Source of the DNA: Planctomycetota bacterium
Lineage (GTDB): Bacteria > Planctomycetota > Planctomycetia > Pirellulales > Pirellulaceae
Reading direction: 5' to 3'
Assembly (NCBI GenBank): GCA_026692885.1
Contig: JAPLNJ010000352.1
Span: forward strand, 14,174 to 78,173
DNA length: 64,000 nucleotides
Shown here: in pieces, positions 1 through 64,000 of the stretch
How the letters are laid out: each line of letters starts with the position of its first letter
How positions within the stretch are numbered: the first letter of the stretch is position 1
Translations under genes and position numbers: made by a program
The notes under the pieces: generated by a model
What the model saw: only the letters and a program-made list of their open reading frames with translations
Told to the model about the DNA's origin: nothing
The model's database searches: none

Positions 1-2
1 GT

Positions 3-2069
3 CGGCAAGCCAACTGGGAACGGCTCGATCCGCAACGGGCGGCGCAGCGCATCGCTCAGACGTTGCTGGTGTTCAGCGGCGAGGTTCCGGCGGAGCAGGC
101 TTCGCCGCTGGTGGCTCAAGGCGTGCGACGGTTGAAGTATGCGCTGCAAGGCAACGGCGTGTCGGAACAGATCCGGTTGCTGGCAGATCACGCCAAGGCC
201 GATCGGGGGCGGGACTTGCTGATGGTCTTCCGCTCCTTGCGGCAGCGTTTCGGCCAGAGCGATCCGGTAGTGATCGAGAAGATCACGGATCTGCTATGGA
301 AGCGGGCGGTGCGCGAAGGGAGTCAGCGGGACTTGGACGCCTTGACGAAAGCGGCGCCGGCCCCGGCCCTCGATCCGCATTGGTATCGGGCCGCCGCATT
401 GCTGGCGGGGCATCCCGAAGAGTACGACATGCAGGTCTTCGAAGACGCTTGGAAACGCTTCATCCCGGACTTGCAGCAGAGCGGTGTGCTGGGCGAGCAG
501 GAGCGGGCGACCGCCGTCGCGCTGGTTTACCGGCACATGGCGTTGGAGTTCGTTCAGCACGCGCAGGCGCTGTCGGCCGAGGAGTTCCGGTTCTCTTGGT
601 CGCCTCCGAACCTCGGCCATCTCAAGACCATCCGTAATCAGGCCGTGCACTACTATCGCGAGAGTCTGAAACACTGCCCGCGGTTGCGGAGCGCCTACAG
701 GGAACTGGTCGACCTGCACTTGGACATGGAGCAGCCGGCTCAAGCCGCAAAAGTTTACGAGGGCCTGCTCTCACATTTTCCGGATGATTACGACACACTG
801 GCCTGGCTGGCGAACCACTACCTGGATGCGGACGAGCCGGCGAAGGGTCGGGCGCACGTGGCCGCGGCGCAACGGGTCAAGCCGCGCGATTCGCGCACTT
901 TGCGGATGGTGTGGAATCAGCAACTGCTGGTGGCGCGGCACGCCACGCGGAAACGCAAGTTCGATGAGGCTCGGCAGGCGTTGGATGCCGCCGCCGCCAT
1001 CATCACCCTCGACACCACGGAGCCCTATTGGCTGGACGGACTGCGGGCCGCAGTCGAATACAAGGCCGGGAACCCCGAGGCTGCCCAGCAGCACTTGAAC
1101 GCCGCGCTGGCGCATTTCCACGAACCGACGACGATCTGGCTGATGATGAGCTCCTGTGCGGTCCGCTACGGACTGGCCAAGACGCTCAAGAAAGAATTCG
1201 ATACCAAGCTGAAAGCCGCGATCGGAAGCAGCGAACCCCGCAGCCAGACCGCCGGGCACATGGCCAAGTTGCTCACGGCCTCCGTCGGACGCCAGACCAA
1301 GGCGAGCAAGTACGTCGGACTGGTGACCCATCAGCGGTTGGTACTGACCTACCTGCAGCGTTGCCGGAACGTGTCGTGGGCGGTCGAAGACCTGCACAGC
1401 GTGTGCGAGTTCCTGGGCTGCGTCGAGGGCTGGCGGAATCAGTCTCTGCTGCGCGACTTCGTCCGCCGGGGACTGTTGTTGTTTCCGCAGGATCCCTGCT
1501 TCCATTTCTGGTCCGGCGAACTGGAAATGCGGCAGGGACCTTACGCCTGCAACGCCGAACAGGCGCGGCGTCACCTGGAACGGGCCTTGGAATTGCACAA
1601 GGCCGGTGGTGTCTCGCTGAGCGAAGAGCTCGTCAAGCGGGCCAAGCATGCGCTGACGCTGCTGGAGGGGGCTACGTCCTTCTTGGACGGCATGTGCAGC
1701 ATGGGTGAGGACGAATTCGACGATGACGAGGATGATGAGGACGAATTCGACGACGACGAGGATGCGTTCGACACGTTGCCGTTCCCGGGCGGTCAGTTGC
1801 CTCCGAATATGAGCGAAGCGGACTTGCGCAGAATGTTGCCGCCCCAGCTATTCGCAGCGTTTCAGGCCGAATGCGACCAATTCGGCATGAGCGTGCAGGA
1901 TGCGATCGCCCAGTTCACGCGCGGGGGCGGTGAAGCGGACGAGACGCACGAGGCCAAGACGGAGGCGAAAGAAGACCAAGCGTACAACGAGTGGGCGGAT
2001 GCACCGGAGTGGCTGCAACCGCCCCCTGGCCGGTCCCAGAAGAAATCAACCGCGGGGCGGCGACGGTAA
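3..2069 (+). CDS. TPR-repeat protein with acidic C-terminal region (5' partial)
   Basis: The reading frame is open back to the first base of the window, so the true start lies upstream and only the C-terminal 688 codons are seen. The first in-window start-like codon is a TTG at position 63, which I do not believe is the real start. The protein is helical, with TPR-like segments around window residues 200-380 (for example the part containing PAQAAKVYEGLL). After about residue 570 it carries a very acidic run of Asp and Glu, then a charged tail ending in basic residues. It is the first gene of a chaperone cluster (J-like, GrpE-like, Hsp70). A role as client- or chaperone-binding scaffold is inference from context; no enzymatic motif is visible. 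Confidence 0.75.
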   Translation, partial: RQANWERLDPQRAAQRIAQTLLVFSGEVPAEQASPLVAQGVRRLKYALQGNGVSEQIRLLADHAKADRGRDLLMVFRSLRQRFGQSDPVVIEKITDLLWKRAVREGSQRDLDALTKAAPAPALDPHWYRAAALLAGHPEEYDMQVFEDAWKRFIPDLQQSGVLGEQERATAVALVYRHMALEFVQHAQALSAEEFRFSWSPPNLGHLKTIRNQAVHYYRESLKHCPRLRSAYRELVDLHLDMEQPAQAAKVYEGLLSHFPDDYDTLAWLANHYLDADEPAKGRAHVAAAQRVKPRDSRTLRMVWNQQLLVARHATRKRKFDEARQALDAAAAIITLDTTEPYWLDGLRAAVEYKAGNPEAAQQHLNAALAHFHEPTTIWLMMSSCAVRYGLAKTLKKEFDTKLKAAIGSSEPRSQTAGHMAKLLTASVGRQTKASKYVGLVTHQRLVLTYLQRCRNVSWAVEDLHSVCEFLGCVEGWRNQSLLRDFVRRGLLLFPQDPCFHFWSGELEMRQGPYACNAEQARRHLERALELHKAGGVSLSEELVKRAKHALTLLEGATSFLDGMCSMGEDEFDDDEDDEDEFDDDEDAFDTLPFPGGQLPPNMSEADLRRMLPPQLFAAFQAECDQFGMSVQDAIAQFTRGGGEADETHEAKTEAKEDQAYNEWADAPEWLQPPPGRSQKKSTAGRRR

Positions 2070-2170
2070 CGTGGCCGGGCTGCAGCCCAGGGGCGTAGGT
2101 CAGGCTTTCCAGCCTGACGTGATGTGCTCGGGCGGCGACGGTAACCTAGCCGGGTCGCAGCCCAGGGGTC
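2055..2170. repeat. Tandem duplication around the stop of the TPR gene plus a palindrome
   Basis: A segment of about 38 bp beginning with the last codons and TAA stop of the TPR gene (2055-2092) is repeated 75 bp downstream (2130-2170), with a few substitutions. Between the copies lies a GTAGGTCAGG-type palindrome at about 2095-2120. The same palindrome family recurs at 5591-5648 and 22515-22538. No gene is present between 2070 and 2237. Confidence 0.75.
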
Positions 2171-2237
2171 GAGTGTTCAGAAGCTTTTTTTGCGGGCAGA
2201 TGCCCAGGACGACTGACTGATACAGAGGACCCTGATT

Positions 2238-2528
2238 GTGACTGATCCCTACGAGACCCTGGGCCTGAGCCAGGACGCCGGAGAAGAGGAAATCCGCCAA
2301 CGCTACTTGACGTTGGTGCGCGAGAACCCGCCGGAACGTGCCCCCGAACGCTTCGCCGTGATTCGTGCTGCATACGACCAACTGCGGGATCCGGTGATGA
2401 GCTTGGAGCGTCGGTTGTTCAGCCTGACCGCCACCGATACGTTCGACAGCCTGCTGGCCGCCGAACAGCAACGTTTGGGCCGACAGCGCATCCCGACGGA
2501 CGTGTTGCTGTCGCTGGCGGACGGGTAG
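2238..2528 (+). CDS. J-domain-like protein lacking the HPD motif
   Basis: This 96-residue protein starts at a GTG with a purine-rich GAGG about 10 bases upstream. Residues 4-55 follow the DnaJ J-domain pattern: DPYETLGL helix I entry, EEEIRQRYLTLV helix II, ERFAVIRAAYDQLRDP helix III and IV. The HPD tripeptide between helices II and III, which activates Hsp70 ATPase in canonical J proteins, is replaced by NPPE. It sits 4 bp upstream of the GrpE-like gene and in the same operon as an Hsp70, so a dedicated co-chaperone role is likely, but stimulation of ATPase by the usual mechanism is doubtful. Confidence 0.8.
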   Translation: MTDPYETLGLSQDAGEEEIRQRYLTLVRENPPERAPERFAVIRAAYDQLRDPVMSLERRLFSLTATDTFDSLLAAEQQRLGRQRIPTDVLLSLADG

Positions 2529-2532
2529 CCGC

Positions 2533-3426
2533 ATGTCACGTCCGTGGTATGAAACCGATGAGATTCTCGAACGCTTCCGCACCTGGCTAGCGGAGGTTGG
2601 CGAGGAACTGCCCACACCGGATCTGGCGGCAGGGGAGGTGTCGGCAGCGGCTGCCCGTGCGGCCGACGCGTCGTCGGTTGACGTTGGTCTGCTGCAGGTG
2701 GTCGAGGCATTCACGGCGCTGCGGCATGAACTGAAGCTGCAGACCAAGAGCGCACGCGGCCTAGAAGAGGCCGTGCAAGCTGCATTGGCGGGATTGGACA
2801 AATCCGTGGCCCAGTTCCAGGCGGTGCAGGCCCGCGAAACGCAGGCCGCGGAACAGGCCGCCAAGCCGCTGGTGCTGTCCTTGATCGAGTTGGACGAGGC
2901 CCTGGAACGCGGCGCCAAGGCGATCACGCTGATCGACCGGCGGATTGCAGATCGGGCGCCGCAGGAACTGCTGGAGGCATTGGATCGCCGCTTTGCGGGC
3001 TTGAGCGCCTGGCGGCGGTGGCTGTCCGCAGGCTGGCACCACGCAGCCCGGCGGGTCTGCCAACAGCACACTGCCGAGACGCATGCTCGCATGTTCTCGG
3101 CCTTGATGGACGGTTATCAGCTGATTTGCTCGCGTCTGCAACGGACGCTGTCCGAGCACCAGATTCGCCGTATCGAGTGTGTCGGCCACCCCGTCGATCC
3201 CACGCGGATGATGGTTGTGGAGCTGATCGATGATCCGCAGGTCGCTCCGGAAACTGCGGTCGCGGAATTCCGGCCAGGCTACACCTGGCGCGGCGCTGTG
3301 GTCCGCTTTGCCGAGGTCCGCGCCGTGCGGAGAGAACGCTTCGTGGAGCCGGAAGAGCCGGGAGCAAGTGACGAAATCCGAAATCCCTATGCGACTAAGG
3401 AAGATCGCGTTGGCGACCCTACGTAG
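2533..3426 (+). CDS. GrpE-like nucleotide exchange factor
   Basis: The N-terminal and middle part of this 297-residue protein is predicted helical (long Gln/Ala/Glu-rich stretch around residues 55-130). The last 80 residues match the GrpE beta-domain pattern: GHPVDPTRMMVVE followed by a GYTWRG turn and an AVVRFAEVRAV strand. GrpE family proteins release ADP from Hsp70. It is longer than a typical GrpE (about 180-200 residues), with an extra N-terminal region and an insert around residues 155-185 (WRRWLSAGWHHAAR). Its position between a J-like gene and an Hsp70 gene supports the call. Confidence 0.75.
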   Translation: MSRPWYETDEILERFRTWLAEVGEELPTPDLAAGEVSAAAARAADASSVDVGLLQVVEAFTALRHELKLQTKSARGLEEAVQAALAGLDKSVAQFQAVQARETQAAEQAAKPLVLSLIELDEALERGAKAITLIDRRIADRAPQELLEALDRRFAGLSAWRRWLSAGWHHAARRVCQQHTAETHARMFSALMDGYQLICSRLQRTLSEHQIRRIECVGHPVDPTRMMVVELIDDPQVAPETAVAEFRPGYTWRGAVVRFAEVRAVRRERFVEPEEPGASDEIRNPYATKEDRVGDPT

Positions 3427-3480
3427 CAGAAACCGGCCTCGGGCAACATCCTTCGAGCGCACGCAGAAAGGGCATCCGCA

Positions 3481-5250
3481 GTGGAAATAATTTTGGGCAT
3501 CGACTTGGGGACCACCAACAGCGAAGTCGCGATCATCGTGGACGGGAAGCCGGTGGTACTCAAGGACAGCGACGGCTCGGCCATCCTGCCGTCGGTCGTG
3601 GGTTTGGATCGTGACGGTCGGCTGTTAGTCGGGCGGACCGCGCGAAATCAGGCCATCCTGGCGCCGGAACGGACCGTGAAGTCGATCAAACGCAGGATGG
3701 GATTGGATGTCAAAGTCACGCTCGGCGACCAGTCGTTCACGCCGCAGGAAGTTTCCGCGATGATTCTGCGGACACTCAAGGAGCGCGCGGAACAGGTCTT
3801 AGGTCAGCCGGTGCGCAAGAGCGTGATCACCGTGCCCGCCTTCTTCAACGACAACCAGCGGCAGGCCACCCGCGAGGCGGGCGAACTGGCCGGGCTGGAG
3901 GTCGTGCGAATCATCAACGAGCCGACGGCGGCGTCCCTGGTCTATGAAGCGCATGCGACCCGCCGCGAACGGCTGTTGGTCTACGATCTCGGCGGTGGCA
4001 CCTTCGACGTGTCGATCGTCCAGATCGAGCGTGGCGTGGTCGAGGTCCTGGCCAGCCATGGCGATACGCATCTGGGCGGCGACGACTTTGATCAACTGCT
4101 GCTGGACTTCGTGTGCAATCAGTTCCAGGACGAGCACGGCCTTGACCTGCGGGAAGTCCCGGTGGCCAAGTCGCGGTTGTTGCAGGCCGTCGAGGAAGCC
4201 AAGAAGCGTCTGTCGTCGGAAGCTTTCACCTTGCTCGCCGAGGAATTCCTGGTCGAGAAAGACGGTTTGCCATTGCACCTGCAGCGCGAACTGGACCGGC
4301 GCGAATACGAGGAGTTGATCGGGCCGCTGCTGCACAAAACCGTGCGGTGCGTGGACGCAGCCCTGGCGGACGCGAAACTGCTCGCTCAGGATATCGACAA
4401 GATTATCCTGGTCGGCGGTAGCAGCCGCACGCCGTTAATCCACCGGTTGTTGGAGGAGCAGCTGGGGCAGGCACCGCATCTGGAGGTCGATCCCGACTTG
4501 TGCGTCGCCATGGGCGCGGCAGTTCAGGGCGGCTTGATCGCCGGCATTGATGTCGGTCCCGTGCTGGTGGACATCACGCCGCATACCTTGGGCATTCAGT
4601 GCCTGGGCGAATTGCACGGGATGCTCTCGTCCAATATGTTCTCACCGGTCATCTCCCGTAACACCCCGCTGCCAGCCACGCGATCCGAGATCTATCACAC
4701 CAGCGTCGATGGGCAGGTGTTGGTGGAGATCCATGTCTTGCAGGGCGAAGAACCCGATGCCCGACATAACGAATCGATCGGCAAGTTCTTGCTGGAAGGC
4801 CTGGACCCCGACGCGCCGCAGGGCAACGAGATTCTGGTGCGGTTCGAGCTGAACTTGGATGGGATCTTGGTCGTGACCGTGGTGGAACGAGCCACCTCGC
4901 TGGAGAAGCGACTGACGATTGACAACGCCATCACGAGGTTCCACGCCAGCGATCGCGAGGAAGCCCTCACCAAGCTGGCGGCGATGTTCACGGACGGCGA
5001 AACGACGGACGCCGGCAGCTCGCCTGACGAGGCGGCTGTGCCCCCGGAACTCCGGCCGGTGATTGAGGAAGCCCACCAGCTGATCGCCAAGTCCCGACGG
5101 CTGGCCGAAAGCGCGCTGGAGCAGGATGCTCAGGAGATTGCGGAATTGGTCGGGCAGCTGGAGGAGGCCGTTTCGCAGCGAGAGCTGGACGCCATCCAGG
5201 AGATCCGCACGAAGCTGGAAGACATGGTGTTCTACTTGGAGGATGCCTAA
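3481..5250 (+). CDS. Hsp70-family molecular chaperone (DnaK-like)
   Basis: This 589-residue protein shows all Hsp70 ATPase signatures: GIDLGTTNSEVAI near the N-terminus (phosphate 1), NEPTAASLVY and DLGGGTFDVS (phosphate 2) around residues 142-175, and GGSSRTPLI (adenosine motif) around 313-321. A substrate-binding domain follows from about residue 360, then a short helical lid rich in Glu. It lacks the long disordered C-terminus of housekeeping DnaK, and the lid is shorter. The start is a GTG at 3481. As the third partner of a J-like and a GrpE-like gene it probably forms a specialised chaperone set rather than the main DnaK; the housekeeping copy would be elsewhere. Confidence 0.93.
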   Translation: MEIILGIDLGTTNSEVAIIVDGKPVVLKDSDGSAILPSVVGLDRDGRLLVGRTARNQAILAPERTVKSIKRRMGLDVKVTLGDQSFTPQEVSAMILRTLKERAEQVLGQPVRKSVITVPAFFNDNQRQATREAGELAGLEVVRIINEPTAASLVYEAHATRRERLLVYDLGGGTFDVSIVQIERGVVEVLASHGDTHLGGDDFDQLLLDFVCNQFQDEHGLDLREVPVAKSRLLQAVEEAKKRLSSEAFTLLAEEFLVEKDGLPLHLQRELDRREYEELIGPLLHKTVRCVDAALADAKLLAQDIDKIILVGGSSRTPLIHRLLEEQLGQAPHLEVDPDLCVAMGAAVQGGLIAGIDVGPVLVDITPHTLGIQCLGELHGMLSSNMFSPVISRNTPLPATRSEIYHTSVDGQVLVEIHVLQGEEPDARHNESIGKFLLEGLDPDAPQGNEILVRFELNLDGILVVTVVERATSLEKRLTIDNAITRFHASDREEALTKLAAMFTDGETTDAGSSPDEAAVPPELRPVIEEAHQLIAKSRRLAESALEQDAQEIAELVGQLEEAVSQRELDAIQEIRTKLEDMVFYLEDA

Positions 5251-5261
5251 CGCTGCCGAGC

Positions 5262-5594
5262 ATGTCGTTCCTCGATCGCGACTTACGATCCGAAGCCGGT
5301 GAACTGCGGTGTCCCACCTGCGGCGCGCGCCAAGCTTGGTCCGATACCTGCCGCCGCTGCAAGTGTGACCTGTCGCTGGTGCATCAGGTGCAGCGGCGTC
5401 TGCGTACGCTTCGTCGCCGTTGTTTGTCGCAATTGCGAGACCAACAGCTGGGGGAATCGCTGGACACGGCCAAACTGTGTTGCGAACTGTCTGCCGAGGC
5501 TGCCAACACACGGCTGTTGGCACTCTGCCATCTGCTCAACGGAAACTGGGCCATGGCGTTAGAACTCCACGACATGGCGGTCGCCACCAAGTAG
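5262..5594 (+). CDS. Small zinc-ribbon protein linked to the Hsp70 locus
   Basis: This 110-residue protein starts 11 bp after the Hsp70 stop. It carries two CxxC pairs at residues 17-35 (CPTC and CRRC, followed by CDLS), a typical zinc ribbon, then a helical segment rich in Leu, Arg and Cys that resembles a single TPR-like hairpin. The function is unknown. Its stop codon lies within a palindromic repeat shared with the convergent gene. Co-location with the chaperone genes suggests it belongs to the same operon. Confidence 0.7.
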   Translation: MSFLDRDLRSEAGELRCPTCGARQAWSDTCRRCKCDLSLVHQVQRRLRTLRRRCLSQLRDQQLGESLDTAKLCCELSAEAANTRLLALCHLLNGNWAMALELHDMAVATK

Positions 5595-5648
5595 GTCAGG
5601 CTTTTCAGCCTGACGCGAACCGAGCGTCAGCCTGGAACGGCTGACCTA
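5591..5648. repeat. Palindromic repeat providing stop codons to two convergent genes
   Basis: The palindrome runs from GTAGGTCAGG to its imperfect reverse complement GGCTGACCTAC. The TAG at 5592-5594 ends the zinc-ribbon gene and the CTA at 5646-5648 is the stop of the convergent gene. It could fold into a hairpin and act as a shared terminator, although no U-run is present. Confidence 0.7.
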
Positions 5649-6065
5649 CGACAGGATCTGGAGGGCGAGCGTGCTGGCCGTCGCCAGCAGCTGGTTCAGC
5701 GGCGGCGGGGCAACCCCAGGCACGATCGCGGCGATCAGGCTCAGCAAACGGAGAAGATTAAAGTTTGGGAAGAGGTTAAAGCGGCTCAAGAGCTCGGTGA
5801 TCAGCAAGACGCCACTTATCCCAACCAAGCTCCAGGCCCATTTCGTTTGATCGTCATGTAGCAGGGCGAGAAATCCCAGCAGGGATGGCACGCAAAGCAG
5901 CAGCATCAAGCCCCGGATCGATGAGCTTGAACTGCCGAGCACCTCGCGGAGCGACTGGGCGACGATTCCGGAACGGGCCGCCCCTGCGCCCCCGCTGTCG
6001 TAGAACAAATAGAACGCCACGACCGCGAAGCTGCAACCGAGCAGGAATTTGTCGGAATTACGCAT
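5646..6065 (-). CDS. Small multi-spanning membrane protein of unknown function
   Basis: This 139-residue protein has about four hydrophobic segments: one near residues 8-24, one near 52-70, one near 78-96 and one near 103-120. It is mostly Leu, Val and Ile in these segments with few charges. I do not recognise the family. It ends inside a palindromic repeat and starts 20 bp downstream of the next minus-strand gene, so the two are probably cotranscribed. Confidence 0.55.
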   Translation of the reverse strand: MRNSDKFLLGCSFAVVAFYLFYDSGGAGAARSGIVAQSLREVLGSSSSSIRGLMLLLCVPSLLGFLALLHDDQTKWAWSLVGISGVLLITELLSRFNLFPNFNLLRLLSLIAAIVPGVAPPPLNQLLATASTLALQILS

Positions 6066-6085
6066 GGCCCTCGTCCCTCCGCAGC

Positions 6086-6370
6086 TCAGCTTAGTCGCTG
6101 GACCGTGGTGAATTCGTCCAGTGTCAGCGACGTCAGTTCACCATCGTCCTTGCGCAAGTACCAGTGATCGAACCATTGCTTCTCGTCCCAGGAGCGGCGA
6201 TACCCGCTGTCGATGCCGCCTTCGCGCGGCTGTCGCCCGACGAGCGTACCGACCGTACGGCTCTCGGTGGCCCGCGAGCCGACCTGCATGCGGTGTACGA
6301 TCTCAACGCGCTGGCCTGGCTGTAATCCGACGCCCTGGCTGCGTTCTTGGGTTACGTTCATGCGTCCCAC
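6086..6370 (-). CDS. Conserved small hypothetical protein
   Basis: This 94-residue soluble protein has no recognised domain. It contains an N-terminal beta-rich part with GQRVEIVHRMQVGSR, and a C-terminal part with a WFDHWYLRKDDG segment. The start is either the GTG at 6370, with a GGAG just upstream, or the ATG at 6361. It is followed on the same strand by the small membrane protein at 5646-6065. The function is unknown. Confidence 0.55.
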   Translation of the reverse strand: MGRMNVTQERSQGVGLQPGQRVEIVHRMQVGSRATESRTVGTLVGRQPREGGIDSGYRRSWDEKQWFDHWYLRKDDGELTSLTLDEFTTVQRLS

Positions 6371-6531
6371 CTATCTCCAGCGAAACTACGGGTAAAGGCC
6401 CTTTAGCATTCTATCGAAACCAGACGTAAGGCAAGGGTAGTTCACGGAATTGTAATTGATGCGGGCCTGAATCCCCGCCCCTTCTCGTGTCGTCTTCTTC
6501 TCTTGTCGGGCAATTTCCGTAGAATAGCAGC

Positions 6532-7629
6532 ATGCAAACGTTCCTGTCTCCACAATGCGAGCATGGCCGTGAGACGGTCCGCAGCGGCCGAGTTGTGAAT
6601 TCTGCGCGGCAGACGTGGCTCGTGTCGCTGTTCGCCGTCACGTGTTGGCCGCTGGCATCCGCGGGGCTGTCGTCCCTGGGAGCGGACCAAGCGAAGCCGA
6701 CCCCGGCGGCGATTGACCTCCAGAAGATCTTTGCCGGCGGTGAGCCGTCGAGCCTCGCCGAACTGAAAGCGATGGAGCAACACCAACTCGCGTTGGCGCA
6801 GAAGGTGACGGAGTGCACGGTGGGCATCGTGGTCGGGCCGGCACACGGCAGCGGTGTGATCATTAGCCAGGACGGCTACGTCTTGACGGCCGCCCACGTC
6901 GCGGGCGAACCACGCCGTAAGGCGATCTTCGTCCTACCGGATGGCAGGCGGGTGCGGGGCGAAAGCTGTGGTCTGTACCGGACTTTGGACGCGGGACTGA
7001 TGAAGATTACCGAGACCGGACCCTGGCCGTTTGTGGAAATGGCGAACAGCGGTGATTTGCGGGTGGGGCAGTGGTGTGTGGCCACCGGCCACCCGGGCGG
7101 CTATGAAGTGGGTCGCAAGCCGGTGGTACGGATCGGCCGAATCCTGCAGATGGACAAGTCTGCCATCGCCACGGATTGCACCTTGGTGGGCGGTGATTCG
7201 GGTGGTCCGTTGCTCGACATGAACGGCCGCGTGATCGGCATCAACAGCCGTATCGGCCGGCAGTTGACGTCCAACATACACGTCCCGATTGCGGTTTTTC
7301 ATGAGACCTGGAACAGGCTGGTCAAAGGCGATGCCTGGGGCAACATTTTGGGGGCCGGGCCGGTATTGGGTGTAAAGGGGGATGCCCGTTCGGACGCCGC
7401 GAAAGTCACGAGCGTGGTCCCCGGGGGACCCGCCGAGAAAGCGGGCTTGCAGGCAGGTGATGTGATCGTCAAATTTGCCGGCCAGCCGGTCAAGGACTTC
7501 GCCGCTCTGCAATCCTTTGTCAACGACAGTCAACCTGGGGACAAGGTCGCCTTGGAGATCAACCGGGGAGGCAAGTCCAGCACAGTCGAACTGGTCCTCG
7601 GTCAACAACGCGAAGGGCCTGAAGATTGA
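6532..7629 (+). CDS. HtrA/DegP-like serine protease with C-terminal PDZ domain
   Basis: This 365-residue protein has a hydrophobic stretch at residues 27-48 consistent with an export signal or anchor. A trypsin-like domain follows with all three catalytic residues visible: His122 in LTAAHV, Asp153 in TLDAGLMKI and Ser223 in GGDSGGPLLD. A PDZ domain occupies about residues 275-360. HtrA-type proteases degrade or chaperone misfolded envelope proteins. The next gene is a degenerate paralogue that overlaps its stop codon. The first ATG has no obvious strong ribosome binding site, so the start could be further downstream. Confidence 0.88.
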   Translation: MQTFLSPQCEHGRETVRSGRVVNSARQTWLVSLFAVTCWPLASAGLSSLGADQAKPTPAAIDLQKIFAGGEPSSLAELKAMEQHQLALAQKVTECTVGIVVGPAHGSGVIISQDGYVLTAAHVAGEPRRKAIFVLPDGRRVRGESCGLYRTLDAGLMKITETGPWPFVEMANSGDLRVGQWCVATGHPGGYEVGRKPVVRIGRILQMDKSAIATDCTLVGGDSGGPLLDMNGRVIGINSRIGRQLTSNIHVPIAVFHETWNRLVKGDAWGNILGAGPVLGVKGDARSDAAKVTSVVPGGPAEKAGLQAGDVIVKFAGQPVKDFAALQSFVNDSQPGDKVALEINRGGKSSTVELVLGQQREGPED

Positions 7630-8732
7630 AGAAAGAGAAATCCGTGCAAGTACGCATTGCTCTCGAACAACTTCTTCCGCCGGGCGCCCGTGGCTGTCGT
7701 CCGGTATGTCGGTTGGCGTGTCAGTTGGGGTATCTGGTCCTGGCGTGGGTTGCCTTGGTGCTCGTGGTCGAAGCCGAGGAGAAGGCACGGGACACGTACA
7801 ACATCAAGAATGCTTTCCGGGCGGCGGTCAGCCGGCCGCTGCAGAGCACGGTGCGCGTCCTGTACAAACGGCCGACCGGTTCCGCCGAGGACTGGGAGAG
7901 CGCCGCCTTGGGCACCGTCGTGGATGCCGACGGCTACATCCTGACCAAGGCCAGTGAGCTGAAAGGTGACCGACTCTTGTGCAAATTGCACGACGGCACA
8001 AGATTGGACGCCAAACTTGTGGGCGTGCGTGAGGACTACGATCTGGCCATGTTGAAAGTCGAGGCCCACAATTTGCCCGTGATTGAGTGGAGCGAGGCCC
8101 CGTCACCGCCGGTCGGCAGTTGGTTGGCGACGCTCGGCATGGAGCAGATCCCCGTCGCCATCGGTGTGGTCAGTACGGCCCCGCGTGTCATCGAACGCAA
8201 CCTCCCGGCGTTGGGCATCATCTTGGACGAGAGCGACGAGGGTCCCAAGATTCACGCGGTCGTGCCGAACAGCGGGGCGGCTCAGGCCGGCTTTCAGGCG
8301 AAGGACGTGGTGACCCACTTGAACGGAAGTCAAGTCAAAGGGCGGGAAGAACTGATTCGCAAGATCCGCGACTTTCGCCCTGGAGAGAAGGTCAAATTGA
8401 CGATTCTGCGGGGAGCGAAGGAGCAGACGGTCGAGGTCGTCTTGGGTGAGCTGTCCCAGTTGACGCTTGGACACCGGGATCAGATTCAGAATACCATCGG
8501 CGGGCCGCTGAGTGAGCGGCGGGCGGGTTTCCCGATGGCGCTGCAGCACGACACGGTGCTCAAGCCGAACCAATGTGGCGGCCCGCTGATTGACTTGGAC
8601 GGCAAGGCGGTGGGCATCAATATCGCCCGCGCCAGCCGCGTCGGCACCTTGGCCCTCCCGACACCTGCTATCAGGCCCCTGCTCGACGAGCTCAAGTCAG
8701 GCAAGCTGGTGTCCACCACGCCCGCAGATTAG
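7626..8732 (+). CDS. HtrA-like pseudoprotease with PDZ inserted in the protease domain
   Basis: This 368-residue protein starts at a TTG that overlaps the stop of the preceding HtrA gene, with AAGGG upstream. After a hydrophobic segment (residues 32-50) it has a trypsin-like first barrel, but the catalytic His position of the LTAAHV motif reads LTKASEL (Ser110). The Asp is kept (Asp139 in DYDLAMLKV). A PDZ domain at about residues 195-275 interrupts the second barrel. The final strands follow it, with NQCGGPLIDL where active enzymes have GNSGGPL, so the nucleophile position is Cys317. It is probably inactive as a classical serine protease. A partner or regulator role for the adjacent active HtrA is inference. 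Confidence 0.8.
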   Translation: MKKEKSVQVRIALEQLLPPGARGCRPVCRLACQLGYLVLAWVALVLVVEAEEKARDTYNIKNAFRAAVSRPLQSTVRVLYKRPTGSAEDWESAALGTVVDADGYILTKASELKGDRLLCKLHDGTRLDAKLVGVREDYDLAMLKVEAHNLPVIEWSEAPSPPVGSWLATLGMEQIPVAIGVVSTAPRVIERNLPALGIILDESDEGPKIHAVVPNSGAAQAGFQAKDVVTHLNGSQVKGREELIRKIRDFRPGEKVKLTILRGAKEQTVEVVLGELSQLTLGHRDQIQNTIGGPLSERRAGFPMALQHDTVLKPNQCGGPLIDLDGKAVGINIARASRVGTLALPTPAIRPLLDELKSGKLVSTTPAD

Positions 8733-8770
8733 GGTCGCCGGATGGACAACTCCCTCGAGGCGAACTCAAC

Positions 8771-8849
8771 CGCGCACAGCAGCCTCAACGCAGCATAGAA
8801 ACGGGATCAAATCGATTGGCCTTGACAGGACCAAACTGAACACGCCAGG
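8771..8849 (+). repeat. Dispersed 79-bp repeat, copy 1
   Basis: This intergenic block downstream of the HtrA pair matches, in inverted orientation, the segment at 33258-33336 with only a few differences. It includes the shared core AGAAACGGGATCAAAT. Nothing else is seen in the 125 bp between the two convergent genes. Confidence 0.75.
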
Positions 8850-8857
8850 CCCTCCCC

Positions 8858-10762
8858 CTATTTGGCCTTCGCGTGCTGGCGGGGCACCAGCCCCGGCAAA
8901 ATCGCACTGGTGGGTCGCCGCGGCGTGTTGTCGTGGCACAGGATACGGGCGTCGCCCACCACGTAGGTGTGAAAGTCACTGACGACCAGGTTGTAGGTGG
9001 GCTGCGTGCTGCCTTCCTCCACGTCGCTGATGACCACCGACCCGCCGATACCGTGCAGGACCATGCCCGATTTCAGTTCCCGCAGCTTCACCCAGCCGTC
9101 GCCGGCCACCCACAACGGGTGCCCGCCACTGCCTTCCAGCCATTCCTCGATGCGAGTCGCCAGCCGGATTCTGATCAGCGGCTCCTCGGGCCGTTGGGTA
9201 GTTTGGAGCACCGGCTGGAAGGCCAGTTCGCCGGTGTCCAGAGCCTGGCTGAGCACCAGATCGCCGACACGAATCTTTTCGATCGCCACCGTTCCGCTGA
9301 CGGTCCAGACCGGGGTGCCGGCCACAAAGCATTCGTGGCGCCTGGGGGACGGCGTGGACCCGCCACCCGACGACGGGTAGTTGAGGGGCTGCGCATCCGA
9401 GTACAATCGCAATTCCTGCAGGTACCGCGTATCGGTGGCTTTCGAACCTGCCAGGGCCACTTCGTTTTCGCTGTCCCACCAAGACCACCAGGCCTCCGGC
9501 GACCGGGGCAGGTCCTTGCCGGTGGCCACACTCAAAGCTTGGCAAATCCGGTCGCTCACGGCTTCAATCACTTGGTTCTGCCGCAGGCGTTCCCACTCGC
9601 GGGCATAGGCTGTCGCCTGCGCGTCGGCGAACGCACGGGTCCGCGTTTCCGCCTGGGCCGAGGTGATCACCTGCTGGGCGACGGCGGGATCGACGAGCTG
9701 CTTGTTGCCCGTCGTTCGGACCAAGCTCGTTCGCCGATCCATCACGGTGTCCATGACGGTGGCGTCGCGGCGATCTTGCGTCTCCCGCATGAACTCGTGG
9801 CGGTAGACGATCCGGCCATTGACCAGCGCCGTCTGCGCCTGCGACTCGATCGGCGTGGACAACTCAGCCAACAGTAAGGGCAGGTAGTGATCGCGAGGCC
9901 GCGACTGGAGTTGCTCCGCCGCCTCGTCTCGCACCACGGGCGACGGCGACAGGACGGCGAGCCGGGCCAGTGCGGCGGCGGCCTCGTGCGACGGGAGGGT
10001 TCCCAGCAACTGGACGCCGAGCCGCGCCGCCGGCTCGTTGTCGTTGCCCAGTCGGATCTCCAATGCCGACACCGCGTCCGGCGTCAACTCGGATTTCAAC
10101 CGCTCGATTACCGCGGCGGTCTGTTGCGGGGCGTTTCGCCGCAGGCTGGCGCGGAGTTCATCCAGCTTCTTTTGCCACTTGGCAAGTGACGCCGCGGTCT
10201 GCTGGTTCTGTCGCAGGCCTTGCCACAGATCCTGACGGCGAACCCAATTGTTGCCGAGTCGCTCGAACTGCAGGCGTTGCCGCGCCACCGGATGATCCGG
10301 TGCCAGTTGCATCACGCGGTTCAAATGGGCCGATTCCTGGGCGGCGAGGTGATGCTTGGCGCACCAATTCGCCAGGGCCAGTTGACCGTCAGCCGTATCC
10401 GCGGCCGCCGCGCGCTGCTGCTCGTACGCTTCACGGAGCCGCTGCTGGTTCTCGGTTTCGCTGCGACTCGTCGCCGGCAGCCACTGATTCCCGACCCGGA
10501 TCTCGCCGTTGTGCCAGTGTGCAGCGGGCTGGTCCGGCGCCAGTTTCAGCGCTTGGCCAAGCAGCGTCTGCCGTTGCTGGTCCATGGCATACATCTCGTG
10601 GCCCAAGGCCTCACGCACCAGTTCCTCGGCGCCCCGGCGTTTGGCGGCCTGAGTCTCGGCCTGCACCGGTGCGCTGATCAGCCCACCGAGCAACGCCCCG
10701 ATCAACCCGCCGATCACACCCCTCCGAAACCGTCGTGCATGATGCGCAGACTGAACCGACAT
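8858..10762 (-). CDS. Exported protein with C-terminal HINT (pretoxin/intein-like) domain
   Basis: The start at 10762 is set by an AAGGAGT ribosome binding site just upstream; the upstream in-frame codons lack one. The 634-residue protein begins with a basic segment and a Gly/Leu-rich signal peptide ending near APVQAET. A long helical, TPR/HEAT-like region follows (residues 35-440). A HINT domain runs from about residue 478, with the nucleophile motif CFVAGTPVW, a GHPLWV motif and a terminal YVVGDARILCHDN-T. HINT domains in polymorphic toxins and hedgehog-type proteins self-cleave at such sites. Only 21 residues follow the Asn, so no toxin domain is present. The target of processing is unknown. 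Confidence 0.8.
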   Translation of the reverse strand: MSVQSAHHARRFRRGVIGGLIGALLGGLISAPVQAETQAAKRRGAEELVREALGHEMYAMDQQRQTLLGQALKLAPDQPAAHWHNGEIRVGNQWLPATSRSETENQQRLREAYEQQRAAAADTADGQLALANWCAKHHLAAQESAHLNRVMQLAPDHPVARQRLQFERLGNNWVRRQDLWQGLRQNQQTAASLAKWQKKLDELRASLRRNAPQQTAAVIERLKSELTPDAVSALEIRLGNDNEPAARLGVQLLGTLPSHEAAAALARLAVLSPSPVVRDEAAEQLQSRPRDHYLPLLLAELSTPIESQAQTALVNGRIVYRHEFMRETQDRRDATVMDTVMDRRTSLVRTTGNKQLVDPAVAQQVITSAQAETRTRAFADAQATAYAREWERLRQNQVIEAVSDRICQALSVATGKDLPRSPEAWWSWWDSENEVALAGSKATDTRYLQELRLYSDAQPLNYPSSGGGSTPSPRRHECFVAGTPVWTVSGTVAIEKIRVGDLVLSQALDTGELAFQPVLQTTQRPEEPLIRIRLATRIEEWLEGSGGHPLWVAGDGWVKLRELKSGMVLHGIGGSVVISDVEEGSTQPTYNLVVSDFHTYVVGDARILCHDNTPRRPTSAILPGLVPRQHAKAK

Positions 10763-10809
10763 GTGATACTCCTTCGCCAAGCGACAGCGGTACGTAGACA
10801 TCCACACGC

Positions 10810-10868
10810 TGGGAGCGCGAGGCGCCTGCCGAGCCGGTCGCGGCTAGGCAGGAGCCTCGCCCTCCCAA
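10810..10868. repeat. Palindromic repeat (GAGGC-TCCTGCC family), intergenic copy
   Basis: The arms TGGGAGcGCGAGGcgCCTGCC and its complement flank a short GC-rich loop. The same palindrome family is found in frame inside the SNF2 helicase gene at 25430-25494. A partial extra copy of the right arm follows at 10869-10881. Confidence 0.7.
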
Positions 10869-10898
10869 GCCTCGCCCTCCCAATATTCCTTTGGCAAC

Positions 10899-11175
10899 CT
10901 AGTGCGTCTTCAAGGCTAAGATCGTGGGTTGTAAGCGGAACGGCGCTAGTCGCCGGTGGCGTTCGGAACCGGCGTCTAGCGCCCAAGGCCACTTACTTTG
11001 TAGCGGCACGGCGCGAGCCGTCCGGTATTACAGTCGGAAAACCGGGCGGCTTGCGCCGCTCCGCTAACAAAAACGCTCCCAATGGTCCCAAAGTAAGTGG
11101 CATTAGGCTAGCGCCGTTCCGCTCACGCATCGTGACCCCAACTCTTAGGCTTGAAGACGCACGAGCACTCCCTAG
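10899..11175. repeat. CTAG-ended palindromic element, copy 1 (277 bp)
   Basis: The element begins CTAGTGCGTCTTCAAGGC and ends with the inverted form, GCTTGAAGACGCAC then a 10-base extension and CTAG. It contains inner GGGTTG/CCCCAAC arms and several nested palindromes. A second, shorter copy lies at 19261-19386 with the same terminal and subterminal pattern but a different core. No coding potential is evident. It fills the gap between the HINT gene and the accessory island. Confidence 0.7.
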
Positions 11176-11409
11176 ATCGGAAGCCGCACCGTGAATCACG
11201 TTATTAGAGCGAATCCGGCCAACCTGTGCAACGATTTCGCGCGTCCGGCCAACGAATGGAGCAAGCTCTCGGAGGCGATCCAGCCGTCCTGTCGAGCCCC
11301 TCGTGTCCGCGCTGCGACGGATAGGTTGCTGCGTGGCGCTCCCAGGCGTATATTTGGAACAGGTCGCCCGATGGTTCATGATGCTGCTTGTCCAGGGGAA
11401 CTCGCTCCG

Positions 11410-11604
11410 ATGAAACTCGGCCTCATCAACTCAGCCTGGGTGCAAACGGGCCAGCCCACAAGCTACGGGCTGCGCAAGACCAAGGAGATCGGCTTCGACA
11501 CAATCGATCTGTTCGTCGACGCGCTGGACATCGACGTGCGCGAGCGGCGTTTGATCAAAGATGAATGCGACCGGCTTGAGCTGCCGATCGTCTCGTTGAC
11601 TTCG
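11410..11604 (+). pseudogene. Truncated sugar phosphate isomerase/epimerase-like TIM-barrel gene (N-terminal fragment)
   Basis: From the ATG at 11410 (GGGGA upstream) about 65 codons resemble the N-terminus of xylose-isomerase-like TIM-barrel proteins: MKLGLINSAW, then a helix with KTKEIGFDTIDLFVD and a strand LPIVSLTS. The frame then runs into unrelated sequence and stops at 11664. Full members have about 260-300 residues, so three quarters of the gene is missing. The break coincides with the start of a Vsr-like fragment in another frame, which suggests that an insertion or deletion joined the two remnants. Confidence 0.6.
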
Positions 11605-11612
11605 TCAGACCG

Positions 11613-11795
11613 TCGCAGCACTGCCACCCACCTTCCGCGTGGTCGAGAGAGCCGAAGCTGGTGAGCAACAAGGAGCGAGACCGGATGCACATCGGAGCGC
11701 TGCGCAGGCAAGGCTGGCACGTGTTGGTCGTTTGGGAGTGCTGGACGCGGAATTCGCACACACTGGAACGGCGGCTGCGGCGGTTCCTGGAGTGA
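11613..11795 (+). pseudogene. vsr: Very short patch repair (Vsr) endonuclease, C-terminal remnant
   Basis: In the frame ending with TGA at 11793-11795, the translation reads QHCHPPS, then NKERDR, then LRRQGWHVLVVWEC and a final helix ERRLRRFLE. This is the C-terminal half of Vsr nucleases, which have N-x-x-RD followed by GW-x-VL-x-VWEC. The N-terminal half with the catalytic Asp region is missing, so it is most likely inactive. Vsr genes normally accompany C5-cytosine methyltransferases and repair T:G mismatches left by 5-methylcytosine deamination. A C5 methyltransferase gene lies at 14966-16060, which supports the identification. Confidence 0.7.
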
Positions 11796-11812
11796 ATCGC
11801 GCGGCCCGTCGA

Positions 11813-12994
11813 TCAGCTGGGCTGCCAGCAGTTGGCACGGCCCCATTCGACAAGGAAACTGCGGTCGAACCGAGCCAGACTCATGAGGTCGGCGTTCTCA
11901 GCAATCATCTGCTCCCGCAGTCCCACGTTGGAAAAGAGCAACTGGTCGACGTCCACCAGCTTCGTGAACCGGTCGAGGAACCGGACGGCCAAGTCATCTT
12001 CCTGCGGGGCCAGACGGATGGCCGCTGTCTTTCGCTGCGGCACCAAGCCCAGCGGGTCGGTGATCTGAACGGGCAGGCTCTCGAATCGAAACGCCAGCGA
12101 CAGCATGTCTGGCGCTTGGCTGCTGTCGACGACCCGATAACACGCATTGATCTCCAACTTCAGCTTCCAGGCCTGCAGAGAAAGCTTGAGCAGCCATTTC
12201 GCGAAGCCGATTCCGAAGGCACGCACGAATTGGTCGTCAAGCAGCGTGATTTCCGTGCGCACTTCGGCCTCGATGGCGGCCGGCTCAAACAAGGTTGACT
12301 GACTGGCCTTGTTCCGGAAGGCTTCGTTCCGTTCCAGATTGTCGCGCAGCACCTCGAACAGCTTGATCATCACGCTACGTTTCACCGCGCTGCGGTCCGC
12401 CCGCGTGGTGACAAACAGCAGCCACGGCTCTTTGCGGCTTTCCGCCTGGAGTTCGACAAGCGTCTTGATCGCCTCCAGTGCGGTGTCGCTCGCGCCGGCC
12501 TCGCGACTGGCCACAGAATCACAAAGGTCCAGGTTCGCAGCGTCGAAGCCGTTGAACCTGGCCGCGTGCTCGTAGCCCAGCGACTTCCGATTCGAGAGCA
12601 TTTCCAAGCGGTCCGCTAGGAGGACCGAGTCCTTGTGAATCCATGGCAACCGCCAGACCTCGTCCATCGAAATGTCGAGTTCCGGATCGTTCTTGCGGGT
12701 GCTGTCAAAGCCAAGGAAACGGAGCTGCACTTGTCTCTGCGCACAAATGTCGTGCAAGTGCCGCACGTCGAGAAGGTATCGGCCTGGCAGCGTGAGATAC
12801 CTGAAAGGGCGGCCGTCAAACACGAGTTCACCGAGCAGGCGGCCGACGAGCCTTCCCCACTGTTCCTTGCGAATCCAGTGTTTCCGGGGTTTATGCCAGG
12901 GTTCAGGAGTACGCTTCGCGACCCTGCCTGCTGGGACCGCGGCGTCGAGGAAGTCTCGCGGGAAGAGTTCCTCGGCGTTGTCGTGAGAGGTCAT
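11813..12994 (-). CDS. Uncharacterised 393-aa protein coupled to GHKL ATPase (possible Rossmann-like fold)
   Basis: The ATG overlaps the stop of the upstream ATPase gene as ATGA, so translation is coupled. The family is not recognised with confidence. The pattern LPGRYLLDVRHLHD, then LRFLGFDS, then AANLDLCDS, then WLLFVTTRAD looks like the consecutive strands of a Rossmann-like, methyltransferase-type fold in residues 65-200, without a clear Gly-rich SAM loop. The C-terminal half is mixed helix and strand. It ends 17 bp from the convergent Vsr remnant. Membership of a modification/defence cassette is inferred from coupling and neighbours. Confidence 0.7.
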   Translation of the reverse strand: MTSHDNAEELFPRDFLDAAVPAGRVAKRTPEPWHKPRKHWIRKEQWGRLVGRLLGELVFDGRPFRYLTLPGRYLLDVRHLHDICAQRQVQLRFLGFDSTRKNDPELDISMDEVWRLPWIHKDSVLLADRLEMLSNRKSLGYEHAARFNGFDAANLDLCDSVASREAGASDTALEAIKTLVELQAESRKEPWLLFVTTRADRSAVKRSVMIKLFEVLRDNLERNEAFRNKASQSTLFEPAAIEAEVRTEITLLDDQFVRAFGIGFAKWLLKLSLQAWKLKLEINACYRVVDSSQAPDMLSLAFRFESLPVQITDPLGLVPQRKTAAIRLAPQEDDLAVRFLDRFTKLVDVDQLLFSNVGLREQMIAENADLMSLARFDRSFLVEWGRANCWQPS

Positions 12995-14954
12995 TGCCCG
13001 CCTCCTGTCAGGAAGACTCGGGCGATGGCACGCAGCAGTTCTTCCTGCTGCTGATAGGTGAGCTGCTTCAGCAGACCATAACCGTCGAGAATCTGCGCAA
13101 CTGCCTTCAGCTGCTCTTCGAAATGGGTTCGTTTGCGTTCCTGGTCCGCGCCACGCCGTTCGGGCTCGGGGTAGTCATCCAGGACTCGTTTCGGGAAGAC
13201 GATCGCTCCTTCCTTACGGGCCTGTTTGGCGACCGGCGATCGTTCGTCGTCGACGAAGAGCACTTCGGGCGGTTCATCTTCGGCGTCCGGCGCTTTGCCG
13301 AGCGTTTCATCTACCACCTGCTGCAAAGCCTCGCGCACTTGACCGGCGTGCTGGTCACGGGCATCCGCCCGGAGTTCCGCGCCGATCGCCTTGTGCTTCG
13401 TCGCCAATTGCCGCAAGGCGCGATGGACCCACTTCGTCAAGAACTGGAAGTGCGGGTGCGAGTAGTTGAAGGACTCCCGGTCGATGTTCAGCGCCGCGTC
13501 GAGCCCTTCCGACACGTAAACCTCGGCCGTGATCTGTCGCAGCCGGGTTTGCTCCGAGACTTCGTAGTGTAGAAATGTGTCGTCGAACAGCGTGCCCGAC
13601 GCGTCGCCGATGCGGAGCATCAGGCCGTTGTTTTCTTTCGGCACGACCGTCGGTGTCCAGAAGAAATAGCCTTCGAAGGCCAGCTCACGGCCGCCCGTCG
13701 CGTCAGCGGGAAAATGCTTCAGGTCGGGACGGCACTGGCCCACAAATAGCAGGGGCTGTCGCAGTTTGGCGGAACTCTTGGCCGGGAGGTCTCGGAAACG
13801 GATGGGCCTCAGAAGCTGGACCCCATCCACGAAAACCTGGAACGGCGCGGTGGTGCCGACCTTGGAGAATCCGGCCGCCTGCCGTACCGTTTGGCCAGCC
13901 TTCAGATTCAATTCCTTCGCTGGCTCGCGATCACGGTTCGACAGGATGAATACGCGGACTTCGTCCTTGGCCGTCAGCTCGAAGGGATGCCGTTCGATGT
14001 ACTCGACGGGGGTGGCGAGCGCGAGCGTCCACAGCGTGGCCAGATAGTTGTCCAAGCTGGCTTCCAGCGTCGGAACACTGGTCCTGATTTCGACCTGGTC
14101 CACAATCGCCTGAAAGAGCTTACGGAACTTGTCGGGCGGATCGTCGCTAGGGGTCCAAGGCAACCGCGCCGTGTCTTGACGGACGTCATGCGAGCTGGGA
14201 TCAACACTTCCGATGTGATAGACGGGCGGCGGCCGGACCAATTCATCGAGCAGCGAGTCAGCTTCCTGGTGCCGCGTCCACCGCTCGCGGCTTTGCAGAA
14301 GCGAACGCGTGTAGTCCTTCAGGTTGAGGAGCACGACTTGGGTCCCGTGCGCGCTTTTGTCGGCGGCGGGCTCGCGCCACAGTTCGACATCCCCGCTTTC
14401 GAACTCCGGCTCTTGACCGGGCTTGATCTTGGCGAGCCGCTCCTCATCGTGCAGATTCAGGCGAATCTCCGCGACGTACCGAAACGCTTCGTTTCGTGGT
14501 TTGGTAATGATACGGAAGTGCCGCGTTAGCTGCGCCACTGCGAACAGGCCAATCCCGATCTTGCCGATCAGCCGCCTGCCGCCCTTGCTGAACCGGAAAT
14601 CCTTCTGCGTGATTCCCAGCTCGACGCCGTAGCCCGTTCGCTTGGCGCTGCCGCCGATGTTGTGGACCAGATACTCCAACACATCGAGCGCCATCCCCTC
14701 GCCATCGTCGGCCACAATGACTTCCGAGAACCGAGGCGCGCATCCGTGGTGATCCAGACGCTCGTGGCATCGGCGTCATAGGCATTGAAGATCAGCTCGC
14801 GCAGAGCCGATGCCGGCTGCCGGTAGATGCCGTCGGTAATCCGGGCCAGAACCCGTTCGTTCGTGCGTAGCTTGGTTCTGGCGTGATGGCCAGCCAGAAC
14901 TTCCTTGCGAAGGTCGTCAGCTTCTGATTGGCGGGAACCCATGCTGCACCTCAC
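12991..14954 (-). pseudogene. GHKL (MORC/MutL-like) ATPase interrupted by a frameshift
   Basis: Two frames together encode one GHKL ATPase of about 650 residues. The first frame (from GTG 14954 or ATG 14942) carries the N box, ALRELIFNAYDADAT, at residues 50-64. The frame breaks in a GCGCGC run at about 14735-14741. The second frame continues with VADDGEGM (DxGxGM motif), GGSAKRTGYG (ATP lid) and GKIGIGLFAV (glycine box), then an S5-like region and a long charged C-terminal part. Reading GATGCGCCT instead of GATGCGCGCCT would restore the frame. It lies between a C5 methyltransferase and a coupled 393-aa gene, as in restriction-modification systems with MORC-type ATPases. A sequencing or assembly error is possible. 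Confidence 0.75.
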
Positions 14955-14965
14955 CGGGCCGACGG

Positions 14966-16060
14966 TTACTGCCGCGTGTAGAGCTGCTTCCGGATCGCTG
15001 TCGCGACAGCTCGAGCCACGGGCGGCGGAACGGCATTCGACACTTGCTGCACCTGCTCGCTGAAGTTTCCCTGAAGCACAAACTTCTTAGGAAATCCCTG
15101 TAACAGCATCGCTTCCAGAATAGAAAGTCGCCGCTTGCCGTCCGGGTGAATGTGGATCTCGCGATTCCCGTAGGCCACGGTCCAGCTAGGCTGGTCCCAT
15201 TCGAGCCGGCGAAAAGAGCGGCTACCATTGAAATCGTTGTCCGCAAATCGTCGGGAGCGCGGCGGCATGGTCCAGTGGTTGGCGTGATAGGGGATGTCGT
15301 CTGCGGTCAGCCCAGGCGTTCTCAGGATCGGTTCGGGCAGTCCGCTGATCGCCTGACGAACCGTGCGGAGGTCCTCGGTGCCGTTCGGCCACTCGAAAGA
15401 ATCGCCTCGGAACGTGTCGCGGTTGATCCCGACGAGAAACAGACGCCGGCGCCGCTGCGGTACACGGAACCGCTCGGCATCCAGTTCGGCTTGAGCGACG
15501 TTGAATCCCGCCTCACTAAATCGCCGGATGATATCCCGCAGCCTGTCGCGATGCTTTGGCGACCTCAGCCCCAGCACGTTCTCGAACACGAAGAAGTCGA
15601 TCGACCATCGTCGGTTGAGCGCCGCCAGGAGCTCACAGTAGCGGAACGGAAGCTCGTTCCTGGGATCATCCGGGCTGGCCTTCGTGTTGCCGTAGGAGAA
15701 GCCTTGGCACGGCGGGCCGCCAATGACACCTCTTGGCGGTGACAGCCGACTCAGCCATCTCGTGACTGCGGCCGGGGACAGTCCGGCGAGGTCACCGGCA
15801 CGGGCGACGTTGCCCGCGAAGTTCGCGTTGAAGGTACGCGTCGCGGCCACATCCCAATCGATAGCGAGCACGGGCAAGAAACCCGCCTTGACAAATCCAT
15901 AATCCAGGCCACCAGCACCACTGAACAGGCTGAGAACCGGGATTGCGGTTGTTGGTTCGGCAAGCATGTCCGTTGGCAGTTCCCCGCCTGTCCGGTTCCC
16001 CGGCGACTCGAAGACGCAATGGGTCTCAACGTACCGGAAGGAGTATAGGGTTCGCGACAT
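14966..16060 (-). CDS. DNA (cytosine-5) methyltransferase
   Basis: This 364-residue protein has all main C5 methyltransferase motifs: LSLFSGAGGLDYG (motif I, residues 43-55), PPCQG with catalytic Cys118 (motif IV), ENV at 160-162 (motif VI), QRRRR at 202-206 (motif VIII) and SNAVPPPVA near the C-terminus (motifs IX-X). It transfers a methyl group from S-adenosylmethionine to cytosine C5 in a specific sequence. The target cannot be read from the sequence. The start could also be the internal ATG at 15967, just before the conserved core. It is the first gene of a minus-strand operon with the GHKL ATPase and the 393-aa protein, and a Vsr remnant lies at the far end. Confidence 0.92.
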   Translation of the reverse strand: MSRTLYSFRYVETHCVFESPGNRTGGELPTDMLAEPTTAIPVLSLFSGAGGLDYGFVKAGFLPVLAIDWDVAATRTFNANFAGNVARAGDLAGLSPAAVTRWLSRLSPPRGVIGGPPCQGFSYGNTKASPDDPRNELPFRYCELLAALNRRWSIDFFVFENVLGLRSPKHRDRLRDIIRRFSEAGFNVAQAELDAERFRVPQRRRRLFLVGINRDTFRGDSFEWPNGTEDLRTVRQAISGLPEPILRTPGLTADDIPYHANHWTMPPRSRRFADNDFNGSRSFRRLEWDQPSWTVAYGNREIHIHPDGKRRLSILEAMLLQGFPKKFVLQGNFSEQVQQVSNAVPPPVARAVATAIRKQLYTRQ

Positions 16061-16405
16061 TCCATGTATAGTGGCCTGGGCTGGCAGACCTGGGCTGGCA
16101 GAGGGCTGCCACGTTGTGGCGGAAGGCCCCCGATCCCCGGAGCAAATCGCTGCTCACACTCGCGAGGAGGAGCAAGAACGCGAGACACGATCGCTTGCGG
16201 TGGAGTCCGGGAAGTTATTTCGACACGCGTTGCCAGCGCTCGCCGGAAGCTTTCCTGATACCCAATCACAGCCGATCAGCAACGGCCGGATTGTCTAACA
16301 CGGGCGATGTTCTATGATGGACTGCAACGCAGAGCGGCGGATCTACTCGCCTGCGCCTGACGAACAACCTTCGGTTCCTGTGGGTGTTGGCCTGGGAGGG
16401 CGGAC
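16061..16405. other. Intergenic region between methyltransferase and nifU
   Basis: These 345 bp separate two divergent genes. A short direct repeat of the GGGCTGGCAGA type lies at 16078-16103. I see no convincing coding sequence and no remainder of the TIM-barrel gene broken at 11604. Promoters for both genes should lie here, but I cannot place them with confidence. Confidence 0.4.
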
Positions 16406-17368
16406 ATGGCTTGGGAGTACAGCGAAAAAACGAAACAGATCTTCCTGGATGCCGTGCACGGCAAACCGGGCACGCACCTGGGGGAAATGGAGCACCCGGA
16501 CGGCTTCGGCGAACACGGGTCGATCGCTTGCGGCGATGCCATGCGGTTCACCTTCCGCGTCGAACGGCATCCCACAGACGCCACCCAGGACGTGATCGTG
16601 GCGGCGCGGTACTTGACCTTCGGATGTACCTCGGCCATCGCCGCCTCGGAAGCACTTTGCACCCTCATTGAACAAGGCCGATACACCCCCATCGGTTCCC
16701 TGCAGATCCGCAACACGGACATCGTGGACTTTCTCGGCGGTCTGCCGGCGCAGAAGATCCACTGTTCGGTCATGGGGGCCGAAGCGCTGGAAGCGGCCGT
16801 GTTCAACTGGGCGCAGAAGCGGGGCGTGGATCTGGCCCGTCTGGGCATCGACCTGCATGCCACCGAACAGGAAGACGGTCGGATCGTGTGCCGATGTTTC
16901 TCGCTGACCGAACCCTACCTGCGGCGCAAGATTCGGGAACTCAACCTGCGCACCATCCCGGAGATCACCAACGCTATCAAAGCCGGTGGAGCGTGCATGT
17001 CCTGCCACCAAGTGCCTGGCGGACTCCAAGACCTGCTCGATGAAACCTGGGGCAAGTCGCCAGGCAGTTCTCTGGTTCTGACCCAGATCAACTTGCCGGG
17101 TGCGACCGCGGTCCAGGCGGAAACGTCGGCGTTATCGCCTTACCAGTTCAGTAAGAAGGTCGAACAGACGCTGGACAGCCAGGTCCGACCGTTGCTCCGG
17201 CGAGACGGCGGCAACGTGGAGATCGTCGACATCAAGGAGACTCTGGTCTACTGCCGCCTCGTGGGGTCCTGCCAAGGCTGTGCCGGCGCCAACCAGACCC
17301 TGCGCTGGCTGGTCGAACAGCAGCTCAAGGAGCTTGTCGACGAACGCATTCGGGTAATCGAAGTCTGA
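16406..17368 (+). CDS. nifU: NifU-type Fe-S cluster scaffold protein
   Basis: This 320-residue protein has the three-part NifU layout. The N-terminal IscU-like domain (1-130) has scaffold cysteines in ACGD, FGCTSAIAAS and KIHCSVMG. The central BFD-like [2Fe-2S] domain (about 165-215) has CRCFS and CMSC. The C-terminal Nfu domain (240-320) has GSCQGC. It assembles Fe-S clusters with sulfur from the cysteine desulfurase encoded 17 bp downstream. The start is supported by GGGAGGG upstream. No nitrogenase genes are visible here, so a general Fe-S role, or supply to a particular client, is more likely than nitrogen fixation. Confidence 0.93.
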   Translation: MAWEYSEKTKQIFLDAVHGKPGTHLGEMEHPDGFGEHGSIACGDAMRFTFRVERHPTDATQDVIVAARYLTFGCTSAIAASEALCTLIEQGRYTPIGSLQIRNTDIVDFLGGLPAQKIHCSVMGAEALEAAVFNWAQKRGVDLARLGIDLHATEQEDGRIVCRCFSLTEPYLRRKIRELNLRTIPEITNAIKAGGACMSCHQVPGGLQDLLDETWGKSPGSSLVLTQINLPGATAVQAETSALSPYQFSKKVEQTLDSQVRPLLRRDGGNVEIVDIKETLVYCRLVGSCQGCAGANQTLRWLVEQQLKELVDERIRVIEV

Positions 17369-17385
17369 ACAGAAAGCAGCTGACG

Positions 17386-18663
17386 ATGCACGTCATCTAC
17401 GCCGATAATAATGCCACGACTCAGGTCGCGCCCGAAGTCTGCGAGGCGATGGCGCCGTTCTTCACCGCCGACTACTTCAATCCCAGTTCGATGTACGAAC
17501 CGGCCCGGCGCACGGCCGCGGCGATCGGACAGGCCCGCCAACAGGTCGCGAGACATTTGGGTGTTACCGATCCGAAGCAGATCCTGTTCACTTCGTGCGC
17601 CACGGAGAGCAACAACACGGCCCTCTTCGGGACGGCCAAGGCCAACCCCCACCGCCGCCAGATCATCACCACGACGGTCGAGCACCCGGCGGTGCTGGAA
17701 GTCTGCAAGGATTTGGGACGTAGCGGCTACGAGGTGATCTTCCTGGAAGTCGATGGTCACGGAAATCTGGATCTGGACGAGTTCGTGCGGGTCCTGCGGC
17801 CGGAGACCCTCTTGGTCAGCATCATGCACGCGAATAATGAGACGGGCGTGATCTTTCCTATCCCCCAGCTCTCCCGGATCACGAAGGAAACCGATCCGTC
17901 GATTGTCTTCCACACGGACGCCACCCAGTCGGTAGGCAAACTCCCGCTGGATCTGGAGCAAGCCTATCGGCACGTGGATCTGCTCTCGTTCTCCGGCCAC
18001 AAGCTGCACGCGCCCAAGGGCATCGGCGGCCTGTACATCAAGCGGGGTACGCCGTGTCGACCGCTGCTGATCGGCGGGCACCAGGAGGAGGGCCGCCGGG
18101 CAGGGACCGAAAACACGCCGTACATTGTTGGGCTTGCCCGGGCTATGGAACTGGCCGCCGGATGTTTCGAAGAAGAACAGACGAAAATCCGTCGCTGGCG
18201 AGACCGGCTGGAAACCGCCCTCGAAACACTGATTCCCCACGTCCAGGTCAATGGCCGCGGGGCACCCCGGTTGCCCAATACCCTGAACGTGTCCTGCCAT
18301 TACGTAGAGGGGGAAGCACTGCTCTATCAGTTGAGCGACTGCGGGATCTGTGCCTCCAGCGGTTCCGCCTGCACGTCCGGGTCCCTGGAGCCCTCTCACG
18401 TGTTGCGCGCCATGCAAGTCCCGTTCACGGCGGTTCACGGCTCCGTGCGGTTCAGCCTCAGCCGTTACAATACGGAGTCGGATGTAGACCGGATCATCGA
18501 AGTCTTTCCCCAGATCGTGGCCAACTTGCGCAGGCTTTCCCCGTATTGGGACCAAACACTCAATCGGCCGCGCGGCGACGCGGCCGAGCTCACGCACGGT
18601 CCGCTCACGACGCGGTCGCCACCTGGACTTGAGCTCCCTCCAGACGCTCCGACAAGAGCTTGA
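17386..18663 (+). CDS. nifS: Cysteine desulfurase NifS
   Basis: This is a PLP-dependent class V aminotransferase-fold enzyme that removes sulfur from cysteine for Fe-S assembly. It shows YADNNATT at the N-terminus, the PLP lysine in SFSGHKLHAPKG and the active-site cysteine loop in SSGSACTSG. The N-terminal 385 residues match NifS/IscS length. The last 30-40 residues are Pro/Arg-rich and run past the family end, overlapping by 59 bp the convergent gene at 18605-19051. It follows nifU in the same operon. Confidence 0.93.
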   Translation: MHVIYADNNATTQVAPEVCEAMAPFFTADYFNPSSMYEPARRTAAAIGQARQQVARHLGVTDPKQILFTSCATESNNTALFGTAKANPHRRQIITTTVEHPAVLEVCKDLGRSGYEVIFLEVDGHGNLDLDEFVRVLRPETLLVSIMHANNETGVIFPIPQLSRITKETDPSIVFHTDATQSVGKLPLDLEQAYRHVDLLSFSGHKLHAPKGIGGLYIKRGTPCRPLLIGGHQEEGRRAGTENTPYIVGLARAMELAAGCFEEEQTKIRRWRDRLETALETLIPHVQVNGRGAPRLPNTLNVSCHYVEGEALLYQLSDCGICASSGSACTSGSLEPSHVLRAMQVPFTAVHGSVRFSLSRYNTESDVDRIIEVFPQIVANLRRLSPYWDQTLNRPRGDAAELTHGPLTTRSPPGLELPPDAPTRA

Positions 18664-19051
18664 TCACCTGCCCCATAATCCGGTAGCCGAGGAGCGTATC
18701 GCGTTCGCACAACTCGCGGAGCCGTTTGGCGTCCACTTTGATCAGACGCGTGGCTGTGCGGGCTGTCGCGATGCACGTGATCCGGTAGGGCTCGACCATG
18801 GCTGGCCAGCCGAGGATGTCCCCCGGCTCAAGCGTGTCGACGATGCGCCGCTCGCCATTCACCAGGGTGTATTGGATGTCCACTTTCCCGTCCACGATGA
18901 TGCTCAGGAGGTCGGCAGGTTCTCCCTCGGTGTGGATTTGGATACCTGCCGGAACCGCCCCTTCCTCGGCGATCAAGGCCACGGCCTTCAGGGTCTCCTC
19001 CGCGATGGTTGCGAAGCAGGGATACCGACGTAACAGTTCTGGCGAGATCAT
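18605..19051 (-). CDS. Cyclic nucleotide-binding domain protein
   Basis: The start at 19051 is fixed by a GGAGG nine bases upstream; the longer frame to 19099 lacks such a site. The 148-residue protein is a single cyclic nucleotide-binding (CRP/PKA-type) domain: a short helix, then strands with GIQIHTEGEPADLLSIIVDG, the GDILGWPAM phosphate-binding-cassette region and a C-terminal helix. There is no DNA-binding helix-turn-helix, so it is not a transcription factor of the CRP type. The conserved Arg of the cassette is not obvious, so ligand binding is uncertain. Its 3' end overlaps the tail of nifS. Confidence 0.8.
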   Translation of the reverse strand: MISPELLRRYPCFATIAEETLKAVALIAEEGAVPAGIQIHTEGEPADLLSIIVDGKVDIQYTLVNGERRIVDTLEPGDILGWPAMVEPYRITCIATARTATRLIKVDAKRLRELCERDTLLGYRIMGQVIKLLSERLEGAQVQVATAS

Positions 19052-19260
19052 GACTGTTCCTCCGCAGACTTGCTTATTGAATCTTTTCCCGCCCATCATG
19101 CTACCGAAGCGGATGGGGTCGCACCAGAGTGGCAGTGTCGGAAATCATCAGACACCAGGCGTGGGCTTGGATGGGTTGGTCTAACCTGGCCAGCCCATTT
19201 TTCTTGTCGCGGTCGGACGGCGGCCACCGGGTCCGTAGGCACCGCGCAAGGCATTTGGCC

Positions 19261-19386
19261 CTAGTGCCTTCAAGGCTAGAAAGTGGGGTAAGCATCCTGC
19301 TTGCCTTTCGATTCGTCGTGTCAAACGCAAGCTGGAAGCTTGCGCCACCGCATCGGTCACCCCAAGATTAGGCCTTGACGCCCTAG
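19261..19386. repeat. CTAG-ended palindromic element, copy 2 (126 bp)
   Basis: It begins CTAGTGCCTTCAAGGCTAG and ends with the inverted ATTAGGCCTTGACGCCCTAG, with inner GTGGGGT/ACCCC arms. It is the short relative of the element at 10899-11175. The core holds a GCAAGCTGGAAGCTTGCG hairpin. The rest of the region 19052-19579 has no gene. At 19460-19505 there is a small TCGCTCCGCGAGATGA hairpin. Confidence 0.7.
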
Positions 19387-19579
19387 TGCGATCGTCCGGA
19401 CTCTTGCTATCCTGGACGCTTAGGATCGCGAAAGAAATAACTGTCGCAAGAATGTGGTCATCTCGCTCCGCGAGATGACATGCCATCACGCGGAGCGTGA
19501 TGGCTACTTTGAAGACCCGACACTAATTCATTTCGCGGTCCTTAGGCCAATCGTTGGCACACATCCTTGGAGACATCGT

Positions 19580-21481
19580 ATGAAGCGACTTGTGGCATTT
19601 CTGTGGCTGGTGGTCGGTGGGATTCTGGTGCAGACCGGGGCCTTGGCCCAGACGCGAGACCGCGCCAGCGTCCCGGAGAAGGACCTCTGGAAGCTCGAAG
19701 ACATCTACGCCTCCGACGCGGCCTGGGTGGCAGCCAAAGAGAAACTTACCGGCCAGTTCGATCGCGTGCTGGCCTTCCAGGGCCAGCTGGCAAGCTCGCC
19801 CCGTCAACTCCTGGCCTGCCTGCAACTCGACAGTGAGATCAGTCGGGAACTCGAGCGTCTGTCCTCCTACGCCTCGATGAAGTCCGATCAGGACACGCGG
19901 GTCGCGAACTACCAGGGCCTGAAAGAAGAACTCCAGAAACTGGCCACCGACTACCGGTCGAAGGCCTCGTTCATCGCCCCGGAGGTCGTCGCCCTGGACC
20001 AAGCCACGATTGAGGCCTGGCTCGCGCAAGAGGCGGGCCTGCGCATCTACAAGATGTATCTGAACGATCTGCAGCGCACCAAGTCGCACCGCCTGTCGAC
20101 CAAGGAAGAGAAGCTACTGGCCGAGGCCGGCCTGATGGCGTCCGCGCCCCTCTCGGCCTACAAGATCCTGAGCAACGCGGAACTACCGTTTCCGCCCATC
20201 ACGCTCTCCGACGGGACGCAGGCCACCCTGAACCAAGCCGGCTACGCCAAGTACCGCGTGGTGCGCAACGCGGCCGATCGCGAGGCCGTGTTCCAGACGT
20301 TCTTCGGGACGATGGACAAGTTCCAGCAGACCTTCGGCAGCCTACTTTCCTCGCAAGTCAAAGAGCATACGTTCTACTCGCGAGCGCGGAATTATGACTC
20401 CTCCCTGCACCGGGCGCTGGACAGCAACAACATTCCCGTCGGGGTCTACCACGCGCTGATCCAGGGCGTCCACAAGCACCTGGGCTCCTTCCATCGCTAT
20501 CTGCGTTTGAAGCAACGGATGCTGAGCGTCGCGCAGCTCAAGTACTCCGACCTGTACGCGCCGGTGGTGAAGGAGGTGGATCTGGAATACTCGTATGCAG
20601 CGGCCGAACGACTGGTTTTGGACGCCCTCCAACCGCTGGGCGAGGATTACACCCGCATCGTCAAACGGGCCTTCGACGAGCGTTGGATCGACGTATTTCC
20701 CACCCCGGCCAAGCGGTCCGGTGCCTACTGTCATGGCTGCTACGACGTCCATCCCTACGTGCTGCTGAACTACAACGGCCAGTACCACGACGTCAGCACG
20801 CTGGCCCACGAACTGGGCCATGCCATGCACAGCTACTATTCCAACAAGACCCAACCGTATGCCACGGCGGACTACGCCACGTTTGTCGCCGAGGTGGCTT
20901 CGACGCTGAACGAAGCCTTGCTGATGGACAAGCTGCTCCGGAGCGAGGGCGATGACAATGTGAAACTCTCGCTGCTGATGAATTACTTGGACGGCGTCAA
21001 GGGCACCGTGTTCCGCCAGACGCAGTTCGCCGAATTCGAACTGGCCATTCACGAGAAGGCCGCACAAGGCGAACCGCTGACCGGTGAGGCGCTGACCCGA
21101 CTGTACGGCGAAATCCTCAAGCAGTACTACGGCCACGACCAAGGCATCTGTCAAGTCGACCCGCGGTATTTCGTCGAATGGACGGCCGTACCACACTTCT
21201 ACTTAGATTTCTACGTCTACCAATACTCCACCTCCTTCACGGCTTCGACGACCCTGTCGGAGAAGATCTTGAAGGGCGAGTCAGGAGCGGTCCAGCGAAC
21301 CCTGGATTTTCTCTCGGCCGGAGGATCCGATTATCCGGTCGCCATCTTGAAGAAAGCCGGTGTGGACATGTTGACGAGCGACCCGCTGGACAACACCATG
21401 ACGATGATGAACCGCGTGATGGATCAGATCGAGGCGATCTTGGCGAAGAAAGCGGACCACGGGGCCGCTAAGATCAAGTAA
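19580..21481 (+). CDS. pepF: Exported oligoendopeptidase F (M3 family metallopeptidase)
   Basis: The start is placed at the ATG at 19580, which gives a signal peptide (MKRLVAFLWLVVGG...TGALAQ) and has GGAG upstream; 42 in-frame upstream codons have no family features. The mature protein matches PepF: an N-terminal helical domain and the zinc motif HELGH at residues 410-414 (in TLAHELGHAMHSYY), with a downstream Glu helix in FVAEVASTLNEAL. It cleaves oligopeptides. The export signal is unusual relative to cytoplasmic PepF enzymes of Firmicutes. It is followed 19 bp later by a Tat-exported protein. Confidence 0.92.
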   Translation: MKRLVAFLWLVVGGILVQTGALAQTRDRASVPEKDLWKLEDIYASDAAWVAAKEKLTGQFDRVLAFQGQLASSPRQLLACLQLDSEISRELERLSSYASMKSDQDTRVANYQGLKEELQKLATDYRSKASFIAPEVVALDQATIEAWLAQEAGLRIYKMYLNDLQRTKSHRLSTKEEKLLAEAGLMASAPLSAYKILSNAELPFPPITLSDGTQATLNQAGYAKYRVVRNAADREAVFQTFFGTMDKFQQTFGSLLSSQVKEHTFYSRARNYDSSLHRALDSNNIPVGVYHALIQGVHKHLGSFHRYLRLKQRMLSVAQLKYSDLYAPVVKEVDLEYSYAAAERLVLDALQPLGEDYTRIVKRAFDERWIDVFPTPAKRSGAYCHGCYDVHPYVLLNYNGQYHDVSTLAHELGHAMHSYYSNKTQPYATADYATFVAEVASTLNEALLMDKLLRSEGDDNVKLSLLMNYLDGVKGTVFRQTQFAEFELAIHEKAAQGEPLTGEALTRLYGEILKQYYGHDQGICQVDPRYFVEWTAVPHFYLDFYVYQYSTSFTASTTLSEKILKGESGAVQRTLDFLSAGGSDYPVAILKKAGVDMLTSDPLDNTMTMMNRVMDQIEAILAKKADHGAAKIK

Positions 21482-21499
21482 CTTTGCGGAGGTAGAACC

Positions 21500-22501
21500 A
21501 TGTCGGAGTCGAAAGTTGCCAGCCGTCGTGAATTCTTGAATCGGTCGTTGCTCGCGGCGGGAGCACTGGCGGCCGTGGAGTCCGGGGCGCGTGGGCTCGC
21601 CGCCGAGCCGGTTGCCGGCACCGACGCCCCGCCAGCGGCGACGAAGCCGGGCGAGTTCCCTTGCGGGTCGATCGGCAAAGCCACCATCAGTCGCGTGATG
21701 CTGGGCGGCAACCTGGTGTCGGGCTGCATGCACTCGCGAGACCTGCACTACGTCGGGCAACTGTTCCGCGCTTATGCCAACGAACAGAAGATCTTGGAAA
21801 CGCTCAAACTGGCCGAAGAACACGGGATCAACACGGTCTTCGAGACAGGTGGTAACTTCGTGCAGAAGTACAACCGCGAATACCACGGGCACATGCAGTT
21901 CATTCCCCATATCCAGGTCGATCTCACTCAGACCGAGGAGTCGCTGAAGGATCATATCAAACAGCAGGTGGACTCGGGCGCGGTGGCCCTGTACGTGTGG
22001 GGGGTGGCGGGCGATTCGCTGGTCAAGGCCGGCGCGGTCGAGCGCCTCGCCAAGGCCGTCGAATTGGCCAAGGTACATGGGCTGCCGGTCGGCGTCGGCG
22101 GCCATTCACTGCTGGTACCGATGGAGTGCGAGAAACGTCAGGTGCCGTGCGACTTCTACGTCAAGACGTTCCACAGCGACGACTATCCGTCGGCCACCCC
22201 GAAAGAACTCCGCAAGGAATTCATCTGGCTGACGGGCGGGAAGGGCTGGTACGACAACATGTGGTGTATCAACCCCGAAGAGACGATCGAGTTTATGAAG
22301 ACGGTGACGAAGCCGTGGATCGCCTTCAAGGTGCTGGCCGCCGGAGCCATTCTCCCGCGTCAGGGTTTCTCGCATGCCTTCAAGAACGGGGCGGACTTCA
22401 TCGCCGTGGGCATGTTCGACTTCCAGATCAAAGAGAATTGCGAAATCGCCACCAAGGTCGTCCGAGCTTTCAAGGACCGCGAACGGCCGTGGCGGGCGTA
22501 G
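21500..22501 (+). CDS. Tat-exported aldo/keto reductase-like TIM-barrel protein
   Basis: This 333-residue protein starts after a clear GGAGG. Its N-terminus has a twin-arginine signal, SRREFLNRSLLAAGALAA. The mature part opens with ATISRVMLGGNLVSG and TLKLAEEHGINTVFET, which resemble aldo/keto reductase beta-alpha units, but the usual Tyr/Lys/His active-site set is not evident. It ends with a repeat-like KVVRAFKDRERP helix. It may bind a substrate in a TIM-barrel fold in the periplasm. The function is not known. It is probably cotranscribed with pepF. Confidence 0.75.
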   Translation: MSESKVASRREFLNRSLLAAGALAAVESGARGLAAEPVAGTDAPPAATKPGEFPCGSIGKATISRVMLGGNLVSGCMHSRDLHYVGQLFRAYANEQKILETLKLAEEHGINTVFETGGNFVQKYNREYHGHMQFIPHIQVDLTQTEESLKDHIKQQVDSGAVALYVWGVAGDSLVKAGAVERLAKAVELAKVHGLPVGVGGHSLLVPMECEKRQVPCDFYVKTFHSDDYPSATPKELRKEFIWLTGGKGWYDNMWCINPEETIEFMKTVTKPWIAFKVLAAGAILPRQGFSHAFKNGADFIAVGMFDFQIKENCEIATKVVRAFKDRERPWRA

Positions 22502-22514
22502 GGCCGCAACCCGA

Positions 22515-22771
22515 GTAGGTCAGGCTTTCCAGCCTGACGCGAATCGCTCTGGTGACGAGACTCTGCCTCGCAACCCGCTGGCAGCGAGGCTTCGCCTCGT
22601 AAGCAGGCCGGCGGAGCCGGCAACGCAGTACGTTCCCAGGCAGAGCCTGGGAACGAGGGGGTGGCGACGGCGGCTGGACGATCGGCGCACCGTCGTCACC
22701 CGCAAGCGGGTATCCGGCTCTCGGCTAAACGACGTGAGACCACCCCGTCGGCGGGCACCGCGGTTGCGCGA
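22515..22771. repeat. Intergenic cluster of palindromic repeats
   Basis: A GTAGGTCAGGCTTTCC palindrome lies at 22515-22538. It is followed by hairpins GCGAGGCTTCGCCTCG (about 22585-22600) and CCGGCGGAGCCGG (about 22609-22621), and a GTTCCCAGGCAGAGCCTGGGAAC palindrome at about 22633-22655. No gene is present. These lie between two convergent genes. Confidence 0.65.
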
Positions 22772-23797
22772 TCAGCGCGGTTTCTTTGCCCGCCGCCGCG
22801 GGACCGGCACCGTTTGAGGCGCCACCGCGGCTTCGGTCGGTGTCGCGGCACGAGCTGACTTCCGAGGCTTCCGGCCGGCCTTCGGGGCTGTCACCGTCCC
22901 GGCGGCGGGGACATCCGAAGGATGGATCGAGGCCGTGGCCGCCTTAACAGGACGACGACGGCCCGCAGCGTCTTGCTTGGCAGCCCCGTTCGTCTTCTTG
23001 GTCTTCTTGGCGGACGAAGGCTTGGTGGTGCGTCCCTTGCGCGAGGTTGAGGGACGCTCGGCCTGGTCGTCTTCCCCCGGCGCCGGCACTTCCAAGTCGA
23101 TGCCGAACAATTCGCCCAGCTGGCCGGTGGCCAGGGACGAGCTATCTCCGGCGCCCAACGCCCGATCCAGATTACCGTCCGCCAGAGCGTGGGCGATCAA
23201 TTCGTGATGCTCCACGCCGCGCAAGGTGAACAGCGATTCCGGCGAGTTGTCCAGCCGCGAGCCAACGCCGTACAGGACCGCGGCGAGGTGCTTGCACATA
23301 TAGGCCGAGTCCGGGCAACTGCACTGGAACTTGATTTCCTTCGGTGCCGGGAACAGACCGTCCTGCGGCCGGCACAGACGCTCCATTGTGGACTTGGCAA
23401 AGCGGCCTTGTAACAAGTCCAGCAGCGAATCGATGCTCTGACCGCAGTCGAGTTTGATGGCCTTCCAGGTTGCCGCCGCCAACGGTTTGATCTCAATCTT
23501 GATGTGGTAGACTTCGGAGCCGCTGACGATCGCCTTGATCAATCCCCGTTCGATCTGCAGGTCGATGACCGAACCGTTGCGAACGTAGGTGCGGCCGCGG
23601 GGCAAGCGGTTGTCATAATCGCTGTAGCCCTCCAGGTTCTCGCACCAGGCCTGGCCCCAAAACGTGTTGGCAATCGTGCGGCCGGAGATTTCGACCGGAC
23701 ACAGCTTCCGCCCACCTTTGGCCAGCTTGGCCGCGTACCTGCGCGACTTGGCCTGCCGCTCTGCTACCGATACGTAGGGTGCCCACTGCCGATACAT
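22772..23797 (-). CDS. SWIM zinc finger protein
   Basis: This 341-residue protein has the SWIM motif CxCx6CxH at Cys159, Cys161, Cys168 and His170 (QCSCPDSAYMCKH). The N-terminal half matches the SWIM proteins that commonly neighbour SNF2 helicases (WAPYVSVAERQAK; GRTIANTFWGQAWCENLE). The C-terminal 110 residues are low-complexity, rich in Lys, Pro and Ala, with several basic clusters, and probably disordered and nucleic-acid binding. It lies downstream of the SNF2 helicase gene on the same strand, an arrangement seen in many bacteria, so the two proteins probably act together on DNA. Confidence 0.87.
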   Translation of the reverse strand: MYRQWAPYVSVAERQAKSRRYAAKLAKGGRKLCPVEISGRTIANTFWGQAWCENLEGYSDYDNRLPRGRTYVRNGSVIDLQIERGLIKAIVSGSEVYHIKIEIKPLAAATWKAIKLDCGQSIDSLLDLLQGRFAKSTMERLCRPQDGLFPAPKEIKFQCSCPDSAYMCKHLAAVLYGVGSRLDNSPESLFTLRGVEHHELIAHALADGNLDRALGAGDSSSLATGQLGELFGIDLEVPAPGEDDQAERPSTSRKGRTTKPSSAKKTKKTNGAAKQDAAGRRRPVKAATASIHPSDVPAAGTVTAPKAGRKPRKSARAATPTEAAVAPQTVPVPRRRAKKPR

Positions 23798-23890
23798 GGA
23801 TCTTCTCCTTAGTGCCTGTCAAGAAGCGACTCCGTGATTTCTTCGTAGAGCGGACTGTTGTCCACTGCTGTGAACATCTTCACGCCGCTC

Positions 23891-24000
23891 TCGTTCCCAC
23901 GCTCCGCGTGGGAACGCAAGTGTTTTGACGCTCCGCGTCGTCTGCCCAAGGACGCAGAGCGTCCGTGGCTTGCGTTCCGACGCAGAGCGTCGGAACGAGA
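23891..24000. repeat. GTTCCCACGC-type palindromic repeat
   Basis: The arms CGTTCCCACGCTCCGCGTGGGAACG are followed by further inverted segments (GACGCTCCGCGTC, GACGCAGAGCGTC) and a closing CGTTCCGACGC...CGGAACG. A relative lies at 43912-44016, where it is read as part of a kinase gene. Confidence 0.75.
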
Positions 24001-24042
24001 AACTAGCACGACGGACCAAGCTCGGACAAGCCCGAATCTCCT

Positions 24043-26943
24043 TCATTCGCCGGTTGTGGCTCGCGTGATGTCGAGTGATACAAAATGCAACAACTGGTCG
24101 TCGCTCATCTCGGTCAACAACGTTTCCCCGCCCTGGCGGAGCAATTGATCAGCCAATTGCTGTTTGTCGCGAATCATCTGGTCGATACGTTCTTCCACCG
24201 TCCCGCGGCAGACGAACTTGTGGACCAGCACGTTCTTTTTCTGGCCGATCCGAAAGGCGCGGTCGGTGGCTTGGTTCTCCACGGCCGGATTCCACCAGCG
24301 GTCGAAGTGGATCACGTGCGAGGCGGCTGTCAGATTCAGGCCGCTGCCGCCGGCCTTGACCGAGATCACGAAAAACGGCGGTCCGCGATCGTCCTGGAAT
24401 GTCCGCACGAGCTCGGAGCGTTTCCGCACGGGGATCCCGCCGTGCAGCACGAGGCCGGGCCGGCCGAACACACTCGCCAGAAACTCAGCCAACGGCTCGG
24501 TCAGCGACTGGAACTGTGTGAACACCAGCGCCTTCTCATGCCGTTCGACAATCGGTTGACAAATCTGCTCCAGCCGCTGGAACTTACCGCTATCGGCCGG
24601 AGCGAACGGCGGTTGGCCCAGATATTGCGCCGGATGGTTGCAGATCTGTTTGAGTTGCATCAGGACCGACAGGACCAGCCCGCGGCGGGCCATGCCGTCG
24701 GCCGACTCCAACCGCCGCTCCAATTCGCCGACCGTCCGCTCGTACAACACAACTTGTTGCTTGGATAGTCCGCACTCGGCGCGCATCTCGGTCTTGTCGG
24801 GCAGGTCGGGTATGACCGTCGGGTCCGTCTTCATCCGCCGCAGGATGTAGGGCCGCACCAGCCGCCGCAGCGACCCGTAGGCGTGGGCGTCTTGCTGTTG
24901 GGCCAACAGTTTGACGAATTTCTTGAACTGCGATGCGGAGCCGAGCAGCCCGGGAGAGCAGAAATCGAAGAGCGACCACAAGTCGCCCAGGTGGTTCTCG
25001 ACCGGCGTTCCCGTGAGCACGACGTGGCCGGTCGCCGAAAGCTTCTTGACCGCGCGGGTCTGGGCCGAGGAGGCGTTCTTGATCGCCTGCGCTTCATCCA
25101 GGATCACCAGCCGCCAAGTCGCCTGGCCCAACCATTCCGTCTGCCGGACCAAGCCGTAGGTGGTGATCACCAGATCGAAGCCGGCCAGTTCGCGGTTGGG
25201 CTGGGCCGCTACGCGGTCCAACGTTTCCGCACTGCACTCCGAGCGATGCGCGTAAAACACGCGGAGCGTGGGCCCGAAACGTTCCAGCTCCTGTCTCCAG
25301 TTACCGATCAACGACGCTGGCACGACCAGCAAACTGGGCCGGGTGTGGGCCGACAGAGGTTCGCTCTTCGGTGGGGGCTTGGCGAGCGGGGGGCGTATTG
25401 AGTCCAGCGCAGTTAATGGAACTTTGAGCTGGGAGGGCGAGGCTCCTGCCGAGCCAGGGGCCGCGTCCGGCTTGGCAGGAGCCTCGCCCTCCCATTCCAT
25501 GGGCAACCTAGGACTCAATAAGTCCCCACCGCCGGCCGACGGCGGCGATTCCCGTTTCAATTGCAGCAGCAGGTCGATGACCTGGATCGTCTTGCCCAGC
25601 CCCATGTCGTCGGCCAGGCACGCCCCCAGTCCCAGGCGGGTCATGAACCACAGCCAGCGCACGCCGTCCGCCTGATACGGCCGGAGCGTAGCCTGCAGAT
25701 CGCGGCCTGGCTGGCAGCCCGACACGCCGCGCGGATCGCGGATCTTTTCCAGCGTCTCGCGCAGCCACTGGCCGGCCGTAATGCGGGACCAGTCGGCGCA
25801 ACGGCCTTCGTCGTCGTCGACCGTGCCTGGCGTAGCTCCCGCCAGGAGCCGCATGCCCTGGATGAAATCGACGCCGTCCGCATGTTCGGCTTCCAGCCGC
25901 CCCCAGTGCGTCAACGCCTCCTGCAGCCGCTGCTGGTCCACCTCCACCCAGCGGCCCCGCAGGAGTACCAAGCCCTCGGTGGCCTGCAAGATCCGGCGCC
26001 GTTCCTCGTCGGTCAGCGGTTGGCCGTCGAAGGCCAGCTCGACACGGAAATCCAACAAGCCGTCCAGCCCCAGCCGGTCCGTCGGTTGTTGGCCGATCCG
26101 CACCTGGACCTGCGGACGCGGCGGGCTCTTGGCGTTCCACCAATCGGGCACGCGCACGACTAGCCCGCAGGCTTCCAACCGCGGTACGTCCACCAAGAGC
26201 CGGTGCGCCTGAAGGATCGTCCAAGCCTGCGGATGAAACAGGGCTTTGGTGTCGAGCAGTTCACGCACCAACGAACTGGCGGTGGCGGCCTGACGCACGG
26301 GTTCCAGTAACGCGGCCAACTTGGTTTGGTTCTTGGTACCGGCATACTGCTTCAAGGCTTCACCCAGCGGCAGGTGCTGCAGGCGTGCCTTGCTCGACAG
26401 GCGGTGCGCGTAGGTGGCCAGAAACGCGAACGGCCGGTCGGGGTTACTTTTGTTCTCGGCCAGATGCAACGTGACCCGGCCCAGCAGATGCCACAGGGGA
26501 CTTAGCCCGCGGAGGTAGGCCTGCGGCCCGTCGGCATGCTGCCGCGCTCGCTGCACCACCAGTTCGCGGAGTTCGCCCCACAGCCGCTGCAGCAAATCGA
26601 CGGTCACATACTCGAGGCCGCGCATGGGCGGCGCGTCGCCGATCAGGAACGCCAGTTGGTCGTCCGGTGGGGTCGGCACGTCGTGCCAAAGCTCCACCGG
26701 TTGTTCCCCGAATTGACAGAACTCATGGAATAGTTGCCGGGCGAAGTCTCGCCAGAAGACGAAGCCGGGCGGCAACTGCTGCTCCAACCCCCGCGAGGCC
26801 AGATACAGCAAGCCCTCGGCCGACGACGGCTCGAACGCTGCTTGCAGTGGGCCCGCCACCGCGGACGCGAGTTCCGGCTGCGATTGGGGGTCGTCTTCCA
26901 CCAGCAATTGTCCAGCCGGTGTGATACGGATCTGCTTGCTCAT
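24043..26943 (-). CDS. SNF2-family DNA helicase/translocase
   Basis: The start at 26943 gives MSKQIRITPAGQLLVED, typical of this family; a longer frame to 27345 lies inside the upstream gene. The protein has 966 residues. The N-terminal 430 residues are an SNF2-associated helical region. The ATPase core then shows DDMGLGKTIQV (motif I, about residue 445), LLVVPASLIGNW (Ia), DEAQAIKN (II), LTGTPVENHLGDLWSL (III) and, near the C-terminus, GGSGLNLTAA and DRAFRIGQ (V-VI). Between motifs I and Ia there is an insert of about 40 residues encoded by a palindromic repeat (see 25398-25519). It probably translocates on DNA with the SWIM partner downstream. Confidence 0.92.
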   Translation of the reverse strand: MSKQIRITPAGQLLVEDDPQSQPELASAVAGPLQAAFEPSSAEGLLYLASRGLEQQLPPGFVFWRDFARQLFHEFCQFGEQPVELWHDVPTPPDDQLAFLIGDAPPMRGLEYVTVDLLQRLWGELRELVVQRARQHADGPQAYLRGLSPLWHLLGRVTLHLAENKSNPDRPFAFLATYAHRLSSKARLQHLPLGEALKQYAGTKNQTKLAALLEPVRQAATASSLVRELLDTKALFHPQAWTILQAHRLLVDVPRLEACGLVVRVPDWWNAKSPPRPQVQVRIGQQPTDRLGLDGLLDFRVELAFDGQPLTDEERRRILQATEGLVLLRGRWVEVDQQRLQEALTHWGRLEAEHADGVDFIQGMRLLAGATPGTVDDDEGRCADWSRITAGQWLRETLEKIRDPRGVSGCQPGRDLQATLRPYQADGVRWLWFMTRLGLGACLADDMGLGKTIQVIDLLLQLKRESPPSAGGGDLLSPRLPMEWEGEAPAKPDAAPGSAGASPSQLKVPLTALDSIRPPLAKPPPKSEPLSAHTRPSLLVVPASLIGNWRQELERFGPTLRVFYAHRSECSAETLDRVAAQPNRELAGFDLVITTYGLVRQTEWLGQATWRLVILDEAQAIKNASSAQTRAVKKLSATGHVVLTGTPVENHLGDLWSLFDFCSPGLLGSASQFKKFVKLLAQQQDAHAYGSLRRLVRPYILRRMKTDPTVIPDLPDKTEMRAECGLSKQQVVLYERTVGELERRLESADGMARRGLVLSVLMQLKQICNHPAQYLGQPPFAPADSGKFQRLEQICQPIVERHEKALVFTQFQSLTEPLAEFLASVFGRPGLVLHGGIPVRKRSELVRTFQDDRGPPFFVISVKAGGSGLNLTAASHVIHFDRWWNPAVENQATDRAFRIGQKKNVLVHKFVCRGTVEERIDQMIRDKQQLADQLLRQGGETLLTEMSDDQLLHFVSLDITRATTGE
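25398..25519. repeat. Palindromic element inside the SNF2 helicase gene, in frame
   Basis: Outer arms ATTGAGTCC/GGACTCAAT flank an inner palindrome at 25430-25494 (TGGGAGGGCGAGGCTCCTGC and its complement). It is translated in the helicase frame as a WEGEAPAKP...AGASPSQ peptide. The right side ends CAACCTAGGACTCAAT, which resembles the CAACCTAG sequence next to the elements at 10810-10902. The insert keeps the frame and contains no stop. Confidence 0.8.
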
Positions 26944-26987
26944 GCCGCCAAGATAGCGATGCGGCGAAGACGAGAACAGGGGCGGGA

Positions 26988-27980
26988 TCACCAGGGAACT
27001 TCGGTGCCCAGACCGAGTTGCTCCGCGCGCCGCAACACGTGGTCCGCGGCGGCCAGGTCCTGAATGGCGACACCGACCGACTTGAACAAGGTCACGGTCT
27101 CCGGGGACTTCCGGCCGGACCGGCAGCCGGTCACGATTTCGCCAAGCTCCGCATGGATGTGGTCTGGCTCGAACAGGCCCTGCGCCAGCGGAATGATCAG
27201 GTCTCCCGTCTCCTCCAACGCAGAGTGGCGGTGATCCACGACCAGCTGCGCCCGCACGACCGTTTCCGCCGGGATCTCCTGCACCATGGGCTGGTAGGAA
27301 CCAACGGCGTTGATATGCACTCCCGGACGCAGATCCCGGTCGCAAAAGACTGGCGTTTTCGAAGTCGTGGCGGTGCAGATCACATCGGCTGCGCGGACCG
27401 CCTGGGCAGCCGAGTCAGCGGGCTGGATATCGACTCCCAACGTCGGCCCCAGTTCGACAGCAAACCGCTCGGCAAGCTCCCGAGTGGCGTCGAAGATCCA
27501 AACCTTGCGGATCGGGCGTACGGTACACACGGCGGCCAATTGCGTCCGGCCTTGCACGCCGGCGCCGAAAACGGCGACGGTCGAAGCGTCCGTCCGGGCC
27601 AGCAGGTCCGTGGCCGCTCCGGAGGCGGCGCCTGTGCGGATGGCAGTCAGCAGGGTGCCGTCCAGGATCGCCAACGGGGTTCCCGTGACGCTGTCCAGCA
27701 CGCACACCAGGGCCTGAATCTGCGGCAGACCGCGCGGCGGATTATCGCCGCACAGCGTGATGATCTTGATCCCGACCCGCTCGGCTGCGGGGCTGTAGGA
27801 GGGCATGAATAGTGCGATCCCGCGTTGGCCGGACAGGTCCAGCTGCGTGCGTGGTGGAAGACTGACCTGCCCCGACGAGAGCTGGGCAAAGGCCCGCTTC
27901 ATGATCTCGATGGCCTCCGCCATCGGCAGGCTTTTCCGAACGTCCTCGCCGGAGAGGAAACGAATTGTGCGTGAGGGCAT
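26988..27980 (-). CDS. Ornithine cyclodeaminase / mu-crystallin family protein
   Basis: The preferred start is the ATG at 27980 (MPSRTIRFLSGEDV), with AAGG upstream; an ATG at 27995 is also in frame. The Rossmann motif VAVFGAGVQGRTQL (about residues 133-146) binds NAD(P). Residues such as RTGAASGAATDLLA and the GVHINAVGSYQP segment fit the family, whose members include ornithine cyclodeaminase, alanine dehydrogenase and ketimine reductases. The substrate cannot be assigned. Next on the same strand are an isomerase-like gene upstream and the helicase 44 bp downstream. Confidence 0.85.
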   Translation of the reverse strand: MPSRTIRFLSGEDVRKSLPMAEAIEIMKRAFAQLSSGQVSLPPRTQLDLSGQRGIALFMPSYSPAAERVGIKIITLCGDNPPRGLPQIQALVCVLDSVTGTPLAILDGTLLTAIRTGAASGAATDLLARTDASTVAVFGAGVQGRTQLAAVCTVRPIRKVWIFDATRELAERFAVELGPTLGVDIQPADSAAQAVRAADVICTATTSKTPVFCDRDLRPGVHINAVGSYQPMVQEIPAETVVRAQLVVDHRHSALEETGDLIIPLAQGLFEPDHIHAELGEIVTGCRSGRKSPETVTLFKSVGVAIQDLAAADHVLRRAEQLGLGTEVPW

Positions 27981-28003
27981 GACAGTACCTTTCATCAGGG
28001 GGC

Positions 28004-28819
28004 TTACGCCCCCTGCTCACCAAGCAGCGTAGCAAAGGCCCGTTGCGAGTGCGCGATCAGTTCTTTGTAGTCCGAGTTCTCAAGATCTTCGCCCATCAAT
28101 TCGACATCGAAGAAGCCGCGGTAGTCAGCCTCGACCAGCGTGGTCACGATCTCTTTCAGTGGTATCTGGCCTTCGCCCAAGCGGCAGCGGTTCTGCTCGC
28201 CATGCGGCGGGTGTTTCGCATCCCCCAGCTGCACGATCGCGATCCAAGGAATGATTTCGACCAAACGCTCGCAGACCCCCGGTTCCTGGCCCAGATGGTA
28301 GACGTCGAAGGCCAGTTTCAGCTGCGGACAATCCAGCGGCTGGATCAATTCCAGGGTCTCCTCCAGACTGGAGAGAAACGTCCATTCCGCGGCACAGTTG
28401 GCATGCATCGGCTTGATGGCCAGCGCGACGCCGTGCTCGCACGCCACGTCCGTCAGTTCCTTCAGGGCGTTCTTGAACAGCCGCCTCGCGTGGTTGTGAG
28501 TATGTCCGGCGCGCGCCCCGCTGTACACGATCAGCGAGTGGGCTTTGAGCTGCCCGGCCAGTTGCACAGCCTCGATCGCGTCCTGCACACTGTCGCGATA
28601 CGAGCGTCCGTCGCTGCCGGTGAAGCCGCCGGCCCAGAGCAAAGCGGAGACTGCCAAGCCGCTCTCCGCCAGCAACTCGGCCCCCTTTTCCTCGCCGAAA
28701 TCCGACAGCTTCTGCCGCCAGACGGAGATGCCATCAATTCCCGCGGCAGCATAGTTCTGTACATCTTCTTCAAACGACCAACGATAGGTCGTGATTTCGT
28801 TCATGGACAGTAGGGCCAT
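28004..28819 (-). CDS. Sugar phosphate isomerase/epimerase family protein (TIM barrel)
   Basis: The start is set at 28819 (MALLSMNEITTYRWSF) or the ATG at 28804; the longer frame to 28969 runs through a palindromic repeat. The 271-residue protein has the xylose-isomerase-like TIM-barrel pattern: YAAAGIDGISVWR, a metal-site region LKLAFDVYHLGQEPG, IVQLGDAKHPPHG and a final FFDVELMGED. His and Glu/Asp residues at the strand ends fit a divalent-metal enzyme such as hydroxypyruvate isomerase or a sugar epimerase. It is probably cotranscribed with the cyclodeaminase-like gene, 23 bp downstream. Confidence 0.85.
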   Translation of the reverse strand: MALLSMNEITTYRWSFEEDVQNYAAAGIDGISVWRQKLSDFGEEKGAELLAESGLAVSALLWAGGFTGSDGRSYRDSVQDAIEAVQLAGQLKAHSLIVYSGARAGHTHNHARRLFKNALKELTDVACEHGVALAIKPMHANCAAEWTFLSSLEETLELIQPLDCPQLKLAFDVYHLGQEPGVCERLVEIIPWIAIVQLGDAKHPPHGEQNRCRLGEGQIPLKEIVTTLVEADYRGFFDVELMGEDLENSDYKELIAHSQRAFATLLGEQGA

Positions 28820-29179
28820 CCGTGCATTACTCCGTTGCCAACGAGCCAGCCACCCGGCGAGGGCGGATGATTCACGTAGGGTGGACCAAGGGAGCGCCAG
28901 CTCTTGGTGGGCCTTCGCAAGCCGCTCCCGCAGTAATTCATCGTGCGACGACGCCACCACGTTTGGCACAGCGACCGCGGCCCACCACGAACAAGGCTGG
29001 CGCGACCCACCCTACCCAACCGATGAATCATCCGGGCTGGGGCGCAGCAGAGCCACGAGTATGAGGAATCCCGCCCCAGCTGTAAAGCACTCGCGAGGGC
29101 TTTTCCCGCCGTGTAATCTGCCGCGACCCTGGCTGGGAAGCTAGGGAAAAAAGCGGAGCCATCGTCCGACACCGCGGCG

Positions 29180-29556
29180 TTGATCGTAATACTGCGAAAT
29201 GCCGTCACTGCTAGCACTAAACGGTTACGAGGCCGGTTGACGTTCACTTTGAGACTTAATGGTTTTCCTGGTCGCGGCAGCGGCTGGGGTCTGTCCTTCA
29301 AATTTCATTTTTCGCGGCGACAACGCTCCCCGTACTGACGAGACGTCTCCGCCGCGAAAAATGAAATTTGAACGACAGACCCTCGTCTCTCGACGCCACC
29401 CATGACGAACCTCTAAGGCGAGCGGCAGGAAATAACTTACCCGTAGGTCGGCCTTTCCAGGCCGATCGGGACGGTCTTGGAAGACCATCCTACATTAGTC
29501 GGGAGCTTATCGGGGCCGATCACGACACTGCTAGCATTTCGCAAAGTTATGCTCAA
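29180..29556. mobile_element. MITE-like element, copy 1 (377 bp)
   Basis: The left end reads TTGATCGTAATACTGCGAAA and the right end, in reverse complement, TTGAGCATAACTTTGCGAAA; both continue into GCTAGCA. Inside are a REP-like palindrome and a GTAGGTCGGCC palindrome. There is no transposase. The same termini recur at 29593-29745, 45854-45997 and 49658-49843. Confidence 0.7.
29286..29383. repeat. REP-like palindrome (GGGGTCTGTC type)
   Basis: The arms run GGGGTCTGTC...AAATTTCATTTTTCGCGG and the inverse. The design (GGGGTC...TTTTTCG at both ends) resembles repeats moved by REP-associated tyrosine transposases. A relative with other inner bases lies at 58563-58659. No such transposase gene is in this window. 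Confidence 0.7.
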
Positions 29557-29592
29557 GGCCGACACCACAAGCGGGACAGCCGCGTGCGGGCC

Positions 29593-29745
29593 GTGATCAT
29601 AACACTGCGAAAGGCTAGCAGCAGGGTGGCTGGGGCAGATCGCAGCGAGGCCCCAGAAACCGTGGACTGGGGCTTCGCTTAGGCTCAGCCACCAGCCACC
29701 CTCACCGTTGCCAGCAATGACAGCAATTCGCAGTGGTACGATCCA
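29593..29745. mobile_element. MITE-like element, copy 2 (153 bp)
   Basis: The left end reads GTGATCATAACACTGCGAAA followed by GGCTAGCAGC; the right end, inverted, reads TGGATCGTACCACTGCGAAT and TGCTGTCATTGCTGG. The core is a GGGTGGCTGGGGC/GCC...CCACCC palindrome. It lies just upstream of the CRTAC1 gene's 3' end. Confidence 0.65.
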
Positions 29746-29793
29746 GGCCGGCGTGCGGTATCGCGGCTTGGGGCACGCGGCGGCGGAGGCGCA

Positions 29794-31557
29794 TCAGGGC
29801 CGGCGTATCGGAACGACCGTCTGGCAGCCTTCCACGATCGTAACTAGTTGATCCGCGGCGAGATCACGCAGTTCCTGCGAAGCTCCGCCCAGCCAGCGAA
29901 TCCGGAGGGAGTCGACGCGTGGGTGGGGTCCGAGGCCGAAGTGCAGACGCGAGCCGAAGTGGCTTTGGTAGCCGCGGCCGCTGTGGACCTCGGCCACCCG
30001 CTGCAGATCTCCCGCGACAACCGTGACTTGTGTACCGACGGCGTCTCGGTTGCTGGTGACTCCGCGCAGGATAATCTCCAGCCAGTGGTTCCCGTTCCGC
30101 GTGTCGTTCCGTAGCACCGTGGGGGCTTCGCGGGAGTTTTGCACCACCACGTCGATGTCGCCGTCGTTGTCCAGATCATCGAAGGCGGCCCCGCGGCCCG
30201 CGTGTTCCGACAGCAAACCGTTGCCGCACAGGTTCGAGATGTTCTGGAAGTGGCCCGTACCGTCGTTCAGCAGCAGGGAATTCCGGCAGCGGTAGCAGGT
30301 CGTTCGATCCCACAGTTCGACGTTGTCTTCGGTATGCCCGTTGGCAATGAAAATGTCCAAGTGGCCGTCGTTGTTGAAGTCGATCAGTCCGGTCCCCCAT
30401 TTCACGTAGGCCAAGCAGCCTGTGCCCGCTTGGGTGGTCTGCGTCGCATCCTCAAACGTCCCGTCGCCCAGATTGCGGTAGAGGACGGGCAGTTCGGACT
30501 GATACGAGGTCACGAAGAAATCGAGCCAGCCATCGTTGTCGCAGTCGCCGCAATCGACGCCCATGCTGCCGTTGGCATCCCCGGTGCCGTTGTAGGCCGT
30601 GCCGTTCTGCACTCCGACTTCGGTGAAATGTCCGTGGCCGTCATTCCGAAAGCAGAGGTTCTCGGCGACATCGCAAACCACCAAGAGATCCGTATCGCCG
30701 TCCCGATCGTAGTCGGCTGCCACAACCCCCATCGTCGTGCCTGACACTCGCGAGATGCCCGCTTCGGCGCTGACATCCGTGAAGGTGCCGTCGCCATTGT
30801 TCCGGAACAAGGTATCCGGAACAGGCACATAATCCCGCGGCAGCGGATACCGGGGAATCCCGTCGACGGTGTGGACCACGTGCTCCTCGTAACTGAAATC
30901 CAAGTAATTTCCGACGTACAGATCCAGGTCGCCGTCGCCATCCATGTCCAGGAAACACGTGCCTGCGCCGACCAACTCGCCATTCCCCACTCCGGCGGCC
31001 CGGGTTACCGCGGTGAAAGTCCCGTCGCCGTTGTTGTGGTACAGGGCGTTGGCCCCGTAGTTGTTCGCATACAAGTCGGGGAAGCCGTCGTTGTCATAGT
31101 CGCCTACGGTCACTCCCAACCCGAAACCGAGCTCGCCGATGCCAGCCGCGTCCGTGACGTCGCGGAATTGCCAATCGCCCTCGTTGCGGTAGAGGTGGTG
31201 TGTGGGAGGCACCGCGACGGTCGTCCCTCGCAACGGAGCCCCGTTCAGGAAGTAAATGTCGATCAGGCCATCGCCGTCGTAGTCGAACGTCGCCAGCCCG
31301 GCGCTCATCGCCTCGACGATGTACCGCCGGCCGCTGCTGCCATCGGTGTGGACGAAATCGATTCCCACCTGCCGGGACACATCCGTCAACTGAATTGGAC
31401 CGACGCCGGTGGGGGGTGGCAGCTTGGGGGCACAGCCGGCCAACAGCAGCGCAGCAGCGCAGGCGGTCCCCACGATCGCCGGCACCCAGACCCGCAGCGC
31501 CCCAGCGCAGCGCGTGGTCGCACCCTCACCGGCGGCTGGCAGCCAGAACCTGGTCAT
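29794..31557 (-). CDS. CRTAC1/ASPIC-UnbV family FG-GAP repeat lipoprotein
   Basis: The start at 31557 gives a 587-residue protein with a lipoprotein signal (LLLAGC, Cys42). Residues 60-480 hold repeated FG-GAP/VCBS units with the calcium-binding pattern DxDxDGxxD (for example DYDGDGLID, DMDGDGDLD, DFNNDGHLD), which form a beta-propeller. The last 90 residues are an ASPIC/UnbV domain (GNHWLEIILRG, HFGLGPHPRVD). Such proteins are very common in planctomycetes and sit on the cell surface or in the periplasm. The function is unknown. A TPR gene lies 93 bp upstream on the same strand, a frequent pairing. Confidence 0.9.
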   Translation of the reverse strand: MTRFWLPAAGEGATTRCAGALRVWVPAIVGTACAAALLLAGCAPKLPPPTGVGPIQLTDVSRQVGIDFVHTDGSSGRRYIVEAMSAGLATFDYDGDGLIDIYFLNGAPLRGTTVAVPPTHHLYRNEGDWQFRDVTDAAGIGELGFGLGVTVGDYDNDGFPDLYANNYGANALYHNNGDGTFTAVTRAAGVGNGELVGAGTCFLDMDGDGDLDLYVGNYLDFSYEEHVVHTVDGIPRYPLPRDYVPVPDTLFRNNGDGTFTDVSAEAGISRVSGTTMGVVAADYDRDGDTDLLVVCDVAENLCFRNDGHGHFTEVGVQNGTAYNGTGDANGSMGVDCGDCDNDGWLDFFVTSYQSELPVLYRNLGDGTFEDATQTTQAGTGCLAYVKWGTGLIDFNNDGHLDIFIANGHTEDNVELWDRTTCYRCRNSLLLNDGTGHFQNISNLCGNGLLSEHAGRGAAFDDLDNDGDIDVVVQNSREAPTVLRNDTRNGNHWLEIILRGVTSNRDAVGTQVTVVAGDLQRVAEVHSGRGYQSHFGSRLHFGLGPHPRVDSLRIRWLGGASQELRDLAADQLVTIVEGCQTVVPIRRP

Positions 31558-31650
31558 CGGCTCCCCCTCCGTTTGGTGAACATCTTCCACGCCAGCCTCC
31601 CGCGGCCTGAGGCCGCCATCAAGTAACCGTGGTTCTCCAGAACCGGGACG

Positions 31651-33090
31651 TCACTTGGCATCCTGTCGCTTCGGAGCCAAAAGACGCAGACGGTGGGCAA
31701 ACTCCTGGTAGTTCGAATTGCCCGGCTCTCGGGCCAGCGCCTGTTCGATGGCCTGGGCCGCACCGGCGTGATCTCCCTTTGCCTTGCGGGCCTGACTCAA
31801 GAGAAAATATTGGTCCGCGGCCGGTTCTAACTCGACCGCCCGCTGGGCGAGGCGAACCGCCTGTTCCGGCTGGAGGCCCGTCTGCAAGAAAAAGTGGGCC
31901 AAAGCGGCGTAACCCCCGGCGTCTTTCGGGGTCAAGGCGATCGCGCGGCGATAAGCCTGCTCCGCTTCCTCGCACCGGCGGAGCCTCGCGTAAGCTGCCC
32001 CGAGACTCATCTGGGTCCCCAGATTCTGCGGGGCCAGTTGGTGGATCTCTGCCAGCAGTCCGAGGGCCTGGTCCGTGCGGCTTTGCTGCTCGTACAGCCA
32101 CGCCAAGACGACGCGCGGAGGGATGGCTTGAGGATCGATTTCACCAGCCCGGCGCAGCTGCTTTTCGGCAGTCTCGTAGTCTCCATAGCGGATGTAGACC
32201 TCGCCGGCTGCCGCGTAGGTCTGCGCGATGGTTTCACGGAGCCGGCCGGTATCGCTGTTGGCCTTCAGCGCCTGGCGATGCTGTTGCACCTGTTGACGCT
32301 GGAGCTCCTGGAACTTCTCCTGGTACTCGCGCGACTTTTCCTGGTCACCCAGCCGAGCGCAGGCCGCGGCCAGGACAAAGTAGGCGGTCGGATAGTCGGG
32401 ACCCAGCTCGACGCCCATTTCGAGATGCTGCCGGGCCTTGTCGTACTGCTGCAGCCGCAGGTAAGCCTGGCCGAGCAACACGGAAGCGGCCATCAATCGC
32501 GGGCGGGTCCGCAAGACGCTTTCCAGCAAGGCCGCCGCCTCCGAGAACTGGCCCTGGTCGATCAGCACTTCGGCCAGACGTACCGGATGCGTGGTGGCCG
32601 CCGGTTCCTGCTGCATTGCTGCTCGGTAATGCTCGGCCGCGGCGTCCAACCGGCCCTCCTCATAGGCCACTGCGCCGAGCTGGGCATGCGCGGAGGGCCC
32701 CAGTTCAGGAGCCAACTCCAGACATCGCTCCCAGCAGTGCACGGCGTCGGCGGTTCGACCCAGACCGCGATAGAGCGTGGCCATGACCTGTAGCGATTCG
32801 CCGTCTTCGGGAAACTGCTGCAGCAGACGGTCGACCGCGTCGCCCAGTTCCCGGAGCAGCAGGGCCGAATCGGGAGCGACTTGCGCAGTCAGCTCTCCGA
32901 TCGTCTTCCGCAAGCGAACACGTTCGGGGGCGAGACGAAAGCCGGAGAGCAGGTACACGAGCCCGATAGCAACGCCGAGCGCGCCACAGATCAGCCAGAT
33001 CCAACGCCACCACCGCCCACGGCCACTCGGCGGAATAAAGCCGACCGCAGTCCGGGGCTTACGCTGGCGAGTCTGTCGGTGACTGTTCAT
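31651..33090 (-). CDS. Membrane-anchored TPR protein
   Basis: The start at 33090 (MNSHRQTRQRK) gives a 479-residue protein; the frame upstream to 33192 has no support. Basic N-terminal residues precede a single transmembrane segment at about 33-50 (WIWLICGALGVAIGLVYLL). The rest is a run of TPR repeats (YRGLGRTADAVHCWERCLEL, AQLGAVAYEEGRLDAAAEHY and others). It probably projects into the periplasm as a scaffold. It is upstream of, and likely cotranscribed with, the CRTAC1 lipoprotein gene. Confidence 0.88.
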   Translation of the reverse strand: MNSHRQTRQRKPRTAVGFIPPSGRGRWWRWIWLICGALGVAIGLVYLLSGFRLAPERVRLRKTIGELTAQVAPDSALLLRELGDAVDRLLQQFPEDGESLQVMATLYRGLGRTADAVHCWERCLELAPELGPSAHAQLGAVAYEEGRLDAAAEHYRAAMQQEPAATTHPVRLAEVLIDQGQFSEAAALLESVLRTRPRLMAASVLLGQAYLRLQQYDKARQHLEMGVELGPDYPTAYFVLAAACARLGDQEKSREYQEKFQELQRQQVQQHRQALKANSDTGRLRETIAQTYAAAGEVYIRYGDYETAEKQLRRAGEIDPQAIPPRVVLAWLYEQQSRTDQALGLLAEIHQLAPQNLGTQMSLGAAYARLRRCEEAEQAYRRAIALTPKDAGGYAALAHFFLQTGLQPEQAVRLAQRAVELEPAADQYFLLSQARKAKGDHAGAAQAIEQALAREPGNSNYQEFAHRLRLLAPKRQDAK

Positions 33091-33257
33091 GGGGGCTGCC
33101 GTGTTCGTAACCTGGCCCGTGGCTGGCGGCCTCCTCATGTTAGCCCGACACGCAAGCGAGAGTAGTTCAGACGAAACCGAAGCAGTCACCAAACCCGCAC
33201 GACATCCGCAAGCGGAGTACCCAGCTTGTGGTTAATCGACCACGCAAAATGTGCCAT

Positions 33258-33336
33258 CCTGGCGTGTTCAGTTTGGTCCTGTCAGGCCAATTGATTTGAT
33301 CCCGTTTCTATTCCGCGTTGATGATGCTGTGCGCGG
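33258..33336 (-). repeat. Dispersed 79-bp repeat, copy 2 (inverted relative to 8771-8849)
   Basis: The reverse complement matches 8771-8849 along its length with only a few differences. In both places it is a non-coding block. The surrounding region 33091-33796 contains no gene. Confidence 0.75.
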
Positions 33337-33370
33337 GTGAATTTGTCTCGTTCGACCCCGCGCCACGGGA

Positions 33371-33526
33371 CAGCACGGATGGCAAAGCCGGGGCTCGGAT
33401 GACCATCAAGGAAGGAAACCGAAGGGTATTCTCGCTGGACGATTCCGTCACCCGCCTTGGCAGAACGACCATTCTTGCTCGCCGTCCGCATTCTTCATCT
33501 GTGCCCCGGCCTTGCCATCCGTGCTA
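33371..33526. repeat. AGCACGGATGGCAAAGCCGG palindromic repeat, copy 1
   Basis: The left arm AGCACGGATGGCAAAGCCGG is matched by an inverted right arm ending CTTGCCATCCGTGCT. A second copy lies at 50588-50693. The space between the arms differs in length and sequence. Confidence 0.7.
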
Positions 33527-33796
33527 CCGAAGTGAAACTGCCGCGTGTGTCTTCGCGCAACCTGATTGCAGGAGTTATTTCGGCCCTGCGCCTGAGATGA
33601 CTCGAAATGTGCCCTTCCGACCCGCGTGAGGTAGACCCCCGTGATTTCGCGAACGCTCCGCGAAGCAAACCGGAATGGAACAGCATCGGATCTTCGGGAA
33701 AACACCAATTCCAGGCAAAATCAAACAGACGGAACACCCCAGTGCCGTCCTTATCCGCGTGCGGCGTAGCTTGCCCGGTTTCCGGGCTTCGCACAG

Positions 33797-34132
33797 TTAC
33801 AGTTTGTCCGCCATTGCTTTGGCTTGGGCCTTGACGGCGGCTGCATCGGTGGCCTTTTCCAGGGCATTCAGGTCGGACAGCAGGGCGCTGCCCTTGGCGG
33901 CATCCGTCTGCTTCAATTGCTCCAGGCTCTCGCGCAAAGTCATCATGCCGCTTCCCCGCTCTCCGCTTTGAGCGATTTCTTGCAACGCGGCCTTGGCGGT
34001 GGTGGCGGCAGGGCTCACAGGCGGCTTGACGCTGGTCTTCTTCTCGCCCCCGCAACCCACGACAGCCAGAATCGTGAACAACGCGATGATTCTGAAAAAA
34101 CTCACGCGCACCCCCTTCTCAAGGAAGTTCAA
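33797..34132 (-). CDS. Small lipoprotein of unknown function
   Basis: This 111-residue protein has a hydrophobic signal with a lipobox (FTILAVVGCGGEKK, Cys27). The mature part is helical, rich in Ala, Lys and Gln, with no recognised domain. Small lipoproteins of this kind next to DUF1559 genes are common in planctomycetes. It is 72 bp downstream of the DUF1559 gene on the same strand, so cotranscription is likely. Confidence 0.65.
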   Translation of the reverse strand: MNFLEKGVRVSFFRIIALFTILAVVGCGGEKKTSVKPPVSPAATTAKAALQEIAQSGERGSGMMTLRESLEQLKQTDAAKGSALLSDLNALEKATDAAAVKAQAKAMADKL

Positions 34133-34204
34133 GAAGCTCTACCCCGCCCAGCGAAAGCTCGCATTTTCAGGCATGAGGCTAACGGATCCCAAAACCATTC
34201 ATCG

Positions 34205-35206
34205 CTAGTATGCGTTCACTGCTTCGCCGCCCGACTTACTGCCGAGCGCTTGGTACGTCTGCAAGTTCACATTGTTGGTGATGAAGCGTACAGAACCATC
34301 CGCCATGCCATGGTTACAGCCACCGGGATGGCGGCTGCGCGCTGGCCACGCGCCATCGCTGTCCATCGAACCGCAGCCCGTACAATTCATGCAGGTTGGA
34401 AACAACCAGTTGGGCGGTGCGATGGTGTTGAAAACGCTGTGCGTAAACATGGGTGAAATCCAGTTTTGGCCACTGTGGCTCCAATGACTGGCGATCCCGC
34501 CCAAACACTGCTGACCGTAGGCAGCGAGCTGAGCATCCGTAGGATTCAGCGTGGTACCCGCCCAAGCCTGGGCGCGGACCACATCCGCGATCGAGTACGT
34601 GGCGTTGTCATTATCCCCCAATATGTTTTCGCCCACCATGATCGTGGTCGACGTGCCATCCAGGATGTCCGCATAGGTGGTCTCCACGTCGCGGCTGAAG
34701 ACCCCGGGCGCCAGGCCGCTCCAAACGGCGTAGCTCGGCCCCGCGCAGACGGGATAATTGTTGTTGCCCGTGTCGGCACCGAATTTCGAAGCGATATCCG
34801 ACGGGCAGCGATAGGTCGAAATCGGAGTCCGCCGTACGGTCGTGAAGAAGCCACTGGTCCAGCCAGCATTGAGATCCGTGGCCAGGTTATACTGCTGCTG
34901 GACGTCGTCCCACACCGCCTGCTGTTCGATGTACGGCAGCAGCATGGTGTGAGCGCTGAAGCCTTGCCATTGCCCGCAGGTGCCAGCCGCATTCTTACTT
35001 TGCATCGCATACCTGGGGAGCTTCCTGTAGATGTCGTGGTAGTTCTGAAACGAGAGCGCGAGTTGTTTCGCGTTGTTCCCACACTGCGTTCGCCGGGACG
35101 ATTCCCGAGCCGCCTGGATGGCAGGTAAGAGTAAGGCGACGAGGATGCCAATGATGGCGATGACGACGAGGAGTTCAACTAGCGTAAAAGCCTTACGACG
35201 AAACAT
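34205..35206 (-). CDS. DUF1559 protein with prepilin-type N-terminal methylation signal
   Basis: The start at 35206 is supported by GAGGG upstream. The N-terminus is a type IV pilin/type II secretion pseudopilin signal: a short basic leader and FTLVELLVVIAIIGILVALL. The rest matches DUF1559 (AARESSRRTQCGNNAKQLAL; C-terminal GMADGSVRFI, the H/N-x-DG motif). Planctomycete genomes carry many such proteins, which are processed by prepilin peptidase and thought to form surface or periplasmic filaments. Length is 333 residues, normal for the family. Confidence 0.93.
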   Translation of the reverse strand: MFRRKAFTLVELLVVIAIIGILVALLLPAIQAARESSRRTQCGNNAKQLALSFQNYHDIYRKLPRYAMQSKNAAGTCGQWQGFSAHTMLLPYIEQQAVWDDVQQQYNLATDLNAGWTSGFFTTVRRTPISTYRCPSDIASKFGADTGNNNYPVCAGPSYAVWSGLAPGVFSRDVETTYADILDGTSTTIMVGENILGDNDNATYSIADVVRAQAWAGTTLNPTDAQLAAYGQQCLGGIASHWSHSGQNWISPMFTHSVFNTIAPPNWLFPTCMNCTGCGSMDSDGAWPARSRHPGGCNHGMADGSVRFITNNVNLQTYQALGSKSGGEAVNAY

Positions 35207-35534
35207 GTCTTGGCCCTCATGCAGATACCGGGATAGAAATATAGGATGCGAAAACAACAACGGTAGTATCGGATAGACGGAAGCGGCGTGCAATAGGGTC
35301 TCATTCGGTTGCAGCGTGCCCATCGGCGATGCCCACGAAACTCACGGGTTTCAGGGGCCGCGCAGCCTGGCGGAAGCCCACGGACCGAACCGCAGCCTTG
35401 CTCGTAACCTGGCGAAATATCGCCAGCTACCCGCGTGCAAGGCGAGTGGGCTATAATCACCAAAGCCGAGCTGGCGGTCTGCCGATTCCCGGAGAACCGG
35501 CGGAAGCCGGCCCGAACAACTGGGGGAACTGCGA

Positions 35535-36197
35535 ATGACTGCGATTGCCAGTCCCGTCACGACGAACGCGTTGTTGCCGCACGTCGACTATCCCACCTCG
35601 GACGGAAAACCTATGGGCGAGACCGATCTGCACCGGAACGTCATGGTCGCTACCATCGAGACGCTGAAAACGTACTATGCCGGCCAGCGCGTCTACGTCT
35701 CGGGTAATCTCCTGCTGTACTATCGCCCGGGCGATAGGCGTCGCCATGTGTCGCCCGACGTCCTGGTGGTCCAGGGATTGGAACATCGCGATCGCGACAA
35801 CTACTTGCTGTGGGAAGAGGGCCGGGCACCGAACATTGTGATCGAGGTCACCAGCCCGTCTACGCGAAAGGAAGACCTGCAGGACAAGTGGAGGATTTAC
35901 CAGGACGAAATCAGGGTCGCCGAATACTTCTTGTTCGATCCCCGCTCGGAATACCTGAACCCCTCCCTGCAGGGCCATCGCCTGAACCGCGGTCGCTATG
36001 AGCCGATTCTGCCCGTCAGCGGGCGGCTTCCCAGCCTGGAACTGGGACTGCACCTGGAGGCCGATGGCGGCCAGTTACGATTCTACGATCTCGTTGGCCA
36101 ACGCTGGTTGCCGACGCCGCCGGAAGTCCTGAAACAGAAGGATGCCGAACTGGAACGACTGCGGCAGGAATTGGCCGCGTTGAGGCGACAGGCGTAA
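35535..36197 (+). CDS. Uma2 family protein (putative PD-(D/E)XK endonuclease fold)
   Basis: This 220-residue protein has the Uma2/DUF820 pattern: VYVSGNLLLYYRPGD, then SPDVLVVQG with the conserved Asp, then PNIVIEVTSPSTRKED with the EV-x-S motif, and a KWRIYQDEIRVAEYFLFDP segment. These fit the restriction-endonuclease-like core. A coiled-coil tail (QKDAELERLRQELAALRRQ) closes the protein, as is common in the family. The biological role is not established; it is abundant in cyanobacteria and planctomycetes. GGGGAA lies upstream of the ATG. Confidence 0.9.
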   Translation: MTAIASPVTTNALLPHVDYPTSDGKPMGETDLHRNVMVATIETLKTYYAGQRVYVSGNLLLYYRPGDRRRHVSPDVLVVQGLEHRDRDNYLLWEEGRAPNIVIEVTSPSTRKEDLQDKWRIYQDEIRVAEYFLFDPRSEYLNPSLQGHRLNRGRYEPILPVSGRLPSLELGLHLEADGGQLRFYDLVGQRWLPTPPEVLKQKDAELERLRQELAALRRQA

Positions 36198-36331
36198 TTA
36201 GCCGAGGTTGAGGTTGGGGGGTGAATGGGGAACCACGGATGACACGGAGATCAGGAAATCCACGTGGGCCCGCCGCCCCGCGACGGGTTCTGTCAGGAAA
36301 CGCCGCCCTTCCTCGCTGATGCTGCGCGTTT

Positions 36332-36469
36332 AGGCAAGCGGACGGAAATAATCTACCCATCGCGAGGCGGCATTGCGTCCACGTGGTCGCGTCTCTCCGA
36401 GACGCGAAACCCGGTCTCGGAGAGACCGGGCCACGTGAAGCGGGTACATTATTTCCGTCCGCTTGCCTT
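36332..36469. repeat. Palindromic element with 25-bp terminal inverted repeats
   Basis: The ends read GGCAAGCGGACGGAAATAAT and its inverse. Inside are GTCCACGTGG/CCACGTG and TCTCCGAGAC/GTCTCGGAGA hairpins. It sits in the 5' region of the antiporter gene, and a longer frame through it should not be taken as coding. Confidence 0.7.
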
Positions 36470-36593
36470 ACGCTGCGCAATGTTTCGATCAAGGCCGGCT
36501 GAAGCCCACGGACCGAACCGCTATAATCGGCGGCTCCTGCGGTGTTCTTTCCAAAGTGCTACCGCGAACCGTTTTGAAACGCCTGGATTGCCA

Positions 36594-37814
36594 ATGCGAA
36601 TCGTTGCTCTATTTTCTGTGTTGCTGATGCTGGGCATGCTCGGCTCTCAGTTCCTGCCCCTGACGCCGGAGCCCATCCACGCCCAGGCCGGCCTGATCAT
36701 CCAATTGCTGACCATGATCGGTCTGGCCTTCATCATGATCCATGTGGGCTACGAATTCGAACTCGACAAAACGAACCTGCGGCAATACGGCTGGGACGCC
36801 GTGGTCGCGGCCACGGCGGCGAGCTTGCCTTGGCTCTTCGCCAGCCTGTACCTGGTCTTCGCGATGCTGCCGTCCGACACCTGGGGCGGCCTGAGGGCTT
36901 GGCAGGAAGGGGTGCTCGTAGGACTGTTTGCGGCGCCCACCTCGGCCGGATTGCTGTTCGCCATGCTGGCTGCGGCGGGACTCAGCGGCACTTGGCTCTT
37001 CCGCAAGGCGCGGGTGTTGGCAATCTTCGACGATCTGGACACGGTGCTGTTGCTGATCCCGCTGAAGATCTTGCTGGTTGGCTGGAGCGTAGGACTAGCC
37101 GCCAGTGTAATCCTCATGCTGCTGTTGCTGTGGCTGGCGTACCAGTTCCTGCATCGCTGGGCGATCCCGGTCACCTGGTGTTGGGTGCTGAGCTATGCGG
37201 TTCTGACCGCCTTGGTGTGCGAAGCCGCCTACCTGGGCAGCCAGTGGCTGCTGCAGGAGCCGGTGCATGTCGAAGTGCTACTGCCTGCGTTTGTGCTGGG
37301 CTGCCTGATGCGTTGGCCGACGGGTGCGAATCCGCACGGCGACGACCAGCGCGAGGGACACCAGGAAGGACCGGAGCACCCGGTGGAGCAGCGCGTCGCG
37401 ACCATCGTTTCCGCGGCGTTCATGATCTTGGTGGGATTGAGCATGCCGCCCATGTTCGGGCAGCACCAAGCCCCCGAAGCGTTTGCGATCCAGGATCCTG
37501 CCGCGACACTTTCGGGCAGCCTGCCGTTTCCCGGCTGGGGCCCGATCGCCGTGCATGTCCTGGTGCTGACCGTCCTGATCAATTTCGGCAAAATGTTCCC
37601 GTTGTTGTGCTACCGCCGAGAGGTCCGCGTCAAGGAGCGGCTGGCCCTGTCGATCGGGCTGTGGCCGCGCGGCGAGGTCGGTGCTGGCGTGTTGCTCTTG
37701 AGCTTGAGTTACGGGATTGGCGGTCCGCTGGTGACTGTCGGAGTCCTCTGCTTAGCCATGAACCTCGTGCTCACCGGCGCGTTCATTGGGGCCGTCAAGA
37801 AACTGCTCGCGTAG
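36594..37814 (+). CDS. Cation:proton antiporter (CPA2-type)
   Basis: The start is the ATG at 36594, giving MRIVALFSVLLMLGML as the first transmembrane segment; an in-frame extension upstream crosses a repeat. The 406-residue protein has about 11-12 hydrophobic segments. The sequence FDDLDTVLLLIPLKILL and the C-terminal LWPRGEVGAGVLLL agree with the Na+/H+ exchanger domain of CPA2 proteins. The ion exchanged cannot be read from the sequence. A hydrophilic loop at residues 240-265 is rich in His, Glu and Asp. Confidence 0.85.
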   Translation: MRIVALFSVLLMLGMLGSQFLPLTPEPIHAQAGLIIQLLTMIGLAFIMIHVGYEFELDKTNLRQYGWDAVVAATAASLPWLFASLYLVFAMLPSDTWGGLRAWQEGVLVGLFAAPTSAGLLFAMLAAAGLSGTWLFRKARVLAIFDDLDTVLLLIPLKILLVGWSVGLAASVILMLLLLWLAYQFLHRWAIPVTWCWVLSYAVLTALVCEAAYLGSQWLLQEPVHVEVLLPAFVLGCLMRWPTGANPHGDDQREGHQEGPEHPVEQRVATIVSAAFMILVGLSMPPMFGQHQAPEAFAIQDPAATLSGSLPFPGWGPIAVHVLVLTVLINFGKMFPLLCYRREVRVKERLALSIGLWPRGEVGAGVLLLSLSYGIGGPLVTVGVLCLAMNLVLTGAFIGAVKKLLA

Positions 37815-37828
37815 TGGCCTTCCATCTT

Positions 37829-37892
37829 AACCCGACGCGTAAGCGAGGAACTGTGGTTACTGGTGGGGCCATCCTCGCTTACGTGTCGGGTT
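37829..37892. repeat. AACCCGACGCGTAAGCGAGG palindrome
   Basis: The left arm AACCCGACGCGTAAGCGAGG and right arm CCTCGCTTACGTGTCGGGTT form an imperfect palindrome. It is the same family as 57169-57225. The remaining intergenic space to 38087 has another inverted GTGCATCG/CGATGCAC-like segment but no gene. Confidence 0.7.
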
Positions 37893-38087
37893 ACGATACC
37901 TGCCAGCCAACCCTTGTTCTTGCGCACTTGCCATTGGTGCATCGTCGCCAGCGGCCAGCGGCGATTTCCAGCCTTGGCCAATGCTTTCCGAACGCCGATA
38001 GCGCGACATGGCCTTCGCTTCGCCCACACGGTGCATCGGCGCTGCGCTTGATGCACCCTACGGCCAGATCGCCGTGAATCGAGAGAG

Positions 38088-40721
38088 TTATTTCTTCGGT
38101 TTCTTGGCGGTCTTTCGGCGGGGCTTGGTGGTGGGGGCCTTATCGGCCCGTTCGGCCAACAGCTGCAACGCCTGTTCGAGTGTCAGGTCGCTGGCTGCCA
38201 AGCCCTTGGGCAACGAGGCGTTCGTCTGGCCATCATTCACATAGGGACCGTAACGGCCTTCGAGCAACTTGACAGGCTGTTGCGTCACGGGCGAGGCCGC
38301 AAAGACGCGCAGCGGTTCTTTCTTGGGTGCGCCGCCCGCCCCGCGTCCCCGCGTCTTCGGCTGCGCCAACAAGGCCAACGCCTGGCTCAGCGTAACCTCC
38401 AACGGCGAGAGTTCGTCGGGCAGCGAGCGCGTCTCCGCCCCACCCTTGACATAGGGACCGTAGCGGCCATTTTGGGCGACCACGGGTTCCCGGGTTTCGG
38501 GATGCTCGCCCAGCGTGCGTGGCAGCGTCAGCAGCTGCAGCGCCGTGGCTAAATTGACCCCCGCCGGATCCATGCCTTTGAGCAGCGAGGCATTCTTGGG
38601 CTTCTCCGGATCGTCGGGCGTTCCCAGCTGCACGTAGGGACCAAAGCGGCCGGTTCTCAGGAACACCGGCTTGTGCGTGTCGGGACAGATGCCCAGCGGC
38701 TCCTCCTCCTGCTTGCCGCGGTCCAGCAGTTCGATTGCCAGTGCCAACGTCAGTTCGTCGGGCGGCATGTTCTCCGGGAGGCTGGCTCGGCGGTCACCCT
38801 GCTCCAGGAAAGGCCCAAACTTGCCCACGCGCAGATAGACTTCCTCCGTGGATTGGCCCTCGCTTGGCCGGCCCAACGCGAATCGGCTCACCTCGCGGGC
38901 GTCGATCTCCTTGATTTTGTCCTGCACTCGCTGTTTGAGGCCGGGCGAGTCCTGGCCAAAGAAGAATTTCCGCAGGTACTCCAGATGCCCGGCCTCGTGC
39001 CGGCTGATCGCATCCAGAAAGTCCTCCATCTGGGCCGTGAAGTCATAGTCGACCAGGTCCGGCAGGTGATCCTCCAGCAGCCGCACAACCGAAAACGCCA
39101 TCCACGACGGGACCAAGGCGTTACCTTTCTTGAAGACATATTCGCGGGCCTGAATAGTATCCAGAATGGAAGCGTAAGTGCTGGGGCGGCCGATGCCCAT
39201 GTCTTCCAGCGCCTGCGTCAGCGAGGCTTCGCTGTACCTGGCCGGCGGTTGCGTGGCGTGGATCTTGCCCTCCAGGTCGCGACAGGCGACCGGCTGCTGC
39301 AGCGAGACTTGAGGCAGCAGTATTTCCTTGTCCGCCAAATCGCCCTCGGGATCGTCCGAACCCTCCACGTAGGCGCGCAGGAATCCGGGAAAGTCGATCG
39401 TCTTGCCGCTGACTTGGAACACGGCCCCCTCGCCGGCGAGGGTGATCGTGGTGCGATGGCCGCGCGCGTCGGTCATCTGGCTGGCGATCGTCCGCTTCCA
39501 GATCAGGTCGAACAGCCGGAATTGCTCCGGGTTCAATTCGTGGCGGACGGCTTCCGGCAGCTTGAACGGATGGCCGGCCGGGCGGATGGCTTCGTGAGCT
39601 TCCTGGGCATTCTTCACCTTCGTACTGTACACCCGCGGACTGTCCGGCAGGTACTGCTCACCGTATTCCGACCGCACGAGATCGCGGGCAGCGTCGACGG
39701 CGACTTTGGCCAAGGTCGTGGAATCCGTACGCATGTAGGTAATGTAGCCGTTCTCGTACAGGCTTTGCGCGACCGTCATCGTTTTGCGCGCCGTGAAGCC
39801 CAGTTTCCGGTTGGCTTCCTGCTGCATCGTGCTGGTCGTGAAGGGCGGAGACGGACGTGTGGTGTACGGCCGATTCTCCAACGCCGTGATGTGGAACGGC
39901 GTGTTCTGCAGCCGCTCGGCCAACGCCGTCGCCTGGGCCTCGTTCAGCAGCGCCAGGCTCAGATCCTTGATTTGGCCGGTCTTGGCGTCGAAATCCTTCC
40001 CGCTCGGCACACGGCGGCCATCGACCGAGCTCAACGTGGCCTCGAATTCCGAGCCGTCCGCCGTGGCAAACGTGCCCAGCAGATCCCAATAAGTCGCGGA
40101 GACGAACGCCCGGCGTTCCCGCTCGCGCTGGACGATCAACCGTACCGCCACGCTTTGCACGCGCCCCGCCGACAGACGCGGCCCGATCTTGCGCCACAGC
40201 AGCGGAGAAACCTCGTAGCCAAACAGGCGGTCGAGAATCCGGCGGGTTTCCTGAGCCTTGACCAGACCCTCGTCGATAGAGCGTGGATGAGCGAGCGCCT
40301 CGCGAATGGCCTCCTCGGTGATTTCGTGAAACACCAAGCGATGCACCGGCACCTTGGGCTTCAACACCTCGCACAAGTGCCAACTGATCGCCTCACCCTC
40401 GCGGTCTTCATCCGTGGCCAGATACAAGTCTTTGGCTTCTTTCAGGGCGCTCCGCAGCTTTGCGACCTGCTTTTTGCGATCGGCCGACACGACGTAGATC
40501 GGCGTGAAATCCTGCTCGACATCGACGCCCAGGTAGGCCCAGTCCTTGTCCTTGTACTCATCGGGCACCTCTTTGGCGCCTTGCGGCAAATCGCGAATGT
40601 GCCCGATGCTGGCTTCGACGGTGAAGTCTTTGCCCAGGAATTTTCCGATCGTGCGCGCTTTCGCCGGCGATTCGACGATCACGAGTGATTTGCCGCTCTT
40701 GGGTGCCTTGGTCTTAGCCAT
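38088..40721 (-). CDS. topA: DNA topoisomerase I
   Basis: This 877-residue type IA topoisomerase has the TOPRIM domain (LVIVESPAKARTIGKFLG; ATDEDREGEAISWHL) and the active-site tyrosine in YENGYITYMRTDS. The C-terminal third contains repeated GRYGPYV/GRFGPYVQLG units typical of topoisomerase C-terminal repeats that replace zinc fingers in many bacteria, and a Lys/Pro-rich tail. It relaxes negative supercoils. The long frame on the other strand is a shadow. Confidence 0.97.
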   Translation of the reverse strand: MAKTKAPKSGKSLVIVESPAKARTIGKFLGKDFTVEASIGHIRDLPQGAKEVPDEYKDKDWAYLGVDVEQDFTPIYVVSADRKKQVAKLRSALKEAKDLYLATDEDREGEAISWHLCEVLKPKVPVHRLVFHEITEEAIREALAHPRSIDEGLVKAQETRRILDRLFGYEVSPLLWRKIGPRLSAGRVQSVAVRLIVQRERERRAFVSATYWDLLGTFATADGSEFEATLSSVDGRRVPSGKDFDAKTGQIKDLSLALLNEAQATALAERLQNTPFHITALENRPYTTRPSPPFTTSTMQQEANRKLGFTARKTMTVAQSLYENGYITYMRTDSTTLAKVAVDAARDLVRSEYGEQYLPDSPRVYSTKVKNAQEAHEAIRPAGHPFKLPEAVRHELNPEQFRLFDLIWKRTIASQMTDARGHRTTITLAGEGAVFQVSGKTIDFPGFLRAYVEGSDDPEGDLADKEILLPQVSLQQPVACRDLEGKIHATQPPARYSEASLTQALEDMGIGRPSTYASILDTIQAREYVFKKGNALVPSWMAFSVVRLLEDHLPDLVDYDFTAQMEDFLDAISRHEAGHLEYLRKFFFGQDSPGLKQRVQDKIKEIDAREVSRFALGRPSEGQSTEEVYLRVGKFGPFLEQGDRRASLPENMPPDELTLALAIELLDRGKQEEEPLGICPDTHKPVFLRTGRFGPYVQLGTPDDPEKPKNASLLKGMDPAGVNLATALQLLTLPRTLGEHPETREPVVAQNGRYGPYVKGGAETRSLPDELSPLEVTLSQALALLAQPKTRGRGAGGAPKKEPLRVFAASPVTQQPVKLLEGRYGPYVNDGQTNASLPKGLAASDLTLEQALQLLAERADKAPTTKPRRKTAKKPKK

Positions 40722-40920
40722 GTGTCCGCCGCGTTAAAGGACAAGTTGATCGCAGCTTCTGCTGCGATAGGGACGGTGGATTCTATGCGGGACAACCGTT
40801 TTGCGTAACTCCCGTCAATGCCAGGAACACGAATTTCGCAGGCTACCTAGTCACGCGATCTTGCCCATTTGATGCCTCGGCCGCGTTTCGACCATCCTGG
40901 AAGGCCCTGTTTCAGCTCGT

Positions 40921-41079
40921 GCCGGAACGTCGGCGCAGGAACGGGTTCGTAGCGGAAGTCGTGAAACTTCTGACGTTTCGCGCATCTAGCGGCCCGAATT
41001 CTCACGAATTCGGCTACGACGTTTCTCGTCCGTTCTTCGGTCTTCCGCAAACCCGTTCCTGCGCCGCCGGAACGTCGGC
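40921..41079. repeat. Inverted-repeat element flanked by direct repeats
   Basis: The segment has inverted arms GGCGCAGGAACGGGTT and AACCCGTTCCTGCGCC (about 40932-41066). Both sides carry the direct repeat GCCGGAACGTCGGC. Inside is a GAATTCTCACGAATTC hairpin. There is no gene between 40722 and 41247. Confidence 0.6.
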
Positions 41080-41247
41080 AAGTCTTTTTGGGATTGTATT
41101 TACGTCATTTCGCCATACAATCTGCGATCTTACGGTCCGACGCTAGTGGCGGACCGGCATCCCCATAACACGCCGCAAATCAACCTGTCAAGGGTGGTTT
41201 GGGTCGTGGTGGCCAATTCCCGCTGATTGGATTGAGGAAGGTTTTCG

Positions 41248-43737
41248 ATGCATAGCCCGTTTTCCCTGCTCCGCAAACATCAAAAACTCCTGCTCGCCTT
41301 CTTCGGCGTGCTGATCATGATCACGTTTGTCGTGGGGGACATTGTGCAGCGCTACCAGACGCGGACCATGCGCAACCGCAAGGAACAATCCGTGGCGACA
41401 TGGCGAGGCGGTACGATCGGCGAACCCGAGTTGATGACGATGCGCAATCAGCACGCCCTAGCGATTCGCTTCCTGGATCAACTTGTCAAGCGGACCGAAG
41501 AGGCCAAGGGCACGCCGAAAGGGCCGGGAGTCACACGCGACCAGAACGGCACGATCCGTGATCCAGGCATTCCGCGCTCCTTTGCAGAGGAGGACTTGGT
41601 GCGGACGGAACTATTGGCGGAGAAGGCCAAAGAACTGGGGATTGTGGTCAGCGATACGGCGATCTTTGAATTCCTGGATCAGTTGAGCGATGACGTGATT
41701 CCCCGCAAGGAATTCGGGCCGATTCTTCGGGAAGCGACGAACAAACAAATGGTGCAACAGCACCTGTTCGAACAGCTGCGCAAAGAGCTGATGGCGCAGA
41801 ACGTGCGCATGCTTGCCAGCAGCGGTATGCTCGCCATGACACCGGGAGTTGCCTGGGATTACTACAACCGGTTGAATCGACGCGTCAAGGCGGAAGTCCT
41901 GCCGCTGAAAGTGGCGGATTTCACGGACAAGACCGAAAAAGTTGCGGCTCTCCCGTCCGACACCGAGGTCCAGCGGCTGTACGACAAAGGCAAGGATCGC
42001 TTTCCTGATCCCAATTCGCCAGAGCCCGGCTTCAAACGTCGCCAACGCATCGCTTTCCAGTACGTGAAAACTGAATTCGACAAGTTTCTCCAAGAAGAAA
42101 TGGCCCATGTGACCGACGAGCAGGTCGCAAAGTACTACGAGGAAAACAAGAAGGACTTCACGGCTCCCGAATTGCCACCAGCCGACGATAAGAAGGAAGT
42201 ATCCAAGGAAGAAGGGGCCAAGCCGGAGACCAAGCTAGACGCTAAGCCGGAAGCGAAGCCGGAAGTGAAACCAGAAGTGAAACCGGAAGCGAAGCCGGAA
42301 GCCAAACCGGAAGCGAAGCCGGAAGCCAAACCGGAAGTGAAACCGGAAGCTAAGCCGGAAGCCAAACCGGAAGTGAAACCGGAAGTGAAACCAGAAGCTA
42401 AGCCGGAAGAAAAAACAGACGCTAAACCCGATGCCAAGCCTGCCGACAGTTCAGGTCTGTTGTCGAGCCAGGAGTCCTTCTTCGTCAGTTTGAATGCGGA
42501 TGAACCCAGCGCGGGAGGCACAGCGAAGCCGGCGGCTGACCAGCCGACGGACGCCGCGGCCAAACCCGAACAGCCGTCAGCGGTTGCAAAACCTGAGGAA
42601 GCCAAGAACAAGGACAGTACCGCAGCCAAAACGCCCACCGCGGAGCAAAAGAAAGACACGTCGGCACCGGCGGAGACCGAAAAGAAGCCAGTAGTGAAGC
42701 CTGAAGAAGAACCTGAAGAAAAACCCGGCGCGGCCTCGAAGGCCGAGGTCAAGCCGGTCAAGTACAAGCCGCTGGCCGAAGTGGCCGATCAAATCCGCCG
42801 CAAACTGGCCCAGCCGGGCGCCGAGGAGAAGAAGAACCAGGCCCTGAAGACAGTGCAACGCGAAATCGACGCGTATTACCGTGAGCGTGCCCGGTGGGTG
42901 GCGCGCGCTAAATCGGACGACGAGGCCCAGGAACCGACCGCTGTCGACTATGTGGCGCTCGCGGAGAAAAGCGGACTCGTCGCGGGCGACACGCCCTTGG
43001 TAGACGAACTGCAGGTCGCCGACTACGAATTGGGGAAAGCCTACACCTTCTCCTTTGTCAACCGCCAAGTCCAGACCATCCCGTTTGCACGCCAGGCCTA
43101 TACGGAGGGCGTGCCGCTCTACAAACCCGACAGTATTCGTTCCTTCATGGTCGACATGGAGTTCCTGTATTGGAAGGTGAAGGAAGAGAAGCCCTATGTG
43201 CCGGAACTGAAGGACATCCGCGAGGAAGTGATCGCCGCCTGGAAGTTAGGCCGAGCGGTAGCCGTCGCCAAGGAAGCGGCGGAGAAATTGGCCAAGCAGG
43301 CCGAGGGCGCCAGGCCGCTGAAGGATTCGCTCAAAGAGCCGCTTGCCAAGCAAGTGGTCGAGACGAACGAGTTCAGTTGGATGACCCACGGCAGCACGCC
43401 CATGGGTTCCGGGGCGCCGTACCTGAGCTCCGTTACGGGCGTCGACACGCCTGGGCCGGAGTTCATGGAAGCCGTGTACGCATTGAAACCGAATCAGGTG
43501 GGCGTAGCGATCAATCGGCCGAAGACGATGGTCTACGTGGTGCGTCTGGTCAGCGACACACCGCCCGAAGAGCAACGCAAGAAGCAGTTCCTGGATACCG
43601 GGGTCACGTACGAGACGTTCTACATGGGGGCCATGGATCGCCAGCAGATTCTCGAACAGTGGTATCTTGATTTGGACAAAGAACTGGGACTGCAGTGGAC
43701 TCGCCCGCCGCAGCAATTCACGGCGTCGGACTACTGA
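41248..43737 (+). CDS. Membrane-anchored SurA/PpiD-like protein with KPEAKPE repeats
   Basis: This 829-residue protein has one N-terminal transmembrane segment (residues 14-32, [20 protein letters not shown]) and a SurA-N-like helical domain (residues 50-250). After a low-complexity region rich in Lys, Pro, Glu and Ala (about 325-500), a second helical part follows (about 505-829). The topology resembles PpiD-type periplasmic folding factors, but no clear parvulin active-site domain is seen. It is probably a periplasmic chaperone-like protein. The repeat region expands at the DNA level (see 42233-42430). Confidence 0.7.
42233..42430 (+). repeat. Tandem repeats encoding [11 protein letters not shown]
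   Basis: Units of 12 bp, such as AAGCCGGAAGCG and AAACCGGAAGTG, are repeated in tandem. They encode a Lys-Pro-Glu-Ala/Val string inside the SurA-like protein. Copy number is likely to vary between strains. Confidence 0.85.
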
Positions 43738-43813
43738 CGGCAGGTGGGCGTAGGGTGGGCTGCGCCCACCCGCTTCTGTAAACGTGCCAGGTGATGACGG
43801 CGGGGTGAATGCC

Positions 43814-43874
43814 GTAGGATGGATCTCCAGATCCGTCCCCGTCCCGATCGGACGGATCTGGAGATCCATCCTAC
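43814..43874. repeat. GTAGGATGGATCTCC palindrome
   Basis: A long near-perfect palindrome from GTAGGATGGATCTCCAGATC to its complement. A related GTAGGGTGGG hairpin precedes it at about 43751. It lies between two convergent genes and could act as a terminator. Confidence 0.75.
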
Positions 43875-43911
43875 TGGGCTACGATTCCGCCGCGTTATTC
43901 GCCCCACCTCT

Positions 43912-44016
43912 GGTTCCCACGCTCTGCGTGGGAACCCCTACTTTCGACGCTCTGCGTCACAAGCTGGGACGCGGAGCGTCCGGACCTGCGTTCCCACGCA
44001 GAGCGTGGGAACGAGG
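43912..44016. repeat. GTTCCCACGC-type palindromic repeat overlapping the kinase 3' end
   Basis: This copy resembles 23891-24000. It lies within the last codons of the minus-strand kinase frame, where it encodes VPTLCVGTQ...LRVPACDAERR. Confidence 0.75.
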
Positions 44017-45530
44017 GGAGTTGCACCGCTTTGCAGGGTGGGCGAAGCCCGTCGCCGAATGCGTTCGTCTGGTGGGCACAGCCCACCATACCCAACAACG
44101 GAATACCGCCTGTCGCTGTCCGTCTGCAAAGCCCGATCCAGCACGGCTGCGACCACGGCGGGAATCGCCGGGTTGCGCTGCCGGATGGGGATCGCGTCAT
44201 CGTTCAAAATCACCAAGATGGGATCTCGGTCCGAACTACTGTCTCGAGGCGTACAGCCGGTCAGTAACCTGTAGAAGGTCGCGGCGATGCTCCAGATGTC
44301 GCTCGTCGGCTTGACGTACTTGAAGTCCGTCAGTTGTTCGCGGGGCATGTACGGCAGGGTTCCTCCGCCCGTCCCCGTGGTCGTCATTCCTGAACAGCCG
44401 GCATTGGCGTAGGTCTTCGCCAGCCCGAAATCCGCGAGCTTGGCAAGCCACCGGCCCTGATATGGTTGCAAGAGGATGTTCTGGGGCTTCAGATCGCGGT
44501 GGACTACCCCCTGGGCGTGTGCGTACTCAAGGCCCTTCAGGCACTGAAGCATCAGCGGCGTTGCGGTCCGTAGCGGCAACTGGCCGCCTTGCTTTTTCAG
44601 CAGCACGTCCAGACTTCCCCCGGAGCAGTACTCCATCACCAAGAACACGGTCTCCTCCGCCACGCCATGATCCAGGAGCCGCACCAGATGCGTGTGATGC
44701 AGCGAGCGAATGACTTGAATCTCCCGTTCAAATCGCTCCCTTGCACCCGGGGCCAGGCGTCCCGGACAGCGAGCGACCTTGACGGCTACGGGCAAAGCGT
44801 CACTCACCCGATCTGCCCTGTACACGCAGCCCATGCCGCCGCGGCCGAGTTCCTCGCCCAGGTTGTAGCCCTCGAGCTTCGGCCGCTCCTCGAACAAGTC
44901 CGACGAATCAGCGGCCAGCGCCCCGTGCAGCCGAGCGAACAGCAAGCTGGATTGGCAGGCGCCGCAGACACGCACCGTCGGCACGGGGAGATCTTTTTCG
45001 TCCAGTTGCCGGCCGCACCTTTCGCAACAGACCGGCGTTTCGGCAGAACCCGCGGCACCACGGACGGTGGCATCGAGCGCCCGGCAGTCAGGACACCGGC
45101 GAATCCCACCGGGCGTCGTCGAAGGCTCGACCGGCTCGTCCGTGATTTCGCTGCCGCAAGCCTCGCAACGCCGCACGGGGACAATCTGCATCTGCATGGT
45201 TGTGCGGCCGACCTGGATCTCGTCGGCGTCGTGCAAGTCGATTTCGGCCATCGCGCCTTCGGCCGATTCCGGCGGAACGTCCTCCGAGTCGCGTCCGCCG
45301 TACTTCACGCCGTTGACACACGTCCCATTCCGGCTTCCCAAATCACGCAGCCGTACCTGCGGCGGGTTGACCTCGAGCAGGAAGTGATGCCGCGAAACAC
45401 GCGGGTCTCCGGGCAACTTGGCATGACAGCTCTTGTGCCTTCCGAACAGGAACGTATCGTGCTCGACAAAAGTGAACACTTGTCCCTCGATCGGTCCCGA
45501 GAGTACCTTGATGACGACTTTCGCGAACAT
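43938..45530 (-). CDS. FHA / zinc-ribbon / Ser-Thr protein kinase with repeat-derived C-terminus
   Basis: This 530-residue protein has three parts. An FHA domain (residues 1-115; FLFGRHKSCHAKL, SRHHF, LGSRNGTCVNG) binds phosphothreonine. A zinc-ribbon region with CEACGSE, CPDCRA and CERCGRQ follows (about 118-200). The kinase domain (about 220-478) has LGRGGMGCVYRA, the AVKVA lysine, HRDLKPQN and DFGLAK. After RRY at about 478 the frame runs through dispersed repeats (GYGGLCPPDER..., then VPTLCVGTQ), so the last 50 residues are not kinase sequence. The catalytic core seems complete or nearly so. Confidence 0.88.
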   Translation of the reverse strand: MFAKVVIKVLSGPIEGQVFTFVEHDTFLFGRHKSCHAKLPGDPRVSRHHFLLEVNPPQVRLRDLGSRNGTCVNGVKYGGRDSEDVPPESAEGAMAEIDLHDADEIQVGRTTMQMQIVPVRRCEACGSEITDEPVEPSTTPGGIRRCPDCRALDATVRGAAGSAETPVCCERCGRQLDEKDLPVPTVRVCGACQSSLLFARLHGALAADSSDLFEERPKLEGYNLGEELGRGGMGCVYRADRVSDALPVAVKVARCPGRLAPGARERFEREIQVIRSLHHTHLVRLLDHGVAEETVFLVMEYCSGGSLDVLLKKQGGQLPLRTATPLMLQCLKGLEYAHAQGVVHRDLKPQNILLQPYQGRWLAKLADFGLAKTYANAGCSGMTTTGTGGGTLPYMPREQLTDFKYVKPTSDIWSIAATFYRLLTGCTPRDSSSDRDPILVILNDDAIPIRQRNPAIPAVVAAVLDRALQTDSDRRYSVVGYGGLCPPDERIRRRASPTLQSGATPLVPTLCVGTQVRTLRVPACDAERRK

Positions 45531-45690
45531 AGGGACGCCTTCGTCAGACGGTCAAGAACCGGCTGGCGTAATCGGACCGGCTCGCCGCGGCGAGAACGGT
45601 GTACACGGCACTGTCTGGCTGCCCTACTTTGGCCGTTCCGCCGTTACGCGTCAAGATGCCCCCTGCCGCCCGCGGGCGGAATTCCTGAGC

Positions 45691-45777
45691 GTAGCATAGC
45701 TCTCCAGAGCCGTGCCTGTGCGACTCCTTCGTGGCAAGCCGCTCCCGATACTGCCCGGCACTGGAGAGCAAGGCTAC
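45691..45777. repeat. GTAGCATAGCTCTCCAG palindrome
   Basis: Arms GTAGCATAGCTCTCCAG and CTGGAGAGCAAGGCTAC flank about 50 bp. It lies in the 746-bp gap between the kinase start at 45530 and the gene at 46278, which also holds a MITE-like element and a GTAGGGTGGG palindrome. Confidence 0.65.
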
Positions 45778-45853
45778 GAAATGCGCGCAAGAAAGCGATG
45801 GATAGCGAGTTAACGATCTAGGGCACCGATTCGCCGAACGACGTTCCAGGGCC

Positions 45854-45997
45854 TTGATCGTAACCTTGCGAAATGCTGGCAGCCGCTGGAACGTGGGGCA
45901 CGTTTCCAACGTACCTTGCGACCATGACTGGCAGCAATACGGCACGTTGGAAACGCACGTTGGAAACGTACCCTACATCCGCAAGGTTACGATCGAG
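45854..45997. mobile_element. MITE-like element, copy 3 (144 bp)
   Basis: The left end reads TTGATCGTAACCTTGCGAAA followed by TGCTGGCAGC. The right end in reverse complement reads TCGATCGTAACCTTGCGGAT, which is shorter than in the other copies. The core is an AACGTGGG/GGTACGTTTCC palindrome. Confidence 0.6.
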
Positions 45998-46059
45998 GCC
46001 TGCGTTGTCTAGCCGTCCAATCTGCTTCACCAACCGCACAAGCGGCCTGTCGATTTAAT

Positions 46060-46117
46060 GTAGGGTGGGCTGCGCCCACCAACCACAGCCGCTTGTGGTG
46101 GGCACAGCCCACCCTAC
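46060..46117. repeat. GTAGGGTGGGCTGCGCCC palindrome
   Basis: A near-perfect palindrome from GTAGGGTGGGCTGCGCCCAC to CACAGCCCACCCTAC, with an internal GCTTGTGG loop. The same unit is seen at about 43751-43771 and, in the kinase frame, at 44037-44097. Confidence 0.75.
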
Positions 46118-46184
46118 GCCTGGTGCCGTCGCCGATTCAATCGACAGGCCGCAAGGCGGTTGGGGTCGAAGTCAGACAGTCCCC

Positions 46185-46338
46185 TTAGTCCGTCTCGCGT
46201 TCGGGGATGCCCAGCACCCTCTGCTATTGGTAAGATGGACGGTTCGTGTTTCAGCGTTTGTTGTGCGGAGCTAAACAATGAGCCTGTCGCTGATGGATGC
46301 GTTGGCGGAAGTCGACTTGGCACCCGGCCAAACATATC
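46185..46338 (+). repeat. Duplicated 5' segment, copy 1 (other copy 49945-50096)
   Basis: About 150 bp covering the upstream region and the first 20 codons of the small gene at 46278 occur again at 49945-50096. The copies differ at scattered bases. In the second, the ATG is changed to AGG. Confidence 0.8.
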
Positions 46339-46556
46339 GGTGTGTTGTCAACGGGTGTCGCGTGGTGCTGCAGGTTCTTCCCGAATCTTCGCTGGCCTCG
46401 TGGCCGCCGTCCGGCGACGCGGACGTCCCGCTCGACGACCCGTTTGAGCACCCGTTCCCGGAACCAACCCTGCGGACCAAGGTTTCGCTGGGGAACCTGC
46501 CCCTGCCCGAGCCACTCGAATTGGCGCCCGAAGACTACGAGGAGCCGTCCGCATGA
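46278..46556 (+). CDS. Small protein, first gene of an ATGA-coupled pair
   Basis: This 92-residue acidic protein begins MSLSLMDALAEVDLAPGQTYR and ends in a Glu/Pro-rich tail. No recognised domain is present. Its stop overlaps the start of the next gene as ATGA. The arrangement of a short acidic protein before a slightly larger one resembles toxin-antitoxin or cofactor pairs, but no toxin fold is seen. Part of its coding sequence is duplicated at 50038-50096. Confidence 0.65.
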   Translation: MSLSLMDALAEVDLAPGQTYRCVVNGCRVVLQVLPESSLASWPPSGDADVPLDDPFEHPFPEPTLRTKVSLGNLPLPEPLELAPEDYEEPSA

Positions 46557-47074
46557 TCTTCGATTCGCCACCGCCCGACGCTCCCGTCGACCAGGGCGAC
46601 ATCATCGACGGCTGTCCGCTGCAGCACCTTGCCACCTTTGATGTTACGGACCTGCTCGCCGAACGTGCACCGGACTCGGTCGTTTCAACGTACAGCCGAG
46701 TCCTCGTCCTAACCCAAACCTGCGACTTGGCCCAGAAGAAGAGTTCTGTGGTCTTGGTCGCAGCGGTTCGTGTAGCCGCGGACATGGTGCGGCAAGGCAT
46801 ACTCAAGGCCATTGATGTGCAAGGGCCAATCCGCGGCGGCCGAGTGTTCGGATGGTACTACCTGCCCAGAGTCGAAGCCTGCGGTTTACCTGAATCGGTG
46901 GTTGACCTTCGACAGATTCACACGATTCGTCGCGACTTGCTCACTGCTCTCTGCCTTCACGGCAAGCGACGTGGGCGAATTCGACCACTGTATCGCGAGC
47001 ACTTGGCCAGGCATTTTGCGGAGACGTACGCTCGAATTGGATTGCCGCAACCATACGAGACGCGACCACAGTAG
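46553..47074 (+). CDS. Protein of unknown function with a TQTCDL motif
   Basis: This 173-residue protein overlaps the previous stop by 4 bp. It has a central strand VLVLTQTCDLAQKKSSVVLV and a Trp/Tyr-rich segment VFGWYYLP, then a helical basic C-terminus. I have no secure family name for it. It is followed 94 bp later by a large kinase gene. An enzymatic role of the Cys in TQTCDL is possible but unproven. Confidence 0.65.
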   Translation: MIFDSPPPDAPVDQGDIIDGCPLQHLATFDVTDLLAERAPDSVVSTYSRVLVLTQTCDLAQKKSSVVLVAAVRVAADMVRQGILKAIDVQGPIRGGRVFGWYYLPRVEACGLPESVVDLRQIHTIRRDLLTALCLHGKRRGRIRPLYREHLARHFAETYARIGLPQPYETRPQ

Positions 47075-47168
47075 CGCATGGGGCAACGTTTTTCTGAATT
47101 CCCGTCTGCAGATTCTACGCTCGTTGCCGGATGTCTGGCGGCGAGTTCGACTCCAGACAACAGGTTCG

Positions 47169-49451
47169 ATGTCAGGTCCAGTGACGATGGCGGCAGCCAA
47201 GCTCGACGAATACATCCGCGGTCTGACCGCGGGGGGCCTGATGACCGCGGAGGCCGTCCAGGCGTTTATCGACGGTCTGCCGATGGACGAGCGGCCGCAG
47301 GACGGCAAGCGGTTAGCCGAGCAGTTGGTGCGTCACAATCGGCTGACGGCGTTCCAGGCTCAAGCGGTCTACCACGGCAAAGGCGACGGGCTGGTGCTCG
47401 GCAACTACGTGCTGTTGGACAAGATCGGCCAGGGCGGCATGGGGATGGTGTTCAAAGCCCAGCACCGCCTGATGGGCCGTGTGGTGGCATTGAAGGTACT
47501 GCCAACGCGTCTGACCAAGACCCCGGAGGGCCTGCGGCGGTTTCATCGCGAGGTCCGCGCGGCGGCGGCACTGAACCACCCGAATATCGTGACCGCGTTC
47601 GATGCCGACGAGGTGCGCACTATTCGCTTCCTGGTGATGGAGTACGTGGAGGGCACGGATCTGTCCGCGCTGGTCAAGAGCACCGGGCCGCTGCCGGTCC
47701 GCCGGGCGGTAGGCTACTTGCTGCAAGTGGCGCGCGCGTTGGAATACGCGCACTCCGAAGGCATCATCCACCGGGACATCAAGCCGTCGAATCTGTTGTT
47801 GGATCGTAAGGGGAACGTCAAGGTCTTGGACTTGGGCCTGGCCCGCATCGCGGAGGAGCAAGGGGCGGCCGGGACGGATTCGAGTCTACTGGATTTGACC
47901 AAGACGGGGATGGTGCTGGGGACCGTGGACTATATGCCGCCGGAGCAGGCCTTGGGCACGAAGAGCGTGGACGGGCGGTCGGATATCTACAGCCTGGGGA
48001 TTTCGCTGTACTACCTGCTGACCGGCCGGGTGCCGTACGAGGGCAGCACGATGTTGGCCCGCTTTCTGGCTCAGCGGGAGCAGGAGATCCCGTCGCTGCA
48101 GACCGCGGTTTCCGGGGCTTCGGACCAGTTGGACGGCGTGTTTCGGAAGATGGTGGCGAAGGCCGCGGACGATCGTTATGCGACGATGACGGAGGTCGTC
48201 GCGGCCTTGGAAGCCTGCCTCGCCGTGTCGCCCGCAGAATCAGAGACGAGTTCCGCGTTCCAGCCCGACTCGGCGTGGCTGGAAGTGCTGCAGGCGATCA
48301 GCGGGGCATCGCCCGCAGCGGTCGCAGCACCGGCAGCGCTGCCGGTATTGTTCGAGTCGCCTCCGCTCGTTCAGGTATCCGAACCAGCGTCTGTCACTGA
48401 ATCGCAGGCGTACGCTGAGACGCGTCAGAGCACCAGGTCGAGGATCGCCGAGTTGCTGGCCAAGTCGCCCGCCCCGCCCTGGGTGACCGTGAGCGGCGGC
48501 GTGCTGGTGGCTCTCGTCATCGTGGTGATGTGGTTGAGGGGGACCAGCCCGCAGGTGGCGAGCAACCCACCGTCCTCTCCCCAGCAGCTTCTACCGCAGC
48601 CCAAGCCCACACCAGAATCCTCCGCCAAGCCTGGTCAGGAATCGACGGGCGAACCGCCAACTTTGCCCCCCGCGATCGACAGCCACCAGCGGTCGCAGCC
48701 CAATCCGGCGAACCCTCCGTCCGCGGAGAGCGGCAAGCAGGTCCCCGCGGAGCTCACCGAGAAGTCCGACGCCCGAGTCACGTCTGGCGCCTCCCAAGAA
48801 ATAGCCAGCCAACCGAAACCCGCGTTTGGGGTGCCAGAGCCAACGCCGTCCGAGAAAGGCCCGAAGTCCCCGCCGGCGCCAGAGAAGAAACCGCCGATGA
48901 CTGATAACCCGCCGACGAAGCCACCGTTCGAGGCCGCCGCCAAGCCGGAAACCGCGGTGGGCGGTGGCGCGAAGCCGAACCAGCCTCCGTCCGTTTCCGC
49001 CAAGAAGCCCACGGCAGACGTCATCGCGGTGCTGCCGCCGGAACTGAGCCGTGAGCTGTTGGCCAACATTAGAGAGGTTTCACTGGAACTCAAATGGGAC
49101 CAGAAGACGGTCCCGCCCCCGATCGCCCAGGCGGTTCAGCGAGTGATGGAAGATGCGTTGAACTTGCCCGCCCTGGGCCTTAAGGTCGATAGCAATGCCC
49201 CCGCCAAGATGCGTGCCAACCTCACGGCCAGTCGCGAAAACGAGTTCGTCGTGTTCCGCTTGTCGGCGGAATTACAGTGCCCCGAGAGCGACGGGAAGAC
49301 CGTCACGGTGTGGTCCCAAGAACAGGAAGTCGGCAAGTTCACGCAGCGCGCTTTCCACAGTGCCGCGACGATGGTGCGGGGCAAGGTCACGGAGTTCATG
49401 CAGCGTTTCCAACGCGACTACAGGAGGGCGGGGACCGCCAAGCGAGGCTGA
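47169..49451 (+). CDS. Ser/Thr protein kinase with transmembrane segment and periplasmic domain
   Basis: The start is set at the ATG at 47169; the frame extends upstream but overlaps the previous gene. An N-terminal helical region (1-75) precedes the kinase domain (80-350): IGQGGMGMVFKA, catalytic Lys109 in VALKV, HRDIKPSNLL and a DLGLAR instead of DFG-type motif. A transmembrane segment lies at about 440-455 (VTVSGGVLVALVIVVMWL), followed by a Pro/Ala/Lys-rich stretch and a C-terminal domain of about 150 residues. This is the PknB-like layout common in planctomycetes. The signal sensed is unknown. Confidence 0.92.
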   Translation: MSGPVTMAAAKLDEYIRGLTAGGLMTAEAVQAFIDGLPMDERPQDGKRLAEQLVRHNRLTAFQAQAVYHGKGDGLVLGNYVLLDKIGQGGMGMVFKAQHRLMGRVVALKVLPTRLTKTPEGLRRFHREVRAAAALNHPNIVTAFDADEVRTIRFLVMEYVEGTDLSALVKSTGPLPVRRAVGYLLQVARALEYAHSEGIIHRDIKPSNLLLDRKGNVKVLDLGLARIAEEQGAAGTDSSLLDLTKTGMVLGTVDYMPPEQALGTKSVDGRSDIYSLGISLYYLLTGRVPYEGSTMLARFLAQREQEIPSLQTAVSGASDQLDGVFRKMVAKAADDRYATMTEVVAALEACLAVSPAESETSSAFQPDSAWLEVLQAISGASPAAVAAPAALPVLFESPPLVQVSEPASVTESQAYAETRQSTRSRIAELLAKSPAPPWVTVSGGVLVALVIVVMWLRGTSPQVASNPPSSPQQLLPQPKPTPESSAKPGQESTGEPPTLPPAIDSHQRSQPNPANPPSAESGKQVPAELTEKSDARVTSGASQEIASQPKPAFGVPEPTPSEKGPKSPPAPEKKPPMTDNPPTKPPFEAAAKPETAVGGGAKPNQPPSVSAKKPTADVIAVLPPELSRELLANIREVSLELKWDQKTVPPPIAQAVQRVMEDALNLPALGLKVDSNAPAKMRANLTASRENEFVVFRLSAELQCPESDGKTVTVWSQEQEVGKFTQRAFHSAATMVRGKVTEFMQRFQRDYRRAGTAKRG

Positions 49452-49657
49452 GAACCCGCCGCGGTGCGAGCTTCCTCCCACGCCACTTTCACGTGCCGAA
49501 TCGCCGTGCGTTAGGCCAAGTCGGCTGGCGTCAAACCAGCCGTCGTCCTCCGACGGGTGATCTTGCGCGCCAGGGATGCAGCGTGGGTGTCCCAGAGAAC
49601 CCGGTACTTGCCCAATGCTCCGCCAGCTCGTCCCCCAATCAGACGCAGGTATCCGCC

Positions 49658-49843
49658 TTGATCATAACGTTGCGAAATGCTAGCAGTGTCGTGATCGCCC
49701 CCGAGAAGCTCCCGACGTAAGTCGGTGGGAGTGTTCCCGCCCTGTGCCTAACCCGGAGCCCCATATCCGACCGGCCCGACTCGTCGGGAGCTTCTCGGAC
49801 GGGACCAGCTAGCAGTGACGGCATTTCGCAGTGTTACGATCAA
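49658..49843. mobile_element. MITE-like element, copy 4 (186 bp)
   Basis: The left end reads TTGATCATAACGTTGCGAAA followed by TGCTAGCAGTGTCGTGATCG. The right end in reverse complement reads TTGATCGTAACACTGCGAAA followed by TGCCGTCACTGCTAGC. Subterminal CCGAGAAGCTCCCGAC is shared with copy 1. It has no coding sequence. The rest of 49452-50052 contains no intact gene. Confidence 0.75.
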
Positions 49844-49944
49844 CGCCAGAATCATCGCTCCACCGACGCAAGGTCGGCGGGGGCGGAAGCACTTGTCCAA
49901 CAGCCTGTGACATCGCTCCTTCGAAGCCAAGTGGCACTGTACAA

Positions 49945-50096
49945 TTAGTCCGTCTCGTGCTCGGGGATGCCCAGGTCCCTCTGCTGTTGGTAAGCTGAAC
50001 GGTCCGCGTTTCAGCGTTTGTTGTGCGGAGCGAAACTAGGAGCCTGTCGCTGATGGATGCGTTGGCAGATGTCGACTTGGCGCCCGGCCAAACGTA
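49945..50096 (+). repeat. Duplicated 5' segment, copy 2
   Basis: This corresponds to 46185-46338. The start codon of the original small gene is AGG here at 50038-50040. The match breaks after the codons for PGQTY. Confidence 0.8.
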
Positions 50097-50463
50097 CCTG
50101 GCGCAAACTCAAAGGCGTGGCGACTGTCCGTCTGGTAAGTGGCCGCGTCCGCCGTGCGGAGGTGCATTGGTACGAGTCGCATGTGTAGGCGAGAAGGGCT
50201 TCAAGATCAAGCGTTTCTTGGATGACGGACCTCTGGGGCGAAAGAAGCGAACACCGCAATTCGTGTTATGCATCCGGAACGAGCGATGCGACGACTTGGA
50301 ACTCCGCAAGGTGTACCAAGTGCTCCCCGACGCGTCCGCCACGGAAGAAGGATACCTGCGGGTGATTGACGAATCGGGCGAGGATTACCTCTACCCGGCG
50401 GACGGCTTTTTGCCGATCGCGTTGCCTGACGCGGTCGCGGAGGAGTTGGCCGTTCCTGTGTAA
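50053..50463 (+). pseudogene. Chimeric small gene: duplicated 5' end fused to a DEDYLYP-type protein
   Basis: The frame begins with codons copied from the small gene at 46278 (MDALADVDLAPGQTY), with its original ATG lost. It then switches, after a segment without family features, to a C-terminal part containing NERCDDLELRKVYQVLPD and GYLRVIDESGEDYLYP, which resembles a separate family of small conserved proteins. The result is a 136-residue fusion, or 146 if a TTG at 50023 is used. Whether it is expressed is unknown. It looks like a product of duplication and recombination at this site. Confidence 0.6.
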
Positions 50464-50587
50464 CCTCTCTGTTGCTCATGCGGTAACGATTCTCTGAATG
50501 CCCGTCTGCGGGACGTAGCAACGGTGGCCGAAATAGCTTCCCGGTTTCCGGCGCGGGCCAAGGGGGCGGCACCGCGGACGAATCGAG

Positions 50588-50693
50588 TAGCACGGATGGC
50601 AAAGCCGGGGCGCGGATGAAGACCCCAGAATCTTCACGAATTATCCGACACCACATTGCTCATCCGTGCCCCGGCTTTGCCATCCGTGCTAGT
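50588..50693. repeat. AGCACGGATGGCAAAGCCGG palindromic repeat, copy 2
   Basis: Arms TAGCACGGATGGCAAAGCCG and the inverse close a loop of about 55 bp. It is the same family as 33371-33526. The stretch 50464-50897 has no gene. Confidence 0.75.
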
Positions 50694-50897
50694 TTTGGGT
50701 TGGGGGCTTCGGGCGTCCACTCAACCCGTCGAGCATCGCAGGGTGGAAGGTCATGGTGAAAGATCCGGGTCCCACCATGTTGGGCCTCGAACCGTTCTGG
50801 GAGATCCGGAAGTTATTTCGGACTTGGGCTTTGCCACACAGATCGGCCTTTGCCCGAAACAGACTCCCGACCCCGTGTCAGCAGCCTGCACGATGGA

Positions 50898-51773
50898 TCA
50901 ATGCGGCACGCCGGTGTACAGGCTGTACACGATCACCGCCAGCATGGCCAGGCTCAGCCAGCGCTCGGACCCGTCACCATTGAATCCGACCACCCAGAGT
51001 CCCAACGAGAACGCGACCGTGCCGAGCCAGAACACGGTGGCCCGCCAGAAGCCCCAGATCTTGTTGTTCGGCCCGGCGTCCCGCACGGCGTTGCTCGCGA
51101 CGCGCCATTTCCCGTCGCGGAGTTCCGCCCGTTCCGCTTTCTTGGTCTCCTCCAAGGTGCTGAGTTGCTTGTCCAAGCTCTCTACCGACTTCTCGTCGGC
51201 GGGCATCTGGGGTTTGTGATCCTGCGCCTGCTGCCGCTGCTGCTCCAAGGCCGCTTTCTCGGCATCCCACTCGTCCTGGAAGCGACTCTCGGCCACGACG
51301 GCCTTGGCCTGCAGCCGTTCCGCATAGTGCGTGGCCACCGCATCGCAACCGCGGGACAAGAGCACCAACATGAAACCCGTCAGCAACAGCGGTTGCCCCA
51401 GGAAGTTGACGTGCTGGAACAGCTGCAGCGGTTTGCTGAAGGCAAACGCGTGGTACGATTCGCGCTGGGCCGGCGCGGCTGGCGTCGCGAACGTCGCCGG
51501 GGCGACAGCTGCGGGTTTGGCCGCGGGGGTCGTCGCCTGTGCAGGCCGCTTCTCGGCCGGGCCGGGACTGGCGGCGTCGGCGGATCGGGATCCCAGCTCC
51601 TTGTCGAATAGCCCCGGTACTTGCCCAGCCGGCAGCCAGTCGTTCAGACCTTCTTTCCAGACCAGATCGTTGCGGGACAGATTTCCGGTCCCGATCAGCG
51701 TCCGGAGTTGGGCCTCCGTCACGGGACCGCGTTCCTCTTCGTCGATGGCAAAGTACCAGATTGCGTCAGCCAT
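50898..51773 (-). CDS. GYF_2 (DUF4339) domain membrane protein
   Basis: The start is at 51773 (MADAIWYFAIDEEERGPV), with GGAAAG upstream; the longer frame to 51887 lacks support. Residues 1-55 are a GYF_2 domain (WYFAIDEEERGPVTEAQL...NDLVWKEGLNDW). A Pro/Ala-rich linker follows, then a transmembrane segment near 127-145, a long coiled coil rich in Glu, Gln and Lys (about 150-235), and two further membrane segments at the C-terminus. GYF_2 domains probably bind proline-rich peptides. The partner is unknown. Confidence 0.8.
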   Translation of the reverse strand: MADAIWYFAIDEEERGPVTEAQLRTLIGTGNLSRNDLVWKEGLNDWLPAGQVPGLFDKELGSRSADAASPGPAEKRPAQATTPAAKPAAVAPATFATPAAPAQRESYHAFAFSKPLQLFQHVNFLGQPLLLTGFMLVLLSRGCDAVATHYAERLQAKAVVAESRFQDEWDAEKAALEQQRQQAQDHKPQMPADEKSVESLDKQLSTLEETKKAERAELRDGKWRVASNAVRDAGPNNKIWGFWRATVFWLGTVAFSLGLWVVGFNGDGSERWLSLAMLAVIVYSLYTGVPH

Positions 51774-52021
51774 ACCGCTTTCCAACCCGCTTGTGAACCT
51801 GTCTCGCTGCGCGACGCTTGCCCGCTGGACCCAGGGAGACGAAGGCGTGTCGGCCGCAATTATCATCGACGCCGCGTTTGGAAACAAGCAGCGTGGCCGC
51901 CCAGATTCCGCACGATTTCGGCGATGGCTGGTTGTGCGATCGCCTTGCAGTGATTACTTTTGTTCTGTTTATTAGTGGCGCTCAGTCGCCAACCGAAACT
52001 TTGCGGCACGAGGATAGCGTT

Positions 52022-53212
52022 ATGAAGGTGGCAGTCCTCCAAGAATCCTTTCCGGGCGAACGTCGCGTTGCGCTAGTACCCGCCCATATCCCGCAACTCA
52101 CCAAGGCCGGGCTGGAAGTCGTGGTCGAGAAGGGCGCTGGTGTGGCGGCTGGCTTCTCCGACGCCCACTACACGGAGAAAGGCGCCCACGTCGTTGGTGG
52201 CCGTGCCGAGGCACTGGCCGCCGACGTGATCCTGCAGGTCCGCAGCCTGGGTGCCAATCCGGAACACGGGCGAGCCGACCTGGCCCAGGTGAAGTCCGGC
52301 CAAGTGGTCATCGGCATGTGCGATCCCTTGGGGACGCCTGCGGCGACGCAGGACATCGCCCAGACCGGAGCGACAGTCTTTGCTCTGGAACTGGTGCCGC
52401 GGATCACCCGGGCGCAGAGCATGGACATCCTGTCCTCAATGGCCAGCCTGGCCGGTTATCGCGCCGTCTTGCTGGCGGCCCTCGAGCTGCCCAAAATCAT
52501 GCCCATGATGATGACTGCCGCCGGTACGCTGACGGCTGCCCGTGTATTTGTGATCGGCGCGGGCGTGGCGGGACTGCAAGCCATCGCTACTGCCAAACGC
52601 CTGGGCGGCTCTGTCCGGGCCTACGATGTTCGCCCCGCCTGCCGCGAGCAGGTCGAGAGCTTGGGTGCCCGGTTTGTGGAACTCGAGCTGGAAGCCGGCG
52701 CCTCCGAGGACAAGGGCGGCTATGCCAAGCAGATGGACGAGGAGTTCTACAATAAGCAGCGCGCGCTGCTGGCCCGGGTGGTTGCCGAAAGCGATATCGT
52801 TATCACCACCGCCTTTGTGCCTGGCAAACCAGCGCCCCTGCTGATCACGCGCACCGCGGTCGAAGGCATGGACGCCGGCGGCGTGATTATCGACTTGGCG
52901 GCTGAACGGGGTGGTAACTGCGAAGTGACGAAACCGAATGAGCGAGTGATGCATAACGGCGTGACGGTCCTGGGGCCGACGAATTTGCCCGCCGACGTGC
53001 CGCACCACGCCAGCCAGATGTTCAGCCAGAACGTGACACGGTTCCTGCTGAACATGATCAAGGAAGGCCGGCTGCAACTCGACATGGAAGATCAGATCGT
53101 GCGGGAGACATTAACCGCACGCGAAGGCAAGGTGGTCCATCCGCGAGTCCGCGAGTTGCTCGGTTTGCCCCCCTTACTAGCACCTGAACTCGTCCTCGCG
53201 CCCCAGGCTTAG
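52022..53212 (+). CDS. pntAA: NAD(P) transhydrogenase subunit alpha, domain I (PntAA)
   Basis: The start is the ATG at 52022, with GAGG upstream; a longer frame has no family features. The 396-residue protein has the alanine dehydrogenase/transhydrogenase N-terminal domain (MKVAVLQESFPGERRVALVP) and the NAD-binding Rossmann motif VIGAGVAGLQAIATAKRLG (about residues 176-194). It binds NAD(H) on the cytoplasmic side. With PntAB and PntB it forms the membrane enzyme that couples proton entry to hydride transfer from NADH to NADP+. Confidence 0.95.
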   Translation: MKVAVLQESFPGERRVALVPAHIPQLTKAGLEVVVEKGAGVAAGFSDAHYTEKGAHVVGGRAEALAADVILQVRSLGANPEHGRADLAQVKSGQVVIGMCDPLGTPAATQDIAQTGATVFALELVPRITRAQSMDILSSMASLAGYRAVLLAALELPKIMPMMMTAAGTLTAARVFVIGAGVAGLQAIATAKRLGGSVRAYDVRPACREQVESLGARFVELELEAGASEDKGGYAKQMDEEFYNKQRALLARVVAESDIVITTAFVPGKPAPLLITRTAVEGMDAGGVIIDLAAERGGNCEVTKPNERVMHNGVTVLGPTNLPADVPHHASQMFSQNVTRFLLNMIKEGRLQLDMEDQIVRETLTAREGKVVHPRVRELLGLPPLLAPELVLAPQA

Positions 53213-53230
53213 GCACGGGCGAAAAACAAC

Positions 53231-53268
53231 TCCCTCGCCCCGGTACTCCGGGGAGAGGGTTGGGGTGA
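53231..53268. terminator. Palindrome downstream of pntAA
   Basis: A palindrome CTCCCTCGCCCCGGTACTCC...GGGAGAGGGTTGGGG lies in the 160-bp gap between pntAA and pntAB. It could form a stable hairpin, but no U-run follows. Because the next gene belongs to the same enzyme, it may be only an attenuating or mRNA-stabilising hairpin. Confidence 0.4.
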
Positions 53269-53372
53269 CAGGCCGAACAGCAGATGCCGAAGTTATTTTT
53301 CAAGCGTTCCTTTGAGCGTCAGACGGTCAACGGAAGAACCGATTTCCTGTAACGTCCTGCGAGGTGTTTCCT

Positions 53373-53945
53373 ATGCAGCCATCAGCAAGAACGATTGCGT
53401 TGACGATCGGGGCTTGGCTCGTGTGCCTAGCCAGCCAACAGGTTTTGTCCGCTGCGGGCGCGGAGTCGGCCATTACGGTGACAGCGCCCGTGAAAGCCCC
53501 TAAAGACGCGGCGTCGATACAGATCGCAAAGCCGGACGAGGCCCCGGTTGCCAAGGCGGTGCCCGAAGTCGACACCGCAGCGCCGGCCCGAACAGAGACC
53601 ACGGAAACCGCGAAGGCATCCCACGCGGAGGGGAAAGGCAGTGCGGGTTTCCCCGTGATCAATTCGATCTACATCCTGATGCTGGCAGGATTCGTGGGGT
53701 TCGAAGTCATCGGGCGCGTCTCGCCCCTGCTGCATACGCCCCTGATGTCGGCCACCAACGCCATCTCCGGCATCTCGCTGGTGGGGTCCGTGGTGGCGGC
53801 GGGCAGCGGAGAGCTCGGCACCGTTAGCCATGTATTGGGCTTCATCGCCGTGACTGCGGCCACCATCAACGTGGTCGGCGGTTTCATGATTACCGACCGC
53901 ATGTTGAGAATGTTCAAGCTGCGAGGAAAAGAGCAACATGGGTAA
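53373..53945 (+). CDS. pntAB: NAD(P) transhydrogenase transmembrane subunit (PntAB)
   Basis: This 190-residue protein begins (ATG 53373) with a signal-like hydrophobic segment (residues 9-28) and an Ala/Pro/Thr-rich linker of about 65 residues, then the core PntAB domain: INSIYILMLAGFVGFEVIGRV, TNAISGISLVGSVVAAG, and VLGFIAVTAATINVVGGFMITDRML. This matches the 3-4 transmembrane helices of the proton-channel part. Related subunits (for example in Rhodospirillum) are shorter and lack the N-terminal extension. It overlaps pntB by 8 bp. Confidence 0.88.
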   Translation: MQPSARTIALTIGAWLVCLASQQVLSAAGAESAITVTAPVKAPKDAASIQIAKPDEAPVAKAVPEVDTAAPARTETTETAKASHAEGKGSAGFPVINSIYILMLAGFVGFEVIGRVSPLLHTPLMSATNAISGISLVGSVVAAGSGELGTVSHVLGFIAVTAATINVVGGFMITDRMLRMFKLRGKEQHG

Positions 53946-55338
53946 AGAACAGATACTCCAAGTCCTGTATCTCGCCGCCTGCGCCCTGTTTATTCTGGGT
54001 CTGAAGGCGCTGAGTTCCCCGAAAACGGCGCGACGCGGCATGAATATGGCCGCGCTGGGCATGCTGCTGGCCGTGGTCGGCACGTTGTTTCATCGCGAAA
54101 TCGTCTCCATGGAGGCCGGCACCTACCGGTGGATCATCGCCGGCTTCATCATCGGTTCGCTGATCGGCGGAGCGATGGCGATCTTCATGCCGATGACGGC
54201 GATGCCCCAACGAATCGCCATGTCACACGCCTTCGGCGCGTTGGCGGCGGTGTTGGTCGGCATCGTCGAGTTCCATCGTGAGGGCGGGCACTTCACCCGC
54301 GGTATGATGGGCGCAATCGGATTCGAAGTCCTGTTCGGCTCGCTGACCATCACCGGCAGCTTCATGGCCTTTGGCAAACTGCAGGAACTGGTGCGGGGCA
54401 CACCAATCACGTACCCCCACCAGAACCTTTCGAACATCGCCCTGTTTGTGTTCACCTTGGGGATTTTCGTGTTTCTGGCCTTCTGTCCAGATACGGCCGC
54501 CACCATGCCCCTGTTCTACCTGATGATCATCCTGGGACTCGCGATCGGCGTGTTGATGGTGTTGCCGATCGGCGGAGCCGACATGCCGGTGGTTATCTCG
54601 TTACTGAATTCTTACGCCGGTTTGGCGGCGGCGGCGACGGGCTTCGTGATCGAGAATAACGTGCTGATCGTCGCGGGAGCCTTGGACGGAGCCTCCGGCT
54701 TCTTCCTCTCGGTGCTCATGAGCCGGGCGATGAATCGTTCCTTCGCCAACGTGATTTTTGGGGCAGTCGGCTCCGTCACGGCAGCCACGGCGGCAGCCGT
54801 CGAGGGCAAGACAGTCATCCGCTACACGCCCGAAGACGCGGTCCTGACGTTGGAAAACGCGCAGTCGGTGATCGTGATCCCCGGCTACGGCATGGCCGTA
54901 GCTCAAGCCCAACACATCATCCAGGAAATGTCAGAGCTGCTCGGCGAACGCGGGGCCAAGGTGCGGTTTGCGATCCATCCGGTCGCCGGTCGCATGCCGG
55001 GCCACATGAATGTCCTGCTGGCCGAAGCCGACGTGCCCTACGACCAGCTGGTGGAAATGGACCACATCAACCAAGATTTCCCGAACACCGACGTGGTCTT
55101 GGTCGTGGGTGCCAACGACGTGGTCAATCCGGCCGCCCGTTACAAGAAAGACAGTCCGTTGTACGGCATGCCGATCCTGGACGCCGACAAAGCTCGCAGC
55201 ATCATCGTCCTGAAACGCAGCTTGAAGCCCGGTTTCGCCGGCGAAGACAACGAGATCTTCTACGATCCCAAGACCATGATGGTCTTCGGCGACGCCAAAG
55301 CAACGATCACCGCAATGGTGCAGTTGCTGAAGAAGTAG
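53938..55338 (+). CDS. pntB: NAD(P) transhydrogenase subunit beta (PntB)
   Basis: This 466-residue protein has about nine transmembrane helices in the first 270 residues (SLIGGAMAIFMPMTAMPQR, GLAAAATGFVIENN) and the C-terminal NADP-binding domain III (IVIPGYGMAVAQAQH, GANDVVNPAA, FAGEDNEIFY). It completes the proton-translocating transhydrogenase that makes NADPH from NADH and the proton gradient. It overlaps the end of pntAB, so the three genes are one operon. Confidence 0.96.
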   Translation: MGKEQILQVLYLAACALFILGLKALSSPKTARRGMNMAALGMLLAVVGTLFHREIVSMEAGTYRWIIAGFIIGSLIGGAMAIFMPMTAMPQRIAMSHAFGALAAVLVGIVEFHREGGHFTRGMMGAIGFEVLFGSLTITGSFMAFGKLQELVRGTPITYPHQNLSNIALFVFTLGIFVFLAFCPDTAATMPLFYLMIILGLAIGVLMVLPIGGADMPVVISLLNSYAGLAAAATGFVIENNVLIVAGALDGASGFFLSVLMSRAMNRSFANVIFGAVGSVTAATAAAVEGKTVIRYTPEDAVLTLENAQSVIVIPGYGMAVAQAQHIIQEMSELLGERGAKVRFAIHPVAGRMPGHMNVLLAEADVPYDQLVEMDHINQDFPNTDVVLVVGANDVVNPAARYKKDSPLYGMPILDADKARSIIVLKRSLKPGFAGEDNEIFYDPKTMMVFGDAKATITAMVQLLKK

Positions 55339-55389
55339 TTCGGTGAGGCGGTTGCTGCTTCGCATTCCCCGGAAGCATTAGCAGAAACG

Positions 55390-55818
55390 ATGATCCCTGA
55401 ATTTCGCGATGACGGCTGCCTGCCGGAAGGCGTGCATATCGGCACCGAGGCGGAGGTCACGTTTCGGTTCGGAGCGTCGTCGCCGCGCCGTAGGCGGTTG
55501 GTCCTCAGACTCCGGCGTTGGATCGAGCTTTCGCGTCGTACGGGCGCCTTTCGGTTCCTGGTGGACGGGAGCTTCGTGACCGCCAAGGAGGATCCGAATG
55601 ACATCGACGCTGTCGTGTTTCTCGCAGACGACTTCGAGGAGCAGGTCTCCCGTGGGTCTGAGGCGGCACTAGAAATGGAACAGAGTCTTCTGACGCGTCG
55701 CCCCGAAGAAATCTTCGCAGCGGAGGATTTGGACGACTGGAACGATTGGATAGAATTCTTCAGTCGGACTCGTGAACCGGATGACAGACGCAAGGGGCTT
55801 GTGGAGGTTCAGTTGTGA
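55390..55818 (+). CDS. DUF6932-like small protein with a nucleotidyltransferase-like motif
   Basis: This 142-residue protein has FLVDGSFVTAKEDPNDIDAVV at residues 55-75, close to the GSx(n)DxD pattern of minimal nucleotidyltransferases, although the sequence GSFVTAK-DPNDID is degenerate. The C-terminal part is acidic with DDWNDWIEFF. Its stop overlaps the start of the next gene as GTGA. Pairs of a small nucleotidyltransferase and a short partner occur as toxin-antitoxin modules, so this is a plausible but unproven reading. Confidence 0.6.
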   Translation: MIPEFRDDGCLPEGVHIGTEAEVTFRFGASSPRRRRLVLRLRRWIELSRRTGAFRFLVDGSFVTAKEDPNDIDAVVFLADDFEEQVSRGSEAALEMEQSLLTRRPEEIFAAEDLDDWNDWIEFFSRTREPDDRRKGLVEVQL

Positions 55819-56084
55819 TTACCAACGCGGTCGAATACGAAAAGGCTGAGGAAGAGCTTCGGGATCTCGCGAGACGCTTGGAAGGGATTCAGCGCTCCCA
55901 TCCAATCGGCTCGAAGGGATTCACAAAGGCGGGAATTCGCAAGATGATTGCTCGTCTCCACGAGGAACTCGCGCTGTACGAAGGAAGCGAAGAGGCCCGA
56001 GAACCGGAATCCGCTGCCACATCCATTGATCGTGTTTCACCTAGGACGTGCACCCGAGCCGCTGATCGGGCGTTGGAAGAATGA
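55815..56084 (+). CDS. Small partner protein coupled to the nucleotidyltransferase-like gene
   Basis: This 89-residue protein starts at a GTG overlapping the previous stop. Residues 1-60 are a helical, charged hairpin (YEKAEEELRDLARRLEGI, then TKAGIRKMIARLHEELALYEG) resembling antitoxin-like small proteins. The last 25-30 residues (EPESAATSIDRV...) look unrelated and may run past the original end after a sequence change. Function unknown; likely works with the preceding protein. Confidence 0.55.
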   Translation: MITNAVEYEKAEEELRDLARRLEGIQRSHPIGSKGFTKAGIRKMIARLHEELALYEGSEEAREPESAATSIDRVSPRTCTRAADRALEE

Positions 56085-56136
56085 ACGGTCACTCGGCGGC
56101 GGCCGGGTGACGCCTGTCGTTGGGCGTTTCGAAACG

Positions 56137-56263
56137 CCCAGTGCGGACACGAGAGCCAACCCGCGCGTAAGAACTCTTGCCGGGGATCACGATCCGGGTC
56201 GAGGTCATCGGCAGGCTGCAGCGGCCACACGCCCACGACCGGCGGATAGGGGATTCACTATGA
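56137..56263 (+). pseudogene. Decayed ParB-like gene, C-terminal remnant
   Basis: In the frame ending with TGA at 56261-56263 the translation reads ELLPGITIRVEVIGRL...DRRIGDSL. This aligns with the end of the intact ParB-like gene at 56584-56883 (LRPREMMVVEVIQDL...). Upstream, a stop and indel-like changes around TRA interrupt the frame. The remnant is joined to the next gene as ATGA, as in the intact copy. Confidence 0.55.
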
Positions 56264-56535
56264 AGACGATTGATTGGACGACCGCTGTGCTGCAGCGACT
56301 TGGCGAAGTGCGTGAGCGGTGCCCAGAGATGCGTTTCGGGCAACTCCTCGCTACCGTCGGCCTGCTGGCCGAGGATGAAACGGGACATTCACTATGGGAG
56401 ATCGAGGACACAGAGTTCGCGGCTGCCCTCGAACGCTTTGCTGCGGACTTGGCGCGCCGTGGATTGGACCCCGCCGAACTTAAACTAGCGGATGAACCGG
56501 AGCGGCGGTCTCGGTCTTCGATGATGGTTGGGTGA
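56260..56535 (+). CDS. Small RFGQ-type protein, copy 1
   Basis: This 91-residue protein begins MKTIDWTTAVLQRLGEVRE and contains MRFGQLLATVGLLAEDE followed by LWEIEDTEFAAAL. It resembles the 68-residue protein at 56880-57086 (WRFGQMIANVAGWAD, IWDIQDDILLEAA). The start overlaps the stop of the decayed ParB-like gene as ATGA. No known domain is recognised. The role is unknown, but duplication with the same partner points to a functional module. Confidence 0.6.
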   Translation: MKTIDWTTAVLQRLGEVRERCPEMRFGQLLATVGLLAEDETGHSLWEIEDTEFAAALERFAADLARRGLDPAELKLADEPERRSRSSMMVG

Positions 56536-56583
56536 GCGGCCGCCGCTCGGTCATCCGTGTCGTTCAGGCAAGCGGGCGATGTT

Positions 56584-56883
56584 ATGCGCGAATTCATCAC
56601 GGTGGACCCCGGCGAGCTTTACCTCCCGCCGAGTCGTTCCCAAGTCGCTGATCCCGCCAAACTTGCCCGTCAGATCGCTTGTTACGGCGATTCATTGGAT
56701 GGCATGCCCGCTCTGCAGGTGGTCCGCGGTCAAGGCGGCCTTCTTCGGATCAACGATGGGGTGACGCGGGCCACGTGTGCGGCCAAGCTCCGACCGCGAG
56801 AGATGATGGTGGTCGAGGTCATCCAGGACTTGCCGAAACTCAACGTAACGCGGACTCTAAGAGTAAAGGATGCGCTGCCATGA
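56584..56883 (+). CDS. ParB-like (Srx/ParB fold) small protein
   Basis: This 99-residue protein starts at the ATG at 56584 (MREFITVDPGELYLPPSR). The part LLRINDGVTRATCAAKL followed by MMVVEVIQDL resembles the ParB N-terminal/sulfiredoxin-like fold, where a G-x-x-R loop is followed by V-x-V. No DNA-binding helix-turn-helix follows, so it is not a full partition protein. Its stop overlaps the next gene's start as ATGA. Whether it is a nuclease, nucleotide-binding or regulatory protein cannot be told. Confidence 0.6.
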   Translation: MREFITVDPGELYLPPSRSQVADPAKLARQIACYGDSLDGMPALQVVRGQGGLLRINDGVTRATCAAKLRPREMMVVEVIQDLPKLNVTRTLRVKDALP

Positions 56884-57086
56884 TCACGGCCGAACAAGCT
56901 GATCTGCTCGACGTGTTGGCGGAGTTGCGCCGCCAGTATCCTGCCTGGCGGTTTGGGCAGATGATCGCGAATGTAGCTGGCTGGGCCGATCAGGAGATAT
57001 GGGATATTCAAGACGATATTCTCTTGGAAGCGGCGAGGTTACACATCCAAGCCCTAGCGAAACGCGAGCAAGAAGTCTGCGTCTGA
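56880..57086 (+). CDS. Small RFGQ-type protein, copy 2
   Basis: This 68-residue protein (MITAEQADLLDVLAELRRQ) has RFGQMIANVAGWAD and IWDIQDDILLEAARLH, related to the protein at 56260-56535. It overlaps the ParB-like gene by 4 bp (ATGA). The two genes form one translationally coupled module. Confidence 0.6.
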   Translation: MITAEQADLLDVLAELRRQYPAWRFGQMIANVAGWADQEIWDIQDDILLEAARLHIQALAKREQEVCV

Positions 57087-57168
57087 GCTGCCGCAACGAC
57101 GGGTCGTCGCCGGACTCTGAAAAACACTCTAGCCCGAACTGGCATTTGGGCGACAGAGTGTATACCGC

Positions 57169-57225
57169 AACCCGAAGCGTAAGCGAGGATAGCTCGCTGG
57201 TCAGTCCTCGCTTACGCTTCGGGTT
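57169..57225. repeat. AACCCGAAGCGTAAGCGAGG palindrome
   Basis: Arms AACCCGAAGCGTAAGCGAGG and CCTCGCTTACGCTTCGGGTT are perfect inverted repeats around a 17-bp loop. It is the same family as 37829-37892. It lies just upstream of xseA, so it could end transcription of the small-gene cluster. Confidence 0.8.
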
Positions 57226-57267
57226 ACAATTGGCCCGCGAATAATCCGGGCCAGACACGGATGGACC

Positions 57268-58488
57268 ATGCGCGATACACAGGAAGCTTCGCAGTCGTTG
57301 AGCGTCTCGCAGTTGACGCTGCTCATCAAGGAATCGCTGGAGACCGAGTTTCCCGCGGTGCGGGTCAGCGGCGAGTTGTCGGACGTGGTGAAGCCCCAGT
57401 CGGGTCATATTTACCTGACGCTCAAAGACGAGCACGCCCAGATCAAGGGCGTGATTTGGCGGACTGTGGCCGCGCGGTTGAAATTCGACTTGCGCGACGG
57501 CCAGGAAGTAGTCTGCCACGGGGCGTTGGATGTCTATCCGCCGCGCGGTGTCTACCAGTTAATCATCCGGCAGATCGAGCCGCTAGGGATCGGAGCGTTG
57601 CAACTCGCCTTGCGGCAATTGCAGCAGCGACTGGCGGCCGAGGGGCTGTTCGATCCACGCCACAAGAAATCGCTCCCGCGATTCCCGCGCCGCGTGGCCT
57701 TCGTGACCAGTCCGACCGGCGCGGCGATTCGCGATTTTCTGGAGGTGGCCCGACGCCGGTGGAGTGGCGTCCAGGTGCTGGTCATCCCCGCCAAGGTTCA
57801 AGGCGCGGGCGCCGCGGCGGAGATTGTCCGCGGCATCCAAACGGCGAATCGGCTGGCCGAACCGCCCGACGTGCTGGTCGTGGGCCGCGGCGGAGGCAGC
57901 CTGGAAGATTTGTGGTGCTTTAACGAGGAGCCGGTGCTGCGAGCCATCTTCGCTTCGCGGATTCCCGTTGTCTCGGCCGTCGGGCATGAGATCGACGTGA
58001 CCCTGGCGGACCTGGTCGCCGACGTGCGGGCGCTCACGCCCAGCGAAGCCGCCGAGCGAATCGTGCCCTCCGCGGACGAACTGCGCGCCGGGCTGGATCA
58101 CTCGCGAAAACGGCTCGTCGCCGGACTGCGGAACCGCCTGGCGAACGCGCGGGCTCGCTTGGACGCCTTGGCCCAACACCGCGTCTTCCGCCGGCCGTTT
58201 GACCACGTACGCGAGTTGGCCCGCGGCCTGGATGATCTGGAGGCGCGGGCCACGCGGGCGATCCGACAACGTGCGTCGCGGGCGCGGGACCGCTGGGTCG
58301 CGCTGGCCGGACGGCTGGAATCGCTCAGTCCGCTGGCCGTGTTGCAGCGTGGGTACAGCGTCACCCACAGGGCCGCGGACGCGGAAGTCGTGCGAGACGC
58401 CGCCAGCTTAGCGGTGGGCGAGCGAATCATCTCGCGGTTCGCAGCCGGTCAGGTGACCAGTTGCGTGGAAGAGGTGCGAACTTCGTAG
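57268..58488 (+). CDS. xseA: Exodeoxyribonuclease VII large subunit
   Basis: This 406-residue protein has the N-terminal OB fold (VSGELSDVVKPQSGHIYLTL) and the catalytic core with GRGGGSLEDLWCFN and SAVGHEIDVTLADLVADVRA, including the conserved Arg, His and Asp. A helical C-terminal part follows. With the small subunit it degrades single-stranded DNA. The small-subunit gene is 289 bp downstream, separated by a REP-like palindrome. Confidence 0.96.
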   Translation: MRDTQEASQSLSVSQLTLLIKESLETEFPAVRVSGELSDVVKPQSGHIYLTLKDEHAQIKGVIWRTVAARLKFDLRDGQEVVCHGALDVYPPRGVYQLIIRQIEPLGIGALQLALRQLQQRLAAEGLFDPRHKKSLPRFPRRVAFVTSPTGAAIRDFLEVARRRWSGVQVLVIPAKVQGAGAAAEIVRGIQTANRLAEPPDVLVVGRGGGSLEDLWCFNEEPVLRAIFASRIPVVSAVGHEIDVTLADLVADVRALTPSEAAERIVPSADELRAGLDHSRKRLVAGLRNRLANARARLDALAQHRVFRRPFDHVRELARGLDDLEARATRAIRQRASRARDRWVALAGRLESLSPLAVLQRGYSVTHRAADAEVVRDAASLAVGERIISRFAAGQVTSCVEEVRTS

Positions 58489-58562
58489 CACCAAACGATA
58501 TTTTGGCCCCTGCGAGTAAAGCATGAGACTTAAGGGTTCAGCAGAGACCGGGCGTGAGACAA

Positions 58563-58659
58563 GGGGTCAGACGTACAGATTTCAGTTTTCGCGGTCGTGT
58601 GCCCAAGCAGATAGAAAGCGTTCTGCCCGAAAAAACTGAAATCTGTACGTCTGACCCCA
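58563..58659. repeat. REP-like palindrome (GGGGTCAGACGTACAG type)
   Basis: Arms GGGGTCAGACGTACAGATTT with TTCAGTTTTCG, and the inverse ending CTGACCCC. It separates xseA from xseB. The design is that of REP units linked to tyrosine transposases; no such gene is seen here. It may also act as a hairpin between the two genes. Confidence 0.75.
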
Positions 58660-58777
58660 GCTGGCGGTCCGTCTATGCGAAACCGTAAAACCCCATTCTT
58701 GACACCAATAACCCCGAAAACCGTTTGGTGCTAGCGTCTCAGATGGTTGCGGCCAGGCCGCGTGAGGAGGACCCGTT

Positions 58778-59146
58778 ATGGCAAAGAAGCAAGCAGCGAC
58801 CGACGAACCGCAGTTCAGTTTCGAGGAATCTCTGGAACAACTGGAGCAGGCGGTGCGGCGTCTCGAAGAAGGCCAGCTCGGACTGAGCGAATCGCTTGAA
58901 TGCTACGAGGCCGGCGTCAAGCAACTCAAGCAGTGCTATCGCGCCCTGGAGACGACGGAACGCAAGATCGAGTTGCTGACCGGCGTTGATGCAGACGGCC
59001 GTCCGATCACGGAAGCCTTCGACGAGGCGGAAATGTCGCTGGACGAAAAAGCGGCCACGCGCAGCCGGCGGCGTTCCCGTCCGGCTGGAACCCCGGACGC
59101 TTCTGCGGAGCAGGACGACATAGACACCCCGGGGACGCTGTTCTAG
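58778..59146 (+). CDS. xseB: Exodeoxyribonuclease VII small subunit
   Basis: This 122-residue protein has the XseB core in residues 10-75 (FSFEESLEQLEQAVRRLEEGQLGLSESLECYE) and a longer tail rich in Arg, Ser and Pro. GAGGA lies upstream. It is the helical small subunit that binds several copies to XseA. It is followed 1 bp later by ispA, an arrangement found in many bacteria. Confidence 0.94.
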   Translation: MAKKQAATDEPQFSFEESLEQLEQAVRRLEEGQLGLSESLECYEAGVKQLKQCYRALETTERKIELLTGVDADGRPITEAFDEAEMSLDEKAATRSRRRSRPAGTPDASAEQDDIDTPGTLF

Positions 59147-59147
59147 A

Positions 59148-60053
59148 ATGACCGTGATGGAAAAGGACACCACGGTCTTTCTAGAGTATGCCGCGTCGGT
59201 GCGCGTCGACATCGACGCGGCTCTCGATCGTTATACCGCCTACGACGCCGAATGCTCGCCGTCCTTGCGGGTCGCGATTCGGTACAGTCTTCTGGCTCCA
59301 GGCAAGCGTCTGCGCCCGCTATTGGTGTTAATGGCCGCCGAGGCCTGCGGTTGTGACCGAGGACTGGCTCTGCCAGCGGCCTGTGCCGTGGAGATGGTCC
59401 ACACCTACTCGCTGATCCACGACGACCTGCCGGCGATGGATGACGACGATCTGCGGCGCGGCCAGCCCACTTGCCACGTCAAGTTCGGCGAAGCTCTGGC
59501 GATTCTGGCGGGTGACGCGCTGCTGGCGCGGGCCTTCGAGGTCATCGCGGGAGGCCTTCAGCCGCCGACCGTGGCGGCTCGTTGCTGCCGCGAATTGGCT
59601 TGGGCTGCCGGTGCTTCCGCCCTTGTCGGCGGACAAGTCGACGACTTGGACGAGACGCGGGACGCGGACCGCGATCTGGCTCAATTGGAACGTATCCATC
59701 GCCGCAAGACAGGGGCGATGTTCTGGGTGTCGCTGCGACTTGGCGGATTGATCGGCAACGCCGACGAGACGCAGTTGAACGCCTTGGAGGCCTACGGCAA
59801 GAAGTTGGGCTTGGCCTTTCAAATCGTCGACGACTTGCTCGACGTGCAGGGCGATCCGGCGACGCTGGGCAAGACGGTCGGCAAGGACTTGCGGCAGGGC
59901 AAACCGACGTTCCCGACGTTGTTGGGAGTCGCAGCCAGTCGCCAACGCGCCGAGCAACTGATCCGAGAAGCTCAAGCCGCCTTGGCCGTGTTCGGGGAAC
60001 AAGCCAACTGCCTGGCGTCGTTGGCGCAGTACGTCTTGGAGCGGAATCGCTAA
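59148..60053 (+). CDS. ispA: Polyprenyl synthetase (farnesyl diphosphate synthase type)
   Basis: This 301-residue protein has both Asp-rich motifs that bind magnesium-diphosphate: HDDLPAMDDDDLRRG (about residues 91-105) and FQIVDDLLDVQGD (about 223-235). It condenses isopentenyl diphosphate with allylic diphosphates to C15 or C20. The chain length is not fixed by what I can see. The ATG at 59148 or the one at 59157 may be the start. It lies between xseB and dxs, linking to isoprenoid supply. Confidence 0.92.
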   Translation: MTVMEKDTTVFLEYAASVRVDIDAALDRYTAYDAECSPSLRVAIRYSLLAPGKRLRPLLVLMAAEACGCDRGLALPAACAVEMVHTYSLIHDDLPAMDDDDLRRGQPTCHVKFGEALAILAGDALLARAFEVIAGGLQPPTVAARCCRELAWAAGASALVGGQVDDLDETRDADRDLAQLERIHRRKTGAMFWVSLRLGGLIGNADETQLNALEAYGKKLGLAFQIVDDLLDVQGDPATLGKTVGKDLRQGKPTFPTLLGVAASRQRAEQLIREAQAALAVFGEQANCLASLAQYVLERNR

Positions 60054-60054
60054 T

Positions 60055-61974
60055 ATGCATCCATTGCTGGCCCACATCGACAACGCCCTGGTGCTGCACG
60101 AGCTATCGCTGCGGGAACTCAAGCAGCTGGCGGGCGAGGTGCGCGAGGTGCTGTGCAATCTGGTCACGAATCGCTCGGCCCACTTCGCGTCGAATCTGGG
60201 GGTCGTCGAATTGTGCCTGGCCTTGCACAGTGTCTTCGATTTTCGCCAGGATCGGTTGCTCTGGGACACGGGCCATCAGATCTATCCCCATAAGCTGGTC
60301 ACCGGTCGCTACCACGAATTCAGCACGCTCCGGACTCGCGAGGGGCTGATGGGCTATCCCAACCCCGCGGAGAGCGAATACGACCTGTTCATGACCGGCC
60401 ACGCCGGGTGCAGCGTCTCGACCGCACTGGGACTGAAAAGCGGCGATGACTTGTTGGGCCAGACGGACCGCCATGCGGTCGCGGTGATTGGCGATGGCGC
60501 ATTCGCGTCGGGGATCGTCTTCGAAGCCATGAATCATGCCGGCGGGCTGAAGCAGAATCTGCTGGTCATCCTGAACGACAACAAGATGTCGATCTGTCCC
60601 CGCGTGGGTGGCTTCGGCAGCTACCTGGACCGCCTGCGAACCAATCCGTTTTACACCGGACTGAAAACAGAGGTGACCAGGATCCTGACGCATGTACCCC
60701 TGTTGGGCGACCCCACGGAGCGTTTCCTCGCCCAATTGAAAGAAGGCATCAAGGCCGGCCTGCACGGCGGGATGTTGTTCGAGGAACTGGGCTTCCGGTA
60801 TCTCGGACCGATCGACGGGCACGACATCGTCGTTCTGCGCAAGTATCTGAAGATGGTGCGGGAACTCGAGGGACCGATCCTGTTGCATGTGGTGACCGAG
60901 AAAGGCCACGGCTATCAGCCGGCTGCGGAGGATCCGGTGTACTTCCACACACCGCCCGCCTTTCGCGACGAGAACGGGCAAGCGGTGCCCCACCAGCATG
61001 GCGAAACACCGGCGTACACAAATTACGCCCGCGATGCCATCCGCGAGCAGATGCTGTACGACCCGCGCGTGACGGTGCTGACGGCCGCCATGTGCCAGGG
61101 GAACAAGCTGGAGCCACTCCGCGACGAGTTCCCGGCCCGGTTTTTTGACACGGGCATCTGCGAGTCGCACGCGGTGGCCTTCGCCGCGGGACAGGCGAAA
61201 GCCGGTTTGCGGCCGATTGTCGACATCTACAGCACGTTCTTGCAACGTAGTTTCGATCAGATCTTCCAGGAGGTCGCCCTACAGAATCTGGCGGTGACTT
61301 TCCTGCTGGACCGCGCCGGTCTGGTCGGCCCGGACGGACCCACACATCACGGCGTGTTTGACATCGGCTATCTTCGCATCTTTCCAAACCTCACGGTGAT
61401 GGCGCCAGGCGACACCCACGATCTGTCCGCGATGCTGGAGTTCGCCCTCAAGCAGAACTCGCCGTGTTCGATCCGGTATCCCAAGGCCGCGGCGGAACTG
61501 GTTGCGGGACCACGCACGGAGCTGGAATTGGGCCGCGCGGAAGTGCTTTCCTGGGGGCCTGACGGGGCGCTCCTCTGCTGCGGAACCTTGTTGAGCACCT
61601 GCCTCCAGGTGGCCGAGCACCTGCGCGAGGAAGGCCTCGACGTGGGCGTGATCAACGCGCGTTTCGTGAAGCCTGTGGACCGAGAAATCATCGAGCGGGC
61701 GGTGCGCGAATGCGCGTTCGTTGTGACCGTCGAGGAGGGAGCTCTCATGGGCGGGTTTGGCAGTGCCGTGCTAGAAGCTGCAGCCGACGCGGGACTGGAT
61801 ACCAGCCGCGTACGTCGCCTCGGTGTGCCTGACCGGTTCATCGAGCACGCGGAACGACACGAGCAACTGGCCGAATTGGGGTTGGATGCGGCGGGGATGA
61901 TTCGCTTGTGTTTGGACCTCGCCGGACGATCGGACGCGGTCGGCAACGCCGCGCCAGTCCGCTCAATAGAATAA
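60055..61974 (+). CDS. dxs: 1-deoxy-D-xylulose-5-phosphate synthase
   Basis: This 639-residue thiamine-diphosphate enzyme makes DXP from pyruvate and glyceraldehyde 3-phosphate, the first step of the MEP pathway. It has IGDGAFASGIVFEAMNHAG and LNDNKMSI (ThDP-binding), the conserved Glu in GICESHAVAFAAGQ, and a transketolase-like C-terminal domain. Some motifs differ from common Dxs: NRSAHFASNLGVVE instead of GGHLGSSLG, and TGHAGCSVSTALG instead of GHSSTS. It begins just after ispA. Confidence 0.92.
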   Translation: MHPLLAHIDNALVLHELSLRELKQLAGEVREVLCNLVTNRSAHFASNLGVVELCLALHSVFDFRQDRLLWDTGHQIYPHKLVTGRYHEFSTLRTREGLMGYPNPAESEYDLFMTGHAGCSVSTALGLKSGDDLLGQTDRHAVAVIGDGAFASGIVFEAMNHAGGLKQNLLVILNDNKMSICPRVGGFGSYLDRLRTNPFYTGLKTEVTRILTHVPLLGDPTERFLAQLKEGIKAGLHGGMLFEELGFRYLGPIDGHDIVVLRKYLKMVRELEGPILLHVVTEKGHGYQPAAEDPVYFHTPPAFRDENGQAVPHQHGETPAYTNYARDAIREQMLYDPRVTVLTAAMCQGNKLEPLRDEFPARFFDTGICESHAVAFAAGQAKAGLRPIVDIYSTFLQRSFDQIFQEVALQNLAVTFLLDRAGLVGPDGPTHHGVFDIGYLRIFPNLTVMAPGDTHDLSAMLEFALKQNSPCSIRYPKAAAELVAGPRTELELGRAEVLSWGPDGALLCCGTLLSTCLQVAEHLREEGLDVGVINARFVKPVDREIIERAVRECAFVVTVEEGALMGGFGSAVLEAAADAGLDTSRVRRLGVPDRFIEHAERHEQLAELGLDAAGMIRLCLDLAGRSDAVGNAAPVRSIE

Positions 61975-61985
61975 CGAGGCAATCC

Positions 61986-62906
61986 GTGCAAGCTCCGTCG
62001 AACGCATCGAGTCGGCATGCCACGCTGGAACGACCCCCTTGGGCCTCTCGCGGAACGCCGCGGCTACGGGTCCTGTTGCTGGGCAGCGGCACGCGACCCC
62101 ATGTCACCGAAGCCGCCCAGCGTCTCCGCCCCCTGATCGAAAAGCATGCTGATATCGTCCTGGAGGACCTCGAGTTCCAACAGGATTTGTCCTCCATCGA
62201 AGCCGACTTGGCCATTGTCCTGGGCGGCGATGGCTCGATTCTACGCGCCGCCCGCCAAATGGAATCCAACCAGATTCCTGTCCTGGGCGTCAACCTAGGT
62301 AGATTGGGGTTTCTGGCGGATGTATCTCCGGACGAATTCTCGCTCTGCCTGCCCGAAGTCTGTGGCGGAAACTGTCGTGTCGTGGAGCACCTGATGCTGC
62401 AGACCACTGTCCTGCGGCGGGGCGAAGTGCTGAACCGCCGGCTGGGCCTGAACGAAACGGCCATCTTGGGCGGCCCGCCGTTCTCGATGCTGGCCATCGA
62501 TCTTTACGTTGACTCAGATTTGGGAACCACTTATAGTTGCGACGGTTTGATCATCAGCACGCCGGTTGGATCGACAGCCCATAGTCTCTCGGCGGGCGGG
62601 CCCATCCTGCGGAAAGACCTGCAGGTGTTCGTGATTTTGCCGATCAACCCGCACACGCTGACGGTCAGGCCGGTCGTGGACGCAGCGGATCGCATCTACG
62701 AGATGGTGGTGGCTCAGCCGCACGAAAGTACGACGGTGCTCGTCGACGGCGCGTCGCTGGGGCGGCTTGAGGGTTTCGACCGAGTACGGGTCGAGCGGGC
62801 CCAGCCGACGTTCAAGATGGTGGAGATTCGTGACCGCAATTACTACCGCACGTTGCGAGAGAAGTTGGGCTGGGGCGGAAATCTGCAGGGTACCAAGAAC
62901 AAGTAG
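61986..62906 (+). CDS. nadK: NAD kinase
   Basis: The start is the GTG at 61986, with GAGG upstream. The 306-residue protein has the GGDGS motif (VLGGDGSILRAAR), GVNLGRLGFLADV and STPVGSTAHSLSAGGP, as in NAD kinases. It phosphorylates NAD to NADP. Its place in the isoprenoid operon is sensible, since MEP pathway enzymes use NADPH. The stop lies in a GTAGGTCGGG sequence like the start of the dispersed palindromes. Confidence 0.93.
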   Translation: MQAPSNASSRHATLERPPWASRGTPRLRVLLLGSGTRPHVTEAAQRLRPLIEKHADIVLEDLEFQQDLSSIEADLAIVLGGDGSILRAARQMESNQIPVLGVNLGRLGFLADVSPDEFSLCLPEVCGGNCRVVEHLMLQTTVLRRGEVLNRRLGLNETAILGGPPFSMLAIDLYVDSDLGTTYSCDGLIISTPVGSTAHSLSAGGPILRKDLQVFVILPINPHTLTVRPVVDAADRIYEMVVAQPHESTTVLVDGASLGRLEGFDRVRVERAQPTFKMVEIRDRNYYRTLREKLGWGGNLQGTKNK

Positions 62907-62999
62907 GTCGGGCGGGGCAAGTTCGCAGTGTGCAGCACCCGTGACACGCAGCGAAAGCAGGAGTTGCCCGCCGTCGGCCAGACGCAGGGATGCCAAATC

Positions 63000-63911
63000 A
63001 TGACTCGATTCTCGATGTTCCGATCGGTGGCGTTAGCCGGCCTGTTACTCCTTGCGACGGTGCTGCCGGCCTCCGCCACCGCGGATGCGCCGCAGGCGAA
63101 GGACACGGCCAACAGCGAGGAGACCCACCGCCTGCAGTATAAATTCTCGGCAGGCGAGGACTTCCGGCTGAAAGTCGTCCACTTGGCAACGGTGGAAACC
63201 AAGGTCCAGGGCGTCACGGAAACCGTGCAAACCCGCAGCGTGTCCACGAAGGCGTGGAAAATCAAGAGCGTAGACCAGGACGGTAACATCACGTTCTCCT
63301 ACTCCGTGGAAGCTGCCAGCATGTGGCAGCAATCGTCGGGACGCCAGGAGGTGCGTTACGACAGCTCGAAGGCTGAGCCGCCGCCGCCGGAATACAAGCA
63401 CGTCGCGGAATCTATCGGCAAGCCGTTGGCGACGGTGACGATTTCGCCAGCCGGCCGCATCGTGGATCGCAAGGACGCAAAGGCCCAGTTCAATCCGGGA
63501 ATCGGCGAACTGACAATTCCGTTGCCGGAAAAGGCGGTTTCGCTCGGACAGCAGTGGTCCACCGAGGGCGAATTGATGGTCCGTTTGCCGGACATGCAGA
63601 TCAAGCGAGTCAAGACCCGGCAGTTGTACACGCTCGAGAAGGTGGAAACAGGTGTGGCGACGATCGCCATCCAGACGCAGATTCTGACCCCGGTCACCGA
63701 TCCTCGCGTGCAGTCCCAGTTGATCCAACGAATAAAACGCGGCACAGTCAAGTTCGACGTCGACGCAGGGCGGGTCAAGTCGCAGCAGCTGGATATTGAC
63801 GAGACGGTGATTGGGTTTAGCGGTGCTGACAGCATCATGAAGTACTTGTCGCGGCTCTCGGAAGAAGCGGCCTCCGGCGGCCAAGTTGCCAGTGGTGGTG
63901 GAAGCCGGTGA
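63000..63911 (+). CDS. Secreted DUF6263-type protein
   Basis: The start at 63000 (MTRFSMFRSVALAGLLLLATV) gives a signal peptide ending near ASA. The 303-residue protein has the pattern of DUF6263: LQYKFSAGEDFRLKVVHLATVETKVQG, KSVDQDGNITFSYSVEAA, and ATVTISPAGRIVDRKD. It is a beta-rich secreted protein common in planctomycetes. The function is unknown. The C-terminus ends in a Gly/Ser-rich stretch. Confidence 0.82.
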   Translation: MTRFSMFRSVALAGLLLLATVLPASATADAPQAKDTANSEETHRLQYKFSAGEDFRLKVVHLATVETKVQGVTETVQTRSVSTKAWKIKSVDQDGNITFSYSVEAASMWQQSSGRQEVRYDSSKAEPPPPEYKHVAESIGKPLATVTISPAGRIVDRKDAKAQFNPGIGELTIPLPEKAVSLGQQWSTEGELMVRLPDMQIKRVKTRQLYTLEKVETGVATIAIQTQILTPVTDPRVQSQLIQRIKRGTVKFDVDAGRVKSQQLDIDETVIGFSGADSIMKYLSRLSEEAASGGQVASGGGSR

Positions 63912-64000
63912 AGTAGGGGAGTCGGGCGTCAAACGGATGGTCCTGATTTCGTTCCGCCCCCATCCAGGCTTGCCCCGGTGGAGCGAGGTTTCTGGACTAC
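63912..64000. other. 3' end of window, no feature seen
   Basis: These 89 bp hold no gene I can support. Confidence 0.4.

Follow-up and report, generated by a model that had tools for sequence, protein, structure and literature searches.

In the window (the whole 64,000-nucleotide stretch of DNA that was analysed), positions 11410 to 16060 hold three reverse-strand genes, for a C5-cytosine DNA methyltransferase, a MutL/Hsp90-like (GHKL) ATPase and a 393-aa partner, together with a Vsr remnant and the 5' end of a host gene. The trio is a probable anti-virus system of many bacteria and prophages. The cassette is real, and the window copy looks damaged, since its GHKL gene is split between two reading frames. 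The features are:

11410 to 11601, forward strand: 5' end of a host TIM-barrel gene that is cut short after 64 codons, abutting the Vsr remnant
11649 to 11795, forward strand: remnant of Vsr that converges on the cassette and comprises its last third (TIGR00632 and PADLOC Vsr)
11813 to 12994, reverse strand: 393-aa ORF, GHKL partner, PP_RS20740 family (NF047698; PF28273 as a precomputed assignment)
12991 to 12994, reverse strand: ATGA stop/start overlap of the GHKL end and the 393-aa gene start (from the sequence)
12991 to 14715, reverse strand: remainder of the GHKL gene in another frame, open upstream to about 14775
14725 to 14750, reverse strand: stretch of the GHKL frame change, near 14740
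14568 to 14954, reverse strand: GHKL N-terminal piece, which carries the N-box NAYDADA; homology spans about 14739 to 14942
14966 to 16060, reverse strand: C5-cytosine DNA methyltransferase ORF, canonical subtype of the cassette (PF00145)
16042 to 16070, reverse strand: weak promoter-like site upstream of the methyltransferase (9 of 12 matches; 2 such sites seen in the region vs 0.9 expected)

Genes of the cassette and damage to the window copy

The methyltransferase ORF was found as the preliminary description gave it, with 171.6 bits against PF00145 (cut-off 22) and the catalytic motifs GPPCQ (PC), ENV and QRRRR (QxR) all present. Since the protein database product (P0241, 333 aa) begins at Met-32 of this ORF, and its closest homologs are mostly 332-346 aa long, the true gene probably spans 14966-15967. 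The enzyme is one of 36 canonical methyltransferases, in which the recognition region is more conserved than the catalytic part (46% vs 38%), whereas the other ten show the reverse pattern (28% vs 38%). Because its target-recognition region is so unusually conserved, the canonical enzyme seems to keep a single, fixed specificity for its target in different phyla. Counts of palindromes over the window indicated no particular recognition site, and neither GCCGGC (79 observed vs 89 expected), the sequence cut by NaeI and NgoMIV, nor GTCGAC (32 vs 43) was strongly depleted.

The 393-aa ORF is likewise intact, and the ATGA overlap with the GHKL gene was borne out (a 4-base overlap recurs in 30 of 57 relatives). 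The protein belongs to NF047698 (340.5 bits over residues 23-384, curated cut-off 200); its PF28273 assignment is precomputed, and the Pfam search itself gave no match. This PP_RS20740 family has a name only, and the function proposed for it below is a prediction; its members share the invariant residues WHxPRKxxxR, D76 and NxD(156); a point mutation in the type gene, called hypothetical, has been linked to furfural tolerance in the available text of PMC9630843. Nothing ties the 393-aa protein to a housekeeping family, which the preliminary description had named as a refuting outcome. Profile comparison gave no fold for it: against solved structures the 393 profile gave one chance-level hit (E 0.39) and, in a second run, none, and hhalign against the Response_reg_2, TcmP, C5 methyltransferase, Vsr and GHKL profiles stayed below 0.4% probability throughout (positive control within the 393 family, 100%).

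By eye, the strand-like blocks RYLTLPG.. / LRFLGFD / FDaINLDLCDS / PWLLFxTTR (alignment A1) resemble a class I methyltransferase, and the protein might then be a second modification enzyme with a degenerate Rossmann methyltransferase-like fold, not a sensor or nuclease. We consider this unlikely: the family alignment has no GxG column, and hhalign gave only 0.1-0.2% probability against TcmP, C5 methyltransferases and Response_reg_2 proteins. As a point against the defence reading set out below, the family alignment has no (D/E)xK column at 80%. A type II restriction-modification system would include a cognate restriction endonuclease gene; that no intact nuclease is visible holds insofar as no known endonuclease family scored over its cut-off in the cassette genes. 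Either the GHKL or the 393-aa protein might be such an enzyme, though a known nuclease signature was found in neither.

On the opposite strand, a Vsr remnant does converge on the cassette as described, but only its last third is present (profile positions 87-133 of 140, about 11649-11789; E 2.6e-14, from a search of the small region only), and 11410-11601 belongs to another gene. With 29 bits against a TIGR00632 cut-off of 97.85 it is no full-length Vsr; MTES_1575 and HTH_23 were rejected as identities of the stump, their scores lying below cut-offs. The abutting gene fragment is of a xylose-isomerase-like TIM barrel (PF01261 weak), full-length relatives of which occur, with at most 81% identity, in 132 of 188 genomes from the class to which Planctomycetaceae genome G001 belongs. 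The homology ends at residue 63-64 in nearly all relatives and the 3' part is absent from the window; on these alignments, the fragment is the left scar of the cassette. NifU/NifS-like neighbours of the cassette are conserved in two genomes, and none of the other 20 window ORFs matched the 19.5 kb around them, so that no empty site was found. There was no tRNA in window positions 5000-25000 and no Rfam match in 8000-20000.

The GHKL gene, described as one ORF from 12991 to 14954, turned out to be two pieces in different frames. The N-terminal piece matches residues 1-68 of the closest relative, P0122 (85%; an intact single protein of 649 aa), at 90% identity, and the remainder matches residues 68-649 at 86%, which puts the frame change at about 14740, inside the ATPase site, with the N-box on one side of it and the G1 box on the other. 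The remainder carries G1 DDGEGM, GKIGIGLF, an S5-like LNIDRESFN..HxH and then the C-terminal part (alignment A2). In most relatives one ORF of about 630-700 aa encodes the whole protein; the N-box and the G1/G2 boxes of the window copy lie in different frames, and this copy does not have the form of a functional one. Among solved chains the GHKL profile scored best with MutL and Mlh1, then MORC3 and endoplasmin. The label 'MORC-like' was too specific, as the MORC S5 motif is absent: of 24 sequences only one contains GhXhhpXXRhl, and there it lies at residue 85 and not in the S5 region, and a MORC protein proper was rejected.

A sequencing or assembly error could mimic such a frame change, and the window would then encode a working three-gene system minus its Vsr helper. 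We hold this possible, if on the doubtful side. The change is single, both pieces are open at 86-90% identity to P0122, the 393-aa and methyltransferase ORFs are intact, and the protein database lists the window copy from a single 78-kb contig. Against it, the truncation of both Vsr and the adjacent host gene shows that real damage has occurred at the locus, and split GHKL or 393 genes are found elsewhere too (L002, L040, L104). Unless the frame change is such an error, the divided ATPase site and the stump of Vsr would leave the window copy with its restriction arm off, and only the methyltransferase would remain, perhaps together with a free 393-aa protein. The preliminary description had offered either the 393-aa protein as effector or decay to a solitary methyltransferase. 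Both have their place, at different levels: the GHKL-393 pair is the candidate restriction arm of the family, and decay toward a solitary methyltransferase seems to fit the window copy better, as its GHKL gene is split between frames. With the ATPase gene split, this copy is in itself of limited value.

Conservation of the trio in bacteria and viruses

In a survey of 58 bacterial loci from ten phyla (numbered with the prefix L), the GHKL gene adjoins the 393 gene in 57, always in the same direction (57/57), a linkage far above chance. A C5 methyltransferase is present in 45 loci and Vsr in 18. The preliminary description had staked the cassette on the three genes being conserved together elsewhere; they are, and on this point it stands. 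Intact canonical trios are found, for example, in Caulobacter sp. (L016) and Sulfitobacter (L031). Of the 13 loci with no C5 methyltransferase in view, at least L002, L023, L035, L040 and L056 are short or start near the pair. Pairwise distances over 35 loci correlated at r 0.88 between 393 and GHKL, and at r 0.50 between 393 and methyltransferase; 55 of 59 rows were long enough for the tree. Among Pseudomonadota, 393 (E<=1e-3), GHKL (E<=1e-20) and the canonical methyltransferase (E<=1e-60) were each found in 2 of 298-299 genomes, the same two, one of them the seed; this co-occurrence test thus rests on two genomes, seed included.

Flanking genes were scanned for nucleases (91 ORFs from 43 loci, 90 of them from the 161 listed for the C5-methyltransferase loci plus L002; 47 of 86 from 11 of the 13 loci lacking that gene). 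In the window's subtype no recurrent nuclease appeared among the 25 top families of each tally (89 and 52 families in all), and a rare one may exist in the canonical branch. Type II or type IV nucleases occur at eight other loci: NgoMIV (L006), MvaI/BcnI (L058), HNH (L029 and L036) and AspBHI_N+Mrr (L049) adjacent to the pair, and a NaeI-type gene about 2.4 kb (L039) or about 5-6 kb (L019 and L032) from it. A SNF2 helicase occurs in L019, with clustered homologs in L032, L043 and L044.

Vsr was seen only together with a C5 methyltransferase (18/45 vs 0/13 without; Fisher p 0.005, several of the 13 being short or cut contigs), and methyltransferase plus Vsr also occur without GHKL-393 (L161, L164, L165). 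Its role as attack machinery is less supported, as it is confined to methyltransferase loci and occurs without the pair, the pattern expected of a helper that repairs deaminated 5-methylcytosine. Vsr as the effector was for the same reasons set aside as unlikely. A Vsr-like protein of Caulobacter is reported in the available text of PMC12907096 to damage DNA in the absence of the cytosine methylase, so a damaging role keeps some plausibility.

The pair itself might be a DNA-repair helper, assisting Vsr or a glycosylase at G:T mismatches that arise from the cassette's own 5-methylcytosine. The best solved chains for the GHKL profile (MutL and Mlh1), the restriction of Vsr to C5-methyltransferase loci and the existence of methyltransferase homologs with fused HhH-GPD glycosylase domains would agree with such a task. 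Yet Vsr was not found in 27 of the 45 C5-methyltransferase loci and is present in only 1 of 15 virus-classified 393 loci; it accompanies a canonical methyltransferase in L161, L164 and L165, which lack the pair; and the pair lies near restriction nucleases in loci without Vsr (L019, L029, L032, L036, L039, L049, L058). Helper, not weapon, is thus a reading to which we give little credence.

Viral and proviral carriage was evident in IMG/VR contigs: all three genes are present in 13 of 15 393-seeded loci, and virus-classified GHKL-seeded loci hold both partners in 16 of 16. Among the best 80 of 566 confirmed viral methyltransferase stretches, the pair accompanies 17 of 23 high-scoring methyltransferases and 0 of 56 others; the six high-scoring rows without it show, like the 13 bacterial loci with no C5 methyltransferase in view, that the trio is not always complete. 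Three of the 23 (L178, L183, L197), at just 31-33% identity, probably fall outside the canonical group. The three viral scans share contigs and are not independent. The 393 proteins had no match in 72,556 plasmid and 50,697 phage records, an absence unusual for restriction-modification, carriage being visible only in the IMG/VR contigs. In the plasmid records P0122 had one partial match (24% of its length, annotated as a sensor histidine kinase), and the window methyltransferase had 14, every one below 35% identity.

An integrase gene precedes the trio in five related proviruses, directly so in L098 and L103; L100, L104 and L107 have the same ORF, with 90-93% identity to the L098 version. No near match of this trio was found in E. 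coli genomes. Compared with L098, these proviruses show 92-94% identity in the methyltransferase and 63-83% in the 393 protein, and canonical methyltransferases without the pair exist, as if selection acted on the methyltransferase as a solitary epigenetic marker, with the pair as its passenger. We judge this decidedly improbable. For GHKL and 393 synonymous change is saturated in nearly all pairs while dN is low, which indicates purifying selection in the same proviruses; the lower dS of the methyltransferase (0.5-1.0) points to recent exchange as the source of its similarity; and 13 of 58 bacterial loci, some on cut contigs, have no C5 methyltransferase in view.

Comparison with known systems

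The neighbourhoods of GHKL ATPase, C5 methylase and Vsr to which the preliminary description pointed agree with the available text of Iyer, Abhiman and Aravind (2008; PMC2292703), who tied GHKL ATPases to restriction-modification by gene neighbourhood. Their paraMORC systems share with the window an S5-type GHKL ATPase by a C5 methylase, sometimes Vsr, and a patchy, laterally mobile distribution. They differ in that the window cassette has no MORC motif and no superfamily II helicase gene, a gene found in about 70% of MORC neighbourhoods, and in that the PP_RS20740-family partner is a feature of the window which the available 2008 text does not name. The HxH in the C-terminal part of the GHKL family (24 of 24 sequences) and the family's patchiness (2 of 298 genomes) fit that paper's wording for paraMORC5, to which the family may belong; for paraMORC2 the S5 domain lacks an ExxxH column at 90%.

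In BbrUII/HgiDII-type systems (NF050001) a C5 methyltransferase is the neighbour of a GHKL-type protein about 650 aa long, an arrangement also seen in L234, a distant relative whose 261.8 bits do not reach the family cut-off of 550. The window GHKL pieces are no members (16.7 and 18 bits against the same cut-off). L234 matches the window GHKL family at E 9.7e-15 over profile positions 44-212, and L235 also over 492-573, so the likeness is mainly in the ATPase region; neither showed a 393 match. By analogy, this arrangement may serve as a distant, sub-cut-off precedent.

HEF_HK/Response_reg_2 modules, in the available text of Bellieny-Rabelo et al. (2021; PMC8011034), combine a GHKL gene (most with two HATPase domains) with an adjacent partner and a C5 methylase, often with Vsr; their partner is unrelated to the 393-aa protein (hhalign 0.1% against 8 Response_reg_2 proteins), and the window cassette, which has no PF19191 or PF19192 match, does not belong to them. 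VcSduA, the GHKL-type Shedu of Vibrio cholerae, shares the use of a GHKL ATPase in phage defence, for which both its GHKL and nuclease domains are needed by experiment; it is a single protein with a fused DUF4263 nuclease, and the available text of PMC12137116 mentions no methyltransferase or 393 partner. The best PADLOC match of the window methyltransferase was DruM2 of Druantia type II (266.6 bits), while neither the 393-aa protein nor either of the GHKL pieces had a match among the PADLOC families. For the trio itself, a literature search found no phage-resistance or cleavage experiment.

Proposed working of the trio

With moderate confidence, we read the window copy as damaged, and the module to which it belongs as a three-gene, prophage-mobile defence system resembling restriction-modification. 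GHKL-containing cassettes of this kind have been linked to restriction by neighbourhood since 2008. The analysis shows which genes are present, how they are linked and carried in prophages, and where the window copy changes frame or is truncated; we infer the defence role, the clamp action and the choice of effector protein set out here. In intact members, the C5 methyltransferase would mark host DNA at one fixed recognition site. The GHKL protein, as an ATP-driven dimeric clamp of the MutL/MORC/Hsp90 type, would form the restriction arm with its PP_RS20740-family partner; the pair would load on unmarked incoming DNA and disable it, with target sensing, the chemical step or both coming from the partner. 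In cassettes that have it, Vsr (or else a glycosylase fused to the methyltransferase) would most likely repair deaminated 5-methylcytosine. In other branches of the family the pair sits near ordinary type II or type IV nucleases.

A bolder version, which we deem rather improbable, has the pair restrict without cutting: a MORC-like clamp and a 393 mark reader would entrap and compact incoming DNA lacking the fixed cytosine mark. If true, this would be a bacterial methylation-gated silencing like eukaryotic MORC silencing, with nucleases only in side branches. Under the broader restriction-modification-like reading, the PP_RS20740 family, named but uncharacterised, gains a function hypothesis. 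Being compact, placed after an integrase in five proviruses, and endowed with one apparent fixed specificity and one partner, the trio offers a small testable model for MutL/MORC-type ATPases in bacterial immunity.

The cassette in the window

The C5 methyltransferase, the GHKL ATPase and the 393-aa protein (hereafter 393) form a variant of what is already known, GHKL ATPases associated with C5 methylases and Vsr (excerpts of PMC2292703 and PMC8011034), and the window holds a damaged copy of it. The constant 393 partner, the carriage by prophages and the conserved recognition region did not occur in the excerpts of related literature; a search by titles and abstract beginnings found no publication on the trio.

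Features of the cassette and its left edge (window positions)
11410-11601: 5' end of a TIM-barrel gene (first 64 residues; PF01261-like, weak match)
Plus strand: Vsr-like stump, converging on the three minus-strand cassette genes
11813-12994, minus strand: gene of the 393-aa protein, its start overlapping the GHKL stop as ATGA
12991-14954, minus strand: GHKL ATPase sequence, split between two frames
14966-16060, minus strand: C5 methyltransferase ORF, intact

The methyltransferase lies on the minus strand with an intact ORF, and, as the preliminary description had it, the start of 393 overlaps the GHKL stop. Since the database product of the methyltransferase begins at Met-32, the gene itself is probably 14966-15967. 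The GHKL sequence, formerly taken for one gene frame, occupies two that switch near 14740: the N-box lies in a 128-aa N-terminal frame, the G1 box and all downstream sequence lie in the long frame, and the two halves of one ATP site are thereby parted. The pieces align to residues 1-68 (90%) and 68-649 (86%) of P0122, the intact 649-aa relative closest to the window copy. As sequenced, ordinary translation of the gene cannot yield a complete ATPase; the frame change may reflect recent damage or an error in sequencing. In most relatives, intact ones among them, GHKL is a single ORF of about 630-700 aa, the exceptions being cut or broken copies (e.g., loci L002, L023 and L056). Broken genes were observed as two GHKL ORFs in provirus L104 (2246-4230), three GHKL and two 393 ORFs at L002, and two 393 ORFs at L040.

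The left edge had been read as a Vsr remnant converging on the cassette; the plus-strand stump stands, but 11410-11601 belongs to a different gene, the TIM-barrel 5' end. Among 188 genomes from the class to which G001 (a Planctomycetaceae genome) belongs, 132 have relatives of the latter, in open frames mostly of 275-350 aa; in nearly all of these relatives homology stops at residue 63-64, and the remainder of the gene was not found within the window. The stump starts about 50 bases beyond this fragment and covers Vsr profile positions 87-133 of 140 (E 2.6e-14), the earlier part being absent from every frame of 11000-11900. Because both the TIM-barrel fragment (64 residues) and Vsr (87-133) are so shortened, the edge reads as a scar at which a host gene and vsr are each missing a large part. 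NifU/NifS-like neighbours (16406-18663) have counterparts of 65-70% identity in two genomes of G001's class, in which the other compared ORFs around them had no match.

Linkage in bacterial genomes and proviruses

In a bacterial survey with one genome per species, the 393 family was encoded at 58 loci in ten phyla (Planctomycetota, Pseudomonadota, Actinomycetota, Acidobacteriota, Elusimicrobiota, Nitrospirota, Nitrospinota, Bacteroidota, Verrucomicrobiota and Thermodesulfobacteriota). The proposed conservation of the trio elsewhere was borne out: GHKL adjoins 393 at 57 loci (the 393 gene of the exception, L052, is truncated) and a C5 methyltransferase is present at 45, counts that are lower bounds because several loci are short or cut by contig ends (L002, L023, L035, L040 and L056 among them). 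GHKL and 393 are codirectional in 57/57 loci, with a 4-base overlap in 30, and the methyltransferase is upstream and codirectional in 25, convergent in 15 and otherwise placed in 5. Vsr was found at 18 of the 58, all within the 45 methyltransferase loci (Fisher p 0.005, the loci not being independent). Within Pseudomonadota, 393, GHKL and the canonical methyltransferase (the subtype of the cassette, window enzyme included) each occur in the same two of 298-299 genomes, with the genes adjacent, which is weakly consistent with linkage, as one of the two genomes was the seed.

Three IMG/VR scans, overlapping in contigs, extended the linkage to viral sequences. The 393 family was present at 15 loci, 13 of them with the whole trio (GHKL split in L104), and in the remaining two the contig starts at the 393 gene. 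Seeding with GHKL recovered both partners at 16/16 loci; seeding with the methyltransferase recovered the GHKL-393 pair at 17 of 23 high-scoring loci versus 0 of 56 others, among the best 80 of 566 stretches. Two 393 proteins had no match in phage and plasmid records. Canonical methyltransferase and Vsr were also seen without GHKL-393 on virus-classified contigs L161, L164 and L165, so that this couple can exist alone.

Five related proviruses carry the trio (L098, L100, L103, L104 and L107). The ORF preceding it is a phage integrase in L098 and L103, and in the other three the corresponding ORF shares 90-93% identity with the one in L098. Their methyltransferases are 92-94% identical to L098's (dS 0.5-1.0), whereas for GHKL and 393 dN is low and dS is saturated in nearly all pairs; the latter pattern argues for purifying selection on GHKL and 393 in this family, and given the difference in dS, phages seem to have exchanged the methyltransferase segment with one another.

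Recognition region, 393 and proposed working

In the 393 tree, 33 of 55 rows, window and L001 included, form one clade (support 97/92). The canonical methyltransferase accompanies 32 of these and four rows outside, and methyltransferase labels change 8 times versus a shuffle mean of 17.7, thus being clustered far beyond shuffles. The target-recognition region of 35 canonical enzymes has a mean pairwise identity of 46% versus 38% in the catalytic part (28% versus 38% in ten other methyltransferases). As the recognition region is the more alike, one fixed recognition site across phyla would be the simplest inference.

Loci without the canonical enzyme include L006 (NgoMIV-type gene between methyltransferase and GHKL), L058 (MvaI/BcnI gene beside 393), L029 and L036 (HNH nuclease close by) and L049 (AspBHI_N and Mrr close by). 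In L039 a NaeI-type gene is separated from the pair by about 2.4 kb, in L019 and L032 by about 5-6 kb; L019 also has an SNF2 helicase and NOV_C, and L032, L043 and L044 have clustered homologs. In all, a named restriction nuclease family stood at at least 8 of the 58 loci, part of which were scanned, and no recurrent nuclease of the canonical group appeared among the families listed for the flanking ORFs that were scanned. Close methyltransferase relatives (P0280, P0287, P0294, P0296 and others) are fused to an HhH-GPD glycosylase domain (PF00730), which could meet the need for repair in place of Vsr or act as a restriction glycosylase. For Vsr a repair role is simplest, but in Caulobacter cells without cytosine methylase, DNA damage by a Vsr-like protein has been reported (excerpts of PMC12907096).

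Window 393 reaches 340 bits with the NF047698 model ('PP_RS20740 family protein'), whose cut-off is 200. The protein database assigns it PF28273, and a search with the Pfam copy used gave no match. The type gene is hypothetical, a V338F mutation being linked to furfural tolerance in the one paper found to name it (excerpts of PMC9630843). In an alignment of 52 members the invariant positions are W, H, R, K, R, P, D, N, D, Q and Y, and no (D/E)xK or GxG column reaches 80%. The 393 profile found no relative among the solved structures searched, one chance-level hit apart. Profile comparison gave no match of 393 to TcmP, Response_reg_2, C5 methyltransferases, Vsr or GHKL.

Gene content, order, linkage and carriage are observed directly. 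In the working we propose, the methyltransferase would mark self DNA at one site, the GHKL protein would be an ATP-driven clamp, and 393 would supply the pair's target or chemistry. Against solved chains the GHKL profile scores best with MutL, Mlh1, MORC3 and endoplasmin, and the family alignment holds an invariant LNIDRES element, which we take to resemble the Hsp90 middle-domain arginine segment. Over 35 loci the distance correlation is 0.88 for 393-GHKL versus 0.50 for either against the methyltransferase; 393 and GHKL change together, a pattern that a physical complex would be expected to give. Iyer et al. suggested that ATPases of this kind loop the DNA between the site of recognition and that of cleavage (excerpts of PMC2292703), and phage defence by VcSduA requires both its GHKL and its nuclease domain (excerpts of PMC12137116). 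Because entrapment and condensation of DNA have been reported for eukaryotic MORC-1 (excerpts of PMC8277788), we also considered that the GHKL-393 pair acts without a nuclease, which we judge improbable.

Known systems and other features of the window

The MORC-defining motif is absent from the window-family GHKL, whereas HxH, mentioned for paraMORC5 in the excerpts of Iyer et al., is invariant; for these two reasons it may correspond to paraMORC5 of those authors. With the NCBIfam model BbrUII/HgiDII, annotation as a restriction enzyme already exists for a GHKL-type protein. Locus L234 (genome G569) is a two-gene relative, with a distant, sub-cut-off BbrUII/HgiDII-like GHKL ORF (673 aa), then a C5 methyltransferase ORF (392 aa), and no 393 match. 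M.HgiDII methylates GTCGAC (excerpts of PMC5867850).

GCGC is strongly depleted window-wide (409 observed versus 604 expected, maximal-order Markov model), more than any other 4-base palindrome. Nested imperfect inverted repeats occupy 10809-11345 (centre near 11045), and their outer palindrome (about 59 bases) recurs at 25429-25494 with 82-83% identity, which points to a small palindromic (REP/MITE-like) repeat family. On the minus strand, 8858-10807 is an ORF of 649 aa; judged by eye, its C-terminal part resembles a Hint/intein (CFVAGTPVWTVSG...).
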